A stretch of 64,000 bases of DNA from Acidihalobacter ferrooxydans (GTDB lineage Bacteria; Pseudomonadota; Gammaproteobacteria; DSM-5130; Acidihalobacteraceae). Numbering within the stretch: the stretch's first letter is position 1; each line of letters begins with the position of its first letter. Location of the stretch: contig NZ_CP019434.1 of the NCBI RefSeq assembly GCF_001975725.1, forward strand, positions 1,819,486 through 1,883,485, written 5' to 3'. Position numbers and translations under genes: made by a program. The notes under the pieces were generated by a model. It saw only the letters and a list, made by a program, of their open reading frames with translations, had not been told where the DNA came from and ran no database searches. Below, in pieces: positions 1-64,000 of this stretch.

Positions 1-8
1 GGCGCGAA

Positions 9-329
9 TCAGATGACGGCTTCCAGCCCTTTACGCTCGATCAGATTCAGCAGCTTCAGAGATGGGCCGCTGGGCTTCTTGTCGCCGACCTCCCACTTCT
101 GCACCGTGGACAAGCTGGTATTCAGCACGGCAGCAAACACCGCTTGGCTCACATGAGCTTGCTCGCGCAGTGACTTGATCTTCTGCGGGGGCATCTCATG
201 AACATCGAGATGACACAGCGCATCGAACTCGCCCATGCGCCGCTTGCTGATCAAGCCGGCGCCATGCAGCCCACGCGCAGTTTCGTGCATCTCATCCAGA
301 ATTCGGCTCTTACGCTTTGTCGTTGCCAT
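9..329 (-). CDS. HigA/XRE-family antitoxin of a RelE/HigB-type TA pair
   Basis: A protein of about 106 residues with a helix-turn-helix in its C-terminal half (around LREQAHVSQAVFAAVLNTS and VQKWEVGDKKP), typical of HigA/XRE antitoxins that bind their own promoter and neutralise a RelE-like toxin. The start chosen is the ATG at 329, preceded by GGAGG at good spacing; a longer frame upstream lies inside the toxin gene. It overlaps the end of the toxin gene by about 20 bp, giving the toxin-first order usual for HigBA. The gene is complete, with its stop nine bases from the window edge. Family assignment is firm; the exact subfamily is inferred. Confidence 0.8.
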   Translation of the reverse strand: MATTKRKSRILDEMHETARGLHGAGLISKRRMGEFDALCHLDVHEMPPQKIKSLREQAHVSQAVFAAVLNTSLSTVQKWEVGDKKPSGPSLKLLNLIERKGLEAVI

Positions 330-696
330 CACACACCTCCACAATCTCACCCGCCGACAGGGCGTTTGCCAGCTGTCGATCATCGAATCCGAGCAATTCC
401 TTTGCCACCTCTTGGAACACCTTCAGTTCGTCTTTATCGATGTTGGCTCGCTCGTTCTTGCCGAACCCGTACAGAAAGAACCAGCGGTCAGCCATCTTGG
501 TGGCCACTATGGTCCTGGCTCCACCATGCTTGCCCTGCCCGGGCAGGGCGACCCGCTTTTTCACCACATGACCGCCCAGGTCTGCATCGACGAGTCCTTG
601 GGCCATCTCGGAAACGGCTTCGCACAGAGCATCGTCTGTCAAACCCGCTTTTCGCATCCAGCGGGTGAAGGTTCGGATCCGGAACACGCTTCTCAT
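310..696 (-). CDS. RelE/ParE (HigB-like) toxin
   Basis: A 128-residue protein of the RelE/ParE superfamily group with the conserved stretch GGHVVKKRVALPGQGKHGGARTI and FFLYGFGKNERANI. Such toxins usually act as ribosome-dependent mRNA interferases. The basic VKKR and KNERANI segments sit where catalytic or mRNA-contacting residues lie in this family. It is co-transcribed with, and overlaps, the downstream HTH antitoxin. This is a common stabilisation or anti-phage cargo at the end of mobile elements. Function is inferred from family and context. Confidence 0.8.
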   Translation of the reverse strand: MRSVFRIRTFTRWMRKAGLTDDALCEAVSEMAQGLVDADLGGHVVKKRVALPGQGKHGGARTIVATKMADRWFFLYGFGKNERANIDKDELKVFQEVAKELLGFDDRQLANALSAGEIVEVCDGNDKA

Positions 697-746
697 CGTC
701 GAATCATGCCACTTAGTGCAATAGTTTGCCAGTCATGGTTTGCCAG

Positions 747-1133
747 TCAAGTTCCCCGACTGGGGCCGGTTAGCGAATCTGCCACCTGCTGGAGTGCCGC
801 CTGCCAACGACGCCAGGCAGTGGTCCGGTCACAGGCAAAGCGGCAGCAGATGTCCTTCCACGGATATCGTTGTGCTCGCATCCAGACGAGGTGCCGCTGT
901 TCTTCTTCCAGCCACTGAACCCACCGTATGGTCTCCAGCATCCGGTCGATGGCCGCGGGGTCGGGCGGAAAGCGGTAGACCGGTGGCTCTGCGCCGAGGT
1001 TTTCCCATGGCATGCGTTTGATCGCCGGCCAGCAGTTGAAGTAGCCCTGCACGCGAACCGGAGGAAGGCGGTGGGCGGTTCTTGCTGCCTCGATGAACCG
1101 GTCGGCCACGGTCTCGATCGTCCATTCAGCCAT
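747..1133 (-). CDS. DUF6362-like phage HTH protein
   Basis: A 128-residue protein with a C-terminal helix-turn-helix-like segment (DICCRFACDRTTAWRRWQAAL) and a Trp-rich N-terminal half. It resembles the DUF6362 proteins found in temperate phages and integrated elements. The biochemical role is unknown; a small DNA-binding or terminase-like regulatory role is possible. It overlaps the end of the preceding small gene by 8 bp, so it belongs to the long minus-strand early operon. The family name is recalled from motif similarity and not verified. Confidence 0.6.
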   Translation of the reverse strand: MAEWTIETVADRFIEAARTAHRLPPVRVQGYFNCWPAIKRMPWENLGAEPPVYRFPPDPAAIDRMLETIRWVQWLEEEQRHLVWMRAQRYPWKDICCRFACDRTTAWRRWQAALQQVADSLTGPSRGT

Positions 1134-1338
1134 GTCGACGCTCCTTCGCCCCGTACAGCCGATCGCCGATCCGGCGCAGCAGTTCGCGTTCGACCCAGTC
1201 GAGCCGCGCGTCGTCGGGCGAGATCACCAGGATCTGCTGGTCGCGCCAGCCCTTACGCTTGATCTGCTCCGGATCGGGGCGCGGATCGGGCTGCAGGCGA
1301 GCCAGGGCACAGCGGTAGGCGGGAGTCGGAACCTTCAT
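1126..1338 (-). CDS. small phage protein of unknown function
   Basis: A 70-residue basic protein (begins MKVPTPAYRC, ends GAKERRHG). The start at 1338 has a GAGGTG ribosome-binding site; the frame further upstream overlaps the RuvC-like gene and is unlikely to be translated. It lies 1 bp after the RuvC-like stop and overlaps DUF6362, so it is translationally embedded in the operon. No domain is recognised. Confidence 0.55.
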   Translation of the reverse strand: MKVPTPAYRCALARLQPDPRPDPEQIKRKGWRDQQILVISPDDARLDWVERELLRRIGDRLYGAKERRHG

Positions 1339-1339
1339 C

Positions 1340-1801
1340 TCACACCTCCTGCGTCTCGACGGCCCAGTGCAACAGTGCAATGGCATCGGCTTCGTTGTCG
1401 TCAGCCGGTGCGTGGCCACGCAACCGGGCGGCGCTGATCATCTGATCCTTGTTCGCGTTGCCCTTGCCGGTGGCGTGCTTCTTGATCGTGCCCACCGGAA
1501 CGCCTTGGTACGGGATCTGGTGGTGCTCGCACCATGCGGTGAGGTGGGCCATGAAGCCGCCGTAGGCGTGTGCCGCATCGACCCCGGCGTGGCGGCGCAC
1601 CTCCTCGAAGTACACGGCGTCGATCCCGTCGCAGGACTGCTTGATCTCGGTGAGCCAGCGCTTGAATCGCAGGTAGCGCATGCCGCCACCCTCGAAGCGC
1701 TGCGGCTTGAAGGATTCCGATCCACTGGTCACTGCGCCATCGCGGTCGCGCAGTGCCCAGCCTGTCTGGGTGCCGAGATCCAATGCCAGGATCAAGGACA
1801 T
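1340..1801 (-). CDS. RuvC-like endonuclease (phage Holliday junction resolvase type)
   Basis: A 153-residue RNase H-fold nuclease. The N-terminus LILALDLGTQTGWAL carries the first catalytic Asp. A second acidic strand (AVYFEEVRR) and the C-terminal DDNEADAIALLHW with paired Asp residues complete a RuvC-type acidic site. GVPVGTIKKHATGKGNANKD matches the DNA-binding loop of phage RuvC homologues. It probably resolves branched replication or recombination intermediates. The start at 1801 matches the usual N-terminus, but its ribosome-binding site is poor. The same frame stays open to an ATG at 2119 that overlaps the primase stop (ATGA) and has GGAGG in front, so an extension of 106 residues is possible. 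Confidence 0.8.
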   Translation of the reverse strand: MSLILALDLGTQTGWALRDRDGAVTSGSESFKPQRFEGGGMRYLRFKRWLTEIKQSCDGIDAVYFEEVRRHAGVDAAHAYGGFMAHLTAWCEHHQIPYQGVPVGTIKKHATGKGNANKDQMISAARLRGHAPADDNEADAIALLHWAVETQEV

Positions 1802-1870
1802 GGATGGCCGCCGATGATCTGATCCCGGGTGGCCGGCAAGTCCCCGACGTAGGGCAGAGGGACCCCCTGG

Positions 1871-1897
1871 TCCCTCTCCTACGTAGTAGGAGAGGGA
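1871..1897. repeat. 12-bp perfect hairpin, intergenic
   Basis: TCCCTCTCCTAC and GTAGGAGAGGGA form a perfect 12-bp stem with a 3-base loop (GTA). On the plus strand it is followed by GTTTT, a weak terminator-like tract; on the minus strand, the direction of the operon, there is no U-tract. It may be a processing or stalling hairpin ahead of the RuvC-like gene. Confidence 0.6.
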
Positions 1898-1903
1898 GTT
1901 TTC

Positions 1904-2098
1904 GCCAACTGGAGAATGGGAGAAAATCCAGCAACCACGCGGGTTTGCGCCAGTTGGCAAGTTGGCATCGTTGCCAACTGCCAACTGCGGGTAATTTCCC
2001 GCAATACCCTGATTTATCTGGACTTCCAGTTGGCAGGGGTTTGCCAACTGCGGGTAGTTGGCAAGGAAATGGATGCAGTTGGCAACGGCGCTGCCAAC
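1904..2098. repeat. cluster of ten GTTGGC/GCCAAC motifs
   Basis: Ten copies of the hexamer GTTGGC occur in 195 bp, in both orientations: at 1904, 1953, 1961, 1973, 1980, 2029, 2043, 2057, 2078 and 2093. Most extend to AGTTGGCAA or GCCAACTGCGGGTA. The segment lies between the primase-helicase stop and the RuvC-like gene. It resembles an iteron or multi-operator array, such as a replication origin next to replication genes. Alternatively it is a repetitive coding leader for the RuvC-like frame. No other gene is seen in 1802-2115. Confidence 0.6.
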
Positions 2099-2115
2099 TG
2101 CCGATTGGGCAATGT

Positions 2116-4305
2116 TCATGAGGCCTCCGGGTCGTTCAGTTCGTCGTGGTAGACCCACACCTCGGGGTCCTCGACAGGCATCGAGGCGCCGGAATGCGGG
2201 CACTTGTAGTGGGTGGGGAGCACCGTGTGCTCGCGCATCGGCAGCTCGCCGGTGGCCGTGTCGACATCGCCAGCTGGCAAGCGCAGCACCATGCCTTCTA
2301 CGCAGAGATAGCCGAACTTGGTGCGGCCGCTGGAGGGCAGACCGTAGTCAGCCGCGTTGCGGAAATACTTGATGTAGCCCTGCGTCGAGAGCGCGGAGAC
2401 GCGTTCGCGGATGGTGCGCTCGCCGCCCAGACCGGCCTTGCCCTCGAAAGATTCGGCGAACTGGTTGGCTGTGTAGCAGCGCCCGCTGCCGGCCTCCTCG
2501 AACAGGATCTGAAGGATCGCGTCGCGTTTGCGGCGGCGCTCGGCATCCAAGCGCTGGCCGTAGTCCTTCATCACCAACCGCTCGTTGGCGTCGACTTCCC
2601 GCCACTCACCATTGATCTTGTCGACGTGCCGTTGCGGGATACCCGCGCCATTGCGCAGCTCGAAGATGAGCTGGCGAGTGGTGCGCGTTTCATCGGGTCG
2701 GAACAGCAGCATGCCGGTCGAGTAGTAACCGCGCAGGCTTCCCGCGCCGGCTAGTGCCTGGAACGGGTCCTCCTCAAACTGCTTCTTGCCTAGCTTCTTG
2801 GTGTGGTGAGCGAGGATCACCCCGGCGTCGGGATTGACCGCCTGGCGAATCCGCTCCACCCGCTGCGAGAGGAAGAACAGCATGGCGCCGTTGTCGTTCT
2901 CTCCACCGGCATCGCCGCCGTCGAACACGTTGCGGATCGGATCGATGGCGATGATGTCAGGAGGCTCGCCGCCAAAAGCCTTCGCGATCGCTGGGATCAC
3001 CTGCGCCAGACCGGCGTCATCGAGCACCAGCCGCAACTGCGGCGTGGCCACGAAATTGGCGCGGGCGTCCAGAAGCCGATGGGACGGCAGGCGGACATCC
3101 TTCACGCGCTCGCGCAGGTAGTGGTACTGGACCTCGGCCTGCAGGTAGAACACACGTAGCGGACGGGGTGGATGCATGCCCAGAAAAGCAGCGCCAGCCG
3201 CCATGTGCGCCAGCCACGACAACAGAAAGTCACTCTTGCCGACCTTGGGCGCACCGCCGAACACCAACATGCCAGCCGGCGTCAGCACGCGCGGAGAGAT
3301 CAGATCGGGTGGCAGCGGTGAGTTATCGTCGAGCAGTTCGCCGAGCGTGAAGGTGGGCAGGGAGGGAGCCGCCGCCTTGACCACGCGGCGTTCGCCTTGG
3401 GCGATGAATGCGGCGCAGTCGAACCCTTCGTCGACAGCGTCTGCGGCGTCCCACTTGGGTGGCTTGTCGGTGGGCGGCACCAGGATGGCCACGGATGTGC
3501 TGCCCGCAGCCACACAAGCACGCGCTGCGCTCTCGGCGTAGTCCCAGCCGGGTACATCCCGGTCCGGCCAGATGACCACGGATTTCCCCGCCAACGGATG
3601 CCAGTCGGTTTTGTCGACAGGAGCCTTGGCGCCGTTCATCGCGGTGGTGGCCGCAATGTCGCAGGCGATCAATGCAGCCGCACACTTCTCGCCTTCGACC
3701 ACCACGACCTCTCGCGCCTTCGAGATGACCGGGAGGTTGTAGAGCGGCCTGGGGTCGGGCGCGCGCCACATGCGGGCACGAACATCCCAGGGGCGATATT
3801 CCTTGCCCGTCGGTGGGTCGTAGCGGTAGACGCAGGCGATCAGTTCGCCCTCGGGTGACAGATAGTCCCACTTGGCGGTGTAAGCGCCGAGGTCGTCCAT
3901 CGGCACACTGCGAACATCACGGCGCATCGGCGTGCCGACCGGGGCCGCAATGCCGAGCCACTTCCGGATCTCTGCGGCGATGCGTGGGAAGTCGCTGCGG
4001 GCGGATCGACCCTGCGAGCGCGCCCACAGATCGATGATGTCGCCGCCCTCATCGGTGGAGAAGTCTTTCCACAGGCCGCGCCGTGGTCCGTCCAGTTCAA
4101 CCACTAGACTCTTGCCCGGGTTGCCATCGGCATCACCGACGTAGAACTTGCCACCCCGGATGCGCCCCTGCGGAAACAAGTAGTGGAGGGCGGCCTCAAG
4201 TCGATCCAGCAAGCCAGCGCGCAAGGCATCGGTGTCGGAGGTCAGTTCGTCGCGCTGCCCGGGCGCGTCATTGAAGTCGAGCCAGATGATGTTGTCGGCC
4301 ATCAT
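2116..4305 (-). CDS. TOPRIM primase / RepA-like AAA helicase
   Basis: A protein of about 729 residues fusing a primase-type N-terminus with an AAA/RecA-type helicase. The first third has a DNA-primase-like fold and a TOPRIM segment (VVVVEGEKCAAALIA, then VVIWPDRDVPG). The middle has Walker A GGAPKVGKSDFLLS and Walker B IIAIDPIRNVF, followed by LAHHTKK, as in RepA/phage ATPases. The C-terminus may be a winged helix (TIRERVSALSTQGYIKYF). It would prime and unwind DNA for element replication. ATGATG at 4305-4300 overlaps the stop of the upstream nuclease gene; GGAG precedes it. Its own stop overlaps a potential ATG at 2119. Confidence 0.85.
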   Translation of the reverse strand: MMADNIIWLDFNDAPGQRDELTSDTDALRAGLLDRLEAALHYLFPQGRIRGGKFYVGDADGNPGKSLVVELDGPRRGLWKDFSTDEGGDIIDLWARSQGRSARSDFPRIAAEIRKWLGIAAPVGTPMRRDVRSVPMDDLGAYTAKWDYLSPEGELIACVYRYDPPTGKEYRPWDVRARMWRAPDPRPLYNLPVISKAREVVVVEGEKCAAALIACDIAATTAMNGAKAPVDKTDWHPLAGKSVVIWPDRDVPGWDYAESAARACVAAGSTSVAILVPPTDKPPKWDAADAVDEGFDCAAFIAQGERRVVKAAAPSLPTFTLGELLDDNSPLPPDLISPRVLTPAGMLVFGGAPKVGKSDFLLSWLAHMAAGAAFLGMHPPRPLRVFYLQAEVQYHYLRERVKDVRLPSHRLLDARANFVATPQLRLVLDDAGLAQVIPAIAKAFGGEPPDIIAIDPIRNVFDGGDAGGENDNGAMLFFLSQRVERIRQAVNPDAGVILAHHTKKLGKKQFEEDPFQALAGAGSLRGYYSTGMLLFRPDETRTTRQLIFELRNGAGIPQRHVDKINGEWREVDANERLVMKDYGQRLDAERRRKRDAILQILFEEAGSGRCYTANQFAESFEGKAGLGGERTIRERVSALSTQGYIKYFRNAADYGLPSSGRTKFGYLCVEGMVLRLPAGDVDTATGELPMREHTVLPTHYKCPHSGASMPVEDPEVWVYHDELNDPEAS

Positions 4306-5057
4306 GTCGAACTCCAACAGCGGTCCTGCCAGGGGCAGAACTTGCACTCGACATGCGTTGGCGTGGTGGCATGGCGCGGCAGCAGTTCCTGGCTGTCCGT
4401 TGCCGTGATGACTCGAACTGCGCGATCGGACATACGCTGCGCCAGGCCGCCGTCGAACGGCACCAGCTCGAACCAGATCTCTTCGGAGTCCTTGTTGATG
4501 GCGGTGAACAACGCCGGGTTCGCAGAGATACCCGGAATGCTGGCCTCCATGTAGGCCTGATAGATGGCCATCTGCGCGGCATAGACCGGTTTGGATTTGC
4601 TGACGCCGCGCTTGACCGTGTCCCGCCAGGACTTATCGTTCATGGTCTTGCACTCCCACAGGGCCGGATAGCTCATTCCTAGCTCTGCGGGACCGCTGTT
4701 CAGGACGCCATCGACGTGCCCTTGAATACGGCCGCCTGCAACGGAAAAGCCGAACTGACCGCCGCTGGCCTTTTGGGTGTACAGATCGAATCCGGCCATG
4801 CGCAGCCAACGAATCGCCAGCTGTTCGAGCGCGTGTCCCACCTCGAAGATGCGCAACACGCGACCCGGGATTTCCCTTCCAGCATCGACAGGGGTTTGGA
4901 GATACTCGTATTGCAGCGCGCGCTCGCAGGCGATGCCCAATCGCGACGCACCGAGATAGTTGCGCCGGGGTTGGGTGTCACGTTCGGCGCTCAGCGCGGT
5001 GTCGATGAGCACGCCGATCTGCTCATGGATCTTGGGGCGGTGATTGAAGTCCAGCAT
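4302..5057 (-). CDS. PD-(D/E)XK nuclease, Cas4/RecB-like with Fe-S cysteines
   Basis: A 251-residue nuclease with core motifs GHVDGVL (Asp) and LWECKTMND (E-x-K). An N-terminal Cys (GIACERALQYEY) and a C-terminal C-x2-C-x5-C (CKFCPWQDRC) match the four-cysteine Fe-S cluster of Cas4/AddB-type exonucleases. In phages such enzymes act in replication and recombination. No cas genes or CRISPR repeats are present, so this is not an adaptation gene. It starts with a TGATG overlap after DUF6511 and ends overlapping the primase gene. Confidence 0.8.
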   Translation of the reverse strand: MLDFNHRPKIHEQIGVLIDTALSAERDTQPRRNYLGASRLGIACERALQYEYLQTPVDAGREIPGRVLRIFEVGHALEQLAIRWLRMAGFDLYTQKASGGQFGFSVAGGRIQGHVDGVLNSGPAELGMSYPALWECKTMNDKSWRDTVKRGVSKSKPVYAAQMAIYQAYMEASIPGISANPALFTAINKDSEEIWFELVPFDGGLAQRMSDRAVRVITATDSQELLPRHATTPTHVECKFCPWQDRCWSST

Positions 5058-5479
5058 CAGAACGGCACCCCCGTCGAAGCCGGCTTGCCTTGGCGGGCGA
5101 GTCGCTCCTCAAGAAAAGCGCGGTCCTTCTCCGCCATCCGCTCGTGCTCGACGATCATGTGTTCCTGGTAGGCGGTCACCACAACGTCGATCAGCATCAG
5201 CACTTCGTCTTTGCTGTAGTCCGCCAGCGGTCGCTGCATGCCGATGGAGCCCACGTACTCACCCAGCGGGGCCAGGCAGGACGCCATGGCGGCCAGTTCC
5301 ATATCACTCGGGTCGATCATGTGACCTCCCGTCTTTCCCATGAGCCGTGAAAAGGCGTTCTGACAGCGCATGGAGCAGAACACCCAGCGATCCGAGTAAC
5401 GGCGTGGATCGCTGCGCGGCAGGCGTGGATTGAAGTAGCCGAATCCCTTGGCCTTGCGGGAGCAGACTGCACATTTCAC
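5057..5479 (-). CDS. DUF6511-like zinc-ribbon phage protein
   Basis: A 140-residue protein beginning with a GTG that overlaps the helicase stop (GTGA). Cys pairs near the N-terminus (MKCAVCSRKAKG and WVFCSMRCQNAF) suggest a metal-binding ribbon. The C-terminal half is helical (MLIDVVVTAYQEHM..EHERMAEKDRAFLEERLA). It resembles DUF6511 proteins found beside helicases in temperate phages; the function is unknown. Confidence 0.6.
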   Translation of the reverse strand: MKCAVCSRKAKGFGYFNPRLPRSDPRRYSDRWVFCSMRCQNAFSRLMGKTGGHMIDPSDMELAAMASCLAPLGEYVGSIGMQRPLADYSKDEVLMLIDVVVTAYQEHMIVEHERMAEKDRAFLEERLARQGKPASTGVPF

Positions 5480-7152
5480 GCGGCCTCCCGGTGGGCATCG
5501 TTGGCAGCCACCACGAGGCGCTGAATCGACGACTTGTTGAACTGGAACGACAGCAGCACCGACGCCTGATAGCGCGTCATGCCAAAGTCGGCGCGCAGCG
5601 CCTGCGGCAGATACTGCAGTTGCTTCGCGGTCGGCGGTTCGTTCAGCCAGCGCCGGGTCTTATGCGCGGAGTCCGCCGACTCGCGGTCGTTCAGCCAGTC
5701 ATCGGCCTTGGCCATGCAGACGGTGCGATCGCCAACGGCCAACAAGCGCGGCTGCAGATCCTTACCTCCGCCCACGGCGTGCCAGCGCCCATTCAGGAAG
5801 AACACGCCACCCCAGGCGTTGAAGCCGGTGGCCATCAGTGCGTCGTCGCAACCGAACAGGTCGCACCAGCGGAAGTTGGAGCGCTGGAGCAGGTCGATCT
5901 CGGTCATCACGAAATCGGCTAGCGCATCACCTTCCTCGGTGTTCTCGTTCTCCCAGACGAATCCGCACAGCGGGCATTCGCGGCAGCCGAGTGGGACGGT
6001 GGCTTCACAGGACGGGCAGTCCTTGGTGGGCGCTTCACCGTGATGCTGGTGTCCGTCGAGATTGACGTCCTGTTCCAGAGATCCGTGCATCAAGGTCGCG
6101 GTGCCGAAGTCCAGGACTACGCAATCGGTCTTGATGAGGCCAGGATGCTCCGTTGGGTCGATCGTTCGAAGGCCACGCCCGATCATCTGGGTCAGCGTGG
6201 ACTTGTGCGAGCTGGGTCGCAGCAGCACCACGCAGGAAGTGGGCGTGAAGTCGTACCCTTCAGTCAGCACAGCCACATTGACCACGACCTGCGCGGTACC
6301 GGATTCGTACTCGGCCAGTCGTGCCTTTCGCTCTGCGTCTGAGAGCTCGCCATGCACGATCACGGCAGACACCCCGGCATCCTGAAAGGTCTGGCGCACA
6401 CATTCGGCATGGGCGACGGTCGAGCAGAACACGATCGTCTTGCGGTCGCCGGCCTTCTCGCACCAATGACGGATCACGGCATCGGTGATGGGTGTCTTGT
6501 TGAGAATCGCCTCGACTTCCGTCATGTCGAAGTCCGTGGCGGTGCGCCGGACCTTCGTCAACTGCTCCTGGGCCCCGACATCGATGACAAAGGTGCGTGG
6601 TGGCACGAGGTGGCCGGAGGCAATCAACTCGCCGAGGGTGATTTGGTCCGCGACGTTGCTGAAAACATCCCGCAGTCCCTTGCCATCGCTGCGGGCAGGT
6701 GTCGCGGTGACGCCGAAGATCTGAGCGTTCGGGCTCTTGTCCAGCACCCGATCGATCACACGGCGGTAAGACGCAGAGGTGGCGTGATGCGCCTCATCGA
6801 TCACCAACAGATCGAGCGTTGGTATCGCGGCGAGGTGGTTGTCACGCGACAGCGTTTGCACCATCGCGAAGGTGGCGCGCCCGGACCAGGATTTGTCCTT
6901 GGCATCGAACACGGAGGTGCTGACGCCCGGATTCACCCGTGCAAACTTGGATAGGTTCTGGCCGGTCAGTTCATCGCGATGAGCGAGGATGCAGGCCTTG
7001 GCATCTGGCTCGGCTAACAGGCTGCCGGCCACCGCCGACAGCATGATGGTCTTGCCCGACCCGGTGGGGCCAACAGATAGGGTGTTGCCGTGTTGGGCGA
7101 GCGCCGCCAAGGAGCGCTCGACCAACAGGGCCTGGCGGGGACGAAGCATCAT
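5476..7152 (-). CDS. DEAD/DEAH-box (SF2) helicase
   Basis: A 558-residue SF2 helicase. Motif I is VGPTGSGKTIML, motif II DEAHHATS, motif III TATPARSDGKG, and motif VI MIGRGLRTIDP. A zinc-ribbon (CPSCEATVPLGCRECPLCGF) follows the second RecA domain. It probably unwinds or remodels DNA during element replication or recombination. The start at 7152 (ATGATG) follows GGGGGAC; the longer frame runs into the upstream gene. It is coupled at both ends to its neighbours. The helicase family is certain; the specific role is inferred. Confidence 0.85.
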   Translation of the reverse strand: MMLRPRQALLVERSLAALAQHGNTLSVGPTGSGKTIMLSAVAGSLLAEPDAKACILAHRDELTGQNLSKFARVNPGVSTSVFDAKDKSWSGRATFAMVQTLSRDNHLAAIPTLDLLVIDEAHHATSASYRRVIDRVLDKSPNAQIFGVTATPARSDGKGLRDVFSNVADQITLGELIASGHLVPPRTFVIDVGAQEQLTKVRRTATDFDMTEVEAILNKTPITDAVIRHWCEKAGDRKTIVFCSTVAHAECVRQTFQDAGVSAVIVHGELSDAERKARLAEYESGTAQVVVNVAVLTEGYDFTPTSCVVLLRPSSHKSTLTQMIGRGLRTIDPTEHPGLIKTDCVVLDFGTATLMHGSLEQDVNLDGHQHHGEAPTKDCPSCEATVPLGCRECPLCGFVWENENTEEGDALADFVMTEIDLLQRSNFRWCDLFGCDDALMATGFNAWGGVFFLNGRWHAVGGGKDLQPRLLAVGDRTVCMAKADDWLNDRESADSAHKTRRWLNEPPTAKQLQYLPQALRADFGMTRYQASVLLSFQFNKSSIQRLVVAANDAHREAA

Positions 7153-7165
7153 GGCGGCGTCCCCC

Positions 7166-7771
7166 TTACTCCGCCCAGCTCGGGCGACCGGGCACGGAGG
7201 CACGGCCCGTGGCTTGGGCATACGCGTTCGACCCGTTTGCGGGTGCTGGCGCTTTCGCTGCTCCCTGCGCGCCACCCATGAGGGCGGCGTAGTCCTTGTG
7301 GTCGGGCGTGATCGCGGTCTTGATCACGCTCTTGTCTTGGCCGTTCTGGTCTTTGTCCCAGTCGACCTTGCCGAGAAACTCGATGCCATCGAGATCGGCA
7401 AACCCGCTGATGCGGCGCGCGTTCTGCGCGGCAGGACTGTTGTCGCCAGGATGAACGCCGCGCGCTGAGTTGAGGATCGCCTTGACGAAGGTGCGGCCCA
7501 TGTTTGCCCACTCAGGGCCTTTCGGGCTGTGCAGGCCGATCAACGACCACATTTTGCGACGGGCGAACTCACCCTCCATCACGACGAACTCGCAGTTCAG
7601 GTACACCGAGCCGGTGTTGTCGTTGCGGGTAGCGTAGCCGCCGGTCCATCCCTGCGACGGATCATCGAAGCCACCCGGCTTGATGGTCATGCGGACACGC
7701 ACCAGCGTGCCTTTGGGGATCAGGTCGAAAGAGGTCTGTTCGGAAGCGGAATTGAAATCGAAATAGGTCAT
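7166..7771 (-). CDS. phage SSB-like / DUF669-like protein
   Basis: A 201-residue protein beginning MTYFDFNSASEQTSFDLIPKG. The beta-rich N-terminus (TLVRVRMTIKPGGFDDPSQGWTGG..GSVYLNCEFVV) and the low-complexity Ala/Pro/Gly C-terminal tail ending in PSWAE are typical of phage single-strand-binding partners encoded next to Sak4-type ATPases. It may bind ssDNA and load or stimulate the recombinase. It lies 2 bp after the Sak4-like gene. SSB function is inferred from order and architecture only. Confidence 0.6.
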   Translation of the reverse strand: MTYFDFNSASEQTSFDLIPKGTLVRVRMTIKPGGFDDPSQGWTGGYATRNDNTGSVYLNCEFVVMEGEFARRKMWSLIGLHSPKGPEWANMGRTFVKAILNSARGVHPGDNSPAAQNARRISGFADLDGIEFLGKVDWDKDQNGQDKSVIKTAITPDHKDYAALMGGAQGAAKAPAPANGSNAYAQATGRASVPGRPSWAE

Positions 7772-7773
7772 GG

Positions 7774-8661
7774 TCAGGACTCCTGAGTGGAAGTGGATTC
7801 GGTGTTAGGGACAGGCGCGGCAGCGGGCGCGGGGCGCGCGAAATCGAGCCGTTCGGTAGCGGGCCTGGCCGGGCCGGCGATCTTTTCCATGAGGCGGCCG
7901 AGGTGCGGCTCCTCGATCGGATCGAGCCGCCCGGAGCGGTCCTTGGCGGGGTAGCCCCATGCGTTCAGTGTGTGGCAGACGAAGGCGCGGTAGCTGGCGC
8001 CGTCATCGGCCTTCAGTTCGGCCAAGGTGACGACCTCATCGACGATGCCGGGCAGTTCCAGACCGGTCTTGGAGCCGTCGATCTGCAGCGAGAAAACCCG
8101 GCGATTGAAATCGTCCAGCCGCTCGTCGAGGATGCCGACGAACCACACGTTCTTGCCGCGCGTGTGCTGCAGGTGGGTCAGCCAGCCAATCATTTCCTGG
8201 CCCATCAGCCCATACGCACCCCGGCTGTCGGGTTTGCCGGTTTTCTCGGAGTAGGCCTGGGGCTGGCCTTTGCACCATTGCAGGCACAGGCGTCCGGCCA
8301 CGGTGATGGAGTCGACGAACACGGTGTCGTACTTGTCCAGCACGGCCGGATCACCGAAGCGCGCGCACACGGCATCGAAGTGGGCTTGGCTGAACGGCTG
8401 GTCGTCGCGCAGCGCCGGATTCGGCCCGCCGATGTACACCGCGAAGTCACGACACTCCTGCCAGGTGCGCGGGCGGATCGTGTCGCCGGCCCAGCCCTCG
8501 ACAGCCAGATCTCCAGCTTCAAGATCGAAGAAAAGCGTGGCAGTGGGTTTCAGCGTCCAGAGCTGTGACGTCTTGCCGATGCCGCTCTTGCCGACGAGCA
8601 CGCCTTTCACACCACGGCGCTCGGCCAGGCGCTGGTCTGCAGTAATGATGGGGAGGCTCAT
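7774..8661 (-). CDS. Sak4-like RecA-fold ATPase (phage recombinase)
   Basis: A 295-residue nucleotide-binding protein. Walker A is GKSGIGKTSQL, Walker B is YDTVFVDSITVAG, and ATLFFDLEAGDLAVEGW gives the usual strand after Walker A in AAA_24/Sak4 proteins. These are single-strand annealing or RecA-like phage recombinases that work with an SSB, here probably the next gene. It overlaps the stop of the upstream gene by ATGA. The C-terminal 30 residues are Ala/Pro-rich and probably disordered. Confidence 0.8.
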   Translation of the reverse strand: MSLPIITADQRLAERRGVKGVLVGKSGIGKTSQLWTLKPTATLFFDLEAGDLAVEGWAGDTIRPRTWQECRDFAVYIGGPNPALRDDQPFSQAHFDAVCARFGDPAVLDKYDTVFVDSITVAGRLCLQWCKGQPQAYSEKTGKPDSRGAYGLMGQEMIGWLTHLQHTRGKNVWFVGILDERLDDFNRRVFSLQIDGSKTGLELPGIVDEVVTLAELKADDGASYRAFVCHTLNAWGYPAKDRSGRLDPIEEPHLGRLMEKIAGPARPATERLDFARPAPAAAPVPNTESTSTQES

Positions 8662-8972
8662 TTGCCGGCCTCCTCGGTGCTGATGTTGGCGAACGCGTCA
8701 GCGACGGTGGTCACGCCGAGTGCGCCGCGCTTGCGGGCCATTTCGTACAGGTCGCGCAGACCGCCCAGACGGCGATGGATCAGACGGGACTCCGACTCCA
8801 TGCCCTGGATCGCGAATGCCAGGTCATCGATGGTGGCGTCTTCGAGGCGACGCACGACTTCGTCGGAGCGATTACCGCCCAGCGCCGGGATGCGGATGTT
8901 TTCCGGCAGATCCCGGAGATACATTTCCGGCTGTTTGCGCAGCAGTTCGAGCAGCGTAGGTTTGGTTTTCAT
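8658..8972 (-). CDS. small phage protein, unknown
   Basis: A protein of about 104 residues (MKTKPTLLELLRKQPEMYLRD...). The start at 8972 has AGGAG 8 bases upstream. It is mostly helical with charged residues and has no recognised domain. It overlaps the Sak4-like gene by ATGA, which suggests coordinated synthesis with the recombinase. Confidence 0.6.
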   Translation of the reverse strand: MKTKPTLLELLRKQPEMYLRDLPENIRIPALGGNRSDEVVRRLEDATIDDLAFAIQGMESESRLIHRRLGGLRDLYEMARKRGALGVTTVADAFANISTEEAGK

Positions 8973-8977
8973 GGCGA

Positions 8978-9448
8978 TTACTCCTGAAGCAGAGCGAGAC
9001 GAAAGCCCGGCTTGCCGGTCTTTAGGGTGCGTGCCGGAGCGAAGGCGCTCTTGAGCGACTCGGGCCACGCGTTGAACTTGGTTTCCGAGATCCGGTAGCT
9101 GATCTCCACGTACTCGGACGGGTCGTCACCGTTGGCGGCGATGCGCTGGGTGATCTCGGAGAGCCGCTTCTGGTCCCAGTCGACTTTTTTGGGTAGATTG
9201 GCGGTGATGCGGACATGGCCGTCGTCGAAGTGGACGACACCGGTGTCCTTGCCTGCCGCCAGGCGGAGCTGGTGCGCGCGGTCGGCATACTTGAGATCCA
9301 ATGCGCGATCGACGTGCTCGACGATCGCCTTGGCTGCGGCGAGAAGATCAGCAGCGTCGTTCTTGAGCTGGAACAGCGACTCGCTGGCAAGCGCAGCCAG
9401 TTCGCCGGCCGGGGTGGTCAGGACTTCGTCGGGGGAGATGCGGTTCAC
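8978..9448 (-). CDS. phage early protein, unknown
   Basis: A 156-residue protein starting with GTG that overlaps the stop of the AlpA-like gene (GTGA). The N-terminal half is helical (ELAALASESLFQLKNDAADLLAAAKAIVEHVDRALDLKY). The C-terminal half has a beta pattern (TGVVHFDDGHVRITANLPKKVDWDQ). Homologues sit beside Sak4/SSB genes in temperate elements to my knowledge, but I know no function. Confidence 0.6.
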   Translation of the reverse strand: MNRISPDEVLTTPAGELAALASESLFQLKNDAADLLAAAKAIVEHVDRALDLKYADRAHQLRLAAGKDTGVVHFDDGHVRITANLPKKVDWDQKRLSEITQRIAANGDDPSEYVEISYRISETKFNAWPESLKSAFAPARTLKTGKPGFRLALLQE

Positions 9449-9657
9449 AGCGCGCCTCCCGCATTGACGCGTTCAGAGGTGCTCTTGCGCAGGCTCTCGG
9501 ACTCGTAGGCTTCGATGTCCTCGATGCGATAGGCGACGCGACCCTGCAGCTTCAGGAATACCGGGCCGATACCTTCGGAGCGCCAGCGTTCAAGCGTTGC
9601 TTCGCTGACTCCCCAACGTTCGGCCAATTGGCCTTGATTCAGATGTTTGACACTCAC
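9445..9657 (-). CDS. AlpA/excisionase-like HTH protein
   Basis: A 70-residue MerR/AlpA-type winged HTH (LNQGQLAERWGVSEATLERWRSEGIGPVFLKLQGRVAYRIEDIEAYE). GTG at 9657 is the likely start, with AAGGAG 6 bases upstream. Such proteins act as excisionases or regulators of integrase and early genes. It is the first gene of the early operon that continues leftward. The TTTTTT terminator at 9790-9811 separates it from the upstream unknown operon, so it needs its own promoter in 9658-9789. Confidence 0.75.
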   Translation of the reverse strand: MSVKHLNQGQLAERWGVSEATLERWRSEGIGPVFLKLQGRVAYRIEDIEAYESESLRKSTSERVNAGGAL

Positions 9658-9789
9658 GATGCACTCCTTCTGGTTGTTGCGAATTCGTGAGGTCAGTTTC
9701 GAAGTCAGCCTGTGCGGGCGTCTGCCGCCGCCATGTACGGGCTGATGTACGGGCGCAGCTTCTGCGGGGAAAAGCGGGGCCCAGAAAGC

Positions 9790-9811
9790 AAAAAACCGCC
9801 CGAAGGCGGTT
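9790..9811 (-). terminator. intrinsic terminator of the two-gene unknown operon
   Basis: On the minus strand a 7-bp stem AACCGCC/GGCGGTT closed by a TTCG tetraloop is followed directly by six T residues. It lies about 30 bp after the stop of the 334-residue unknown gene, so it should end that transcript before the AlpA-like gene. Confidence 0.85.
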
Positions 9812-9839
9812 GTGCGTGGAGCTGCTAACTGGTGGCCGG

Positions 9840-10844
9840 TCAATCTCGGCGGAAGCCATACTTCCCCTTTTCAGGGTTGTCGATGTAGTCCTCCCAGTCG
9901 GTGTTGCCACTGAACAGGTTCTGCATGCGCTGACTGCGCGCAGTCTTCTTATCTGCATAGGCTGCGTCGAGAATTTCAGCGGCTGGGAGAATCCACCTGT
10001 CGTTGATAGCCTGCTCGAACATGTAGCGGACTGCCGCAGCCTGACGCTCTCCCTTGATCGTCCATGGCTTGGTCTTGGTGCGGATGGTCAGCGTGTTGGT
10101 GTACTCGTCGAAGTGCACCGGCAACACGGGGCGGATCGCGCCATCGGGCGGAGCAGCCAATATGCGATGCAGGAGATCCATGTCGATGCACGGCGCGGCG
10201 ACGTAGTCGACGATTGCAGCTCGTAGCGATGCGAATCGGTAGCTACGCGGCGGCCGGATAAACTGCGGTAGCACACCGCCTGACGACAAGATCAGACCCT
10301 GATCAGGCAGACTGGTTTGGCTGAAATGCCGAAACACCTGTTCGACGGATCGCGCCAACCCACGAACAAGCCAGACGTCTGTCAGTGCTGGTCCCACTCT
10401 GGTCTTGCCAAGATGCCACAGTGAATCGTCCAGCAAGGGCGTCTCAATTCCCTTGCGCAGCGCCTGAGCGATACCGAGAAGATCACAGACGATGTTCAGG
10501 ATTGCCGGCGGTCGGACGCTGAAGACTGCGACCTCTGCGGCCGGGACGAACTTCCATCGAAAAGTCTCAGGGCAGCGGTAGCGATAGCGATCAGCCTGGT
10601 CGCCTTCAGTCAGGTCAGCCTGGACGAGCTCGTCATTAAGCGATGCTGGGTAGCTCCCGGCGTAGCCGACGCAGTCGGTCCACTGCTCCAGCAGCTTCGG
10701 CGTCAAAGATGTTCGTCCAAGGACACTCCATCCGGGCACCCCACGAAGCCGCTGTCCGTCGCCGTCGGCAATCGACTGCCCGGACTGTTCGAACAGGTCG
10801 ATCAGATCAAGCAGCGAATGCGTCGGCAGGGGCTTCGACGACAT
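9840..10844 (-). CDS. unknown protein with winged-helix-like C-terminus
   Basis: A 334-residue protein with no recognised family. The start is the ATG at 10844, with AGGAG about 9 bases upstream; it overlaps the end of the 409-residue gene by 38 bp, so the two are coupled. The last 90 residues read like a winged helix: a beta pair (NTLTIRTKTKPWTIKGER), helices (AVRYMFEQAINDRWILPAAEILDAAY) and a basic helix (SQRMQNLFSG) with a terminal GKYGFRRD strand. DNA binding is therefore plausible. It is the second gene of a two-gene operon bounded by an operator and a terminator. Confidence 0.65.
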   Translation of the reverse strand: MSSKPLPTHSLLDLIDLFEQSGQSIADGDGQRLRGVPGWSVLGRTSLTPKLLEQWTDCVGYAGSYPASLNDELVQADLTEGDQADRYRYRCPETFRWKFVPAAEVAVFSVRPPAILNIVCDLLGIAQALRKGIETPLLDDSLWHLGKTRVGPALTDVWLVRGLARSVEQVFRHFSQTSLPDQGLILSSGGVLPQFIRPPRSYRFASLRAAIVDYVAAPCIDMDLLHRILAAPPDGAIRPVLPVHFDEYTNTLTIRTKTKPWTIKGERQAAAVRYMFEQAINDRWILPAAEILDAAYADKKTARSQRMQNLFSGNTDWEDYIDNPEKGKYGFRRD

Positions 10845-12036
10845 GGCCAATCTCCTTCACCAGATGCCATTTGGCGAGCAGGCGATCGCACAACGCCCGG
10901 TCCTTTTCCCGCTTGGTCTTGATGTTGCACTTGTTGTCGTCGCGCAGGATCACGGTAATCGTCCGTGCGCGGTCCTTGCCGACCTTTTTCAGCTTGATGG
11001 AAAGCTTGGCGTAGTTGAGGTGGTGATCGCGGAAGTCGAAGGCGGGGCCAATCAACGACCGGGCGGCCGCGTAGATGTCATCGACGTCCTTGGTCCAGAT
11101 CTTCACCAGTAGCGACCGGCCATTGCCGGCGGCGTAGCCGAGCTCGACGACCTTGACGAACGCAACCGGCTCGCCGGATAGGTCGAAGTTACGCAGCGCC
11201 GCCAAGCTCTGGTAGTCGTATTGCTTGAGCGGGATCTTCTCGCCGGTGATGGGCGATTGCAGCAGGGTGTCAGCCACGATGCGTGCCAACGTTTCCCGGC
11301 CCGCCGTATCTTTCGACAGCACCTCCAGGTGCCCATTGGCCGGCTCGTAAGTGATGTGCGAAGACACCGCCCGGATCACCTCCTGGGGCACAAGTTCGCT
11401 CGCCTGCACGCAGTCGATGATTTCAGGTGGGCGGTTGTGATGGATGCTGATCTGGTACAGATCCACGTCCTCGCCGGTCTGCGTGTCGGGCCGCAGACGC
11501 TTGAAGATCTGGATCGCGACCGCGTCATCGGAGCACCCGAGTTGCTGCGCGACGGTCTGGTGGAACGCCGCCTTGGCCGTCGCGTCGTCGAGTACCGCCA
11601 GGTTGGCAGGTGCCATGAAACCGGAGTAGCAGGAGGCGCTTTGCCGGAACACGTCGGCCTGTCGGGCGTTGAGGGCTTCCTCGAAGATGACGGGTTCATG
11701 GACGTGCAGCCACAGCGCCCGCTCGTACTGGTTCGGAATCGCTGCGAAGGTTTCCCGGGCGGCGTCATCGAAGATGTCGTCCTTGAAGCCGTCGATGACG
11801 TCCTGGCCGGCGCCGTCCGACAGCAGCACGATCCGTTCGGCCACTTCTTCGATCCGCTGCCGTTCGCCCACCCCAAGAGCCGCGAGCACAGCCTCCATCT
11901 GTTCACGCTGTTCTTTCTTGGGCTTCTTGGCGTCCGCGTCCGGCATGGCTAGGCCGAATTCATCCACCATAAATTCACGGAACACCGCCGGTGGCAGGTG
12001 GCCCAGGAGCTTGCTCAGGTTTTCTGCATCGTTCAT
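10807..12036 (-). CDS. unknown 409-residue protein under repressor control
   Basis: No family recognised. The N-terminal 130 residues are helical and charged (KKPKKEQREQMEAVLAALG). The middle holds a mixed alpha/beta stretch (LYQISIHHNRPPEIIDCV). The C-terminus has repeated Lys/Arg-rich strands (NYAKLSIKLKKVGKDRARTITVILRDDNKCNIKT). It is the first gene downstream of the leftward promoter and the 18-bp palindrome at 12119-12136, with a 5' leader of about 100 bases. It is coupled to the winged-helix-like gene. It could be an effector of an inducible defence or lysogeny module. Confidence 0.65.
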   Translation of the reverse strand: MNDAENLSKLLGHLPPAVFREFMVDEFGLAMPDADAKKPKKEQREQMEAVLAALGVGERQRIEEVAERIVLLSDGAGQDVIDGFKDDIFDDAARETFAAIPNQYERALWLHVHEPVIFEEALNARQADVFRQSASCYSGFMAPANLAVLDDATAKAAFHQTVAQQLGCSDDAVAIQIFKRLRPDTQTGEDVDLYQISIHHNRPPEIIDCVQASELVPQEVIRAVSSHITYEPANGHLEVLSKDTAGRETLARIVADTLLQSPITGEKIPLKQYDYQSLAALRNFDLSGEPVAFVKVVELGYAAGNGRSLLVKIWTKDVDDIYAAARSLIGPAFDFRDHHLNYAKLSIKLKKVGKDRARTITVILRDDNKCNIKTKREKDRALCDRLLAKWHLVKEIGHVVEAPADAFAA

Positions 12037-12118
12037 CTACATACCCCTCAAAGGTTTGGATCGGCTTGGTATCAGCCTCGACGGCCCCTTCTTTTTGTTG
12101 GGGTGTGCAGACCGATGA

Positions 12119-12136
12119 CGTTCGGTGTACCGAACG
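12119..12136. promoter_or_regulatory. XRE repressor operator (18-bp palindrome)
   Basis: CGTTCGGTGTACCGAACG is an inverted repeat with 7-bp arms and a 4-bp centre. A half-site ATCGTTCGG recurs at 12184-12192 just ahead of the repressor gene. Both lie in the divergent space between the XRE gene and the leftward operon, as expected for a self-regulating phage-type repressor. Confidence 0.75.
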
Positions 12137-12142
12137 ATTGAG

Positions 12143-12172
12143 ATTGTCGCGGAGCGGTTAGGGGTTTGTCAA
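12143..12172 (-). promoter_or_regulatory. leftward promoter of the two-gene operon
   Basis: On the minus strand, TTGACA (12172-12167) and GACAAT (12148-12143) are separated by 18 bp. The operator palindrome begins 7 bp downstream, covering the start site, so bound repressor should block transcription. Confidence 0.6.
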
Positions 12173-12240
12173 GCAGGTACGAAATCGTTCGGCACAGTGG
12201 TATTATTTTCGGATTGAAGCCAACAAATGAGGAAATACCA

Positions 12241-12561
12241 GTGCCATCGCCCCTGGGGGACAAGATCCGCGCATTGCGGAAGCAAAAGAAGCTCAGCCTG
12301 GAACAGTTGGCCGAACTGACCGACTCCAGCAAGAGTTACATCTGGGAACTGGAAAACAAAGACGACCCGAAACCATCGGCCGAGAAGATCGGCAAGATTG
12401 CCGCCGTCCTCGAGGTCACCACGGAGTTCCTGCTGACCGAGTCGGCAACCACCCCGGACGAGGAAGTGCTCGACGAGGCCTTCTTCCGTAAGTACAAGAA
12501 CATGTCCGAGCCGGACAAGAAGAAGATCCGCAAGATCCTCGATGCCTGGGAAGATGAATGA
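12241..12561 (+). CDS. XRE-family repressor
   Basis: A 106-residue repressor with an N-terminal HTH (LGDKIRALRKQKKLSLEQLAELTDSSKSYIWELEN). The acidic C-terminal tail (FFRKYKNMSEPDKKKIRKILDAWEDE) is of the kind cleaved in XRE/ImmA pairs. The GTG at 12241 is the likely start because GAGG lies 9 bases upstream and the frame before it crosses the operator. TATTAT at 12201-12206 may be its -10. It ends in an ATGA overlap with the ImmA/IrrE protease gene. It probably represses the divergent operon and itself. Confidence 0.8.
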   Translation: MPSPLGDKIRALRKQKKLSLEQLAELTDSSKSYIWELENKDDPKPSAEKIGKIAAVLEVTTEFLLTESATTPDEEVLDEAFFRKYKNMSEPDKKKIRKILDAWEDE

Positions 12562-13469
12562 CGGACACGAAAAAGCCCATGGCCGAGGCCAACCGCATCT
12601 CGTCCATGCTCAACACGGTTCTCGGTGCGGATCGCTTTCCGGTCAAGGTTGACGAGCTGGCGCTGGAGTATTCCCGCCAATGCCTTGCAGACTCGCCGAT
12701 CGACACAGTTCGGGGCGAGGATCTGGAAAGTTTCGATGGTCTGCTGAAGGCCAACAAGGCGCGCTCGAAGTGGCTGATCCTCTACAACAGCGCCACCCCG
12801 TCGGAAGGCCGAAAGCGCTTCACGATTGCGCATGAGTTCGGTCACTACATACTGCACCGCCATCAGCAGGACCTTTTCGAGTGCGGCGACGGCGACATCG
12901 AAACGGGTGACAACAACGAGCGCGACATCGAGGCCGAGGCGGATTTGTTCGCCTCAACGCTGCTGATGCCGCTGGACGACTTCCGGCGCCAAGTGGACGG
13001 TCAACCGGTCAGTTTCGATCTGCTCGGCCACTGCGCTGACCGCTATGGGGTATCGCTGACAGCTGCCGCCCTGCGCTGGACCGAGATCGCACCCAGGCGC
13101 GCCGTGCTGGTGGCCAGCCGCGACGATCACATGCTTTGGGCCAAGTCGAACAAGGCGGCGCTCAAGTCCGGCGCCTACTTCGCGACGCGCAAGAACACCA
13201 TCGAGCTGCCGCACGATGCGCTGGCGCACAGCTATAACGCCTTTGACATGTGCGACAACCGGACGGGGCGCGCCCAGTCCTGGTTTGCCCGTGAACCTGC
13301 CAGCATGCCGGTCACGGAGATGACGCGCGTCGCGGGCCAGTACGACTACACGCTGACACTGCTACTGCTGCCCGAGGCCGAGTGGCAGGGAGCACGGCAC
13401 GATGATGAGGAACCGGAGGAAGACACTTACGACCGCTTCATCCGCAACGGCCAGTACCCGGTGCGATAG
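12558..13469 (+). CDS. ImmA/IrrE-family metallopeptidase
   Basis: A 303-residue protein. The zinc motif HEFGHYILH and a downstream Glu (DIEAEADLFASTLLMP) are the signature of ImmA/IrrE (M78) peptidases, which cleave XRE repressors after DNA damage or other cues. It is translationally coupled to the XRE gene, so that repressor is the likely substrate. The C-terminal 100 residues are not part of the peptidase core and may be a sensory domain. Cleavage would derepress the 9840-12036 operon. Confidence 0.85.
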   Translation: MTDTKKPMAEANRISSMLNTVLGADRFPVKVDELALEYSRQCLADSPIDTVRGEDLESFDGLLKANKARSKWLILYNSATPSEGRKRFTIAHEFGHYILHRHQQDLFECGDGDIETGDNNERDIEAEADLFASTLLMPLDDFRRQVDGQPVSFDLLGHCADRYGVSLTAAALRWTEIAPRRAVLVASRDDHMLWAKSNKAALKSGAYFATRKNTIELPHDALAHSYNAFDMCDNRTGRAQSWFAREPASMPVTEMTRVAGQYDYTLTLLLLPEAEWQGARHDDEEPEEDTYDRFIRNGQYPVR

Positions 13470-13486
13470 CTCATGGTGGATCGATC

Positions 13487-14701
13487 ATGAGCGCCCACAA
13501 GTGGCAATTCGCTTCCCGTTTTCGCCGGCATGCCTTTGGCTGGCGGTCCGACACGCCGGTGCAGCGGATCAAGGAAGCCATCACGGAGATCAAGCAGGTC
13601 GCCCGCAAGGAGCCCGTGCTCGCAGCTGAGGGAGCCATCATCCTGCTGGAAAAGCTCTCCCCGGCGCTGGAACAGGTGGACAGTTCATCGGGGGCACTCG
13701 GTTCGGCTGTCAACAAGGCCATCGATACCCTGGTGCCCATCATCGTCAAGGCTGATGTCGAGCCGAAGCTGCGACAACGCTGGCTCGAACGCTTGTGGCA
13801 AGCGCTGCAGGACGACGAGATGCCCTACATCGAACTGCTCGGCGATTACTGGGGCGAGTTGTGCGTGACGCCGGAACTGGCGTCGCACTGGGCCGATGAA
13901 TTTTTGCCGGTCGTCGATAGCGTGTGGAGCACGAAGGCTTCCGGACATGGATTCTTCAAAGGGACCAGCGCTTGCCTGGCATCGATGTACGCGGCGGGCC
14001 GCCACCAGGAACTGTTGGCGTTGCTCGACAAGGCGCCGTTCAAGTGGTGGCACGATCGGCGCTGGGGTGTGAAAGCGTTGTCGGCGATGGGCAAGAAGGC
14101 GGAGGCGATCCGCTACGCCGAGGAGTCGCGCGGCCTCAATGATCCTGGCTGGCAGATTGCCCAGTCCTGCGAAGAAATCCTGTTGTCCTCCGGCTTGCTA
14201 GACGAGGCCTACCGCCGCTATGCCATCGAGGCGAATCAGGGCACAACGAACCTGGCGACGTTTCGCGCCATTGCCAAGAAGTATCCCCACAAGCAACCGG
14301 AAGAGATCCTACGCGACCTGATTGCCAGCACGCCTGGCGCCGAGGGTAAATGGTTCGCCGCTGCGAAGGATGCGGGCCTGTTTGATGTGGCGATCGAACT
14401 GGCCACGCGCAGCCCGACCGATCCGCGCACGCTGACGCGCGCTGCCCGTGACTATGCCGAGAAGCAGCCAGCATTCGCGCTCGCAGCCGGCTTGGCCGCG
14501 TTGCGCTGGATCTCTCTTGGACACGGCTATGAGATCACCGGCACTGATGTGCTCGATGCTTATTCGGCGCTCACGCAGGCGGCGGTGAACGCAGGTGTTC
14601 CAGTCCAGCGGATCAACGAGCAGATCCGGGACATGATCGCCAGCACCCAGCCCGGCAATTCGTTGATGAAGACGATCCTCGCCCGTCATTTGTCGAACTG
14701 A
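13487..14701 (+). CDS. alpha-solenoid protein of unknown function
   Basis: A 404-residue mostly helical protein, starting 17 bp after the peptidase stop. Repeating helix pairs (ELLALLDKAPF..GVKALSAMGKKAEAIRYAEES..IAQSCEEILLSSGLLDEAYRRYA) resemble TPR/HEAT-like repeats. I recognise it as a conserved hypothetical protein found in many Proteobacteria, but no function is known to me. It could be a partner of the repressor-protease pair or unrelated cargo. Confidence 0.65.
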   Translation: MSAHKWQFASRFRRHAFGWRSDTPVQRIKEAITEIKQVARKEPVLAAEGAIILLEKLSPALEQVDSSSGALGSAVNKAIDTLVPIIVKADVEPKLRQRWLERLWQALQDDEMPYIELLGDYWGELCVTPELASHWADEFLPVVDSVWSTKASGHGFFKGTSACLASMYAAGRHQELLALLDKAPFKWWHDRRWGVKALSAMGKKAEAIRYAEESRGLNDPGWQIAQSCEEILLSSGLLDEAYRRYAIEANQGTTNLATFRAIAKKYPHKQPEEILRDLIASTPGAEGKWFAAAKDAGLFDVAIELATRSPTDPRTLTRAARDYAEKQPAFALAAGLAALRWISLGHGYEITGTDVLDAYSALTQAAVNAGVPVQRINEQIRDMIASTQPGNSLMKTILARHLSN

Positions 14702-14825
14702 CAGGGCCCCGCTTTTCGCAGTAACCCGCATCGGTTCGCACGACTCCGAAACTCCCTCATGGTGTCGGCGGCAGTCCATCCGGACACTACACAGCATGTT
14801 AGTTTGACCGAGAGGACCGCCACCA

Positions 14826-15044
14826 ATGCATCAAATCAACCATCTACCACCGGAGCGGATGACGCCGGAACAGCGTCGCCACGAGATCGCGTCGTTGCTG
14901 GCCAACGGCCTGGCACGCCTGCGTATCACCGGCACAGAACAGTCCGCAGCCAGGGCAGAAGCGAGCGAGTTTGAGCTTGGCTTCTCTGGCAACCAGCGCG
15001 TTCATACAGACCCCGTCAACAAGACAACTACGGAGTCGAAATGA
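14826..15044 (+). CDS. small conserved protein of the recombinase module
   Basis: A 72-residue protein (MTPEQRRHEIASLLANGLARLR core) often found just upstream of DUF2924 and a large serine recombinase. GAGAGGA lies upstream of the ATG. It overlaps the DUF2924 gene by ATGA. Function unknown. Confidence 0.65.
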   Translation: MHQINHLPPERMTPEQRRHEIASLLANGLARLRITGTEQSAARAEASEFELGFSGNQRVHTDPVNKTTTESK

Positions 15045-15547
15045 GCACGCAAACATCATCATTTTCCACGCCGCCGTCGGTGGCGGCGCAGATCGCCAGG
15101 CTGCCCGAGATGCCGATGGCAGAGATCCGGGCACTCTGGCAGAAGCTGGTCGGTGGCGACACACCCACACACAACCGCCAGTTCCTCGAACGCCGGATTG
15201 CCTACCGGCTGCAGGAGCTGGAATTCCGCAAGGTCGACGCCAACCTGCTGGATCGCAACCAGCGTCGCATCGAATCTCTGGTGGAAACCGGCAAGGTGAA
15301 AAAGCGCGACCGCGATTACCGTCCGGCCGCCGGCACGGTGCTGGTCCGAGAATACAAAGGCGTCGAGTACCGGGTGATCGCAACCGCCGATGGCCAGTAT
15401 GACTTCCAGGGGCGCATGTACCCGAGCCTCTCGATGATCGCCCGCGAAATCACCGGTATGCGCTGGTCGGGGCCACTGTTCTTTGGGCTCAAGCCGCCAT
15501 CCAATGCCAAGACCAAGCCCGCCACCAAGAAGAGAGGTGGTCGATGA
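15041..15547 (+). CDS. DUF2924 protein
   Basis: A 168-residue DUF2924 protein. The core includes LPEMPMAEIRALWQKLVGG, NRQFLERRIAYRLQELEF and GTVLVREYKGVEYRVIATADGQYDFQGRMYPSLSMIAREITGMRWSG. The last part resembles the DNA-binding beta/helix module seen in recombinase accessory proteins. It is coupled on both sides (ATGA) to the small protein and the serine recombinase. It probably helps recombination, as a directionality or accessory factor. Confidence 0.8.
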   Translation: MSTQTSSFSTPPSVAAQIARLPEMPMAEIRALWQKLVGGDTPTHNRQFLERRIAYRLQELEFRKVDANLLDRNQRRIESLVETGKVKKRDRDYRPAAGTVLVREYKGVEYRVIATADGQYDFQGRMYPSLSMIAREITGMRWSGPLFFGLKPPSNAKTKPATKKRGGR

Positions 15548-16899
15548 GCGAAGTCTTGAAGCGCCGCATGCGCTGCGCGGTCTACACGCGCAAATCCACT
15601 GATGAAGGGCTGGACCAGGAATACAACTCGATCGACGCGCAGCGCGACGCCGGTCATGCCTACATCGCCAGTCAGCGCGCCGAAGGATGGATACCGGTCG
15701 CCGACGATTACGATGACCCCGCCTTTTCCGGCGGCAACATGGAACGCCCGGCGCTCCAGCGAATGATGGCGGACATCGAAGCCGGCAAAATCGATGTAGT
15801 CGTCATCTACAAGATCGACCGCCTGACGCGCAGCCTGGCGGATTTCTCGAAGATGGTCGAAGTATTCGAGCGCTATGGCGTGTCGTTCGTGTCGGTCACT
15901 CAGCAGTTCAACACGACGACCTCGATGGGCAGGTTGATGTTGAATATCCTGCTGTCTTTTGCCCAGTTCGAGCGCGAGGTCACTGGCGAGCGCATCCGCG
16001 ACAAGATCGCAGCCAGCAAGCGCAAGGGCATGTGGATGGGCGGCGTACCGCCGCTGGGCTACGACGTCGAGAACCGACGGTTGGTACCCAACGAGCGCGA
16101 GGCCAAACTGGTCCGGCACATCTTCCAGCGATTCGTTGAGCTCGGCTCCAGTACTGCATTGGTCAAGGAGCTGAAACTGGATGGCGTGACGTCGAAGGCG
16201 TGGACCACGCAAGACGGCAAGACCCGCGAGGGCAGACCGATCGACAAGGGCCACATCTACAAGCTCCTCAGCAACCGGACCTACCTTGGCGAGTTGCGGC
16301 ACAAGGACCAGTGGTACCAGGCGGAGCACCCGCCCATCATCAGCCGCGAACTGTGGGATAGCGTCCACGCGATCCTGGCCACCAATGGCCGGGTGCGGGG
16401 CAACACGACGCGGGCCAAGGTTCTCTATTTACTCAAGGGCATCGTGTTCGGCAACGACGGCCGTGCGCTGTCGCCGTGGCACACCACCAAGAAGAATGGC
16501 CGGCGCTACCGTTACTACGTGCCCCAGCGCGACGCCAAGGAACACGCGGGCGCCTCGGGTCTCCCGCGACTGCCTGCCGCAGAACTCGAATCGGCGGTGC
16601 TCGACCAACTGCGTGCCATCCTGCGTGCCCCGAATCTACTAGGCGACATGCTGCCGCAGGCGATCAAGCTCGATCCAACGCTGGACGAGGCCAAGGTCAC
16701 CGTGGCCATGACCCGACTCGACGCGATTTGGGATCAACTGTTCCCGGCCGAGCAGACCCGGATCGTGAAGTTGTTGGTTGAGAAGGTGATCGTGTCGCCC
16801 AATGACCTCGAGGTGCGACTGCGCGCCAACGGCATTGATCGCTTGGTGCTGGAGCTGCGCCCCGAGCCGGTCGAGCAAATTGAGGAGACCCCAGCATGA
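15544..16899 (+). CDS. large serine recombinase
   Basis: A 451-residue serine recombinase. The catalytic Ser is in YTRKSTDEGLD. The resolvase domain continues through DDPAFSGGNMERPALQRM, VVIYKIDRLTRS and QFEREVTGERIRDKIAASKRKG. A recombinase domain (ERLVPNE-type region to SNRTYLGELRHK) and a zinc-ribbon-like domain follow, truncated relative to phage integrases of about 500-600 residues. It probably integrates or excises the element or the local module. It overlaps its neighbours by ATGA. Confidence 0.9.
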   Translation: MSEVLKRRMRCAVYTRKSTDEGLDQEYNSIDAQRDAGHAYIASQRAEGWIPVADDYDDPAFSGGNMERPALQRMMADIEAGKIDVVVIYKIDRLTRSLADFSKMVEVFERYGVSFVSVTQQFNTTTSMGRLMLNILLSFAQFEREVTGERIRDKIAASKRKGMWMGGVPPLGYDVENRRLVPNEREAKLVRHIFQRFVELGSSTALVKELKLDGVTSKAWTTQDGKTREGRPIDKGHIYKLLSNRTYLGELRHKDQWYQAEHPPIISRELWDSVHAILATNGRVRGNTTRAKVLYLLKGIVFGNDGRALSPWHTTKKNGRRYRYYVPQRDAKEHAGASGLPRLPAAELESAVLDQLRAILRAPNLLGDMLPQAIKLDPTLDEAKVTVAMTRLDAIWDQLFPAEQTRIVKLLVEKVIVSPNDLEVRLRANGIDRLVLELRPEPVEQIEETPA

Positions 16900-17327
16900 G
16901 CGACATCCGCATCCAGAAAACCGGCGAGCCGGACATCCTGCACACCAGCGACGGCAGGCTGACCCTGTCCGTGCCGATCCAGATCAAGCGCCGCAGTGGC
17001 CGCAAACTGGTCACCTTGCCAAACGGCGAAACCGCGCCGGTTAGACCGTGGGACGTAGCACCGACCTCCATCCAACTGGCGCTGGCCAGGGGCCACCGTT
17101 GGCTGGCCATGCTGGAATCGGGAGAAGCGAAGTCCTTGAAGGAGATCGCCACGCGGGAAGGAATCGACAACAGCTACGTGAGCCGAATGGTCAACCTGAC
17201 CACGCTGGTGCCCGACATTGTCGCCGCCATCCTCGACGACGTTCTGCCGAACCACATCACGTTGTTCGATCTGGCGGTTGATCCGCCGGCCCTGTGGGAT
17301 GAGCAGCGGGAGAGAGTCGGACTCTGA
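16896..17327 (+). CDS. ParB/KorB-like HTH accessory protein
   Basis: A 143-residue protein. The segment SLKEIATREGIDNSYVSRMVNLTTLVPDIVAAILDD is a ParB/KorB-type HTH. The N-terminal part has beta strands (LTLSVPIQIKRRSGRKLVTLP). It is the last gene of the coupled four-gene module (ATGA overlap with the recombinase). Such genes recur after DUF2924 and recombinase genes; a directionality role is inferred. Confidence 0.75.
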   Translation: MSDIRIQKTGEPDILHTSDGRLTLSVPIQIKRRSGRKLVTLPNGETAPVRPWDVAPTSIQLALARGHRWLAMLESGEAKSLKEIATREGIDNSYVSRMVNLTTLVPDIVAAILDDVLPNHITLFDLAVDPPALWDEQRERVGL

Positions 17328-17342
17328 GGCGGAAACTCCGCC

Positions 17343-17846
17343 TCAGCTCAACATGCTTTTGAGATCCTTGAGCATCAGGAACAGATGGTACGAATCGGTC
17401 GGGCTGGGCTCAAATTCCCAGGATTCGTACCACTGCCGCGCCGCATCATCCTTGGCATGGACCAACAGGCAGCGGATGCCGGCGATGTCGGCGGCCTGTG
17501 CGGTACGCAGCAGCGCATCCTTGAGCAAGGCCTGGCCCAGGCCTTTGCGCTGATGCTCCTTGTCCACGGCGAGCCGGGCCAGGATCATGACCGGCACCGG
17601 GTGGCGCGCCAGCCCCTTCATCACTCTCGACGGCGCGGCTTCCGGATCGACGCTACCAACGGCCAGGCTGTAGAAGCCGACCACCACGTCACCCTGGCAG
17701 CAGACATAGGTCTGCGCGCTGTTGGCCTTCTGGTTGACGAGCGCGTAGCGCTGCAGGAACTGGTTCAGCGCGGCCTGGCCGCAGTCGAACGCATCGACCT
17801 GATCCGTTGCAGCGAGCTTGCGAACGGGTGAGTAGTCATCGCTCAA
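17343..17846 (-). CDS. GNAT acetyltransferase toxin (TacT/AtaT type)
   Basis: A 167-residue GNAT with the acetyl-CoA loop DKEHQRKGLGQALLKDAL and the C-terminal ARQWYESWEFEP. The FDCGQAALNQFLQRYA N-terminus is typical of DUF1778-linked toxins, which acetylate aminoacyl-tRNA and block translation. The start is a TTG at 17846 overlapping the antitoxin stop (TTGA), implying low, coupled synthesis. Convergent with the ParB-like gene. Confidence 0.85.
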   Translation of the reverse strand: MSDDYSPVRKLAATDQVDAFDCGQAALNQFLQRYALVNQKANSAQTYVCCQGDVVVGFYSLAVGSVDPEAAPSRVMKGLARHPVPVMILARLAVDKEHQRKGLGQALLKDALLRTAQAADIAGIRCLLVHAKDDAARQWYESWEFEPSPTDSYHLFLMLKDLKSMLS

Positions 17847-18121
17847 CCTAGCACCCCAGGTTCACGCAGCAACTTCTTCAGACGCGGCTTGCTTTGCACC
17901 GGGCGGTCCAGCGCCTCCTGGAAGGCCTGCCACTGTGTGTCGTCCAGCACGAACTGGCGACGATCCGCCAGTGTCTGCGCAGCAGCCGTCACGCCCGCGT
18001 CGAGCAGGAACTCGCTGACGTTCTTGTGGCAGGCGCGTGCGGCTTCTTGAAGCAGCTGCTTGACCGGCGTGCTGGCACGAACGTCAATGCGTTCGGTCTT
18101 GGAAAGATTCAGGGTGCTCAT
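17843..18121 (-). CDS. DUF1778 (TacA-type) antitoxin
   Basis: A 92-residue ribbon-helix-helix antitoxin (KTERIDVRASTPVKQLLQEAARACHKNVSEFLLDAG) with a C-terminal neutralising tail. It overlaps the toxin by 4 bp. A promoter with an 11-bp palindrome in its spacer lies directly upstream, fitting autorepression. Confidence 0.85.
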   Translation of the reverse strand: MSTLNLSKTERIDVRASTPVKQLLQEAARACHKNVSEFLLDAGVTAAAQTLADRRQFVLDDTQWQAFQEALDRPVQSKPRLKKLLREPGVLG

Positions 18122-18153
18122 GGTGCCCCTCCGGACTGATGTTGGATGCCCTT

Positions 18154-18183
18154 ATTGTAGGCGTCCGGACATTGTCCTGACAA
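18154..18183 (-). promoter_or_regulatory. TA promoter with operator palindrome
   Basis: On the minus strand TTGTCA (18183-18178) and TACAAT (18159-18154) are spaced by 18 bp. The spacer contains the perfect palindrome GGACATTGTCC (18167-18177), the likely antitoxin operator. From 18184 to about 18524 I see no gene; the junction between element and chromosome probably lies here. Confidence 0.6.
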
Positions 18184-18524
18184 GACGTTTCTTGTCTTGG
18201 CCGCCATCCAAGCACGCACTTCCGCGTTGCAATGTGTCGGTAGTGCTCGATAACTACCAACGAAACGCACCCGCAGCGTTTCCTTCGCCACCCAATGCTG
18301 CAATCCAACCGCTTGATTCGTCCGCGCGTAACTCTCTGATCTGTATGGTGCTGACTTATGGCCTTTGCGGACTTCGGGCCAGTTCAAGGGAGCGAGGTCG
18401 GAGCGAGGAATGGCCAGGAGAGAGCGGAATGTGGCCCGGAACGGGCTGGAAGGCTGACCGGTGCCGTCCGCAGGCTTCCGCAGGAACCCCCGCGAACACG
18501 CGGGAACCGGCGCGATCAGGCAAG

Positions 18525-18554
18525 AAAAAACCCCAACCGAGAACGGTTGGGGTT
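18525..18554 (-). terminator. ssrA terminator
   Basis: An 11-bp stem AACCCCAACCG/CGGTTGGGGTT with a 4-base loop. On the minus strand it is followed by TTTTTT (18530-18525). It lies just past the tmRNA 3' end, so it ends ssrA transcription. Confidence 0.9.
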
Positions 18555-18561
18555 TCATTAT

Positions 18562-18924
18562 TGGTGGAGGCGGGGGGAATCGAACCCCCGTCCGCAAGTC
18601 CTCCGCCTTCGGCTCTACATGCTTATTCCGTCTTTGAGTTTAACCGCTCGCTACCCGACGGGCAGGGAAAACGAACGGCGATCCCAGTTGGGTTTTAACG
18701 GATCGGCCCTGGGAGAACGTCACCGCGAGCTTGTGAGAGTCGACGCCTCGAACCTGAGTGCACAAGCACACGTCAGTGAGACGGCACCCTACCGGGTTTT
18801 AAGCGGCGAGTGCGTAGTTGTCGTCGTTGGCAACTATAAGTTTGCAGCAGGGATTTACGAGGTCAGCTACACCCTCGGCATGCACCTCAGGTTTCGCAAC
18901 CCGCGTCGAAGCCAGGTCGCCCCC
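18562..18924 (-). ncRNA. ssrA: transfer-messenger RNA (tmRNA)
   Basis: The 363-nt RNA starts GGGGGCGACC and ends GGTTCGATTCCCCCC..ACCA, with the 3' CCA encoded. The seven-bp acceptor stem has the G3-U70-type pair of alanine tRNA. The tag frame is at 18831-18799 and reads ANDDNYALAA followed by TAA, with GCC as resume codon. It rescues stalled ribosomes and tags the peptide for proteolysis. The gene is intact. The 3' end faces the mobile element, a classic integration target, though no duplicated 3' end is visible here. Confidence 0.97.
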
Positions 18925-18933
18925 TTTGGAAGG

Positions 18934-18963
18934 TTTATATGATAGCAAATTTGCCGTTTTCAA
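18934..18963 (-). promoter_or_regulatory. ssrA promoter
   Basis: Minus-strand TTGAAA (18963-18958) and TATAAA (18939-18934) are spaced by 18 bp, ending 9 bp before the mature 5' end. The rest of 18964-19197 is a divergent spacer before purL, without a gene. Confidence 0.7.
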
Positions 18964-19197
18964 TCCGGATAATCCATCAGACGCGGCGATGATTACGCAG
19001 CGCTTTGCATTGATGGGGAATTTTCCGCAGTAAACGGCATCGTGGCGCTATGCAGAGTGCAAATGCGATTTGCGGGTTCAAAGATCATGCCCGGATGGTT
19101 CACAACGCGTGGCGATGGCGCGCCGGGTTCAAGCCATGCGAGTGTGCGGCGTTTGCTTTATGATTGCGCCCTTTCCAAGGCGAACGGGAACCGCACG

Positions 19198-22100
19198 ATG
19201 CTGGTGATCGAAGGGGGCTCGGCTCTCAGCGCGTTTCGACGCGAAAGGCTGCGGCAAAAACTGGCGGAGGTGGCGCCAGCGGTTAAAGATGTCGATGCGC
19301 AGACTGTGTATTTCGCGCAGTGCGCAGCGGCGTTGGATGAGGAGCAGCGTCTGCGGCTGGGCGATGTGCTTGGCGAACCGGCCGTGGACGCGCTGGAGCG
19401 TCCTCGCGGGGCGTGCCACGATGGCTTTATCGTGATTCCGCGCTTCGGCACGATTTCTCCCTGGGCGAGCAAGGCAGCCGATATTTTGCGCCAATGCGGG
19501 CTGGAGCGCGTCGAACGCATCGAACGCGGAACTTCTTATTGCCTGGGCCTTGCGGCGCCATTGTCAGCAGACGAGCGTCGCGCGGTCGCGGCGCTGCTGC
19601 ATGATCGTATGACCGAGACGGTGGTCGAGGCGACAGAAGACGCGGCAGCCTTGTTCGACACGCATAGGCCGGCGCCGCTGGGGCGCATCGAACTCGGTGG
19701 TGACGCACAGGCGGCGCTGGAGCGGGCCAACCGCGGTTTGGGCTTGGCGTTGTCGCCCGATGAAATCGATTATCTGGCTGAAAACTACGCCATGCTGGGG
19801 CGCCACCCGACCGATACCGAACTGATGATGTTTGCGCAGGCCAATTCCGAGCATTGTCGCCACAAGGTGTTCAATGCGTCGTGGATCATCGATGGCGTAC
19901 CGCAGACGCAGACGCTGTTCGGCATGATCCGCAATACTTACCATCACGCGCCGGAAGGCGTGTTGTCGGCGTACAAGGACAATTCTTCGGTCATCCGCGG
20001 ATTCGAGGTGCGCCGCTTCGCGCCGCTGCCCGATGCCACGGCGTACGGTGAGCGTCATGAGTGTGTGCACATCTGCATGAAGGTGGAGACGCACAATCAT
20101 CCGACGGCAATTTCGCCGTTTGCGGGTGCGGCAACGGGTGCGGGCGGTGAGATTCGCGACGAAGGCGCGACGGGCATCGGGGCGCGGCCCAAGGCCGGAT
20201 TGACGGGGTTCGCCGTGTCCAATCTGCGCATTCCCGGTTTCGAGCAGCCCTGGGAACAGGACTACGGCCGCCCGGGACGGATTGTCTCGGCGCTGGACAT
20301 CATGCTTGAAGGGCCGATCGGCGCCTGTTCGTTCAACAATGAATTCGGGCGCCCCGGAATTGCGGGCTATTTCCGCAGCTTTGAGCTGAGCGTGCCGGGC
20401 GTGAACGGCCCGGAAGTGCGCGGCTATCACAAGCCGATCATGCTTGCCGGGGGCGTCGGTGCGATCCGCGAGGATCAGGTACAGAAGCGACCGATCAGCG
20501 TGGGTGCGCAGATCGTCGTGCTGGGCGGGCCGGCGATGCAGATTGGCCTGGGCGGCGGCGCGGCGTCCAGCATGGCCACGGGTGCCGGCGACGAACAGCT
20601 CGATTTCGCTTCCGTGCAGCGCAGCAATCCGGAAATGGAGCGCCGTTGCCAGGAGGTGATCGACCGCTGCGCCGCGCTGGGTGCGCAGAGCCCGGTTCTC
20701 TCGCTGCACGACGTGGGCGCCGGTGGTTTGTCCAACGCCGTGCCCGAACTGGTCAATGATGCCGGTCGGGGCGGGCGCTTCGAATTGCGTGCGGTGCCCA
20801 ATGACGAGCCCGGCATGTCGCCCTTGGCGATCTGGTGCAACGAGGCTCAGGAGCGTTACGTGGTGGCCGTGGACAGTGATCGACTGGATACGTTCGTTGC
20901 TTTTTGCGAACGCGAGCGTTGCCCCTATGCGGTGATTGGCGAGGCGACGGCCGAACAGCGGTTGATCGTCGGCGATGCGTTGCTCGAAGAAACGCCGGTC
21001 GATCTGCCCATGGAAGTGTTATTGGGTAAGCCGCCGAAGATGCTGCGTGATGTGCGCCATGCGCAGCCGCCGCGGGCGGCGCCGGTGCTGGATGGGATGC
21101 AGATCGATGAGGCGATCGACCGCGTACTGCGGCTGCCGACCGTGGCAAGTAAAGGTTTCCTGATTACGATCGGCGACCGTACCGTCGGCGGCCTGGTGGC
21201 GCGCGATCAGATGGTGGGCCCCTGGCAGGTGCCGGTGGCCGATGTCGGCGTGACGCTGAGTGATTTTCGCGGCTATACCGGCGAGGCCATGGCCATTGGC
21301 GAGCGCCCGCCGCTGGCGTTGATCGACCCGGCCGCTTCCGGGCGCATGGCGATCGGCGAGGCACTGACCAACATCGCCGCCGCGCCGATCCAGGCACTGG
21401 GCGAGGTGCGCCTGTCCGCCAACTGGATGGCGGCGGTTGGCCATCCTGGCGAAGATGCGGGCCTGTTCGATACCGTGCGCGCGGTCGGTGAGCAACTGTG
21501 CCCGCAACTAGGCATTGCCATTCCGGTCGGCAAGGATTCGCTGTCGATGAAGACCGTCTGGGAGGAGGGCGGCGAGACGCGCGCGGTGACCTCGCCGCTG
21601 TCGCTGGTGGTCAGCGCCTTCGCGCCGGTCAGCGACGCGCGACATGTGCTGACGCCGCAACTGCGCACCGATTGCGGCGATACCGACCTGATCCTGGTCG
21701 ATCTGGGGCGCGGTCGCAATCGTCTGGGTGGTTCGGCTCTGTTGCAGGTGTACGGTCAGCTCGGCGACATCGCACCGGACCTGGATGCGGCCGAGACATT
21801 GAAAGGCTTTTTCGAAGCGATTCAGACACTCAACGCCGACCGTTCGCTGCTGGCCTATCACGACCGGTCGGACGGCGGGCTGTTGGCGAGCGTTTGCGAA
21901 ATGGCCTTTGCCGGGCGGGTCGGCGTCGAGCTGGACCTGCATGCCGACGCTGAGCCGCTGGCCGCATTGTTCAACGAAGAGCTGGGAGCTGTACTGCAAG
22001 TGCGGCATGCCGATGTCGATGAAGTGTTGATGGTGTTCAGCGAAATCGGGCTGGGCAATCATGCGCGCGTCATCGGGCGGCTCAGCGAGGATGATGCGAT

Positions 22101-23094
22101 CAGTATTCGGGCCGGCTACCGTACGCTGTATCGCGCGCCGCGCGAACGTCTACACAGGATCTGGGCCGAAACCAGCTATCGCATGCAGGCGCTGCGCGAT
22201 AATCCGGCCTGCGCCGAGCAGGAATTCGCGGCGCTGGGCGAGTCGGACGATCCGGGCTTGTTCGCGCGGCTCGGTTTCGACCCGGAGGAAAATCTCGCCG
22301 CGCCCTTCATCGCCAGCGGCGTCCGTCCGCGTGTGGCCATTCTGCGCGAGCAGGGCGTCAACGGACAGATCGAGATGGCCGCCGCGTTCGATCGCGCCGG
22401 CTTCGAGTCGGTTGACGTGCATATGAGCGACATCATCGCCGGGCGGGTCGAGCTGGCCGAATTCCACGGCATTGTCGCCTGCGGCGGCTTTTCCTATGGC
22501 GATGTGCTCGGCGCGGGTGGCGGCTGGGCGAAGTCGATCCGATACAATCCGCGTGCCCGCGACGCCTTTCAGGCGTTTTTCGAACGCCAGGACAGCTTCG
22601 GGCTGGGCGTGTGCAACGGCTGCCAGATGATGTCGCAACTGCGCGACATGATTCCCGGCGCGGCGCACTGGCCGACGTTCGCGCGCAACGAATCCGAGCA
22701 GTTCGAGGGGCGCTTGAGTCTGGTCGAAGTGCTCCCGTCGCCTTCACTGTTTCTGCGCGACATGCAGGGCTCGGTCATCCCCGTGGTCGTTTCTCACGGT
22801 GAGGGTCGCGCGGTGTTCGGCGACAATACGGCGGAGGCGGTGGAGCAGGCCGGTCTGGTTGCATTGCGTTTCGTGGATCACCACGGTCGGGCCACCACGC
22901 GCTATCCACACAATCCGAACGGCTCGCCGCGTGGCATCACCGGCCTCAGTTCGACTGACGGGCGCTTTACGATCATGATGCCGCATCCTGAGCGCGTGTT
23001 TCGCGCCGTGCAGTTCAGCTGGCATCCCCCGGAATGGACAGAAGACAGCCCCTGGATGCGCATGTTTCGCAATGCGCGGGTCAGCATCGGCTGA
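19198..23094 (+). CDS. purL: phosphoribosylformylglycinamidine synthase
   Basis: A 1298-residue large-type FGAM synthase, close to the 1295 of E. coli. It converts FGAR, ATP and glutamine to FGAM in purine synthesis. The PurS-like N-terminus ([22 protein letters not shown]) leads to the FGAM synthase domains ([23 protein letters not shown]) and a C-terminal glutaminase with nucleophile in GVCNGCQMM and [24 protein letters not shown] supplies the catalytic His/Glu. The start at 19198 gives the standard length; the frame open before it lacks a credible start. Monocistronic, divergent from ssrA. Confidence 0.97.
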
Positions 23095-23335
23095 CCCGGG
23101 AGCCTTTCGGGCGTGAAGTCGCAGCAAGGCGAGCGGGTACCGGCCTCCAGTATCCCGTCGCCGCGGCCGATTTTTCCGGGTCCGCCAGGCTTTCAGGTGA
23201 GCGCAGTCGCGTAGCGTTCCTTGGAACCCGCCCGACGCACCGCTGTCAGAGTGTCTATGAACAGCGCCATGATCCATCGTTGCGTCCGACTGGCAACGCG
23301 CCGCGCGGGCGGCGCATTGGCCGGATCGAGGCCTC

Positions 23336-24109
23336 ATGGCCAAGCCGTCCAATGCACCGATCGGCAACCCTGAGAGCATGCACCGCAGCCTGCGCACTGC
23401 CGCAGTCACCCTCGCGCGGCTGGCTGCGGCAGGGGTGCTCGCCGGTGGTCTGTGCGCTTGCGCCCCCCGCGCTGGCGTACCGCTGCGGGCAGCGGCCCCT
23501 GCCGCATCGCCGCACGGCCCCGGCACGAGACCGGTCGCGAAAGTCTATATCCTCAACAATGGCTGGCATACCGGCTTTGCACTGCCGGCTCAGGCCCTGC
23601 GCGAGTATCTGCCGGGGCTTGGCCGCTGGCTGCCGACTTCTGGAGAAGTGCTGATCGGGTGGGGCAATCGGCGCTTCTACATGGCGCACCATCCGGGGCC
23701 GGCGGCAGCGCTGGCCGCCGTGCTGCCCTCGCCAGCCGTACTGCTCGTCCAGCATCTGCGCGGGCCAGACTGGCGCCGCCAGTTGCTGCCGAGCACGCGG
23801 CTGTATCTCTTGCCGCTCGATGCCTTGCGGCTACATCGGCTGGATGTATTTATCGGCAAGGCCATCGCCCGGCCTGTGGCGGTGGCGCGCGAGCCGTGGC
23901 GTCCACATGGGCGTTTTTTCGCTTCCACGGAGACCTATGATCTGTTTCATACCTGCAACACCTGGACCGCACAGGCGCTGGCCGCGATGGGTTATACGGT
24001 GCAACCGGCGGGTGTTATAGTTTCGGCTCAGGTTATTGACCTCTGGCACGGGATTGTCAGCCACGACGCCCGCGCCGATACCCGCCGGTTCCCGGCACCG
24101 CGCATTTGA
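23336..24109 (+). CDS. DUF2459 family lipoprotein
   Basis: A 257-residue protein resembling the DUF2459/TIGR02117 family. The N-terminal hydrophobic segment (AAVTLARLAAAGVLAGGLCAC) ends in a lipobox LCAC, so it is probably a lipoprotein. Conserved stretches are YILNNGWHTGFALPA, VLIGWGNRRFYM and HTCNTWTAQALAAMGY, the latter with a Cys/His-like site suggestive of a peptidase-like fold. GAGG precedes the ATG at 23336; an ATG at 23378 is an alternative start. The 240 bp between purL and it holds no gene. Function unknown. Confidence 0.7.
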   Translation: MAKPSNAPIGNPESMHRSLRTAAVTLARLAAAGVLAGGLCACAPRAGVPLRAAAPAASPHGPGTRPVAKVYILNNGWHTGFALPAQALREYLPGLGRWLPTSGEVLIGWGNRRFYMAHHPGPAAALAAVLPSPAVLLVQHLRGPDWRRQLLPSTRLYLLPLDALRLHRLDVFIGKAIARPVAVAREPWRPHGRFFASTETYDLFHTCNTWTAQALAAMGYTVQPAGVIVSAQVIDLWHGIVSHDARADTRRFPAPRI

Positions 24110-24151
24110 ATCCGCCTCCTATTTCTTACCCGACACGCAGGCATACTTATC

Positions 24152-24748
24152 ATGCTCGAAATCAGTATTCATTTTCCCGAAGACTTCGCAACGAATCCGC
24201 GCGCCAGCGTACGGCTGGAGGGCGATGAACTGCCTGAATATGGACAAGTCTGGATCTGGGACATGTTCTATGCACAGACCGCTCATGCGATTGCCGACAC
24301 CGCCGCGCTGCACGACTTGCGTGAAGATCTCGAACTCTGGGGTGTGAACATGTCCAGCAAGGTGTTCCAGCCCTTCGAGCACATTCGCAGCAAGGGACAT
24401 CTGGTGCTGCGCGAAGGCTTCGCCATCGACGACACCGTGGCGGGCGACACCGTGCTCAGCCTTGGCGTGACTGCTGTGGCCAAGGAGATGCCCAGGGTCG
24501 AGTTACGTTCCGGCGATACTTTGAGTCCCGAGTTGCGCACGGCAGCGGTAGTGGCGCTGGCCCAGTACTTCATCGATCTGAATGAACTGTTCGCCAAGGA
24601 ACTGCCGCTGCACATTCTGGCATTCCGGAAATTCTACGGGGATGTGGTGCCGCCCGGCGATCCGTCCAGCATCGATGATGCGCCGATGTTCGCCATCCAG
24701 AAAGCGCTGGAGTACTTCAACAGTGCAGCGCAGGGTGCGCATCACTAG
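24152..24748 (+). CDS. unknown 198-residue protein
   Basis: An acidic soluble protein (MLEISIHFPEDFATNPRASV) with a mid-region of beta strands and a helical C-terminus (ALAQYFIDLNELFAKELPLHILAFRKFYGD). No family recognised and no signal peptide. It lies 42 bp after the lipoprotein gene and 3 bp before the HAD gene, so an operon is likely. Confidence 0.6.
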   Translation: MLEISIHFPEDFATNPRASVRLEGDELPEYGQVWIWDMFYAQTAHAIADTAALHDLREDLELWGVNMSSKVFQPFEHIRSKGHLVLREGFAIDDTVAGDTVLSLGVTAVAKEMPRVELRSGDTLSPELRTAAVVALAQYFIDLNELFAKELPLHILAFRKFYGDVVPPGDPSSIDDAPMFAIQKALEYFNSAAQGAHH

Positions 24749-24751
24749 TCC

Positions 24752-25450
24752 ATGACGATCCGCTGCATCACCTTCGATCTCGACGATACGCTGTGGGCGT
24801 GTCAGCCGGTGATCGCCGCTGCGGAGCGGCGGTTCTATGCCTGGCTGATCGAGCGTTACCCCGCGCTCGGCGTGCCGTTCCATGATCTGGATGCCCTGAT
24901 TGCGCATCGCATTGCGTATTTCCGGCGCAATGCGGATTTGCGCCACGATATGACGCGCCTGCGCAAGCGCTGGCTGGCGGAACTTGCTGCCGAGCATGCG
25001 CTCGACGACGCCTTGATCGAGGACGGTTTCCGCGTGTTCTGGCTGGCGCGCAACGAGGTGGAATTGTATGCCGAGGCGGCCGACCTGCTGTGCACGCTGG
25101 GCCAGCGTTTCACGATCGGCGCAATCACCAACGGCAACGCCGACGTGCGCCACATCGGCGTCGATCACTATTTCGACTTCGTGCTGACCTCGGCCGAAGC
25201 GGGTGTGTCCAAACCGCACCCGGACATTTTCGCGCAGGCTCTGGCGCGAGCCGGCGTGAGCGCGAATGAATGCGTACATGTCGGCGATGATGCCGAATGT
25301 GACGTGCGCGGCGCGCAGGCGCTTGGCTTGCGCGCCGTGTGGGTCAATCCGGCGCAATCACGCTGGCCGTTGGAGGAGGGCGCACCGGATGCATCGATCC
25401 GGCACGTCTCGGAACTGCCCGGGGTCTTGAGAGAATGGAACGCGCTCTGA
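24752..25450 (+). CDS. HAD-superfamily phosphatase (YigB-like)
   Basis: A 232-residue HAD hydrolase with motif I DLDDTLW, motif II ITNGN, motif III KPHPDIF and motif IV GDDAECDVRGAQALG. It resembles YigB-type FMN/riboflavin-pathway phosphatases by motif set and length. Substrate not determined. It starts 3 bp after the preceding gene. Confidence 0.85.
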   Translation: MTIRCITFDLDDTLWACQPVIAAAERRFYAWLIERYPALGVPFHDLDALIAHRIAYFRRNADLRHDMTRLRKRWLAELAAEHALDDALIEDGFRVFWLARNEVELYAEAADLLCTLGQRFTIGAITNGNADVRHIGVDHYFDFVLTSAEAGVSKPHPDIFAQALARAGVSANECVHVGDDAECDVRGAQALGLRAVWVNPAQSRWPLEEGAPDASIRHVSELPGVLREWNAL

Positions 25451-25474
25451 AGCGTGTTTTGCCGGCTTGTTGTC

Positions 25475-26665
25475 TCACCCCGCCGCTTTGCGTGTGCCAG
25501 CGGGTAGCGCAAGACTGACAAATCCGGCCAGAGTAATCGCACCGACCAGCAGCCACAGCACATAGTCGACGCCATGTGCGGCCTGCACGAAGCCGAGTGC
25601 GGCCAGTGCGACAGCGGCCAGCCCGTTCGACAGACCCAGAGCAATGCCTGAGCCGAGCGAGCGGTTTTCCGGGAAGATATCCTGGCCGATGAGAACGCCC
25701 AGCGGCAGGCTGGCGAACAGCGCGATCCCGAGCAGGCCGAGGATCACCATCTGCCAGGCGCCACTGCTGAGCAGGAAGGCGGCCAGCAGCAAGGCACCGA
25801 ACAGGCTCGACCCCAGCAACACGGCGCGACGCCCGATGCGGTCGGAGAGATGGCCGCCACCGATGTTGCCGATGATGCCGACCACCAGCAGCACGGTAAT
25901 CAGTTCTGCACCCTGCGTGAGATCGTAGCCGCGTTCATGCCATAGAATTGGCAGGAAGGTGACGACACCGAAGATGGTCAGCGCGCGCAGCAGCGAGAAG
26001 CCCACCAGCGTGCTCATCGGTCCGATATGTTCACGCCAGACGATGGGTTTGGCTTCGGCATGGCGCGGCTTCTGGATCGGAAGCTGGCGCCACAAGAAGG
26101 CCGCGCTGAACAGCGCCGGCAACGCGAGCAGCCAGAGGTAGTGCAGCCCCCAGTAAACCACGACAAGACTGGCGATCAGAGGCCAGATACCACGGCCCAG
26201 TTCGCCGCCGACCAGAAACAGCGACATCCCGAATCCGCGCCTGTCGCCGCTCAGCGCGCGGGCGCCGGCCAAGGCCTGCGGGTGAAAGAGCGCGCTGCTG
26301 ATGCCAATGACAATCAGCGCCGGGATCAGCACCCACATGCTCGGAGCGAGGCCGATCATGGCCGCGGCAAGGCTGGTTCCCAGCACGCCAATAACAATGA
26401 ACAGACGCCCACCGATGCGGTCAGCGAACCAACCGCTGAAAACCTGCAGGGCCTGCCCCACCAGCAGGGCGGACATCAACCCTCCGGCCAGGGCGACATC
26501 CTGATGCAATGCGATCAGAACCGCCGGCAGGATACCGGGGAGATAGTTCGCCGAACCGTCGTTGAGAAAATGCAGCCAGCTCAGGCCGGCGAGGCGTTGG
26601 TACTGCGGGCCTGCCGTGGCGTCTGTCTGCAGGGTCGCGCTGAGTGTGGATTGGCTTGTGCTCAT
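25475..26665 (-). CDS. MFS transporter (fosmidomycin-resistance-like)
   Basis: A protein of about 396 residues with about 12 membrane segments and the MFS loop motif GWFADRIGGRLF. It resembles Fsr-type drug exporters (LSWLHFLNDGSANYLPGILPAVL at the N-terminus). The start is ATG at 26665; the frame upstream uses only TTG. It faces the HAD gene convergently. A palindrome typical of TetR operators lies 40 bp upstream, so it may be induced by a drug or metabolite. Substrate unknown. Confidence 0.8.
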   Translation of the reverse strand: MSTSQSTLSATLQTDATAGPQYQRLAGLSWLHFLNDGSANYLPGILPAVLIALHQDVALAGGLMSALLVGQALQVFSGWFADRIGGRLFIVIGVLGTSLAAAMIGLAPSMWVLIPALIVIGISSALFHPQALAGARALSGDRRGFGMSLFLVGGELGRGIWPLIASLVVVYWGLHYLWLLALPALFSAAFLWRQLPIQKPRHAEAKPIVWREHIGPMSTLVGFSLLRALTIFGVVTFLPILWHERGYDLTQGAELITVLLVVGIIGNIGGGHLSDRIGRRAVLLGSSLFGALLLAAFLLSSGAWQMVILGLLGIALFASLPLGVLIGQDIFPENRSLGSGIALGLSNGLAAVALAALGFVQAAHGVDYVLWLLVGAITLAGFVSLALPAGTRKAAG

Positions 26666-26704
26666 GGGTGGCTCGTGTCTGTTTGGCAATGTTTTCGATA
26701 CTTT

Positions 26705-26722
26705 ATACCGACCGTTCGGTAT
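26705..26722. promoter_or_regulatory. TetR-type operator upstream of the MFS gene
   Basis: ATACCGACCGTTCGGTAT is a near-perfect 18-bp inverted repeat of the ACCGACY..GGT type bound by TetR/AcrR repressors. Minus-strand TATAAA (26707-26702) overlaps it and may be the -10 of the MFS promoter. No TetR gene is in the window. Confidence 0.6.
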
Positions 26723-26836
26723 GTTCTATGACAACGACACTGTGGAAATAGTTGCTAACCCTGCGAGTCTGTTGGGCGATCCCGTCGCCGCACAGTCGGC
26801 TCTTTCCAGGTCCGATAGGCTCCTTGAGGGTGCAGC

Positions 26837-27493
26837 TTATAAAAGCTGTTTGAGCGCGGGCCAGATATTGTCCAGCAGACGTGGTTCTGCAGCCGCAATG
26901 GGATGAATCCCGTCGGGCTGCATGAGATTGCGGTGGCTTGCCACGCCAGCCAGCAAATGCGCAACCAGCGGTGTGTGGGTGTCCTGCGCGACCTGCCGGT
27001 AGACGCGCTCAAAGGCCTCGACATACGCCGGTCCGTAGTTCGGCGGCAAACGCACGCCAAGCAGGAGGATTCTGGCGCCGGCGGCGCGACCCAATTCGAT
27101 TATCTTGCGCAGATTGGCGCGCATGACGCGCAAGGAAATTCCGCGCAGCCCATCGTTACCGCCGAGTTCGACGATGAGTATAGCCGGGTGATCCTGCTTC
27201 AGCGCCCGCGGCAGGCGTGCGAGTCCGCCGGATGTCGTGTCGCCACTGATGCTGGCGTTGATGACCCGATAGCGATAGCCTTTAGCGTGCAGACGCTGAC
27301 GGAGCAGGTTGACCCAGCCGTCGGCGCGGTCGATTCCGCGAGCGGCGCTGAGGCTGTCGCCGAGCACCAGAATGGTTTTCGTGGTCGCCGTGGTGTTCGT
27401 CGCCGCTGCCGCACTGCCCGAGTAGATAAAAAGGCCACACAACACCAGGCTGGCGAACAGGACGTTGGAGAGGCATCGTTTCATGGATGACAA
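26837..27493 (-). CDS. TesA-like SGNH/GDSL esterase
   Basis: A protein of about 218 residues with an N-terminal signal sequence and a mature SGNH hydrolase. Block I is LVLGDSLSAARGID (Ser), block III VELGGNDGLRG, and block V DGIHP (Asp/His), as in E. coli TesA (thioesterase I/arylesterase). It is likely periplasmic. A TTG at 27493 has AAGGGG at ideal spacing; the ATG at 27484 is the conventional alternative. Divergent from the ABC transporter, the arrangement typical of tesA-ybbA-ybbP. Confidence 0.85.
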   Translation of the reverse strand: MSSMKRCLSNVLFASLVLCGLFIYSGSAAAATNTTATTKTILVLGDSLSAARGIDRADGWVNLLRQRLHAKGYRYRVINASISGDTTSGGLARLPRALKQDHPAILIVELGGNDGLRGISLRVMRANLRKIIELGRAAGARILLLGVRLPPNYGPAYVEAFERVYRQVAQDTHTPLVAHLLAGVASHRNLMQPDGIHPIAAAEPRLLDNIWPALKQLL

Positions 27494-27561
27494 GTTTACC
27501 CCTTCAGGCGTATCGCTGATCTACGGTGGTCGCGAATCTTCGCCACGAATGGCCTCGCCCC

Positions 27562-28236
27562 ATGCCGACTGAAGCCTTGGCGGTGCGCGCGTGCGGTGTC
27601 GCCAAGACGATTTCCGGCCCCAGCGGTGAACTCGAAGTATTGCGCGATGTGACACTGGAGGTCGCGGCGGGTGAATCCGTGGCGATTCTGGGCGCATCGG
27701 GCTCGGGCAAGTCAACGTTGCTGGGGCTGCTGGCTGGCCTTGATGCGCCGAGCGCGGGTGACATCTGGCTCGCCGGACAGAATCTTGCCGCACTTGACGA
27801 GGACGGGCGCGCACGCTTGCGGGCAGGGCAGGTCGGCTTTGTGTTTCAGTCGTTTCAGTTGCTGGCGGGTCTGGATGCGCTGGAGAACGTGATGCTGCCG
27901 CTCGAATTGATCGGGCGCCCGGCGCGCACGGCAGCGCGAGAGGCGTTGGACCGCGTGGGGCTCGGTGCGCGTGTGCGCCATCTGCCGCATCAGCTGTCCG
28001 GCGGCGAGCAGCAGCGCGTGGCGATCGCCAGAGCGATCGTCGCCCGACCGGCGGTGCTGTTCGCCGATGAACCCACCGGCAATCTCGACGAGCGCAACGG
28101 CGAGCAGATTGCAGAGCTGTTGTTCGCGCTCAACACCGAGCACGCTGCCGCGCTGGTAGTGGTGACGCACGACCCTGCGTTGGCGACGCGCTGCACCCGC
28201 CGCTATCGTCTCGGTGGCGGAGAGCTGCGCAAGTGA
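27562..28236 (+). CDS. ABC transporter ATPase (YbbA/LolD-like)
   Basis: A 224-residue ATPase with Walker A ASGSGKST, signature LSGGEQQRVAIARAIV and Walker B VLFADEPTGNLD. Its place beside a YbbP-type permease and a TesA-like esterase matches the ybbA locus. It ends in a GTGA overlap with the permease gene. The substrate is probably a lipophilic compound or lipoprotein-related cargo (inference). Confidence 0.9.
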   Translation: MPTEALAVRACGVAKTISGPSGELEVLRDVTLEVAAGESVAILGASGSGKSTLLGLLAGLDAPSAGDIWLAGQNLAALDEDGRARLRAGQVGFVFQSFQLLAGLDALENVMLPLELIGRPARTAAREALDRVGLGARVRHLPHQLSGGEQQRVAIARAIVARPAVLFADEPTGNLDERNGEQIAELLFALNTEHAAALVVVTHDPALATRCTRRYRLGGGELRK

Positions 28237-30725
28237 GCGTCAGCCTGGGCCCTTTGTTGTGGCGCTCATTGCGAGGCGATCTGCGCAGCGGTTCGTTACG
28301 CATTATTGCGCTGGCGCTGTGTGTGGCGGTGACGGCCATTACGGCTGTGGGCCTGTTCACAGACCGCGTGGCGCGGGCGATGAGTCAGCAGGCGGCGGCG
28401 CAGATCGGCGCCGATCTGCTGGTGCGGTCGCCCATTTCATTGCCTGCGGAGCTGACCCGTCATGCCGAGTCCATCGGGTTGCGCGCCAGCTCCAGCCTGC
28501 GTTTTCCCAGCGTGGTCCTGCATGGTGAGCGAACCTTGCTGGTGGATGTGCATGCAGTCGGTGCCGATTATCCCTTGCGCGGCGCGATACATGTCCAGGC
28601 CACGCCCGGCAGCGGCGTGCAATCACGGCTTCATCCGCCGCCGGCTGGCACGCTCTGGCTGGCTCGCAGCGCGCTGTTGCGGCTGCATCTCAAGGTCGGC
28701 GACAGGTTGCAACTCGGGCGCACGACGCTCACGGTCGGCGCCATCTTGCGCAGCGATCCGGGGCGTGGCGGCGGTCTGCTGCAATTCGCACCGCAGGCGC
28801 TGGTACGCACGGCAAGCCTCGCCCAATCCGGGCTGTTGAACGCACAGAGCCGCGTGCGCTACACCTTGTATCTCGCGGGCTCGACAGCTGCCGTGACGCA
28901 GATGCGACGGTGGCTGAAGGTGCATGCACCGCCCGCGGCACGGGTGGAAGGCCCGCGCGACGGCGCCCCCGAATTGCGGGTCGCGCTGGAACGCGCGCAG
29001 CGTTTTCTGGGGTTGGCGGCACTGGCCGCGGTGCTGCTCGGCGGGGCTGCCATCGCGGTCGCGGCGCGTGAATTTGCCCGCAGGGAAGCCGATCAGGCGG
29101 CCATCATGCGCTGTCTGAGCGCCACGCCGGGCGTGTTGCTGCGCCTGACGCTGCTGCGCCTGGGCAGCGTCGGTGTGCTCGGTAGCGCGCTCGGTGTCGG
29201 GTTCGGGTATCTCGCGCAGGAAGGACTGGCCGCGCTGCTCGCGCAACTGATTGCTGTGCCTTTGCCGGCACCGGGTGGCGGAGCGCTGCTGCTCGGAATG
29301 GGAAGCGGGCTGTTGACCCTGGCCGGCTTCGGCTTGCCGCCGATTCTGCGTATCAAGGACGTACCGCCGCTGCGCATCCTGCGGCGGGAATTGTCGGCGC
29401 CGCCGCCCTCGGCATGGTTGAGCGCGAGTACCGCAATCACGGCATTGGCCGCGCTGGCCTGGTGGCAGACGGATGATTTGCGCCTGACGGCCTGGGTGCT
29501 CGGCGGGGCATTAGTCAGTGTGCTCGGATTGTGGCTCGCCGCTCGGCTGCTGATTCGACTGCTGAGCGCATGGCGGGCAACACGTGCTCCGTTCGGTCTG
29601 CGCTTCGGCTTGCGCAGTCTGGTACGGCGGCGCGAGATCGGCGCCGTGCAACTGGCCGCCATCGGTCTGGGCATGACCGCGTTGCTGCTGCTCGCGTTCG
29701 TGCGCGGTAATCTGCTCGATAGCTGGCAAGCCACGCTGCCGCCCGACGCGCCGAATCAGTTTGCCATCGGTATCCAGTCGGCCCAGCGCACGGCATTACA
29801 GGGTTATTTTTCCGCGCACGGACTGCCGGCGCCGACGCTGCATCCGGTCGTTCGCGGCCGTCTTACAGCCATCGACGGCAAGGCCGTCAGCGCCGGGGAC
29901 TACCCCCGAGGTCGGGCACGAAACCTGTTGCGGCATGAGTTCAACCTGAGTTGGAGCCGCACCCTGCAAGCGGGCAACCATATTGTCGCCGGACACTGGT
30001 GGGATACTGGCGGAAAAGGCCTGTCGGTCGAGCAGGGCCTGGCGCATACGCTGCATCTCAAGGTCGGACAGACCTTGACCTTCGATGTCGGCGGACAACA
30101 CGTCACGGCGCCGATTGCCAGTTTGCGCACGGTTCAGTGGGATAATTTCCACCCCAATTTTTTCATCGTTGCGCAACCCGGAGTGCTCGACGGCTTGCAC
30201 GAGTCGTGGATGACGAGCTTTTATCTGCCGCACGGCCAGGATGCTTTCGTTGCAGGTCTCGTGCGGCAATTCCCCGCAGTCACGCTGTTCAACGTCGATG
30301 CCCTGCTGGGCCAGATCCGCGCCATCGTCGACCGGGCGATATGGGCGGTGCAGTATGTGTTCGCCTTCGCCTTGCTGGCCGGCATCGTGGTGCTGATCGC
30401 GGCGATCGACGGCACGCGGCACGAGCGGCGGCGCGAGGCCGCGCTGTTGCGCACGCTTGGGGCCTCCAATGCGCAATTGCGGGCGGCGGTCGCCTACGAA
30501 TTCCTGCTGCTGGGGTTGATCTGCGGCTTGCTCGCTGCCACTGTTGCCAGTGGCATCGGCTATGCGCTGGCCACCCGGGTGTTCGACCTGAGCTGGCGAT
30601 TCGATCCCATGCTCTGGTTGTCAGCCTTGTTGGGTGGCGGAGTCGGAGTATTGGCTGTCGGTCTGCTCGGCACGCGCGACGTGTTGCGCACCGCCCCACA
30701 GAGCCTGTTGAGAACTGCCCGCTAA
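28233..30725 (+). CDS. FtsX-family ABC permease (YbbP-like)
   Basis: An 830-residue permease with two FtsX-type halves: an N-terminal membrane segment, a large periplasmic region, a membrane cluster around residues 250-420, and a C-terminal cluster ending in VLAVGLLGTRDVLRTAPQSLL. GTG start overlaps the ATPase stop (GTGA). The partner is the YbbA-like ATPase; the two should form one exporter. Length fits the YbbP family. Confidence 0.85.
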   Translation: MSVSLGPLLWRSLRGDLRSGSLRIIALALCVAVTAITAVGLFTDRVARAMSQQAAAQIGADLLVRSPISLPAELTRHAESIGLRASSSLRFPSVVLHGERTLLVDVHAVGADYPLRGAIHVQATPGSGVQSRLHPPPAGTLWLARSALLRLHLKVGDRLQLGRTTLTVGAILRSDPGRGGGLLQFAPQALVRTASLAQSGLLNAQSRVRYTLYLAGSTAAVTQMRRWLKVHAPPAARVEGPRDGAPELRVALERAQRFLGLAALAAVLLGGAAIAVAAREFARREADQAAIMRCLSATPGVLLRLTLLRLGSVGVLGSALGVGFGYLAQEGLAALLAQLIAVPLPAPGGGALLLGMGSGLLTLAGFGLPPILRIKDVPPLRILRRELSAPPPSAWLSASTAITALAALAWWQTDDLRLTAWVLGGALVSVLGLWLAARLLIRLLSAWRATRAPFGLRFGLRSLVRRREIGAVQLAAIGLGMTALLLLAFVRGNLLDSWQATLPPDAPNQFAIGIQSAQRTALQGYFSAHGLPAPTLHPVVRGRLTAIDGKAVSAGDYPRGRARNLLRHEFNLSWSRTLQAGNHIVAGHWWDTGGKGLSVEQGLAHTLHLKVGQTLTFDVGGQHVTAPIASLRTVQWDNFHPNFFIVAQPGVLDGLHESWMTSFYLPHGQDAFVAGLVRQFPAVTLFNVDALLGQIRAIVDRAIWAVQYVFAFALLAGIVVLIAAIDGTRHERRREAALLRTLGASNAQLRAAVAYEFLLLGLICGLLAATVASGIGYALATRVFDLSWRFDPMLWLSALLGGGVGVLAVGLLGTRDVLRTAPQSLLRTAR

Positions 30726-30739
30726 GGCACTTTGAGTCA

Positions 30740-32896
30740 ATGTCCAAACCACCACAACAGACCCATGCTTCCAGTGACGTGATCGATACGTCCGTATTGT
30801 TGCCGGATACGCTGTGCGCAGAACGGCGAGCAGCCCTCAGCACGGCACTGACATGGCTTGAGAACGCCGGCGAGTGCGCACCCACCGAGCCCGACGGACG
30901 CACCGTTGCGCTGCTGCTGCATGGCATCGGCAGCGATGCGGACACCGTGCTGGCGGCGCTCCTTGCGGATGCCCGCTTGCGGGAAAACCGGATGCCGAGC
31001 GAACTGGAGGCGCAATTCGGGGTCGGTATCGCCAACCTTGTAGATCGTCTCGACTGGCTCAACACGTTCCGCGAAAACTGCGAACACGAGTTTGTGCATG
31101 CACCGGAGCAGGCCGAACATGTGCGGCGCATGCTGCTGGCGATGGCCGAAGACGTTCGCGCGGTGCTGGCGCATCTGGGCTATCGGGTCGAGCGCCTGCG
31201 CAAGCTCGGCGCACGACCCGATGAAAAACGGCGCTGCATCGCCCGCGAGACGCTCGATATTTACGCGCCTCTGGCCAACCGCCTGGGCATCGGTCAGCTC
31301 AAATGGGCGCTGGAAGACCTTTCGTTTCGCGTTCTCGAACCCCAGGAATACAAGCGCCTGGCCAAAAGCCTGGAAGAACGGCGCGTGGAGCGCGAACACT
31401 ATGTGCAGTCCTTCGTGCAGCAGTTGCGCGATGCGCTGGCGCGCGAGGGCATCGCCGCCGATGTGTCCGGGCGCCCGAAGCACATTTACAGCATCATGAA
31501 AAAAATGCGCCGCAAGCATCTGGCCATAGACCAGTTGTACGACCTGCGCGCGGTACGCGTTCTGGTAGACAAGGTCAGCACCTGTTATGCCGTTCTGGGT
31601 GTCGTGCACTCGATCTGGACGCATATTCCGAAAGAGTTCGACGATTACATCGCCAATCCCAAGGGCAACGGCTACCAATCCCTGCATACCGCAGTGGTCG
31701 GCCCTGGTGGAAAAGCCGTGGAGGTGCAGATTCGCACCCATGAAATGCATGCCTTCGCCGAGCAGGGCGTGGCCGCGCACTGGCGGTACAAGGAAGGCGG
31801 GCAGCAGGATCAGTCGCTCGAACGCGCTATCGGCTCGATGCGAAAACTGCTTGAATATCGGGACAACGACGAGGATCTGCTCGAAAATTTTCACACCGAA
31901 CTGTTCGGTGATCGCGTCTTCGTATTAACGCCCCGCGGCGACGTGCTTGACCTGCCGCGCGGGGCTACGCCGCTGGATTTTGCCTACAACGTACACACCG
32001 AGGTCGGTCATCGCTGTCGCGGCGCCAAGGTCAACGGCCGCATCGTTCCGCTGACCTATGAGCTGCGCTCCGGCGAACAGGTGGAGGTGCTCACCGCGAA
32101 GGAAGGCGCGCCAAGCCGTGACTGGATGAACCCGAATACCGGCTACCTGCATACAGCCAGCGCACGGGCGCGCGTGCGGCACTGGTTCACCGAACAGGAC
32201 CGCGATAAAAACCTGAGCGAAGGTCGTGCGATCCTGGAACGTGAAGCGCATCGTCTCGGCGTGGATGCGCCGGACATGGACGCGCTGGCTAAACGATTTC
32301 ACGCACAAACGCACGAAGAACTGCTGCTCGCCATCGGCCGTGGCGACGTGCGCTCCGGCCAAATCGCGACGGCTTTGCAGCCCGCACAACTTCCGGAATT
32401 ACCGATCAGCGCCCCGCGCAAAGCGGCCACCGGCCAAGGCAGCGGCGGACGCGACAGCGTGCGTGTACAGGGCGTTGGCAATTTACTCGTGCAATTCGCC
32501 AATTGCTGCAAGCCGGTGGCAGGCGATCCTATCGTTGGTTACATCACGAAAGGCGAGGGCGTCACCATTCACCGCCGCGACTGCCTGAATATCCTCAATC
32601 TTCCGGAAGAGCAACGCCGACGCTTGATCGAAGTGGACTGGGGCGAACAGTCGCAGAGCTATCCGGTCGATATCCATATCGAAGCCTTCGACCGACAGGG
32701 TCTGCTGCGCGATATCACCAATACCCTGACGAACGAAAAAATCAACGTACTGGCGGTCAATACGCGCACGAATCGTGACGACCAGGGCGTGCGCATGGAT
32801 CTGGAAGTCGAAATCGTGGATCTGGCGCAACTGGGCCGCGTACTCGACCGGTTGAATCAGTTGCAGAACGTAATCACCGCCGAACGCCGACACTGA
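30740..32896 (+). CDS. relA: (p)ppGpp synthetase RelA
   Basis: A 718-residue RelA/SpoT homologue. The N-terminal HD region is degenerate (no HD doublet in LLHGIGSDADTVLAALLAD), so hydrolase activity is unlikely. The synthetase has DLRAVRVLVDKVSTCYAVLGVVHS, GYQSLHTAV and EVQIRTHEMH. TGS (VFVLTPRGDVLDLPRGATPLDFAY), the Cys-containing CC domain and C-terminal ACT follow. It makes ppGpp at starved ribosomes. The start at 30740 is close after ybbP. This marks the mono-functional gammaproteobacterial RelA type. Confidence 0.92.
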   Translation: MSKPPQQTHASSDVIDTSVLLPDTLCAERRAALSTALTWLENAGECAPTEPDGRTVALLLHGIGSDADTVLAALLADARLRENRMPSELEAQFGVGIANLVDRLDWLNTFRENCEHEFVHAPEQAEHVRRMLLAMAEDVRAVLAHLGYRVERLRKLGARPDEKRRCIARETLDIYAPLANRLGIGQLKWALEDLSFRVLEPQEYKRLAKSLEERRVEREHYVQSFVQQLRDALAREGIAADVSGRPKHIYSIMKKMRRKHLAIDQLYDLRAVRVLVDKVSTCYAVLGVVHSIWTHIPKEFDDYIANPKGNGYQSLHTAVVGPGGKAVEVQIRTHEMHAFAEQGVAAHWRYKEGGQQDQSLERAIGSMRKLLEYRDNDEDLLENFHTELFGDRVFVLTPRGDVLDLPRGATPLDFAYNVHTEVGHRCRGAKVNGRIVPLTYELRSGEQVEVLTAKEGAPSRDWMNPNTGYLHTASARARVRHWFTEQDRDKNLSEGRAILEREAHRLGVDAPDMDALAKRFHAQTHEELLLAIGRGDVRSGQIATALQPAQLPELPISAPRKAATGQGSGGRDSVRVQGVGNLLVQFANCCKPVAGDPIVGYITKGEGVTIHRRDCLNILNLPEEQRRRLIEVDWGEQSQSYPVDIHIEAFDRQGLLRDITNTLTNEKINVLAVNTRTNRDDQGVRMDLEVEIVDLAQLGRVLDRLNQLQNVITAERRH

Positions 32897-33043
32897 GCCC
32901 GCTGCATGGCGGACATGCACGATAGACAAGTCTGTCGGCCAGATGCATCATCTGCTTCGAGAACGCACGGCTCGTCTTGGTGGGCGTGTTTCGAGGACTC
33001 GCTGTTGAATACTTGAAAGAGCCCTGTCGTCGCTTATAAAAAA

Positions 33044-33060
33044 CCCCCGTATGACGGGGG
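33044..33060 (-). terminator. terminator of the SQR operon
   Basis: Stem CCCCCGT/ACGGGGG with a 3-base loop. On the minus strand it is followed by TTTTTTAT. It lies 140 bp after the last gene of the SCP2-SQR-DUF1641 operon. The rest of 32897-33201 holds no gene. Confidence 0.8.
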
Positions 33061-33201
33061 AGTCATGCCTCGAAAACCAGGCCAGCCGGAGAACAAACCT
33101 GGTTGGTGCCGAGGGATGAGGTGCTCGATGGTACCGGCGCGGGCTTGTGCGAGGATTGCCGGGCGTAAGCGCCCGCGTGGGCTACCAGCGGGTCTGCACG
33201 C

Positions 33202-34044
33202 TTATTTTGCCGGTGCGTCAATGGTTTTCAGTACGCGATAGGCCACTGCGATGACATAGCGCAGTACATATTGCGTCTGGCTCGAAAAAACCAGCTTCAG
33301 CAAGCCGAAGATACCGCCGCCTTTTTTATCATCCGCACGCATGTCATTCTGCGCGTCGCGCACCGCACAGATAATCTCGCGCGCGGCCGCGGCCGGGTCG
33401 CCCCCGCCGCAATGGCCAAGCAGGCTGCGCGCCTCATGTGCGACGGATGTCCAGACCTGGATCGATGTGGTCAGTTTGAGCAGCGTGCCGCGAAAGGTCT
33501 CGCTGTTGAGCACTTCCGGCATCGTGCCAGCAATGGTTTCCCAGGCGACCAGCAACTGTTGCGCCCAGTTTTCGATGTTGTCGAGCAGTTCTCCCGTGCG
33601 CGCGGCAAGGCTCGGCGCGTCGCCAGTCAGCAGGCACCGCGCTTGTCCCATCACGGCGATCCATTCGGCGGTGGATGCGGCCAGTTGCTGAAGCGTGCCG
33701 GATTGCGCCAGATCGTCAAGTACTTCGGGCACTGTATCCTTGAGCGTTTCCACGCCGACCATAATGGGTTCGAGCGCACGGATGCCGTTTTCGACCCGAT
33801 CGGCAAGATCGGCGGTCGAGTGCACGTCGAGCATGCCGGCGAGACGGCTTGCGGCCGTCCAGAGATGCCCCGCATCGCAGGCGATGCGCATGGCCGCCTG
33901 GCGCACGTCGGGGTCTTTGGCGCTTTCATCAAGCAGTGCGCCAAGCAGGTTGATTTGATCCTGAAGCTGTGTGGTCAGTTGTACGACCGAATCCAGATTT
34001 TCAGCCTCGCTGCCAACTGCCGGGTTAGGTGCTGTAGCACTCAT
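33202..34044 (-). CDS. DUF1641-like protein of the SQR operon
   Basis: A protein of about 280 residues. The start at 34044 has GGAGG 5 bases upstream. It is helical, with repeated segments (DLADRVENGIRALEPIMVGVETLKDTVPEVLDDLAQSG and ENWAQQLLVAWETIAGTMPEVL) and a C-terminal hydrophobic helix (GGIFGLLKLVFSS). DUF1641 proteins are often beside SQR or other membrane-associated oxidoreductases, and may dock the enzyme or act as a chaperone. Assignment is by context and pattern. It is the last gene of the minus-strand operon. Confidence 0.6.
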   Translation of the reverse strand: MSATAPNPAVGSEAENLDSVVQLTTQLQDQINLLGALLDESAKDPDVRQAAMRIACDAGHLWTAASRLAGMLDVHSTADLADRVENGIRALEPIMVGVETLKDTVPEVLDDLAQSGTLQQLAASTAEWIAVMGQARCLLTGDAPSLAARTGELLDNIENWAQQLLVAWETIAGTMPEVLNSETFRGTLLKLTTSIQVWTSVAHEARSLLGHCGGGDPAAAAREIICAVRDAQNDMRADDKKGGGIFGLLKLVFSSQTQYVLRYVIAVAYRVLKTIDAPAK

Positions 34045-34147
34045 GCTAGCCTCCGCCAACTATTTTTGTGTGTGTCGATGTCGGTGAAGCGCGATCCAGC
34101 CGCGCCCTCGATCTCAGATCGGGGGCACGGGTAGAGCGCATATCTTC

Positions 34148-35916
<1,769 letters not shown>

Positions 35917-36140
35917 GGGGCATATCTCCAGTGGTCAGGACGGGGTTACATCAAGATGCGGACTGAGCCCGGTTACCTCATAAATTTCCACTGATCCCGT
36001 TGGTCTGTTGATTCCACGACAAGTATTTCCTCAGTCAGACGTACTCACCGATACATTCTTTCGGGAACTCTCTTGTGAACCACTATCGCGCTATCAGCAC
36101 AAATTCACCAAATATCCGGGTGCTACCTCCTGTGCGTGCA

Positions 36141-36157
36141 ATGAAATTTTCGTGCCA
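36141..36157 (-). promoter_or_regulatory. possible sigma-54 promoter of the SQR operon
   Basis: On the minus strand TGGCACG at 36157-36151 is a perfect -24 element. At the -12 position the sequence is TTTC instead of TTGC, so it is imperfect. It lies 76 bp downstream of the palindrome at 36233-36247, a normal enhancer distance. The leader to the SCP2 gene would be about 220 bases. The 35917-36306 gap contains no gene I support. Confidence 0.45.
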
Positions 36158-36232
36158 TAGATTGTTGTTTTTTACTTCATTGAAATATTTGAGAATATTT
36201 TCCGATTGCCCACTGTGTCCGCAGTGATGCAT

Positions 36233-36247
36233 GTTGCAACGTGCAAC
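36233..36247. promoter_or_regulatory. enhancer palindrome GTTGCA-N3-TGCAAC
   Basis: GTTGCAACGTGCAAC is a perfect inverted repeat. The same pattern recurs at 37878-37892 upstream of the RND operon. The shared site on both sides of the sigma-54 activator gene suggests it is the activator's binding site. Confidence 0.65.
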
Positions 36248-36306
36248 GAATTCGGTCAGGCCGTGCAACAGGTAGCTGTGGGCCGAATAAATAGCGCATG
36301 TTTTCA

Positions 36307-37644
36307 TCAGTCGTTGGGCGGCTGTATATGCATGCGTTGCATCCAGCGCCAGAGCGTACTACGGTCGATGCCAAGATTTTCAGCGGCGCGACTTCGATTC
36401 CATTGCGTTGCCTGCAATGTCGCAAGCAGGCTTTCGCGGTCAATTTGTTCGGTTGGCGATGTGCGGATACTGCTATTGGCCCGCTTGCGAATGTCAACCG
36501 GGAGGCTATCCGGAACTATCTGACCGTTGACGGCGCAAATAACGCCGTGCTCGATAGCATTGATCAATTCACGCACATTGCCGGGCCAGGGGTAATCCAT
36601 CATGAGTTGCAAGGCGTTTGGCGTAACGGTCGGTCGATCAATTTGCAGTCGCAGACACACCTGTTCGATGAAGTGGTCGATCAGCAGCCGGATGTCGGCC
36701 GGGCGTTCGCGTAGTGCCGGCACGCGCAAGGGGATGACGGCCAGGCGGTAATAGAGGTCCGCTCGGAAACGGCCATCCTGGACCATTGTTTTCAAGTCCT
36801 GATTCGAGGCGGCGATAATGCGTATGTCTACTTTAACCGGTCTGTTCGAGCCGACGGGTTCGAACGTCTGGTCCTGGAGTGCGCGGAGCAATTTAGGCTG
36901 CAGCGTAAGGGGAATCTCACCGATTTCGTCGAGGAAAAGGGTGCCGCCGTTGGCTGCCTGAAATCGCCCGATGCGGTCCTTGTGCGCGCCGGTGAAAGAA
37001 CCTTTGATATGCCCGAAAAATTCCGTTTCCAGCAGGCTGTCCGGCACGGCTGCGCAGTTTACTTCCACGAAGGGCATGGTCGAGCGCGTGCTTTTAACGT
37101 GAATCATGCGCGCAATGCGTGTTTTGCCGGTCCCTGATTCACCTTCCAGGAGTACGGGCACGTTGATGGGGGCGACCTGCTCGACGCGCTCGATCAGATT
37201 GAGTGTTTCTATATCGTGCGTAATGAAGGCATTTTCATCGCGATGATTGAAAAAAGCTTCATAGCGACGTTCATGTGTCCGGTCACTGAGGATGAGTACG
37301 CGCAACGGTATGCTGTTTAGCGCACAACGTACGGTCCCGGTTTTGAATTCCACGCAGCGTTCGCCCTGCTCGGTGCGGATGACTTCGCGAAAACTGACGA
37401 AACGGCCGCTCGGGCGGCCGGCGGCATCTGCTTCGCCCTGCTGCAGTGCCGCTTTTAGCGCACTTTTGCCGATGTTGATGCCTCTGATTTCACGCAGCTT
37501 GCGCGGTGCGTCACCCAATTCGAGAAGGCTCAGCGCCGAGGCATTGGTGTAGATCACATCGCCCTCGTCGTTGGCGATGACGACACCTTCCGACAAGTGC
37601 GCCATGGTGGCGACAATGAGGGGGTAGATTTCGTCATTTTGCAT
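36307..37644 (-). CDS. sigma-54-dependent transcriptional activator
   Basis: A 445-residue NtrC-type activator. An N-terminal PAS-like sensor occupies about residues 10-75. AAA+ motifs are Walker A GESGTGKT (168-175), the sigma-54 contact loop GSFTGA (215-220; the usual form is GAFTGA), Walker B LFLDE (236-240) and R-finger region FRADLYYRL. A Fis-type HTH ends it (NRSRAAENLGIDRSTLWRWMQRM). The start at 37644 has CAGGGG upstream. The gene sits between two operons that share a palindrome, so it is probably their activator. The signal is unknown; sulfide or sulfur is an inference. Confidence 0.9.
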   Translation of the reverse strand: MQNDEIYPLIVATMAHLSEGVVIANDEGDVIYTNASALSLLELGDAPRKLREIRGINIGKSALKAALQQGEADAAGRPSGRFVSFREVIRTEQGERCVEFKTGTVRCALNSIPLRVLILSDRTHERRYEAFFNHRDENAFITHDIETLNLIERVEQVAPINVPVLLEGESGTGKTRIARMIHVKSTRSTMPFVEVNCAAVPDSLLETEFFGHIKGSFTGAHKDRIGRFQAANGGTLFLDEIGEIPLTLQPKLLRALQDQTFEPVGSNRPVKVDIRIIAASNQDLKTMVQDGRFRADLYYRLAVIPLRVPALRERPADIRLLIDHFIEQVCLRLQIDRPTVTPNALQLMMDYPWPGNVRELINAIEHGVICAVNGQIVPDSLPVDIRKRANSSIRTSPTEQIDRESLLATLQATQWNRSRAAENLGIDRSTLWRWMQRMHIQPPND

Positions 37645-37861
37645 GGATTCCATACCCCTGACTATGAACAAGAAGCATTCGCTGTGCCTGCGCAGGTTTG
37701 GATTTGAAGCCTACAGGAAGCGTTTTCCCAAGTCTGACGAGACCGCGCTGGTGACGAGCCCGGTGATCGCAAAAGTCCTCTACATAATTTCGTATTGTTT
37801 ATTCCAACACTATTTTGTGCAGGAAGTAAATTATTTCGGGGAAAATGTTGTTGTAGGTGTT

Positions 37862-37892
37862 GTTGCAGTGTTGCGATGTTGCGCAATGCAAC
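37862..37892 (+). promoter_or_regulatory. phased GTTGC enhancer sites
   Basis: GTTGC starts at 37862, 37870 and 37878, exactly 8 bp apart. The last forms the palindrome GTTGCGCAATGCAAC (37878-37892). The group lies 45 bp upstream of the -24 element, a plausible binding site for the sigma-54 activator. Confidence 0.65.
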
Positions 37893-37936
37893 ACTCTTGA
37901 AAACATAAAAATCAGTAAAAACAGTGCTTTACAGAA

Positions 37937-37952
37937 TGGCATAGTGGTTGCT
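37937..37952 (+). promoter_or_regulatory. sigma-54 promoter of the RND/globule operon
   Basis: TGGCATAGTGGTTGCT has GG and GC separated by exactly 10 bp and matches the TGGCAC-N5-TTGCW consensus at nearly all positions. A start site near 37963 would leave a 24-base leader before the GTG of the adaptor gene. The rest of 37645-37986 is the divergent spacer. Confidence 0.75.
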
Positions 37953-37986
37953 ACTTGTTAAAGAAAGCACTCAGGAGCCTTGCAAC

Positions 37987-39171
37987 GTGAGCCGACATTT
38001 ATCCCGTTATGCCGCTATTCCCACGCTGCTCAAGCGTGCGATTCCCATGATGCTGCTGGCATCCCTGGCCTGTGCTCAGCCGGCACTCGCGTCGCCGGGA
38101 ATTTATAAAGTCAAGGAAATGCAGGGCGTGGGTTCAACGTTGGGTGGCTACGTGATCCCGCGTTACGAAGTGACCTTGAGCGCGCAGGCGCCCGGTCGGG
38201 TCAGTTTCGTACTCGGCGGAGCAGGTACACCGGTGACGCAGGACAGCGTGCTGGTCAGACTAGGGGAGGCCGGGCTTCTGGCCAAGCGCGCGGAAGCGGT
38301 CGCAAGTTTTTATTCGGCTCAGGCCGCATGGCAGAACAGCATCGATCAGTACGGCTATCAACTGCGTCAGTACAACCCGATGTCGTCATGGATGAATCCT
38401 TTTGCCTGGGGCGGGCAGGGTATGGCGACCCTGTTGGGCCGCGGAGTGTCCAGCCCGATGGCCAGTTACGCGGCCGGCGTAGCCAATCGCGCGGCGGATC
38501 AGACGATCGCTCGCGCCAAACTGGAAAGCGCCCGTGCACGTATTCATCAGATCGATGCGGCGTTGCGCGATACGGTGTCGGTGGCGCCTTTCAATGGCGT
38601 TGTTCTGAGTAAAAATGTCAACGTCGGCGACAGCGTGCAGCCGGGGCAACCGCTGATGACCATCGCCAGCGGCGGTGCTCGCCAGGTCGAGTTACGGGTG
38701 CCCGATGCCATGGCGGCACAGCTGCGTGTCGGGCAGGCGTTGTGGGTGAACCTGTCCGGCGTCAGTAGCGCGATTGCCGGCACAGTCGCTGAGATCGATC
38801 CACAGGCCGATCCGCGTACCCATACCGTTACCTTGAAGCTTGATTTGCCGACCGATGTCTCGCCACGGCTCGGTAGTTACGCGCAAGTGGTATTCCCATC
38901 GCATGATCGTTACGCGCAGGTACCTGTGGTGCCGATGAGCGCTCTTTTGCCAGGGCATTCGCTGCCCTCGGTGCTGGTGATCAAGAACGGACACAGCCAG
39001 TTGCGGGTATTGCGCCTGGGTGAGGAACTCCAGGGTGGATTGGTGCAGGTGCTGGCGGGCTTGCATGCGGGCGAAACGGTCATCGTTTCGCCGCCGCCCG
39101 GTGCGGCAGCCGGCTACATGCCTCCGACATCTTCCGGGAAAGCAGCGGGCGGCGCGGAGCCGGTCAAATGA
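37987..39171 (+). CDS. RND periplasmic adaptor (membrane fusion protein)
   Basis: A protein of about 394 residues with signal peptide (PMMLLASLACAQPALA). The adaptor core is split by a Met/Trp/Gly insert (around NPMSSWMNPFAWGGQGMATLLGRG) in the alpha-hairpin. The lipoyl/barrel part (APFNGVVLSKNVNVGDSVQPGQPLMTIASGG) follows. GTG at 37987 has AGGAG upstream, just after the sigma-54 promoter. It overlaps the RND pump by ATGA. No outer-membrane factor is in the operon. Confidence 0.85.
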   Translation: MSRHLSRYAAIPTLLKRAIPMMLLASLACAQPALASPGIYKVKEMQGVGSTLGGYVIPRYEVTLSAQAPGRVSFVLGGAGTPVTQDSVLVRLGEAGLLAKRAEAVASFYSAQAAWQNSIDQYGYQLRQYNPMSSWMNPFAWGGQGMATLLGRGVSSPMASYAAGVANRAADQTIARAKLESARARIHQIDAALRDTVSVAPFNGVVLSKNVNVGDSVQPGQPLMTIASGGARQVELRVPDAMAAQLRVGQALWVNLSGVSSAIAGTVAEIDPQADPRTHTVTLKLDLPTDVSPRLGSYAQVVFPSHDRYAQVPVVPMSALLPGHSLPSVLVIKNGHSQLRVLRLGEELQGGLVQVLAGLHAGETVIVSPPPGAAAGYMPPTSSGKAAGGAEPVK

Positions 39172-42100
39172 GTGGCGATGAAAAAACAACAATGACCGGT
39201 GGCGGGGACGCGACCGGAGCCGAAACAACCGAACGTCAGCACGGCAAACTGGGGTTGGCTGGAAATCTGGCCAGGCAGTTCATCGGTTCGCCGCTCACGC
39301 CGCTGTTGTTGTTTGCCTTTCTTGCAGCCGGTTTCCTGGGCTTGATTCTCACGCCTCGGCAGGAAAATCCGCAAATTTCAGTGCCGATGGTGGATATCTT
39401 TGTGTCCTACCCCGGCAATTCGCCGGCGGAAGTGGCCCGCATGGTCACCGATCCACTGCAGCGCATCATGAGCGAGATCACCGACGTCAAGCACGTCTAT
39501 TCGGTGTCGCAACGTGGGCAGTCAATGGTGACCGTGCGTTTCAAGGTCGGCCAATCGCTCGGCCCGTCGCTGGTGAAAGTCTACGACAAGCTGGCCTCGA
39601 ACATGAATGCGATTCCGCCGGGTGCCAGCCAGCCGCTGATCCGGCCGAAAGGTATTAACGACGTACCCGTGGTGACATTCACGCTGTGGTCGAAGAGCGT
39701 CGGCGAGGCCACTCTGGGCGAGATCGCGCGTGAAGTGCTGCAGCGCGTCAAGGAGGTGCCTGATACCGGACAGAGCTTCATCGTCAGCGGTCCGCGCGAC
39801 GTGTTGTCGATCGATGTCGAGCCCGACCGGCTGGCCGCGTACGGTCTGACCCCGCAGCAGGTGGCTGGCGTGATCCGCTCGGCCAACACTCAGATCGAAA
39901 CCGGCCGCACTGACTGGAACGGTAAGAGTCTGAAAGTCATCTCCGGTGGTTTCCTGCGCTCGCCCAACGAGGTCTCCAATCTGATCGTCGGGGTCTACAA
40001 GGGCCAGCCTGTGTATCTGTCGCAGATCGCACACATCAAATACGGCGCCGGCGAGACACATAGCCAGGTGCAGTACTACACGGGGCCGGCCAGCCATGAC
40101 CCCAATGTCGCGGCGCAAGGGCTGCAGGCGGTTACGGTGGCAGTCGCCAAGAAAGCCGGCAGCAACGGTGTCAGCGTGGCCTATGCCGCGATTCACAAGG
40201 TCGAATCGCTCAAGGGATCGGTGATTCCGAGCAACGTTCATGTCAGCGTCACGCGCAATTACGGCAAAACCGCCAATGACAAAGTCAATGAACTGATCTT
40301 CAAGCTGTTCGAGGCGACCATCGTGGTTTCGCTGCTGGTGCTGGTGGCGCTCGGCTGGCGGGCCGCTCTGGTGGTGCTGATCGTGATTCCGACGGTCATC
40401 CTGATAACCATTTTCGCGGCTTTGCTGATGCACTTCAGCATCAACCGCGTCAGCCTGTTTGCGTTCATTTTTGCCATCGGCATTCTGGTCGACGACACCA
40501 TCGTGGTCGTCGAAAACGCTTATCGGCGCTGGCTCAAGGAAGGCGAAACTTCGGACTTCACGCTGATCGACGCGGTTCGCGAGGTCGGCAACCCGACCGT
40601 GCTCGCCACCTTTACCGTGATTGCCGCCCTGCTGCCGATGGCATTCGTGCGCGGCATGATGGGGCCATACATGGCGCCGATTCCCGTACTCGGTTCGGTG
40701 GCCATGCTGTTCTCCCTGTTTGCGGCCTTCGTGTTCACGCCATGGCTGATTCTGCGCTTCAAGCCAAACCTCAAGACACTGGAGCGGATGGAGGCGCGAG
40801 AGCATCGCCAGGCGCGGCGGCTGCACGGCTTTTTCTCACGCCTGATCGTGCCACTGGTCGAACACCGTTGGCGTGGCCGATTGGTGCTGTTGCTCATCGT
40901 CGTGGCCTTTTTTGCCAGCGCATCCCTGATGCTGTTCAAGTTTGTGCCGTTCAAAATGCTGCCGAACGACAACTCGTCCACATTCAGTGTCGTGGTCAAC
41001 ATGCCTGCCGGCACGGCGCTGCCGGTAACCGCCAATGTCACCCACGAAATGACTGAAGCGTTACGCAAGATTCCCGAAGTGACCGCCTTGCAGACGTATG
41101 TCGGCACGGCCGAACCGTTCAGCTTCAACGGCATGGTGCGTCACTATTATCTGCGCAGCGAACCCTGGCAGGCGCAGATTCACGTCGAGCTGGTCGGCAA
41201 GCACGAGCGGAGCCTGACCAGCAATCAGATAACCATTCGGGCGCGCACGCTGATCGAGCCCATCGCCAAGGCGCACGATGCACGCATCGTGGTGGCGGAA
41301 ACACCGCCGGGGCCACCTGTGCAGGCGCCCGTCGTGGCGGAAATTTACGGCCCGAGCGCTGGCGTGCGCGATGCTGTTGCACGCCAGGTGACGGCTTATT
41401 TCGATTCGGCGAAAAACCTGACCGATGTGGGCAATACACTGGAAGCTCCACACGATGTCTGGCGCTTTCACCTCGACCGGATCAAGGCAGGCCTGGCCGG
41501 GGTGCAGGCCAGTGCGGTGAACAAGGCGCTCAGCCTGGTCATGGGGCAACACCAGATTGGCGATTTCAAACCGCTCGGCCAGATTCAGGAAGTGCCGATC
41601 GAACTTCAGGCGCCGCTAGGCACGCGCAGCAACGTCTATTCGCTGGCGCAGTTGCCGATTCCCTCGACCCAGGGCGGGACAGTGCCGCTGTACGAACTCG
41701 GGTCCTTCCGCCTGCAACCCGCCCAGCAGCCGATCTACCAGCAGGATCTGCGTCCGGTAACGTACGTGACCGCCGATGTGCAGGGCCGGTTGTCCGCGCC
41801 CCTGTATGGCATGCTTGAAGTCGATCAATCGCTGCAGCACTACACCCCACCCGGTGGCAAGCCGCTGTCGGTCAACTGGCTCAGCGAGCCGACGAGCACC
41901 GCACATGCCACGCTGAAGTGGGGTGGCGCGTGGACCGTCACTTACGAGACCTTCCTTGACATGGGCATCGCCTTTGCCGTCGCGCTGGTGCTGATCTACA
42001 TGCTGGTGGTTTGGGAGTTCGGCAATTTTGTGCTCCCGGCCATCATCATGGCGCCGATCCCGCTTACCCTGATTGGCATCCTGCCCGGTCACTGGCTGCT

Positions 42101-43010
42101 GCACGCGGACTTTACCGCCACCTCGATGATCGGTTTCATCGCGCTGGCAGGCATCATCGTGCGCAATTCCATTCTGCTGGTGGATTATTCCCAACATCGC
42201 GTGGCCGAAGGCATGCCGGTACTCGATGCGCTTGTCGACGCCTGTGCCGCGCGTACCCGGCCCATTGTCATTACTGCGATGGCGTTGGCTGCCAGTTCAT
42301 ATTTCATTATCAGCGCGCCGATCTTCCAGGGCATGGGTATTTCGTTGCTGTTCGGCGTCATCGTTTCGACGGTGCTGACGCTTCTGGTTATTCCGTTAGG
42401 CTGTGTTACTGGTCGTGCCGCCCTGTGCCCGGCCAGCATCGGGCCGAATGGTGCTCCCGTGGCATGTCCGCCGGTCATTGAATCCGAGGCTCTCAAGGAG
42501 GAGGCACAGGCGGCGCACACAAGGCAGTCGTCGGAGTCGTCGGCCGATGATGAGGTCAAGCCCGCGGACGCAGGCGCACGCGAGCCCGCAGCCGGCTTGC
42601 AGGACGAGACCTCATCCGACGCAACATCCACCGACGATGCGTCGGATGCCTCCCGCAGTTCGGCGCAAAGCGCGGCGCAGGCAGCCGCCGACGCACCAGC
42701 GGCTGAGCCGCCCGCGCCGGACACTGCTTCGACCGGCACGGAGTCAGTCGCCCCCCCGAGTGATCCTCCGACTGTCGAGTCGCCAGCTACAGACCCCGAC
42801 GCTGAGGCATCGCCACCTGCTGCGGCCAAGCCGAAAGCAGCGCCCAAACGAACGAAAAAGCCTGCTACCACCAAGGCGAAAAAACCCTCAGCCAAGTCCG
42901 CGTCGGCTGCCAGGACACCGCGAAAGACATCGCGAAAAACACCGGTAAAACCGAAGCCGCGTGGAATTCGCATAAAACAACCTAAACTTAAAGACAAGCC
43001 AGAGGAGTGA
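39168..43010 (+). CDS. RND transporter with a C-terminal charged tail
   Basis: A 1280-residue AcrB/HAE1-like permease, two-thirds of the usual plus a tail. Membrane core motifs include GILVDDTIVVVENAYRRW (TM4 acidic pair) and the second repeat GIIVRNSILLVDYS. The final membrane helix ends near residue 1077. Residues about 1080-1280 are a disordered-looking tail, first acidic Ser/Ala/Thr/Pro-rich, then Lys/Pro/Arg-rich like histone H1. It may bind other complex members or nucleic acid-like polyanion. It exports an unknown substrate with the adaptor. The tail is very unusual. Confidence 0.85.
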   Translation: MSGDEKTTMTGGGDATGAETTERQHGKLGLAGNLARQFIGSPLTPLLLFAFLAAGFLGLILTPRQENPQISVPMVDIFVSYPGNSPAEVARMVTDPLQRIMSEITDVKHVYSVSQRGQSMVTVRFKVGQSLGPSLVKVYDKLASNMNAIPPGASQPLIRPKGINDVPVVTFTLWSKSVGEATLGEIAREVLQRVKEVPDTGQSFIVSGPRDVLSIDVEPDRLAAYGLTPQQVAGVIRSANTQIETGRTDWNGKSLKVISGGFLRSPNEVSNLIVGVYKGQPVYLSQIAHIKYGAGETHSQVQYYTGPASHDPNVAAQGLQAVTVAVAKKAGSNGVSVAYAAIHKVESLKGSVIPSNVHVSVTRNYGKTANDKVNELIFKLFEATIVVSLLVLVALGWRAALVVLIVIPTVILITIFAALLMHFSINRVSLFAFIFAIGILVDDTIVVVENAYRRWLKEGETSDFTLIDAVREVGNPTVLATFTVIAALLPMAFVRGMMGPYMAPIPVLGSVAMLFSLFAAFVFTPWLILRFKPNLKTLERMEAREHRQARRLHGFFSRLIVPLVEHRWRGRLVLLLIVVAFFASASLMLFKFVPFKMLPNDNSSTFSVVVNMPAGTALPVTANVTHEMTEALRKIPEVTALQTYVGTAEPFSFNGMVRHYYLRSEPWQAQIHVELVGKHERSLTSNQITIRARTLIEPIAKAHDARIVVAETPPGPPVQAPVVAEIYGPSAGVRDAVARQVTAYFDSAKNLTDVGNTLEAPHDVWRFHLDRIKAGLAGVQASAVNKALSLVMGQHQIGDFKPLGQIQEVPIELQAPLGTRSNVYSLAQLPIPSTQGGTVPLYELGSFRLQPAQQPIYQQDLRPVTYVTADVQGRLSAPLYGMLEVDQSLQHYTPPGGKPLSVNWLSEPTSTAHATLKWGGAWTVTYETFLDMGIAFAVALVLIYMLVVWEFGNFVLPAIIMAPIPLTLIGILPGHWLLHADFTATSMIGFIALAGIIVRNSILLVDYSQHRVAEGMPVLDALVDACAARTRPIVITAMALAASSYFIISAPIFQGMGISLLFGVIVSTVLTLLVIPLGCVTGRAALCPASIGPNGAPVACPPVIESEALKEEAQAAHTRQSSESSADDEVKPADAGAREPAAGLQDETSSDATSTDDASDASRSSAQSAAQAAADAPAAEPPAPDTASTGTESVAPPSDPPTVESPATDPDAEASPPAAAKPKAAPKRTKKPATTKAKKPSAKSASAARTPRKTSRKTPVKPKPRGIRIKQPKLKDKPEE

Positions 43011-43014
43011 ATGC

Positions 43015-44514
43015 ATGATGTATCAAAAACGACTGGTCAATCCGAACTCCCTGCGTCTGGCCGTGCTGCTCGGACTTGGCCTGCTGACCCCCGGCCTGGC
43101 CATGGCGGCAGGTACCGCGTCCGCCGCGCCCACCTCACCCTACAACGCGTATGTACCGCCACCGCCGGGACCTTACGGGGGTGGGAGCGGCATGCCGTAC
43201 CCGCCGGGTATGCAAAGCGGGAGTGCGCAACCGGGGTCAGCACCACAGCAGACGGAAACGCCGCCTTCCAATCAATACGCCCCTCGTGCTTACCCGACCC
43301 CGAATAATCACGGGCAGAGTTCGCAGACCCCGGCACCGCAGTGGCGTCCGACGCCGCCGTCCTATGACGGGCGGGGCTGGCGTGGTACGCCGCCGACGCC
43401 GCCGCAGGCTCCTGCTGCGCCGCAGTGGCATGGCATGCCCGCGCCCGCGATGCCGGCCGCGCCGCAGTGGCGTCCGACCCCACCGCAGGCTCCCACGCCG
43501 CCGACTTATGACGGGCGGGGCTGGCGTGGTACGCCGCCGACGCCGCCGCAGGCTCCTGCTGCACCGCAGTGGCATGGCATGCCCGCGCCCGCGATGCCGG
43601 CCGCGCCGCAGTGGCGTCCGACCCCACCGCAGGCACCCAAGCCGCCGTCCTATGACGGGCGGGGCTGGCGTGGTACGCCGCCGACGCCGCCGCAGGCTCC
43701 TGCTGCACCGCAGTGGCATGGCATGCCCGCGCCCGCGATGCCGGCCGCGCCGCAGTGGCGTCCGACGCCGCCGCAGGCACCCAAGCCGCCGTCCTATGAC
43801 GAACGGGGCTGGCGCGGTACGCCGCCGACGCCACCGCAGGCTCCTGCTGCGCCGCAGTGGCATGGCATGCCCGCGCCCGCGATGCCGGCCGCGCCGCAGT
43901 GGCGTCCGACGCCGCCGCAGGCTCCCACGCCCCCCCCCTATTGGCAGCCGAGGGCGCAACCGGGGCAACCGGAAGCGCCTTCCGCAACACAGCAAAAGGG
44001 CGGCAGCGGGTCTAACGATGCCGCTGGACAGTCATCCTCATCAGATGCCAAGCAGGCGCAATCCTCAACGTCGCGTCCGGGATATCCCGCACCGGCCGAA
44101 TACCGGTCGCATATGCCACGGCCGTATTACGGCATGCCGTATCCGCCGGCGATGGCTGATCGGCCGAACATGCCACGGCCTTACTACGGACGGCCGTATT
44201 CGCCCTATCCGGCGACAGCCGCTTACGGGGCGAACATGCCGCGGCCTTACTACGGACGGCCGTATTCGCCCTATCCGGCGCCCGCCGCTTACGGGCCGAA
44301 CATGCCGCGGCCTTACTACGGCCAACCGTATCCGCCGCGAGTCTGGTCCGGCATGCCGCGGTACGGTTACGTACCCGCTGCATATCGCATGCTACCCGGC
44401 TCAAATCCCTGGGCCGGGCGGCAGCCGGAATGGTCTGCGGCGTACCCACAGGGCGTCTCGGGCCCCGGGCCGTACGCCTATGCCCGTTCGGCATACGGCT
44501 GGCCACGGTTCTGA
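43015..44514 (+). CDS. Pro-rich secreted protein with 48-residue repeats
   Basis: A 499-residue protein with signal peptide (LRLAVLLGLGLLTPGLAMAAG). Four nearly identical 48-residue repeats (43363-43938) are rich in Pro, Ala, Trp, with the pattern WRGTPPTPPQAP and PQWHGMPAPAMPA. Three 22-residue C-terminal repeats begin NMPRPYYG. It resembles no family I know; it is probably an extracellular or periplasmic matrix protein with WxP/YYG motifs that may coat a surface. GAGGAG precedes the ATG. It is the third gene of the operon. Confidence 0.75.
   Translation: MMYQKRLVNPNSLRLAVLLGLGLLTPGLAMAAGTASAAPTSPYNAYVPPPPGPYGGGSGMPYPPGMQSGSAQPGSAPQQTETPPSNQYAPRAYPTPNNHGQSSQTPAPQWRPTPPSYDGRGWRGTPPTPPQAPAAPQWHGMPAPAMPAAPQWRPTPPQAPTPPTYDGRGWRGTPPTPPQAPAAPQWHGMPAPAMPAAPQWRPTPPQAPKPPSYDGRGWRGTPPTPPQAPAAPQWHGMPAPAMPAAPQWRPTPPQAPKPPSYDERGWRGTPPTPPQAPAAPQWHGMPAPAMPAAPQWRPTPPQAPTPPPYWQPRAQPGQPEAPSATQQKGGSGSNDAAGQSSSSDAKQAQSSTSRPGYPAPAEYRSHMPRPYYGMPYPPAMADRPNMPRPYYGRPYSPYPATAAYGANMPRPYYGRPYSPYPAPAAYGPNMPRPYYGQPYPPRVWSGMPRYGYVPAAYRMLPGSNPWAGRQPEWSAAYPQGVSGPGPYAYARSAYGWPRF
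43363..43938 (+). repeat. 4 x 144-bp in-frame tandem repeat
   Basis: Unit starts at 43363, 43507, 43651 and 43795. A partial fifth begins at 43939. Copies differ mainly at synonymous or single codons. Recent expansion by slippage or recombination is likely. Confidence 0.9.
44167..44345 (+). repeat. 66-bp tandem repeat
   Basis: Starts at 44167, 44233 and 44299; each copy encodes NMPRPYYG plus Pro/Ala/Tyr. The third copy diverges at its end. Confidence 0.8.
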
Positions 44515-44539
44515 ACCGGATATTCGAAATATCCCGGTT
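44514..44539. repeat. intergenic hairpin after the Pro-rich gene
   Basis: AACCGGATATT and AATATCCCGGTT form an imperfect stem with a single-base bulge, followed by TTCC. It may limit read-through to the globule-like genes or protect the mRNA. Confidence 0.45.
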
Positions 44540-44602
44540 TCCCCGCCTCGGGATATTGATATGACAAGGGGATGGCGCATGGAGTGAAAGGAGGTGTTTC
44601 GT

Positions 44603-45049
44603 ATGCATAAGCGTAAAGCGGTCAAGGCATTCGTGTTGACGGCCGCCGTCGGCCTGACGGCACTGCCGTTGAGTTCGGCCTTCGCCTTCGGTCCCTGGGG
44701 CGGAGGCCCCTGGTCCGGTTGGGGCGGCGCGCCCTGGTCAAACATGGGCAGTGGTCCCTGGAGCGGCTACGGTGGTCCCTGGAGCGGCTATGGTGGTCCG
44801 TGGTCCGGCTATGGCGGTCCGTGGAAGGGCGATAGCGGCCCCTGGAACATGGGCGGCATGAACATGAGGTTCCCCTCTGGCGGCCCGATGAGCTGGAGCG
44901 GTGGCCCCTGGTCGAATTACGGTGGTCCTTGGTCCGGCTTCGGTGGTCCGTGGTCCGGCTTCGGTGGGCCCATGTCGGGCTTCGGCAGTCCGTGGTCTGG
45001 CTTCGGAAGCCCGATGCCGGGATGGGGTGGCCCTTGGAGCTGGTGGTAA
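44603..45049 (+). CDS. sulfur-globule-like Gly/Trp/Pro protein 1
   Basis: A protein of about 148 residues with a signal peptide (AFVLTAAVGLTALPLSSAFA). The mature part repeats GGPWSGYGGPWSGY/GFGGPWSG and holds GGMNMRFPSGG. This pattern, with very strong Gly/Trp/Pro bias, resembles sulfur globule envelope proteins of purple sulfur bacteria. AAGGAGG 8 bases before the ATG gives a very strong ribosome-binding site, so high expression is expected. Next to the sqr locus it may coat sulfur. Assignment is by composition, not homology search. Confidence 0.65.
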   Translation: MHKRKAVKAFVLTAAVGLTALPLSSAFAFGPWGGGPWSGWGGAPWSNMGSGPWSGYGGPWSGYGGPWSGYGGPWKGDSGPWNMGGMNMRFPSGGPMSWSGGPWSNYGGPWSGFGGPWSGFGGPMSGFGSPWSGFGSPMPGWGGPWSWW

Positions 45050-45082
45050 ACCGGCGTTCCGTCCACTGCGGATGTCGGAGTT

Positions 45083-45108
45083 CGATTCGTATGTACGATT
45101 CGTATGTA
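45083..45108 (+). repeat. 13-bp exact tandem duplication
   Basis: CGATTCGTATGTA occurs twice in succession, followed by TAACAG. It lies 34 bp before the second globule-like gene and may be a regulatory duplication. Confidence 0.6.
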
Positions 45109-45141
45109 TAACAGCAACACACTATGCCAATGGAGGCAAAC

Positions 45142-45714
45142 ATGAAAAGGATTCAAATGTGTAATACGTCAAGGCACCCGCGCCTGAAGAAAACCCTGCT
45201 GGCAGCGGCCCTCGGCCTGGCTGGCCTGGGTCTGGCCGGCGCCAGCTATGCCTGGGGACCGGGCGGCTGGGGCGGCGGTCCGTGGGACAGCTACGGTGGC
45301 CCGATGTCGGGTTACGGCGGTCCCTGGTCCGGCTATGGTGGCCCGATGACCGGTAACAGCGGTCCGTGGAACATGGGCAACTTCAACATGAACGGCCCCA
45401 AGGGCGGGCCGATGACCTGGCGAGGCGGTCCGTGGAACGGCTATGGCGGGCCTATGTCGGAGTACGGTGGCCCGTGGTCTGGCTACGGTGGGCCAATGTC
45501 CGGCTACGGCTATGGCGGCAACGGTTATGGCTATGGCTATGGTGGTTACCCGGGGTACGGTTACGGCGGCGGTTACCCGGGGTACGGTTACGGCGGCGGT
45601 TATCCGGGGTACGGTTACAATCCGTACCAGTCTCATGGCTACCCGGGCTACGGACATGCGCCGCAGCAGCGGCCACAAGGTCCGGCGCCGCAGTCAAATA
45701 CGTCGAACCACTAA
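45142..45714 (+). CDS. sulfur-globule-like Gly/Tyr/Trp protein 2
   Basis: A protein of about 190 residues with a signal peptide (LLAAALGLAGLGLAGASYA). The N-terminal mature half repeats GGPMSGYGGPWSGY; the second half is Gly/Tyr-rich (GYGYGGYPGYGYGGGYPGYGYG) with a Pro/Gln tail. The GYGY tail and GPW motifs match sulfur globule family proteins better than protein 1. GGAGG precedes the ATG at 45142. A paralogue of the preceding gene; they may form a heteropolymer. Confidence 0.65.
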   Translation: MKRIQMCNTSRHPRLKKTLLAAALGLAGLGLAGASYAWGPGGWGGGPWDSYGGPMSGYGGPWSGYGGPMTGNSGPWNMGNFNMNGPKGGPMTWRGGPWNGYGGPMSEYGGPWSGYGGPMSGYGYGGNGYGYGYGGYPGYGYGGGYPGYGYGGGYPGYGYNPYQSHGYPGYGHAPQQRPQGPAPQSNTSNH

Positions 45715-45727
45715 GACGCCGGGATGC

Positions 45728-45791
45728 AAAGGGGCGCAGGAATGCGCCTCTTTCCCGGATACAGGCGAAGGGGCACAGGAATGTGTCCCTT
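45728..45791 (+). repeat. twin hairpins with GGAA tetraloops
   Basis: Two hairpins 40 nt apart, 45728-45753 (11-bp stem) and 45768-45791 (10-bp stem), each closed by GGAA, a GNRA tetraloop. The second is directly followed by TCCT and the ParA ribosome-binding site. They may control expression of the downstream genes or be mRNA processing sites. Confidence 0.65.
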
Positions 45792-45814
45792 TCCTGCACA
45801 CATGGAGGCATGGC

Positions 45815-46432
45815 ATGCGCGTGTTGGTTGCGTCGATGAAGGGCGGATCGGGCAAGAGTACAGTGGCATTCAATCTTGCCGTGTGGCTGGCCTATCGCGT
45901 CGAGCATCTGCAATTGCTCGATCTGGATCCACAGGCCACGCTCAGCGATGTCTGCGAATTGCGTGAAGAACTCGAATATCAACCCCGGCTGCGGTGCCTG
46001 TCCGCACTGCCGAAGCAGGGTATGAAGCCGGCGTCCTATGCGATCTGCGACACCAGTTTCAGCCAGCCGAAAGCCTTGCGAGCCGCATTGGCCTCGGCCG
46101 ACATGACGCTATTGCCGGTCGGCCCCAGTCAATCGGATGTCTGGTCGGCACAGCGCTACCTCGAATCGATCAGAGATACGACCTCCATGCCAATCAAGGC
46201 CTTCATCAATCGCGCCGACACACATCATGCGATCAGGGAATCAGACCAGGCAGAAGAGGCATTGTGCCAACTCGAAGGTCTGGAAGTGCTGGATGTGCGA
46301 CTGCATCAGCGCACGGCCTATCGGCGCTCCCTAAGCGAGGGCCTGGCGGTATTTGAACTGCAGCCAAGCAGCAAGGCGGCTCTGGAAATCGAAGCCCTTG
46401 CAAACTGCCTGTTCCCGGATTTGTCGGCATGA
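45815..46432 (+). CDS. ParA/MinD-family ATPase
   Basis: A 205-residue small ParA. Deviant Walker A is KGGSGKST (near residue 9), Walker A' is LLDLDPQAT, and Walker B AICDT. It lacks an N-terminal HTH and no ParB is adjacent. Such orphans position cargo such as carboxysomes or chemoreceptor arrays. GGAGG precedes the ATG at 45815. Embedded among globule-like and membrane proteins, it may position sulfur or export complexes (inference). Confidence 0.88.
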   Translation: MRVLVASMKGGSGKSTVAFNLAVWLAYRVEHLQLLDLDPQATLSDVCELREELEYQPRLRCLSALPKQGMKPASYAICDTSFSQPKALRAALASADMTLLPVGPSQSDVWSAQRYLESIRDTTSMPIKAFINRADTHHAIRESDQAEEALCQLEGLEVLDVRLHQRTAYRRSLSEGLAVFELQPSSKAALEIEALANCLFPDLSA

Positions 46433-46489
46433 TGCCGGCAGACATTCAACCCACGTACGGCATCTAATGATTAGCCGGAGCAAGAAACT

Positions 46490-47626
46490 ATGAAATTCAT
46501 CAAAGGACTGTTACGCCATCCGATCATGCTCACTCTGGTCATCTGCCTGATCGGCCTGGAGATTTATCTGGCTTTCATTCAGACGAACACAGTTCGGAAA
46601 GAACAACGGATCGCTCACGAGAAAGCACAAACGCTCAGCCAGACCACGGCACCGGCAACGACCACGGCACCGGCAACGACCACGGCACCGGCAGCGACCA
46701 CGGCTCCGGCAGCGACCACGGCTCCGGCAGCGACCACGGCTCCGGCAGCGACCACGGCTCCGGCAGCGACCACGGCTCCGGCAGCGACCACGGCTCCGGC
46801 AGCGACCACGGCACCGGCGACGACCACGGCTCCGTCAGCGCGCACGACTGTACCCAGCGATGCAGCGCTGCTGATGAGCGCTCGCAAGGCTTTCTGGATG
46901 CGCGATATCAAGGCAGCGGAAGCCGATTACCGCACTCTGATTGCACGCGAGCCGAATGACCCCTCATTGCACGGCGAACTCGGCAACGTGCTGTTCATGG
47001 CCGGCGAGCGTGCCGCCGCAGGGGAACAATATGCGACGGCTGCCGAGGGTTTTGTCAAAAAAGGCGATCTGCGTCGCGCGCAGGCCCTGCTGCCCGCCGT
47101 AGCCGAATTGGCACCGCAAAAGCTGGATGCCTTGCGCAGCGCCTTGATGTCACGGTTCGCGTCCATGGCGCCAGCACAGACGCAATCCTCTGCTGCGCCT
47201 GCGGCTGAACCCGCTCATAAATCACCGACCGGTGCTGCGCCGGCGACGACCCCCAGCAAGCCCGCAGTTGAACCCAAGCCGCTGGATCAGGCACAGCTCA
47301 GGCTGCTCATGCAGGCGCGCAAGGCTTTTTGGGAGCACGATCTGAAATCGGCCGAGGCAGACTATCGCAAGCTGATCGCCGAGGTGCCACAGGCCCCGGC
47401 GCCGTATGGCGAACTGGGCAACGTACTGCTGGTATCCGGCAAGAGGGCCGCTGCCGCCAAGGCGTATGCTCAGGCAGGCGATGCGCTGCTTGCGCTCGGT
47501 CGCAAGCGTGAGGCGGCAGAGCTGCTGCCTCTGTTGGGCCGGCTCGATCCGGCGCGGGCACAGGCGCTCGCCACCCGGCTGCATGACGCCGGCGCGCAGC
47601 AACCGAGGCAGGGCGGTGGCGCATGA
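46490..47626 (+). CDS. membrane-anchored TPR-like protein
   Basis: A 378-residue protein with one N-terminal membrane helix (IMLTLVICLIGLEIYLAFI), a Thr/Ala/Pro linker of 11 six-residue repeats and two homologous helical modules (about 122-220 and 265-370; both contain ARKAFW..D-K-AEADYR-LIA and GELGNVL..G-RAAA). Each module is TPR-like. The internal duplication suggests a scaffold. It overlaps the next gene by ATGA. Confidence 0.7.
   Translation: MKFIKGLLRHPIMLTLVICLIGLEIYLAFIQTNTVRKEQRIAHEKAQTLSQTTAPATTTAPATTTAPAATTAPAATTAPAATTAPAATTAPAATTAPAATTAPAATTAPATTTAPSARTTVPSDAALLMSARKAFWMRDIKAAEADYRTLIAREPNDPSLHGELGNVLFMAGERAAAGEQYATAAEGFVKKGDLRRAQALLPAVAELAPQKLDALRSALMSRFASMAPAQTQSSAAPAAEPAHKSPTGAAPATTPSKPAVEPKPLDQAQLRLLMQARKAFWEHDLKSAEADYRKLIAEVPQAPAPYGELGNVLLVSGKRAAAAKAYAQAGDALLALGRKREAAELLPLLGRLDPARAQALATRLHDAGAQQPRQGGGA
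46643..46840 (+). repeat. 11 x 18-bp tandem repeat
   Basis: Units of 18 bp (ACCACGGCWCCGGCRRCG pattern) begin at 46643 and every 18 bp to 46823, encoding the TTAPAA/TTAPAT linker. Copies are nearly identical. Confidence 0.9.
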
Positions 47627-48252
47627 GCGACCAGCGGCGGCAGCCAGATATCGATCCGGAAGACTATGGCGAGGCGATCGGGAAAGGTTTGGGAGATGAT
47701 GTTCGCGCGTATATCGAAAGCTTAGAACGAAGATTATGGATCATCGTGATCCCCTTCATGCTCGCTTTCCTCCTGCTCGCCGCCTACGGGTTTTATCTGA
47801 TCTTCACACTGAGCAAGGACATGCATTCCATGGCGACACAAATGGTCGCCATGAGTCCTAATGTGCAGCGCAATATGAACAGCATGGCTGTCAAAATGGA
47901 TAGTATGTCAGCCAACATGGGGCATATGGCCAAGACCATGAATCAGATGTCAACAAAACTCGACACGATGAACGGCGAGATGCGGCGCATGACGCAGGCA
48001 ACCAGCTACATGGCCTGGGCCACGGCGCAGATACAGGCGGATATGTGGAGTATGAATCAAAACATCTCGACGCCATTGTCAGCAATGAACTCGATGTTGC
48101 CCTGGGGTAACAATCAGGGACCGTATCCGGGTCCGCGTGCACCGCTTGCGCCGCCAACCAATATCGGTCCGTATCCGGGGCAGGCCTATATGGGGCATCA
48201 TTATGCACCCCCTTCAGGCCCGGCAAAGTCGGGCTACCGACCGCCTTCCTGA
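47623..48252 (+). CDS. membrane protein with Met-rich coiled coil
   Basis: A 209-residue protein with one membrane helix (about 38-61) followed by roughly 90 residues with 20 Met (MHSMATQMVAMSPNV..), predicted coiled coil, then a Pro/Gly/Tyr-rich tail like that of the globule-like proteins. Met at coiled-coil positions may bind metal or sulfur. Coupled to the TPR gene by ATGA and followed by the GTPase gene 13 bp later. No family recognised. Confidence 0.65.
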   Translation: MSDQRRQPDIDPEDYGEAIGKGLGDDVRAYIESLERRLWIIVIPFMLAFLLLAAYGFYLIFTLSKDMHSMATQMVAMSPNVQRNMNSMAVKMDSMSANMGHMAKTMNQMSTKLDTMNGEMRRMTQATSYMAWATAQIQADMWSMNQNISTPLSAMNSMLPWGNNQGPYPGPRAPLAPPTNIGPYPGQAYMGHHYAPPSGPAKSGYRPPS

Positions 48253-48265
48253 TTAAGGAGACTGC

Positions 48266-49825
48266 ATGTTCACGTCGCAAGCATCACGTGCTCGCAAAAC
48301 CCGCCTGGAACAGCTCAAGCAGCGCCTGGCTCAGGAGCACCCGGAGTTGGGTGGTCTGGTGGAACAGTATGCCGAACTGGATCGTATCGCCCGGCGCACG
48401 GGTTTGTTCGGCGCCGGGCAGAGCCATGCCTGGTCAATCGCCTGGTGGCCAGTCGTGCCGGTGCTCGGCACGTTCTCAAGCGGCAAGTCAACCTTCATCA
48501 ACGGCCTGCTTGGCAAGGCAGTGCAGCGCACCGGCAATCAGGCCGTAGACGACCATTTCACCGTGCTGGCCTATGCCGGAGGTGGTCGCGAGCAGCGCTT
48601 ACCCGGCATCGCGCTCGATGCCGATCCGCGTCTGCCGTTCTACGGTGTCAGTGAACGCATTCTGGAGCTTGAGGGCGGGCGTCGCGGCGAAGCATCGCCG
48701 GTCAACAGTTATCTGCAGATGCAAACCGTTGCCAATCCGCTGCTCAAGCACCTCCTGCTGGTTGATTCGCCCGGCTTCGACGCAGACCAGAGCCGCGCGA
48801 CCGTGCTGCGTCTGACCGATCACATCATCGAACTGGCCGACCTCGTGCTGGTGTTTTTCGATGCCCGGCATCCGGAACCCGGCGCAATGCAGGAAACGCT
48901 CGAACACCTGGTCTCCGGTGTGCGCGAACGCCACGATGCGGACAAGTTTCTGTTCGTCCTCAATCAGATCGACGTGACGGCAGCGGAGGACAATCTCGAC
49001 GAGGTGGTCGCCGCCTGGCAACGTGCGCTGGTTCAGCATGGCATGGGTGGACATCGTTTCTTTTGTCTATATTCCGAAGAGGCCGCGCGTCTGCCCGATG
49101 ATCCGGCAATGCACAGGCGTTATACGGCACGGCGCGAGCGCGACCTGAGTGAAATCACGCAACGCCTCGAACTGCTGGGTACGGAGCGCAGCTATCGGTT
49201 GATCGCGCACCTCGACGAGTTGACGCGACGGATGGAAAACGAGGTGGTGCCTGTCCTGCAACGCGCCAGACGACGCTGGACACGCGGTGTGATTACGGGT
49301 GATGTACTGATTTACGCGGCGCTCATTGCGGCGGTGTATTTCAGTGGTCTACTCACGCCCGACCTTGCCGCTGGCGGCTTGCGCGTGGCTTGGTTCGGGG
49401 TCATCAATGCGCACAGTCCGGCGCATGTGCTGGGTATAGCCGCGGGGGTACTGGTGGTGGTTGTGCTCGGCGTGCATTACGGCCTGCGTCGCTGGCTGGC
49501 CGATCTCATGGCACGGCGGGTGCCCGTCGAGGGCGAGCAGGGGTATCGCCTGCGCCAGGCGTTCCTGCGTAGCACGCGTTTCTGGCGCGGCATGGCGGCG
49601 TCGCCCGTTGCCGGTTGGGGCAAAGGTATGCAACGGCGTCTGACAACAATCCGGGAGAACTGTTCGATCCTGGTGCGAACGTTGAATGATCTGCATACAC
49701 GGCCCGGCGCTGGTGCTGCGGATGCACCGGAACCGTCACTGGCTGCGCAGCCGCAAGAGAACGCCGGGCATGCGGACGGGAAGACGGCTGAAACCCCGGC
49801 GGTTAAGCCTGCGGTGCATGAGTAA
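48266..49825 (+). CDS. dynamin-like GTPase with two membrane segments
   Basis: A 519-residue protein of the bacterial dynamin/DLP group. G1 is GTFSSGKST, G3 is LLVDSPGFD and G4 is NQID. Two membrane segments (about 345-363 and 388-406) follow the GTPase and helical middle (EDLSEITQRLELLG..). The C-terminal tail is Ala/Pro-rich. Such GTPases remodel or fuse membranes. In this operon it could shape membrane around a sulfur or export compartment. Start has AAGGAG upstream. Confidence 0.85.
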   Translation: MFTSQASRARKTRLEQLKQRLAQEHPELGGLVEQYAELDRIARRTGLFGAGQSHAWSIAWWPVVPVLGTFSSGKSTFINGLLGKAVQRTGNQAVDDHFTVLAYAGGGREQRLPGIALDADPRLPFYGVSERILELEGGRRGEASPVNSYLQMQTVANPLLKHLLLVDSPGFDADQSRATVLRLTDHIIELADLVLVFFDARHPEPGAMQETLEHLVSGVRERHDADKFLFVLNQIDVTAAEDNLDEVVAAWQRALVQHGMGGHRFFCLYSEEAARLPDDPAMHRRYTARRERDLSEITQRLELLGTERSYRLIAHLDELTRRMENEVVPVLQRARRRWTRGVITGDVLIYAALIAAVYFSGLLTPDLAAGGLRVAWFGVINAHSPAHVLGIAAGVLVVVVLGVHYGLRRWLADLMARRVPVEGEQGYRLRQAFLRSTRFWRGMAASPVAGWGKGMQRRLTTIRENCSILVRTLNDLHTRPGAGAADAPEPSLAAQPQENAGHADGKTAETPAVKPAVHE

Positions 49826-49847
49826 CGGGCACGATTTTGCGCGCACA

Positions 49848-49871
49848 CCGCCAGCGGCGGGGCGCCTTTTT
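49848..49871 (+). terminator. weak intrinsic terminator
   Basis: Stem CCGCC/GGCGG plus GGCGCC followed by TTTTT (49867-49871). It may partly end the globule operon; the next gene lies 75 bp on. Confidence 0.4.
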
Positions 49872-49945
49872 GCTCAAAGTCCGAAACGTGCTACTCGCTG
49901 AGGACAGGGTTGAATAGCGGTGATAAAACGAGAGGAGGTTTTGCG

Positions 49946-50140
49946 ATGCTGGCTACGAATCCATTCATTATTATGCTGATGCTTGCCCTGGTCGTCGCGA
50001 TCGGGTTGATGTGCTGTTCGACTCTGTTCGGCTGCGCCCCGGGCTGCGATCCAGCGGAAAGAGCGCGGCGCGCGCGTCGGAAAGGTCTGCCTGAGGCGAC
50101 CGGGAAAGCGGCCGAAAGCGATTCCGATTTGCGGGTCTGA
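49946..50140 (+). CDS. small membrane protein
   Basis: A 64-residue protein with one hydrophobic helix (PFIIMLMLALVVAIGLMCCSTLFG) and a charged tail. GGAGG precedes the ATG at 49946. No family recognised. Last gene of the region; it may belong to the operon. Confidence 0.55.
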   Translation: MLATNPFIIMLMLALVVAIGLMCCSTLFGCAPGCDPAERARRARRKGLPEATGKAAESDSDLRV

Positions 50141-50166
50141 GGTCGATCTCGCGCGGCGCGCGCGGC

Positions 50167-51897
50167 TCAGCCGAGTCCGAGGTGAGTTGCTTCGAGCAGC
50201 CGGTCGCCGCGCGGCTGAGTCTCGAGTGTGGCGCTGGCTGGCAGCGTTGTTCCGTCCGCGAGATGCCGCCATAGGCCGTCCAGGGCGGCGTAGGCGTGCG
50301 GGAGCAGCGGCAGATACCGCGCACCGAGCGCTGGCCAGATGAGCAGACCGTCGGAATGTTGCGCATGGGGCACCTGCCAGTAGACCGAGACGCGGTCATT
50401 GGCGCGCAGCCATTGGACGTAGGCATCCGAACTGAAGTGCATTGGAATAAGCCCGTCGTCGGCGCCATGCACAATCCACACGGGCAAGTCCGGCGCAGGA
50501 AGTGCGGCGGCAGTGGCCGCAACGCTGGCACGCAAGACATCGGCCTCGGCACTCGTACCGGTCCAGAAACCGCGCAGGCAGAGAAAATCATCGACCAGCG
50601 CCGCGTGGTCCGCCGCCGGTGGCAGCATAATGCCGTCATGCGGAGGAATGCCATTGCCATCGGCCCACCAGGTGGCGCGGGTTTTGGCATCGGTGGGCAC
50701 GAGCGCGCCGTGTGCATCGCTCATCCGCGCCACGAAACGCAGATTGCAGGGCCTGTCGTCCATCGAGCAGCGCAGATAAGCGCTGGCATAGATGAGGCCG
50801 GCAGCGCGCCAGATGGGCATTTCGTTGATCAGCGCGCCTGCTTGCAGAGCGGCGGGCGTCCAGCCACCGGCAAGCAGGCAATCCAGCGCTTCTTGCGGCC
50901 AGGCAGCGGGATCGCTGGCGGACAACAGACCCGCGTGGGCAAGAGCGGCGCCGTGTTGTGCAGCCGGGTAGGGCAATTGTTCGCCGTAACGGGCGCGGAC
51001 GAGTTCGGCAAAAGCCGGTGCGGCGAGCGCACTGCCGAACAGTAAGGCAGCCTCACTGGTGTAGTCGTAGAAGGGCCTGCTTACAGTTGGCGTATGGATA
51101 TTCGGCGATAGCGCCACGACGCCATCGAGCACGCCGTGCTGGTCGAGGCCGGCGGCGCGTAACACCGCAGAACCGCCATTGGACAGCCCGACCGCGAGGA
51201 TACGGGTATTGGCGGCCGTGAACGGGGCGGCGTCGGGATAGGCGCGGTCGAGCATGGCGAGGCCGAAGTCGACCGCCTGCAACACGCACTCGCCCCATCG
51301 GGCATCGGGGTTGTCGCCGGAGTGGGCATGCTTGATGCCGACTTCGGCGGTGGCGGGCGGTGGCTCGAACTCCAACTCTGCGGTCCCGCGTGCGGCGCGC
51401 GTGCCGTCGAGACACACGCCGGTGTCGCTGCCGGTATCGAAATAGCCGCTGCCGCAACCTTTGTCGGTGTAGGCGACGGCGCAGCCGCGCGGCAGCCCCC
51501 AGGCGCCGGCCAGGGCGATGCTGCCGTAGATGCCACGCGAGCCGGGCGAGGCGGTGACGACGAGGCAACGGGCTTTGCGGTCGAAGGCGTCGGGCGCCTG
51601 GGGCAGTACGCGGTGCGGCGATCGGGCCTCTGGCAGATAGGCGAACGCCTGGTATTCACGGCCTGGAACGGCGTCGAAATGGCCGTAGAGAGTGCCGTAG
51701 CCGCCTTGCGGCGAGAGGTCCGCGTTGGCGCGCCAACTGGCGTAAATCGCGCGGCGCCGGACTTCATCGGGCGTTGGTTGTTCGGCAACGGCGAACCGCG
51801 GCGCCTGTTCGGCCCGGATGCCCGCCGTGCCCAAGCCGGCGGTCAGGAGGTCGTCGCTGCCGCGATGACGGCTTTCCATCACTGAAGAAAAAGTCAT
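50167..51897 (-). CDS. 3-hydroxybutyrate oligomer hydrolase
   Basis: A protein of about 576 residues of the 3HBOH family (PF10605-type). The lipase box is VGLSNGGSAV. Conserved parts include ARCLVVTASPGSRGIYGSIALAGAWGLPRGCAVAYTDKGCG and VWIVHGADDGLIPMHFSSDAYVQWL (Asp). It cleaves D(-)-3-hydroxybutyrate oligomers made from PHB. No signal peptide, so probably cytoplasmic. The start is uncertain (ATG at 51897; GTG at 51921 possible). Confidence 0.85.
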   Translation of the reverse strand: MTFSSVMESRHRGSDDLLTAGLGTAGIRAEQAPRFAVAEQPTPDEVRRRAIYASWRANADLSPQGGYGTLYGHFDAVPGREYQAFAYLPEARSPHRVLPQAPDAFDRKARCLVVTASPGSRGIYGSIALAGAWGLPRGCAVAYTDKGCGSGYFDTGSDTGVCLDGTRAARGTAELEFEPPPATAEVGIKHAHSGDNPDARWGECVLQAVDFGLAMLDRAYPDAAPFTAANTRILAVGLSNGGSAVLRAAGLDQHGVLDGVVALSPNIHTPTVSRPFYDYTSEAALLFGSALAAPAFAELVRARYGEQLPYPAAQHGAALAHAGLLSASDPAAWPQEALDCLLAGGWTPAALQAGALINEMPIWRAAGLIYASAYLRCSMDDRPCNLRFVARMSDAHGALVPTDAKTRATWWADGNGIPPHDGIMLPPAADHAALVDDFLCLRGFWTGTSAEADVLRASVAATAAALPAPDLPVWIVHGADDGLIPMHFSSDAYVQWLRANDRVSVYWQVPHAQHSDGLLIWPALGARYLPLLPHAYAALDGLWRHLADGTTLPASATLETQPRGDRLLEATHLGLG

Positions 51898-51935
51898 AGT
51901 AGCTTTGTTAATCAGGATCACCTACTAGGCGGGTT

Positions 51936-52754
51936 TTAACGACTGTTCCCGATTGGCCAGATTTCGAACAGGATTCCGAGCATAGGCTGGTCGACGTAAT
52001 TGAGCACGCGCGAGCGGGTACGGCGGTGTTCGACGATATGCACGTCGGTCAAGGTGCCGCCGGCTGCGGGGCGGGCATGCTGAGGGTCCTGAATGACAGG
52101 GACATCCTCGACGAGTTGAGGCGCGTCGATCGGCAGGGCGCCGGGTGGCATGGTCTGTGTGCCGGCCGGTGCCGGGAGCGCGGCGGGCTCGGTGGGCACG
52201 CGCAGTACCAGATCGGTGTACAGGTGCAGATATCGGCTGAGGACGATCTTGACCGTGCCGGCGAGCTGATAGAGCTGTTGCTGCGCCGGTATTTCGACGG
52301 TTTGTCCGTTGCGCATGGTGAAACGCGGCTGCGTCAGCGAGGGGTAAAGCGGCGCGTAGTTTGCGCCCATGTTGATCTCGATGGGTACCGCGTGGCCGAT
52401 TGAAAGACCGGGCTGAACCCATGCGATGTGTCCGATCACGGTGTAACGGCCGCTGGCCTGGAGGCGCTGCGCGGCGGCGTCAAGTTGGTAGGCAGTGGCC
52501 GGCAGTGCTCTGAAACCGGGCGCGGATTGGCCGCCGAACAGATTGAGCGCGTGCGCGGGATCGGGGCTGGGCAAGCCTTGCTGCCAGTTTTCCTGGTCGA
52601 AGTTGTCGGGTGAATTGAAGGTGAAGAACACCATTTCGACGCGGTAGCTGTTCTGCGGTTTGGTCTGGGTGGTCTCGGCCGAGGCCTGGCTGAGCGGCAG
52701 CCATACGCCCGCGCAGGCGAGTGTAATGATCAGCAACTGGCGAAATGCGGGCAT
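51936..52754 (-). CDS. CsiV-like peptidoglycan-associated protein
   Basis: A 272-residue protein with signal peptide (LLIITLACAGVWLPLSQASA) and the CsiV-type core (YRVEMVFFTFNSPDNFDQENW, LYTDLVLRVP, GILFEIWPI). Genes of this family often sit next to mfd, as here. Role in the cell envelope is inferred. Confidence 0.8.
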   Translation of the reverse strand: MPAFRQLLIITLACAGVWLPLSQASAETTQTKPQNSYRVEMVFFTFNSPDNFDQENWQQGLPSPDPAHALNLFGGQSAPGFRALPATAYQLDAAAQRLQASGRYTVIGHIAWVQPGLSIGHAVPIEINMGANYAPLYPSLTQPRFTMRNGQTVEIPAQQQLYQLAGTVKIVLSRYLHLYTDLVLRVPTEPAALPAPAGTQTMPPGALPIDAPQLVEDVPVIQDPQHARPAAGGTLTDVHIVEHRRTRSRVLNYVDQPMLGILFEIWPIGNSR

Positions 52755-52832
52755 TGCGAGTCTCCTGCTTGTCCCGCGCAGCGTAGCGGGAAGTCCTCTA
52801 TCCGGTTTCGTGCAGTGTATCGCGTCGCTGCA

Positions 52833-56306
<3,474 letters not shown>

Positions 56307-56447
56307 CTGGGGGCAGTGGTGATACGCGAGGCGCGCAGTTTACAGGGCGGCGGCGCACATGAGAAACTGTGCGTGTCGCAAACCGGGTATACTCGCGGCG
56401 GCGCACCGGCCTGGGGTGCGGCGGATGTTGATTGGAGAGGCTGTTCT

Positions 56448-56503
56448 GTCAGGCTCGTTTTGTCAGGATTGCATAGTCAGGATCGCATAGTCAGGATCGA
56501 GGC
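56448..56503. repeat. 4 x 14-bp tandem repeat upstream of bioY
   Basis: Units starting GTCAGG lie at 56448, 56462, 56476 and 56490, with GTCAGGATTGCATA and GTCAGGATCGCATA in the middle. The spacing (14 bp) is exact. The repeat lies in the divergent mfd-bioY spacer (56307-56697), which otherwise holds no gene. Confidence 0.75.
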
Positions 56504-56697
56504 CTGGTTGCATCCGCACGGCTGGGCGCACGGCGGCTGAATTTGACGTTTTTGTGTTGAACCCTGGCTTTTGGTCTGCGTGATGTCCGTGGACATTGTT
56601 GCGCCTGATGTGAATGTTGACCGATAGCGCAGCGCGTACCGGTCAGAGATCGGATTGTTTTCACGCCCGCATGGGTATCGTATACGGAGAAATGACG

Positions 56698-57300
56698 ATG
56701 TCGACTTTCGCCCTTGAACACACGATGGATACGTTGATTACGCGCCTGTGGCCGACAACGGACGCGTCGCGTGCTTTGCGCACTATGGTATTGATCGCGG
56801 TCGGCAGCGTGTTGCTGGCCGCCTCCGCTCAGATTGCCGTACCGCTGTGGCCGGTTCCGGTCACCGGCCAGACGTTCGCCGTGCTGCTGATCGGCATGGC
56901 CTTCGGCGCACGCTTGGGCATGTTGACCATGCTGGCCTATCTGCTCGAAGGCGCGCTCGGTTTGCCGGTGTTCGCCAGTGCCAGCGGTGGTATCGCCCCG
57001 CTGCTGGGGCCGACCGGCGGCTATCTGGCCGGTTTCGTGCTGGCCGCGGGCGTCACCGGCTGGCTTGCCGAACATGGCTGGGGCCGCAACCCTTTCAGCA
57101 CCGCGGCGGCGATGCTGTTGGGCAACCTCGCGATTTACGTGCCCGGTCTGCTGTGGCTGTCGACTTTCATGCACTACAATGTGCAGGCGACTCTGGCCGC
57201 CGGATTGTATCCGTTCATGCTTGGCGATCTGGCCAAGCTGCTGCTGGCCACGGCGGCAATGCCGTTGGCCTGGCGATTGCTGGGTGGCGCGCAGCGCTGA
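56698..57300 (+). CDS. bioY: biotin transporter BioY
   Basis: A protein of about 200 residues with six membrane helices and the BioY core (AQIAVPLWPVPVTGQTFAVLLIGMAFGARLG, GALGLPVFASASGG, GPTGGYLAGF). It is the S-component of an ECF or stand-alone biotin transporter. ATG at 56698 follows GGAG at 8 bases; an ATG at 56692 is too close. Confidence 0.92.
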   Translation: MSTFALEHTMDTLITRLWPTTDASRALRTMVLIAVGSVLLAASAQIAVPLWPVPVTGQTFAVLLIGMAFGARLGMLTMLAYLLEGALGLPVFASASGGIAPLLGPTGGYLAGFVLAAGVTGWLAEHGWGRNPFSTAAAMLLGNLAIYVPGLLWLSTFMHYNVQATLAAGLYPFMLGDLAKLLLATAAMPLAWRLLGGAQR

Positions 57301-57389
57301 GTGGTGCGCGATTCGATTCTTTTCCCGCCGGACCCGACCGCAGTTGTTGAAAGTCGCTCAGGCGAGTGCGGGAGAAGGAATGTCGGGCG

Positions 57390-57410
57390 AAAAAGCGCGG
57401 TTTACCGCGC
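57390..57410 (-). terminator. terminator of the DUF1284-arfB unit
   Basis: Stem GCGCGG/CCGCGC with a TTTA loop. On the minus strand it is followed by TTTTT (57394-57390). It lies 68 bp after the DUF1284 stop. Confidence 0.75.
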
Positions 57411-57477
57411 GTCAATGAACACAAGCGCCCGATTTTGACGCCCTGTCGGGCCGTATGAGTCGACAACAACCGCCCTG

Positions 57478-57900
57478 TCAGCCGTCGCGCAACTGTGCGA
57501 CGGCCTGCTTGCACATACCCGCGTCCAGCCATTCACAGCCCGCGCACAGCGTGTCCAGATCATCCGGCGCGATGCGCTCGCGAATGCGCTGGCGCGCTTC
57601 GAGCCAGCCGATAACCTGCCCATCGCGCAAATCGAGCCGGGCGGCATGGCGCTGGTCCAGCGCGGCGATCTTGGTTTCGCGCTCGCAGCCGGTGCCGCGG
57701 CGGTGCGGGCAGGGAGCACAGATGGCGTCGCTAACCGTGACCACTTCGATCGGTGTGTCTGCAGTGGCGGCGTTGCGCAGCCGCGTGTAGACGATGTAGC
57801 TCATATTCGCAGTGAAACGCGTGGAGTAACCCTTGCCCTGATAGCCGAGCGCGCAGAGGAAATGGTGCGGTCGAAAGCGCAGCGGGGTTGCGGCAGGCAT
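57478..57900 (-). CDS. DUF1284 Cys-rich protein
   Basis: A 140-residue protein of the DUF1284 type. Cys pairs (CAPCPHRRGTGCER and CAGCEWLDAGMC) probably bind a metal or Fe-S cluster. It starts 1 bp before the end of arfB. Function unknown. Confidence 0.75.
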   Translation of the reverse strand: MPAATPLRFRPHHFLCALGYQGKGYSTRFTANMSYIVYTRLRNAATADTPIEVVTVSDAICAPCPHRRGTGCERETKIAALDQRHAARLDLRDGQVIGWLEARQRIRERIAPDDLDTLCAGCEWLDAGMCKQAVAQLRDG

Positions 57901-58347
57901 TCAATCATCCTGTGGGTTGACGGGTTTGCGCAGAGACTTGATTTTGCCACGGACGGTCTTGTGTGTCAGACGGCGTTCCTGTGCGCCGCGCGACGGCCGG
58001 GTTGCTCGCCGTGGTCGCGGAACGGGCATCGCGAGGCGAATCAGCGCACGCAGTCGTTCGCAGGCGTCCTCGATGTTGCGTTCCTGGCGGCGGTAGCGCT
58101 GCGCCTTGATGATCACGATGCCATCGCGGGTGATGCGCCGGTCGTGAAGCGCGAGCAGGCGCTCGCGTAGCGGCTCAGGCAGACCGGCCGCGTGGATGTC
58201 GAAACGCAGTTGCACCGCCGAAGAGACTTTGTTGACGTTCTGTCCGCCCGGGCCGGCGGCGCGGATCGCCGTGATGTCGATCGCGCGCGTTGGGACCGAC
58301 AGCCCGGCTGCCACGGCAAAGGTTGTGTCCTGATGCTCATGTTTCAT
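57901..58347 (-). CDS. arfB: alternative ribosome-rescue factor ArfB
   Basis: A 148-residue release-factor-like peptidyl-tRNA hydrolase with GPGGQNVNK (GGQ) and a basic C-terminal tail (RRLTHKTVRGKIKSLRKPVNP) that enters the mRNA channel. It frees stalled ribosomes without tmRNA. The same window has ssrA. Confidence 0.92.
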   Translation of the reverse strand: MKHEHQDTTFAVAAGLSVPTRAIDITAIRAAGPGGQNVNKVSSAVQLRFDIHAAGLPEPLRERLLALHDRRITRDGIVIIKAQRYRRQERNIEDACERLRALIRLAMPVPRPRRATRPSRGAQERRLTHKTVRGKIKSLRKPVNPQDD

Positions 58348-58526
58348 GTGTTATCTCATGCATGACCATTACAATGCAGGCCGATGAACCGGTTGCATCG
58401 GTTAGTCCCAGATATTCCATTTGGCGTGGTGATGAGTGCGGGGAGAGTTGAATTCACCGGAATTTGTCCGAGCGAGCGGCATCGTTACACGATGCCCGAA
58501 CGAATGAAATGCTCATGTAAATTCAA

Positions 58527-58594
58527 AGCCCAGGCAAGGGCGCCTCTCCTGGTGGCTTATCCGGGTTAAACCCAGCTAATGAATTGTCTGGGCT
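58527..58594 (+). ncRNA. candidate structured leader RNA
   Basis: AGCCCAGGCA (58527-58536) pairs with TGTCTGGGCT (58585-58594), ten pairs with one G-U. Inside are a small CGCC/GGTG hairpin and GGGT-TAA-ACCC. The fold lies upstream of the GGDEF-EAL gene. It does not match a riboswitch class I know, so only its pairing supports it. The rest of 58348-58689 has no gene. Confidence 0.4.
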
Positions 58595-58689
58595 GAACGT
58601 GCTGCCTGTCGATCAGAAACCATCTGTGTTAAAAATGCAGCTTCTGCTGGATGCTACAGCTTCCACAATTTGCGCGGGAGGTGCCCGCA

Positions 58690-61600
58690 ATGAGCCGATC
58701 CGACGGCCAGGTTCGCGAGAACACCATCAGCGAGCTTTCGAATGTCGACTATGCAACGCTCACCGCCGACGAGCAGCTGCTGATTCTGCAATTACAGCAC
58801 GATATCCTCGAATCGGTCGCGCGGGGCGGGGATGCGCTCGCCACGGTCGAGAGAATTTGCCGGCTTGCTGAACAGATGCTGCCGAATGCCGTGGCGACGG
58901 TGATGCAGATGGATGCGGTTAATGAATATCTGAACGTATTTGCCGCGCCCAGTGCATCGCCGGAGGTCGTCGCGCGCCTCAACCGGCTGCGTCCGGGGCC
59001 GGGCAGCGGTTCATGCGGGAATGCGGTATACCACAGAAAACCGCAGTTTGTGAGGGATACATTTACCGATGCGCGCTGGTCCGGACTGCGTGATCTGGCG
59101 CACGATTACAACCTGCGGGCGTGCTGGTCGATGCCGATTTATGCGTCTGAGCCCAGACCGATCGGCTCGTTCGCCCTGTCCAGCTTCGCACAGTGCGAGC
59201 CTGGAAATTTTCACCGGAAAATTCTCGAAATCAGTGCGTCAATCATCGGCATTATTCTTGCCCGCGAAAAGTCAGAGGAAAATCTGCACCTTTTTGCCCA
59301 GACTTTCGAGGGGCTGACCGAAGGGGTGATGATCACGGACGCGCAGCAGCGCATCGTGCTGGTGAATCAGGCGTTCGTCGACGTGCTCGGGTATACCCTC
59401 GATGAGGTTGTCGGGGAGACGCCGCGCATGTTCGCGTCGGACCGTCATGACGAGGCATTTTATCGTCGGATGTGGGAACGCATCGAAACGCAGGGTCATT
59501 GGTGCGGCGAGCTTTGGAACAAGCGCAAAAACGGTGAGGAATTTCCCGAGTGGCTATCGATCTCTGCGGTGGAAAATACCGCGGGTACGTTGACGCACTA
59601 CATCGGCATTTTCAGTGATGTCAGCGAACGCCACGCAACGCAGCGCAGACTCGAGGAAGAATACGCATTACGGCAGAAAATCATCGAATCCATTCCGGCA
59701 GCTTTTTTCCTGCTCGACGAGGAACAGCGCCCCATGATGCTCAACCGGCATATGCTGGAAACGCTGGGCATGGGCGAGGGTGAATACGTCGATCACCGTT
59801 TGGCCGATTACGTGTGTCAAGAAGACAGACCGCGCGTGCTTGAAACGATGGAGCGGGTGCGTGCTGGGGAAACCGTGAGCATGGAAATCGGCGTGCTGGC
59901 ACAGGGCGGGCAGGTCGTCCCGCACCGGCTCAATGCCACCGCGATCGACCTGGCGGATGGACAGCATCTGCTTGGCGTGGCGCTCGATATTTCCGAAAAC
60001 AAGCGGATCGAAACATCGTTGAAGCGGGAGAGCGAGAAGATCCGTTTCATGTTGCGCCATGCGATCGATGGCGTCCATATTCTGGATGTGCAGGGCAATC
60101 TTATTGAAGCCAGCGACTCGTTTTGCGAGATGCTGGGTTACACGCGCGATGAAATGCAGGGTGTGAATGTCGTGCGCTGGGATGCGGGACGATCACTGAG
60201 CGGCGCCGGGCCGTCCGCGCCGTGGCAATTGGCCGGTGCCGACCGGCGTCGGTTCGAGACGCGCCATCGCCGCAAGGACGGGAGTCTGATCGATGTCGAG
60301 GTCTCCAGCGTCGGCATGAACTTCGATGGCCAGCGGGTGGTATTCAATTCATCCCGCGATATTACCTCGCGTAATGAGGCGAAGGCGCGTATCGAGCATC
60401 TTGCCTATCACGATCAGTTAACCGGATTGCCAAACCGCTCGTTATTGCTTGATCGCCTGGGCCAGGCTTTGGCCTCGGCGCAGCGCGCCGAGCGCCACGG
60501 CGCGGTCATTTTTGTCGATCTCGATCAGTTCAAGCGCATCAACGATGTGCATGGTCATATGGTCGGCGATAGCGTGCTCAGGCAGATGGCTCAGCGCTTG
60601 CGCGGCATCCTGCATCAGGGCGATACGATCGCGCGATTCGGGGGCGATGAGTTCGTGCTCCTGATGCCGGATCTCGGCCGCGCCCATGAGGAAGCCGCCA
60701 CGGCCGCACTGGTGCTTGGGCACGAGATTCGCCAGGCACTGGGAACACCCGTGCAGATCGAGGGGCAGGAATATGATGTTTCGGCAAGTCTGGGTATTTC
60801 CCTGTTTCCTAAGCGCGGAGACAGCGTGGAAGACCTGATTCGGGAAGCCGATATCGCCATGTACCGGGCGAAGGATAGCGGTCGCAACACCCTGATTTTC
60901 TTCGAACAGGATATGCAGGCGGCGATTGCCGAGCGATATGTGTTCGAGCATGATCTGCGCAACGCCGTCCAGCAGGAAACCGGCCTGGAGTTGTTCATGC
61001 AAGGACAGGTGGACGCAGCCGGTGCAGTGATCGGGGCAGAGGCTTTGGTTCGCTGGCGTCACCCCGTACGCGGTCTGATTCCGCCGGCCGAGTTCATCCC
61101 GCTGGCCGAGGAAACCGGGCTTATCGTCGGGATTGGCGATTGGGTGTTGCGGGAATCCTGTCGCCTGATGGCGCGCTGGCGGGAGGCGGGCAAGGACCTG
61201 AATCTCGCGGTCAACGTCAGTCCACGGCAATTCCGGCAGGACGATTTTATCGCCCGCATACGGAAAATTCTGGCCGATACCGGGGCAGACCCGAAATTTC
61301 TGACGCTGGAAATCACCGAAAATCTGCTGATCGAGCGCGCAGCGGAAGCCGTATCGCGCATGCAGGCGCTAGCGGAGATGGGGGTGCGTTTTTCGATCGA
61401 CGATTTCGGCACGGGTTACTCGTCACTGGCTTATCTCAAGCGTATGCCGCTTAAAGAACTGAAGATCGACAAGAGCTTCGTGCGGGATCTGCCGGGCGAT
61501 CCAAACGATGCGGCGCTGATCGAAACCATTTTGTCGATGGCGCATTACCTGGGCCTCGAGGTGGTCGCTGAAGGTGTCGAGACCAAGGCTCAGTTCGACT

Positions 61601-61692
61601 TCCTGGCCAGCCGCGGATGTGAGTATTTTCAGGGCTATCTGTTCCAGAAACCGTTGCCGAGCGCTGTCTGGCAGGATTCGATTGAACCTTGA
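58690..61692 (+). CDS. GAF-PAS-GGDEF-EAL cyclic-di-GMP enzyme
   Basis: A 1000-residue sensor. An N-terminal GAF (LPNAVATVMQMD..GSCGNAVYHRKPQFV), three PAS domains (GVMITDAQQRIVLVNQAF; IPAAFFLLDEEQRP; GVHILDVQGNLIEA), then GGDEF (FGGDEF) and EAL (AEALVRW, EITEN, DDFGTGYSSL, KIDKSFV, AEGVE). Both catalytic domains look intact, so it could make and degrade c-di-GMP; the sensor signal is unknown. GGAGG precedes the ATG at 58690. Confidence 0.9.
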   Translation: MSRSDGQVRENTISELSNVDYATLTADEQLLILQLQHDILESVARGGDALATVERICRLAEQMLPNAVATVMQMDAVNEYLNVFAAPSASPEVVARLNRLRPGPGSGSCGNAVYHRKPQFVRDTFTDARWSGLRDLAHDYNLRACWSMPIYASEPRPIGSFALSSFAQCEPGNFHRKILEISASIIGIILAREKSEENLHLFAQTFEGLTEGVMITDAQQRIVLVNQAFVDVLGYTLDEVVGETPRMFASDRHDEAFYRRMWERIETQGHWCGELWNKRKNGEEFPEWLSISAVENTAGTLTHYIGIFSDVSERHATQRRLEEEYALRQKIIESIPAAFFLLDEEQRPMMLNRHMLETLGMGEGEYVDHRLADYVCQEDRPRVLETMERVRAGETVSMEIGVLAQGGQVVPHRLNATAIDLADGQHLLGVALDISENKRIETSLKRESEKIRFMLRHAIDGVHILDVQGNLIEASDSFCEMLGYTRDEMQGVNVVRWDAGRSLSGAGPSAPWQLAGADRRRFETRHRRKDGSLIDVEVSSVGMNFDGQRVVFNSSRDITSRNEAKARIEHLAYHDQLTGLPNRSLLLDRLGQALASAQRAERHGAVIFVDLDQFKRINDVHGHMVGDSVLRQMAQRLRGILHQGDTIARFGGDEFVLLMPDLGRAHEEAATAALVLGHEIRQALGTPVQIEGQEYDVSASLGISLFPKRGDSVEDLIREADIAMYRAKDSGRNTLIFFEQDMQAAIAERYVFEHDLRNAVQQETGLELFMQGQVDAAGAVIGAEALVRWRHPVRGLIPPAEFIPLAEETGLIVGIGDWVLRESCRLMARWREAGKDLNLAVNVSPRQFRQDDFIARIRKILADTGADPKFLTLEITENLLIERAAEAVSRMQALAEMGVRFSIDDFGTGYSSLAYLKRMPLKELKIDKSFVRDLPGDPNDAALIETILSMAHYLGLEVVAEGVETKAQFDFLASRGCEYFQGYLFQKPLPSAVWQDSIEP

Positions 61693-61726
61693 TGATTCAT
61701 CGTCCGGTGTAGCCGGAGCGCGTCGT

Positions 61727-63172
61727 TTATTTGGCCTCCACTGTCGGTCCTGGGCCGTTGGCCAGGGCGCGCGCCAGCTCGCCGAGTCGGCGTAAGCTCC
61801 GCTGTATTCTGGCATCCCAGGGCAGGGCGCAGTTGAGCCGGATGTGGTGCGGGTATTTACCGCTGGCCGAGAAGATCGGCCCCGGAGCGATGATGATCCG
61901 TTCCGCGAACGCCAATCGGTGCAGCGTCAGCGCATCGACTTGCGCCGGCATCTCGACCCAAAGCACAAACCCGCCCTGCGGATGGCTGACCCGGGTGCCT
62001 TCCGGAAACAGTAGTTCTACTGCATCGGCAACGCGCGTGACGGCGGCGGCGTACTGCCGCCGGACCTGGCGCAGATAGCGGTCGTAGCCGCCACGTTCGA
62101 GCAATTGCGCGACTGCGAGTTGTGGCAGGGTCGCGGAGGCCAGGTTGAGCAGGTACTTGTCATATTCAATACGCGCGCGGTAACGGCCGGGCGCGATCCA
62201 ACCCAGGCGCATGCCGGGCGACAGCGTTTTCGAAAACGAGCTGCAATAGATCACGTCGCCGGCCGCATCCCAGGCCTTGGCAACGCCGGGACGACTCAGA
62301 CCGAATCCGAGTTCGCCATAAACATCGTCCTCGATCAGTGGTATGCCGCGAGCACTCAGCAGCTTGACCAGTGCCTGCTTGCGCGCCTCGCTCATGCAAA
62401 ACCCGAGTGGATTGCTGAAATTGGATACGACCACACAGGCCGCCACCGGCCAGCGCTCGACAGCAAGCTGTAGCGCATCGAGCGCAATGCCCTCGCGGGG
62501 ATGAGTGGGGATTTCCAGCGCTTGCAGACCGGATGCCTCGATGACCTGCAACAGACCGTAGAAGGCCGGCGATTCGATGGCAACCACCTGTCCGGGACTG
62601 GCGACAGCGCGCAGGGCGAGAGCGAGCGATTCCTGCGCGCCGCTGGTGACGACGATGTCCTCGGGGCCGACCGCGCAGCGCAGGTCGGCCATGCGACGTG
62701 CGATCTGCCGGCGTAGCGCGAGGTTGCCGGGCGAGAATTCGTACCGCGAGCCCGCGGCGGGGTACTTGCGCGCGACCTCGGCCATCGTGCGGTTGACGGC
62801 GGTGATCGGCAGGAAGGAGACATCGGGCACCGCGGCCGCCAGTTGAACATTGTCCGGGCCGTTGGCGGCGCGGGCAATTTGCAGCACGAGATGCTGTCCG
62901 GTAACGGCATGGGGTTCTGCGGGCGGCCGTGACGCCGACGGCTCACGGCGCGGCGGGTGCTGGGGCAGTCGCACGTAATAGCCCGAGCGCGGCCGTACTT
63001 CCAGGCGGCCGCGATCTTCAAGCAGACGGCAGGCTTCGACGGCGGTGGATATGCTCACCCCGAACTGTGTGCTCAGGCGCCGCACGCCCGGCAGGCGGTC
63101 GCCGGGGCGGTAGCTGCCGTTGTCAATGCGGGTTTCGAGTTCGGAAGCGACGGCTTCGTACAGATGAGTCAT
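61727..63172 (-). CDS. MocR/PdxR-type GntR-aminotransferase regulator
   Basis: A 481-residue fusion of an N-terminal GntR HTH (YRPGDRLPGVRRLSTQFGVSISTAVEACRLLEDRGRL) and a type I PLP aminotransferase-like domain with SSFSKTLSPGMRLGW (Lys). The protein probably senses a PLP adduct. It is divergent from the EamA exporter, a common MocR arrangement. Convergent with the GGDEF-EAL gene. Confidence 0.88.
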   Translation of the reverse strand: MTHLYEAVASELETRIDNGSYRPGDRLPGVRRLSTQFGVSISTAVEACRLLEDRGRLEVRPRSGYYVRLPQHPPRREPSASRPPAEPHAVTGQHLVLQIARAANGPDNVQLAAAVPDVSFLPITAVNRTMAEVARKYPAAGSRYEFSPGNLALRRQIARRMADLRCAVGPEDIVVTSGAQESLALALRAVASPGQVVAIESPAFYGLLQVIEASGLQALEIPTHPREGIALDALQLAVERWPVAACVVVSNFSNPLGFCMSEARKQALVKLLSARGIPLIEDDVYGELGFGLSRPGVAKAWDAAGDVIYCSSFSKTLSPGMRLGWIAPGRYRARIEYDKYLLNLASATLPQLAVAQLLERGGYDRYLRQVRRQYAAAVTRVADAVELLFPEGTRVSHPQGGFVLWVEMPAQVDALTLHRLAFAERIIIAPGPIFSASGKYPHHIRLNCALPWDARIQRSLRRLGELARALANGPGPTVEAK

Positions 63173-63215
63173 GCGCGGGCCCTGGAGACGAGGCGAAGAA
63201 ACAAGGAATGTGCCG

Positions 63216-63226
63216 ATACAGTATCA
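63216..63226. promoter_or_regulatory. small palindrome in the MocR-EamA spacer
   Basis: GATACAGTATC, 11 bp, lies in the divergent spacer of the MocR-type regulator and its exporter. It may be an operator; evidence is its position only. Confidence 0.3.
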
Positions 63227-63441
63227 AACATCCTTCATCTGTGACGGTGTAATTTTTTATTTCTGAGTCTGTCATGCGCGAGGCCTGGCATTTAGGGTGA
63301 AGAGGCGTCGGAAGCGGAACGGTTCCCTCTCCGCCAGACGCGGTTAGACCGCATGATGCGGGATGGCCCGGTTTTCGAACATCATAGCCGCGGCGCTGAC
63401 TCAGACGCACTCGCGCAGGCACTCAACCGAAGGAGAATGAC

Positions 63442-64000
63442 ATGATGGCGTCGAGTCAAGAACGTGCCGGATTGGTTTGGGCATTGCTGGGCGTGGTTGC
63501 CTTCAGCCTGACCTTTCCCGCTTTGCGGATCGCGTTGCAGGGCCTGCCGCCGACGTTTATCGGCACGGGGCGTGCGGTGCTGGCGGCCTTGTTCGCCGGC
63601 ATGTTGTTGCTGACGACACATCAGCCCTGGCCCACGCGGCGGCAGTGGCTGGCGCTGACGCGGGTTACGCTGGGTGTGGTCATCGGGTTTTCCTGGCTCA
63701 GCGCAGAGGCGCTGGTGCATCTGTCGGCGGTGCAGGCAGGAGTGATGGCAGGGCTGCTACCACTTGCAACTGCCGTGGCTGGCGCGTGGCTCGCCGGTGA
63801 ACGGCCGCCGCGAGCGTTTTGGATCGCCGCGCTTTGTGGCAGCCTGGGTGTAATTGCTTTTGCGCTCAGCCGCGGCGGCACGCTGCTCGGTGCCGGCAAT
63901 TGGGCTCTGTTTGCAGCTGTGGCATGCGCCGCGCTGGGTTATGCTGAAGGCGGTCGCTTGGCGCGGGAGTTGGGCGGCTGGCAGGTGATTTCCTGGGCGT
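63442..64000 (+). CDS. EamA/DMT-family transporter, truncated by window end
   Basis: At least 186 residues in frame, starting at ATG 63442 with AAGGAG upstream. Membrane segments and the EamA pattern (LVWALLGVVAFSLTFPALRIALQGLPPTFIGTGRAVLAALFAG, AGVMAGLLPLATAVAGAWLAGERP) are clear. The C-terminal half lies outside. Probably exports an amino acid or related metabolite and is regulated by the divergent MocR-type gene. Confidence 0.85.
   Translation, partial: MMASSQERAGLVWALLGVVAFSLTFPALRIALQGLPPTFIGTGRAVLAALFAGMLLLTTHQPWPTRRQWLALTRVTLGVVIGFSWLSAEALVHLSAVQAGVMAGLLPLATAVAGAWLAGERPPRAFWIAALCGSLGVIAFALSRGGTLLGAGNWALFAAVACAALGYAEGGRLARELGGWQVISWA

Follow-up and report, generated by a model that had tools for sequence, protein, structure and literature searches.

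As an energy store, sulfur globules are of major importance to sulfur bacteria and symbionts, and research on them has dealt mainly with their coat proteins. SgpA, SgpB and SgpC of Allochromatium vinosum (Pfam family PF17228) are small, secreted, paralogous repeat proteins rich in glycine and aromatic residues. SgpD (Alvin_2515) of the same organism is a secreted, proline-patterned protein that was located on globules by mCherry fusion, is induced 28-fold by sulfide and is encoded next to a hydrophobe/amphiphile exporter (HAE) (PMC10386293); it has been reported almost only from Chromatiaceae. Here we analysed a stretch of 64,000 nucleotides from Acidihalobacter ferrooxydans (the window) that encodes two proteins, A and B, in a conserved operon. 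It appears likely that both are divergent globule-coat proteins, and that the genes around them encode a candidate machine which builds globules or sets their position.

Protein A (148 aa, 44603..45049, plus strand) and protein B (190 aa, 45142..45714, plus strand) share a signal peptide, a WGGGPW head, GGPWSGYGG repeats and a Met-rich centre, and protein B has a GYGYGGYPGYG tail. The open reading frame of A starts with the ATG at 44603, with AAAGGAGGTG just upstream, and its stop codon ends at 45049. That of B starts with the ATG at 45142, preceded by GGAGG, and its stop codon ends at 45714; a second in-frame ATG lies at 45124. Sequence and hydropathy of both N-termini revealed a basic N-region, then a hydrophobic segment and a cleavage-like site (LSSAFA/FGPW in A and GASYA/WGP in B). 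Alignment of A with B gave 76% identity over 70 aa with an E value of 1e-30, which is inflated by the repetitiveness of the proteins. Both also contain the non-repeat centre SGPWNMG-NM-P-GGPM-W, and this shared element supports a common origin. Judged by their sequences, A and B are paralogues. Signal peptides, good ribosome-binding sites, repeat units and pairing are therefore as the first-pass annotation had described them.

In the Acidihalobacter metagenome-assembled genome G001, orthologues of A and B occur in the same gene order and are 66% and 64% identical, respectively. For A, comparison with the G001 orthologue gave a dN/dS of 0.14, while synonymous sites were saturated for B (dN 0.32). 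This comparison identifies A and B as real genes that are conserved in the sister genome under purifying selection. Only these two genes of their type were found in the A. ferrooxydans genome.

Proteins A and B are rich in Gly, Trp, Tyr and Phe, repetitive and of secreted type. As a functional kind, Sgps are small Gly/aromatic-rich repetitive proteins with a Sec signal peptide, usually present as paralogues, and A and B show all of these properties. Pfam and NCBIfam searches gave no family match for either protein. The profile search against sulfur globule families that the first-pass annotation had proposed, once run, yielded no PF17228 match at E<=10 for A, B or their G001 orthologues. Since composition alone leaves the case open, we examined the gene context.

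A and B are encoded within a run of same-strand genes (37948-49825) with short gaps or overlaps, which extends from an RND adaptor through a dynamin. The conserved gene order is membrane-fusion protein, RND exporter, Pro-rich secreted protein, Sgp slot, ParF-type ParA, TPR protein, transmembrane coiled-coil protein (cc) and EHD-like dynamin. The HlyD/RND periplasmic adaptor (37948..39171, plus strand; TIGR01730 E 2e-40, Pfam HlyD families) probably has its true start at a GTG near 37987. It is followed by an RND inner-membrane exporter of the AcrB/HAE type (39168..43010, plus strand; PF00873 E 3e-142) and by a secreted Pro-rich repeat protein (43015..44514, plus strand) with PPPPGPY near its mature N-terminus, which occupies the position of PPPGP[YF] proteins in relatives. 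About four near-identical tandem copies (WRGTPPTPPQAPAAPQWHGMPAPAMPAAPQWRPTPPQAP) were observed at 43240-43930 of this gene, and their number may depend on the assembly. Like SgpD, the 43015 protein is secreted, Pro-rich and encoded beside an HAE/RND exporter, a likeness drawn from the published description of SgpD and not from its sequence. We regard this protein and its PPPGP counterparts as a lead to SgpD-like proteins by position.

The ParA-family ATPase of ParF type (45815..46432, plus strand; PF01656 E 2.7e-16) carries the deviant Walker A motif KGGSGKST. KGG-GKST, with the signature lysine, is invariant in the alignment of the family. This protein scored E 4.7e-37 with ParA_partition, under the cut-off of that family, and matched the ParF structure 4dzz in a PDB search (E 2.6e-7). 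A ParF-type ATPase with deviant Walker A beside candidate inclusion-coat genes recalls ParF/ParG plasmid partition and the McdAB system of carboxysomes. The downstream TPR protein (46490..47626, plus strand; PF14559 E 6.7e-6, above the cut-off) has an N-terminal transmembrane helix and a long APATT linker; tandem APATT/APAAT repeats at 46650-46850 form this linker between the membrane helix and the TPR domains. The cc protein (47623..48252, plus strand) was delineated by family alignment and hydropathy, and is predicted to have a short cytoplasmic N-terminus, one transmembrane segment near the N-terminus, a long helix and a P/G-rich tail. AlphaFold models residues 15-147 as a single helix, with low confidence overall (mean pLDDT 61). 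From the charge distribution, a periplasmic orientation is suggested for the TPR and cc domains, and for the TPR domains it is probable. By gene order and topology, cc is a candidate adaptor between ParA and its cargo. In contrast to ParA-type cargo positioning as described elsewhere, the adaptor here would be a coiled coil that spans the membrane, and it would have to reach a periplasmic cargo on the far side of the inner membrane.

The last gene of the run encodes an EHD-like GTPase/ATPase of the dynamin superfamily (48266..49825, plus strand; PF00350 E 2.8e-15, above the cut-off) with two predicted membrane segments. It shares the dynamin GTPase fold with EHD ATPases, BDLP, IniA and DynA, and PDB profile matches pointed to EHD4 and EHD2 as the closest solved structures. 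Its AlphaFold model (mean pLDDT 73.6) matched the EHD4 fold with a Z score of 20.7 (343 aligned residues, rmsd 5.4), so that both the GTPase domain and the helical fold of EHD-like proteins were found. Unlike EHD ATPases, it has no EH domain, has the two predicted membrane segments and is encoded in a bacterial operon. SUP05 bacteria, which store sulfur, have been stated to be without dynamin. Among open-licence full texts, literature linking sulfur globules to ParA, dynamin or partition held no description of this operon.

A search of relatives with cc as the query revealed the same arrangement in many gammaproteobacteria. In six of these loci (L033, L031, L034, L038, L041 and L044), a small secreted protein of the classic sulfur globule type is encoded upstream of ParA; in those loci that showed RND as well as ParA, it lies between the two. 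Slot proteins scored above the PF17228 cut-off in L033, L031, L059, L065 (Magnetovibrio blakemorei) and L115, and exactly at the cut-off in L041. When named genomes were scanned with the dynamin alignment, 524 stretches were confirmed, and the best 80 came mostly from sulfur oxidisers. Among these 80 of 524 were loci of Thiothrix, Sedimenticola, Cocleimonas, Leucothrix, Thiofilum, Thiohalomonas, Thioalkalivibrio, Hydrogenovibrio and clam symbionts, and of the alphaproteobacterial Magnetovibrio, Rhodospirillaceae and Rhodobacteraceae. The operon order is conserved in Thiothrix, Sedimenticola, Magnetovibrio, Thioalkalivibrio, Cocleimonas, Leucothrix and Thiofilum. At least three other operon parts were present in 49 of the best 80 of 524 dynamin loci. 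RND and ParA could both be placed in 39 of the best 80 loci, and between them a strict Sgp-like ORF was found in 13, a PPPGP[YF] secreted protein in 13 and a DUF4412-type protein in 13. A few further slot ORFs match only the profile built from in-operon Sgps. Two further genes are present in many relatives (L033 4812-5594, L034 8690-9277), one for a secreted protein of the DUF4412 type ahead of ParA and one for a DUF302 protein close to cc; neither was seen in the operon of the window.

The association of cc with known Sgps was then counted in an even sample of 369 genomes from across the Gammaproteobacteria. PF17228 was present in 45 of the 82 genomes with cc versus 3 of the 287 without (odds ratio 115, Fisher P=2e-31), and dsrA in 57 of the 66 genomes with cc at E<1e-30 versus 61 of the other 303 (odds ratio 25, P=2e-24); these odds ratios and P values count genomes as independent and ignore shared ancestry. 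Nine pairs of PF17228 and cc genes, from 8 families, lay within 12 kb of each other, and in all nine the Sgp gene was on the same strand as cc and upstream of it; chance alone would give about 0.7 neighbours of this kind. We consider it likely that sulfur globules are what the operon serves in the organisms that carry it. Four genomes (G226, G319, G071 and G189) contained cc and PF17228 but no dsrA over the cut-off, some of these assemblies being incomplete or fragmented; they suggest that globule genes occur without rDsr elsewhere too.

These counts bear on a rival view, in which A and B would be structural or envelope-stress proteins of an ordinary glycine-rich kind, without a sulfur role, and the operon a membrane-stress system which is common in sulfur oxidisers by chance. 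Dynamin and RND systems frequently have a role in membrane stress, and both the missing Pfam and NCBIfam matches and the lack of dsrA in A. ferrooxydans would fit. The odds ratio for PF17228 with cc, the invariant upstream placement on the same strand, and the head motif and centre that A and B have in common with Sgps argue against this explanation, and we consider it quite improbable.

The resemblance of A and B to the slot proteins could be assessed directly. PF17228 also misses the Sgp-like proteins encoded within the operon in L034 and L129, which fall below its cut-off and are Sgp-like by the in-operon profile; the negative PF17228 result for A and B is thus not decisive. A simple residue shuffle of A that kept the signal peptide once outscored the real protein, and a stricter, dipeptide-preserving shuffle was therefore used instead. 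We compared each protein with 300 such shuffles using the in-operon Sgp profile. The mature part of B scored 99.8 bits against a shuffle mean of 67.7 (sd 5.1, best 88.4; z 6.3), and full-length A scored 70.7 bits against 53.8 (sd 5.1, best 69.1; z 3.3), with none of the 300 shuffles as good in either case. The mature part of A alone was weakly above its shuffles (z 2.4, 5 of 300 as good). The fit to in-operon Sgps hence exceeds that of dipeptide shuffles, clearly for B and moderately for A, and the similarity beyond composition that had been called for is present.

Further likenesses were found in the arrangement of the proteins. A signal-peptide junction followed by WG..GGPW occurred in 9 of the 3,339 ORFs of related loci, and all 9 were Sgp-slot genes; A and B have the same head after their junction. 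In the alignment, GPWNMGGMNMRFPSGG, the Met-rich centre of both proteins, sits over the Sgp centre (GDFSMNFSGRGSG). A and B are encoded where known Sgps are, in the slot from RND to ParA. Head, Met-rich centre and operon slot are thus those of in-operon PF17228 relatives, and it is through these relatives, not through the A. vinosum sequences themselves, that we liken A and B to SgpA, SgpB and SgpC as small secreted paralogous Gly/aromatic-rich repeat proteins. In contrast to Sgps, the repeats are GGPWSGYGG and not of the N/G-Y type, and no GYG and AP tail is present at the C-terminus of A. A and B also differ from PF17228 Sgps in failing the profile. With the same slot, head motif and centre and no PF17228 match, we call A and B Sgp-like and not PF17228 members. 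The sulfur globule reading of the first-pass annotation, which was said to rest on composition, accordingly gains the slot of genuine PF17228 proteins, the head motif and a profile fit above shuffles, and loses family membership. In our view A and B are probably divergent proteins of the globule-coat type, and their features point to a coat function in A. ferrooxydans.

As secreted surface or matrix proteins, A and B might also wrap sulfur outside the cell or at a mineral surface, with the RND system exporting hydrophobic sulfur species, so that the operon would handle extracellular sulfur. The operon holds a complete RND exporter with adaptor, Ectothiorhodospiraceae are said to deposit sulfur outside and to be without Sgps (PMC8877833), and A. 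ferrooxydans V8 oxidises iron and sulfur minerals (PMC5477407). Against this, neither an outer-membrane channel nor a surface-sorting signal was found in the operon, periplasmic globules are what the studied members of the PF17228 family coat, and this family supplies proteins to the same slot, and ParA and dynamin are proteins of the cytoplasmic side. An extracellular role is therefore unlikely.

From the observed genes, their order and conservation, we infer how such an operon could work, including the cargo of the RND pump and a regulation by sulfur. Sec would export A and B to the periplasm, where their Gly/aromatic repeats are predicted to coat zero-valent sulfur. The operon would also supply a second secreted, Pro-rich protein, the RND exporter and a membrane-associated machine. 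As cc crosses the inner membrane, it could link the coated periplasmic globule to cytoplasmic ParA, which might space or partition globules along the nucleoid, and, as the globule grows, the EHD-like dynamin might shape the invagination of the inner membrane that surrounds it. Gene order, topology and the known behaviour of their families suggest a role of ParA, cc and dynamin in positioning or enclosing globules, and we give this an even chance. The wider reading, in which the operon is an undescribed trans-envelope system that builds, positions and passes on sulfur globules in sulfur oxidisers of at least two proteobacterial classes, could equally prove right or wrong. In such a system the ParF-type ATPase and the EHD-like dynamin would work from the cytoplasm and act, via cc and the periplasmic TPR protein, on a protein-coated periplasmic inclusion.

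A and B could also be a globule coat while ParA, cc and dynamin do something else, for example in division, or in organising chromosome and membrane where inclusions distend the cell. In the Thiotrichales loci of some carriers, cc or dynamin is present but no recognisable Sgp occupies the slot, and 13 of the best 80 of 524 dynamin loci had no other operon part (L069, L070, L075, L081, L084, L087, L094, L097, L102, L104, L112, L119 and L120), among them Nitrosomonas communis (L075) and a Pseudohongiella metagenome-assembled genome. Such close homologues indicate that the dynamin may also have uses outside the operon. However, PF17228 genes near cc are always upstream on the same strand, and in Thiotrichales the slot is still filled, by a PPPGP secreted protein alone. 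We regard a separate function of the three proteins as possible but doubtful.

Divergent from the operon we found a sigma-54 enhancer-binding regulator (36307..37671, minus strand; Pfam Sigma54_activat E 8.7e-68, HTH_8 E 3.8e-12) with a weak PAS-like N-terminus, an AAA+ domain and a Fis HTH. An inverted repeat, AGTGTTGC-N13-GCAACACT (37867..37895, plus strand), read directly in the sequence, is a candidate enhancer site for this activator. Downstream lies a candidate -24/-12 promoter of the sigma-54 type, TGGCATAGTGGTTGCT (37937..37952, plus strand), with one mismatch to the consensus and both invariant dinucleotides correctly spaced. The sigma-54 activator would thus probably turn the operon on in A. 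ferrooxydans. Among 31 loci, only the window and Thioalkalivibrio ALMg11 (L122) have a similar site upstream of the operon, so that this promoter is lineage-specific at best and was ruled out as a general feature of the operon. A scan for sigma-70 promoters and terminators gave nothing above chance.

On the first-pass annotation's reading, if correct, sulfur storage would lie beside sqr. This gene lies at 34148 on the opposite strand, about 9 kb from A and B; a search of 97 related loci found no homologue of sqr, and in the sister genome G001 sqr is on a different contig from the operon. A conserved linkage was therefore ruled out. The long non-coding stretch between sqr and the regulator contains a sigma-54-like site with one mismatch and without the -12 GC (36142-36157, minus strand), about 0.66 kb upstream of sqr. 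The sqr/RND operon of Azospira suillum, the deletion of which left sulfide oxidation unimpaired, was rejected as a counterpart because its gene set differs (PMC5358917).

The A. ferrooxydans genome comprises 3,448,835 bp in one contig; the record of strain V8 is CP019434, and four gaps have been stated for it (PMC5477407). Elsewhere in the window (1340-18924), a tmRNA gene (18562-18924, minus strand) lies beside a large-serine-recombinase-like gene (15544-16899) and phage- or plasmid-like genes, probably an element integrated at tmRNA. The rDsr system consumes globule sulfur in most carriers of the operon, but a dsrA search of the A. ferrooxydans genome found none above the cut-off, although cc is present. 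SoxAX, SoxB and SoxYZ were reported to be absent and SOR to be present in V8 (PMC5477407), and our analysis confirmed SOR. In these respects A. ferrooxydans is unlike typical globule formers, and we found no report of globules in V8 in the open-licence literature.

The locus described here suggests that an acidophilic mineral leacher may store sulfur although it has neither Dsr nor Sox. By joining coat genes to ParA, cc and dynamin, the conserved operon offers testable candidates for the building and placing of sulfur stores.
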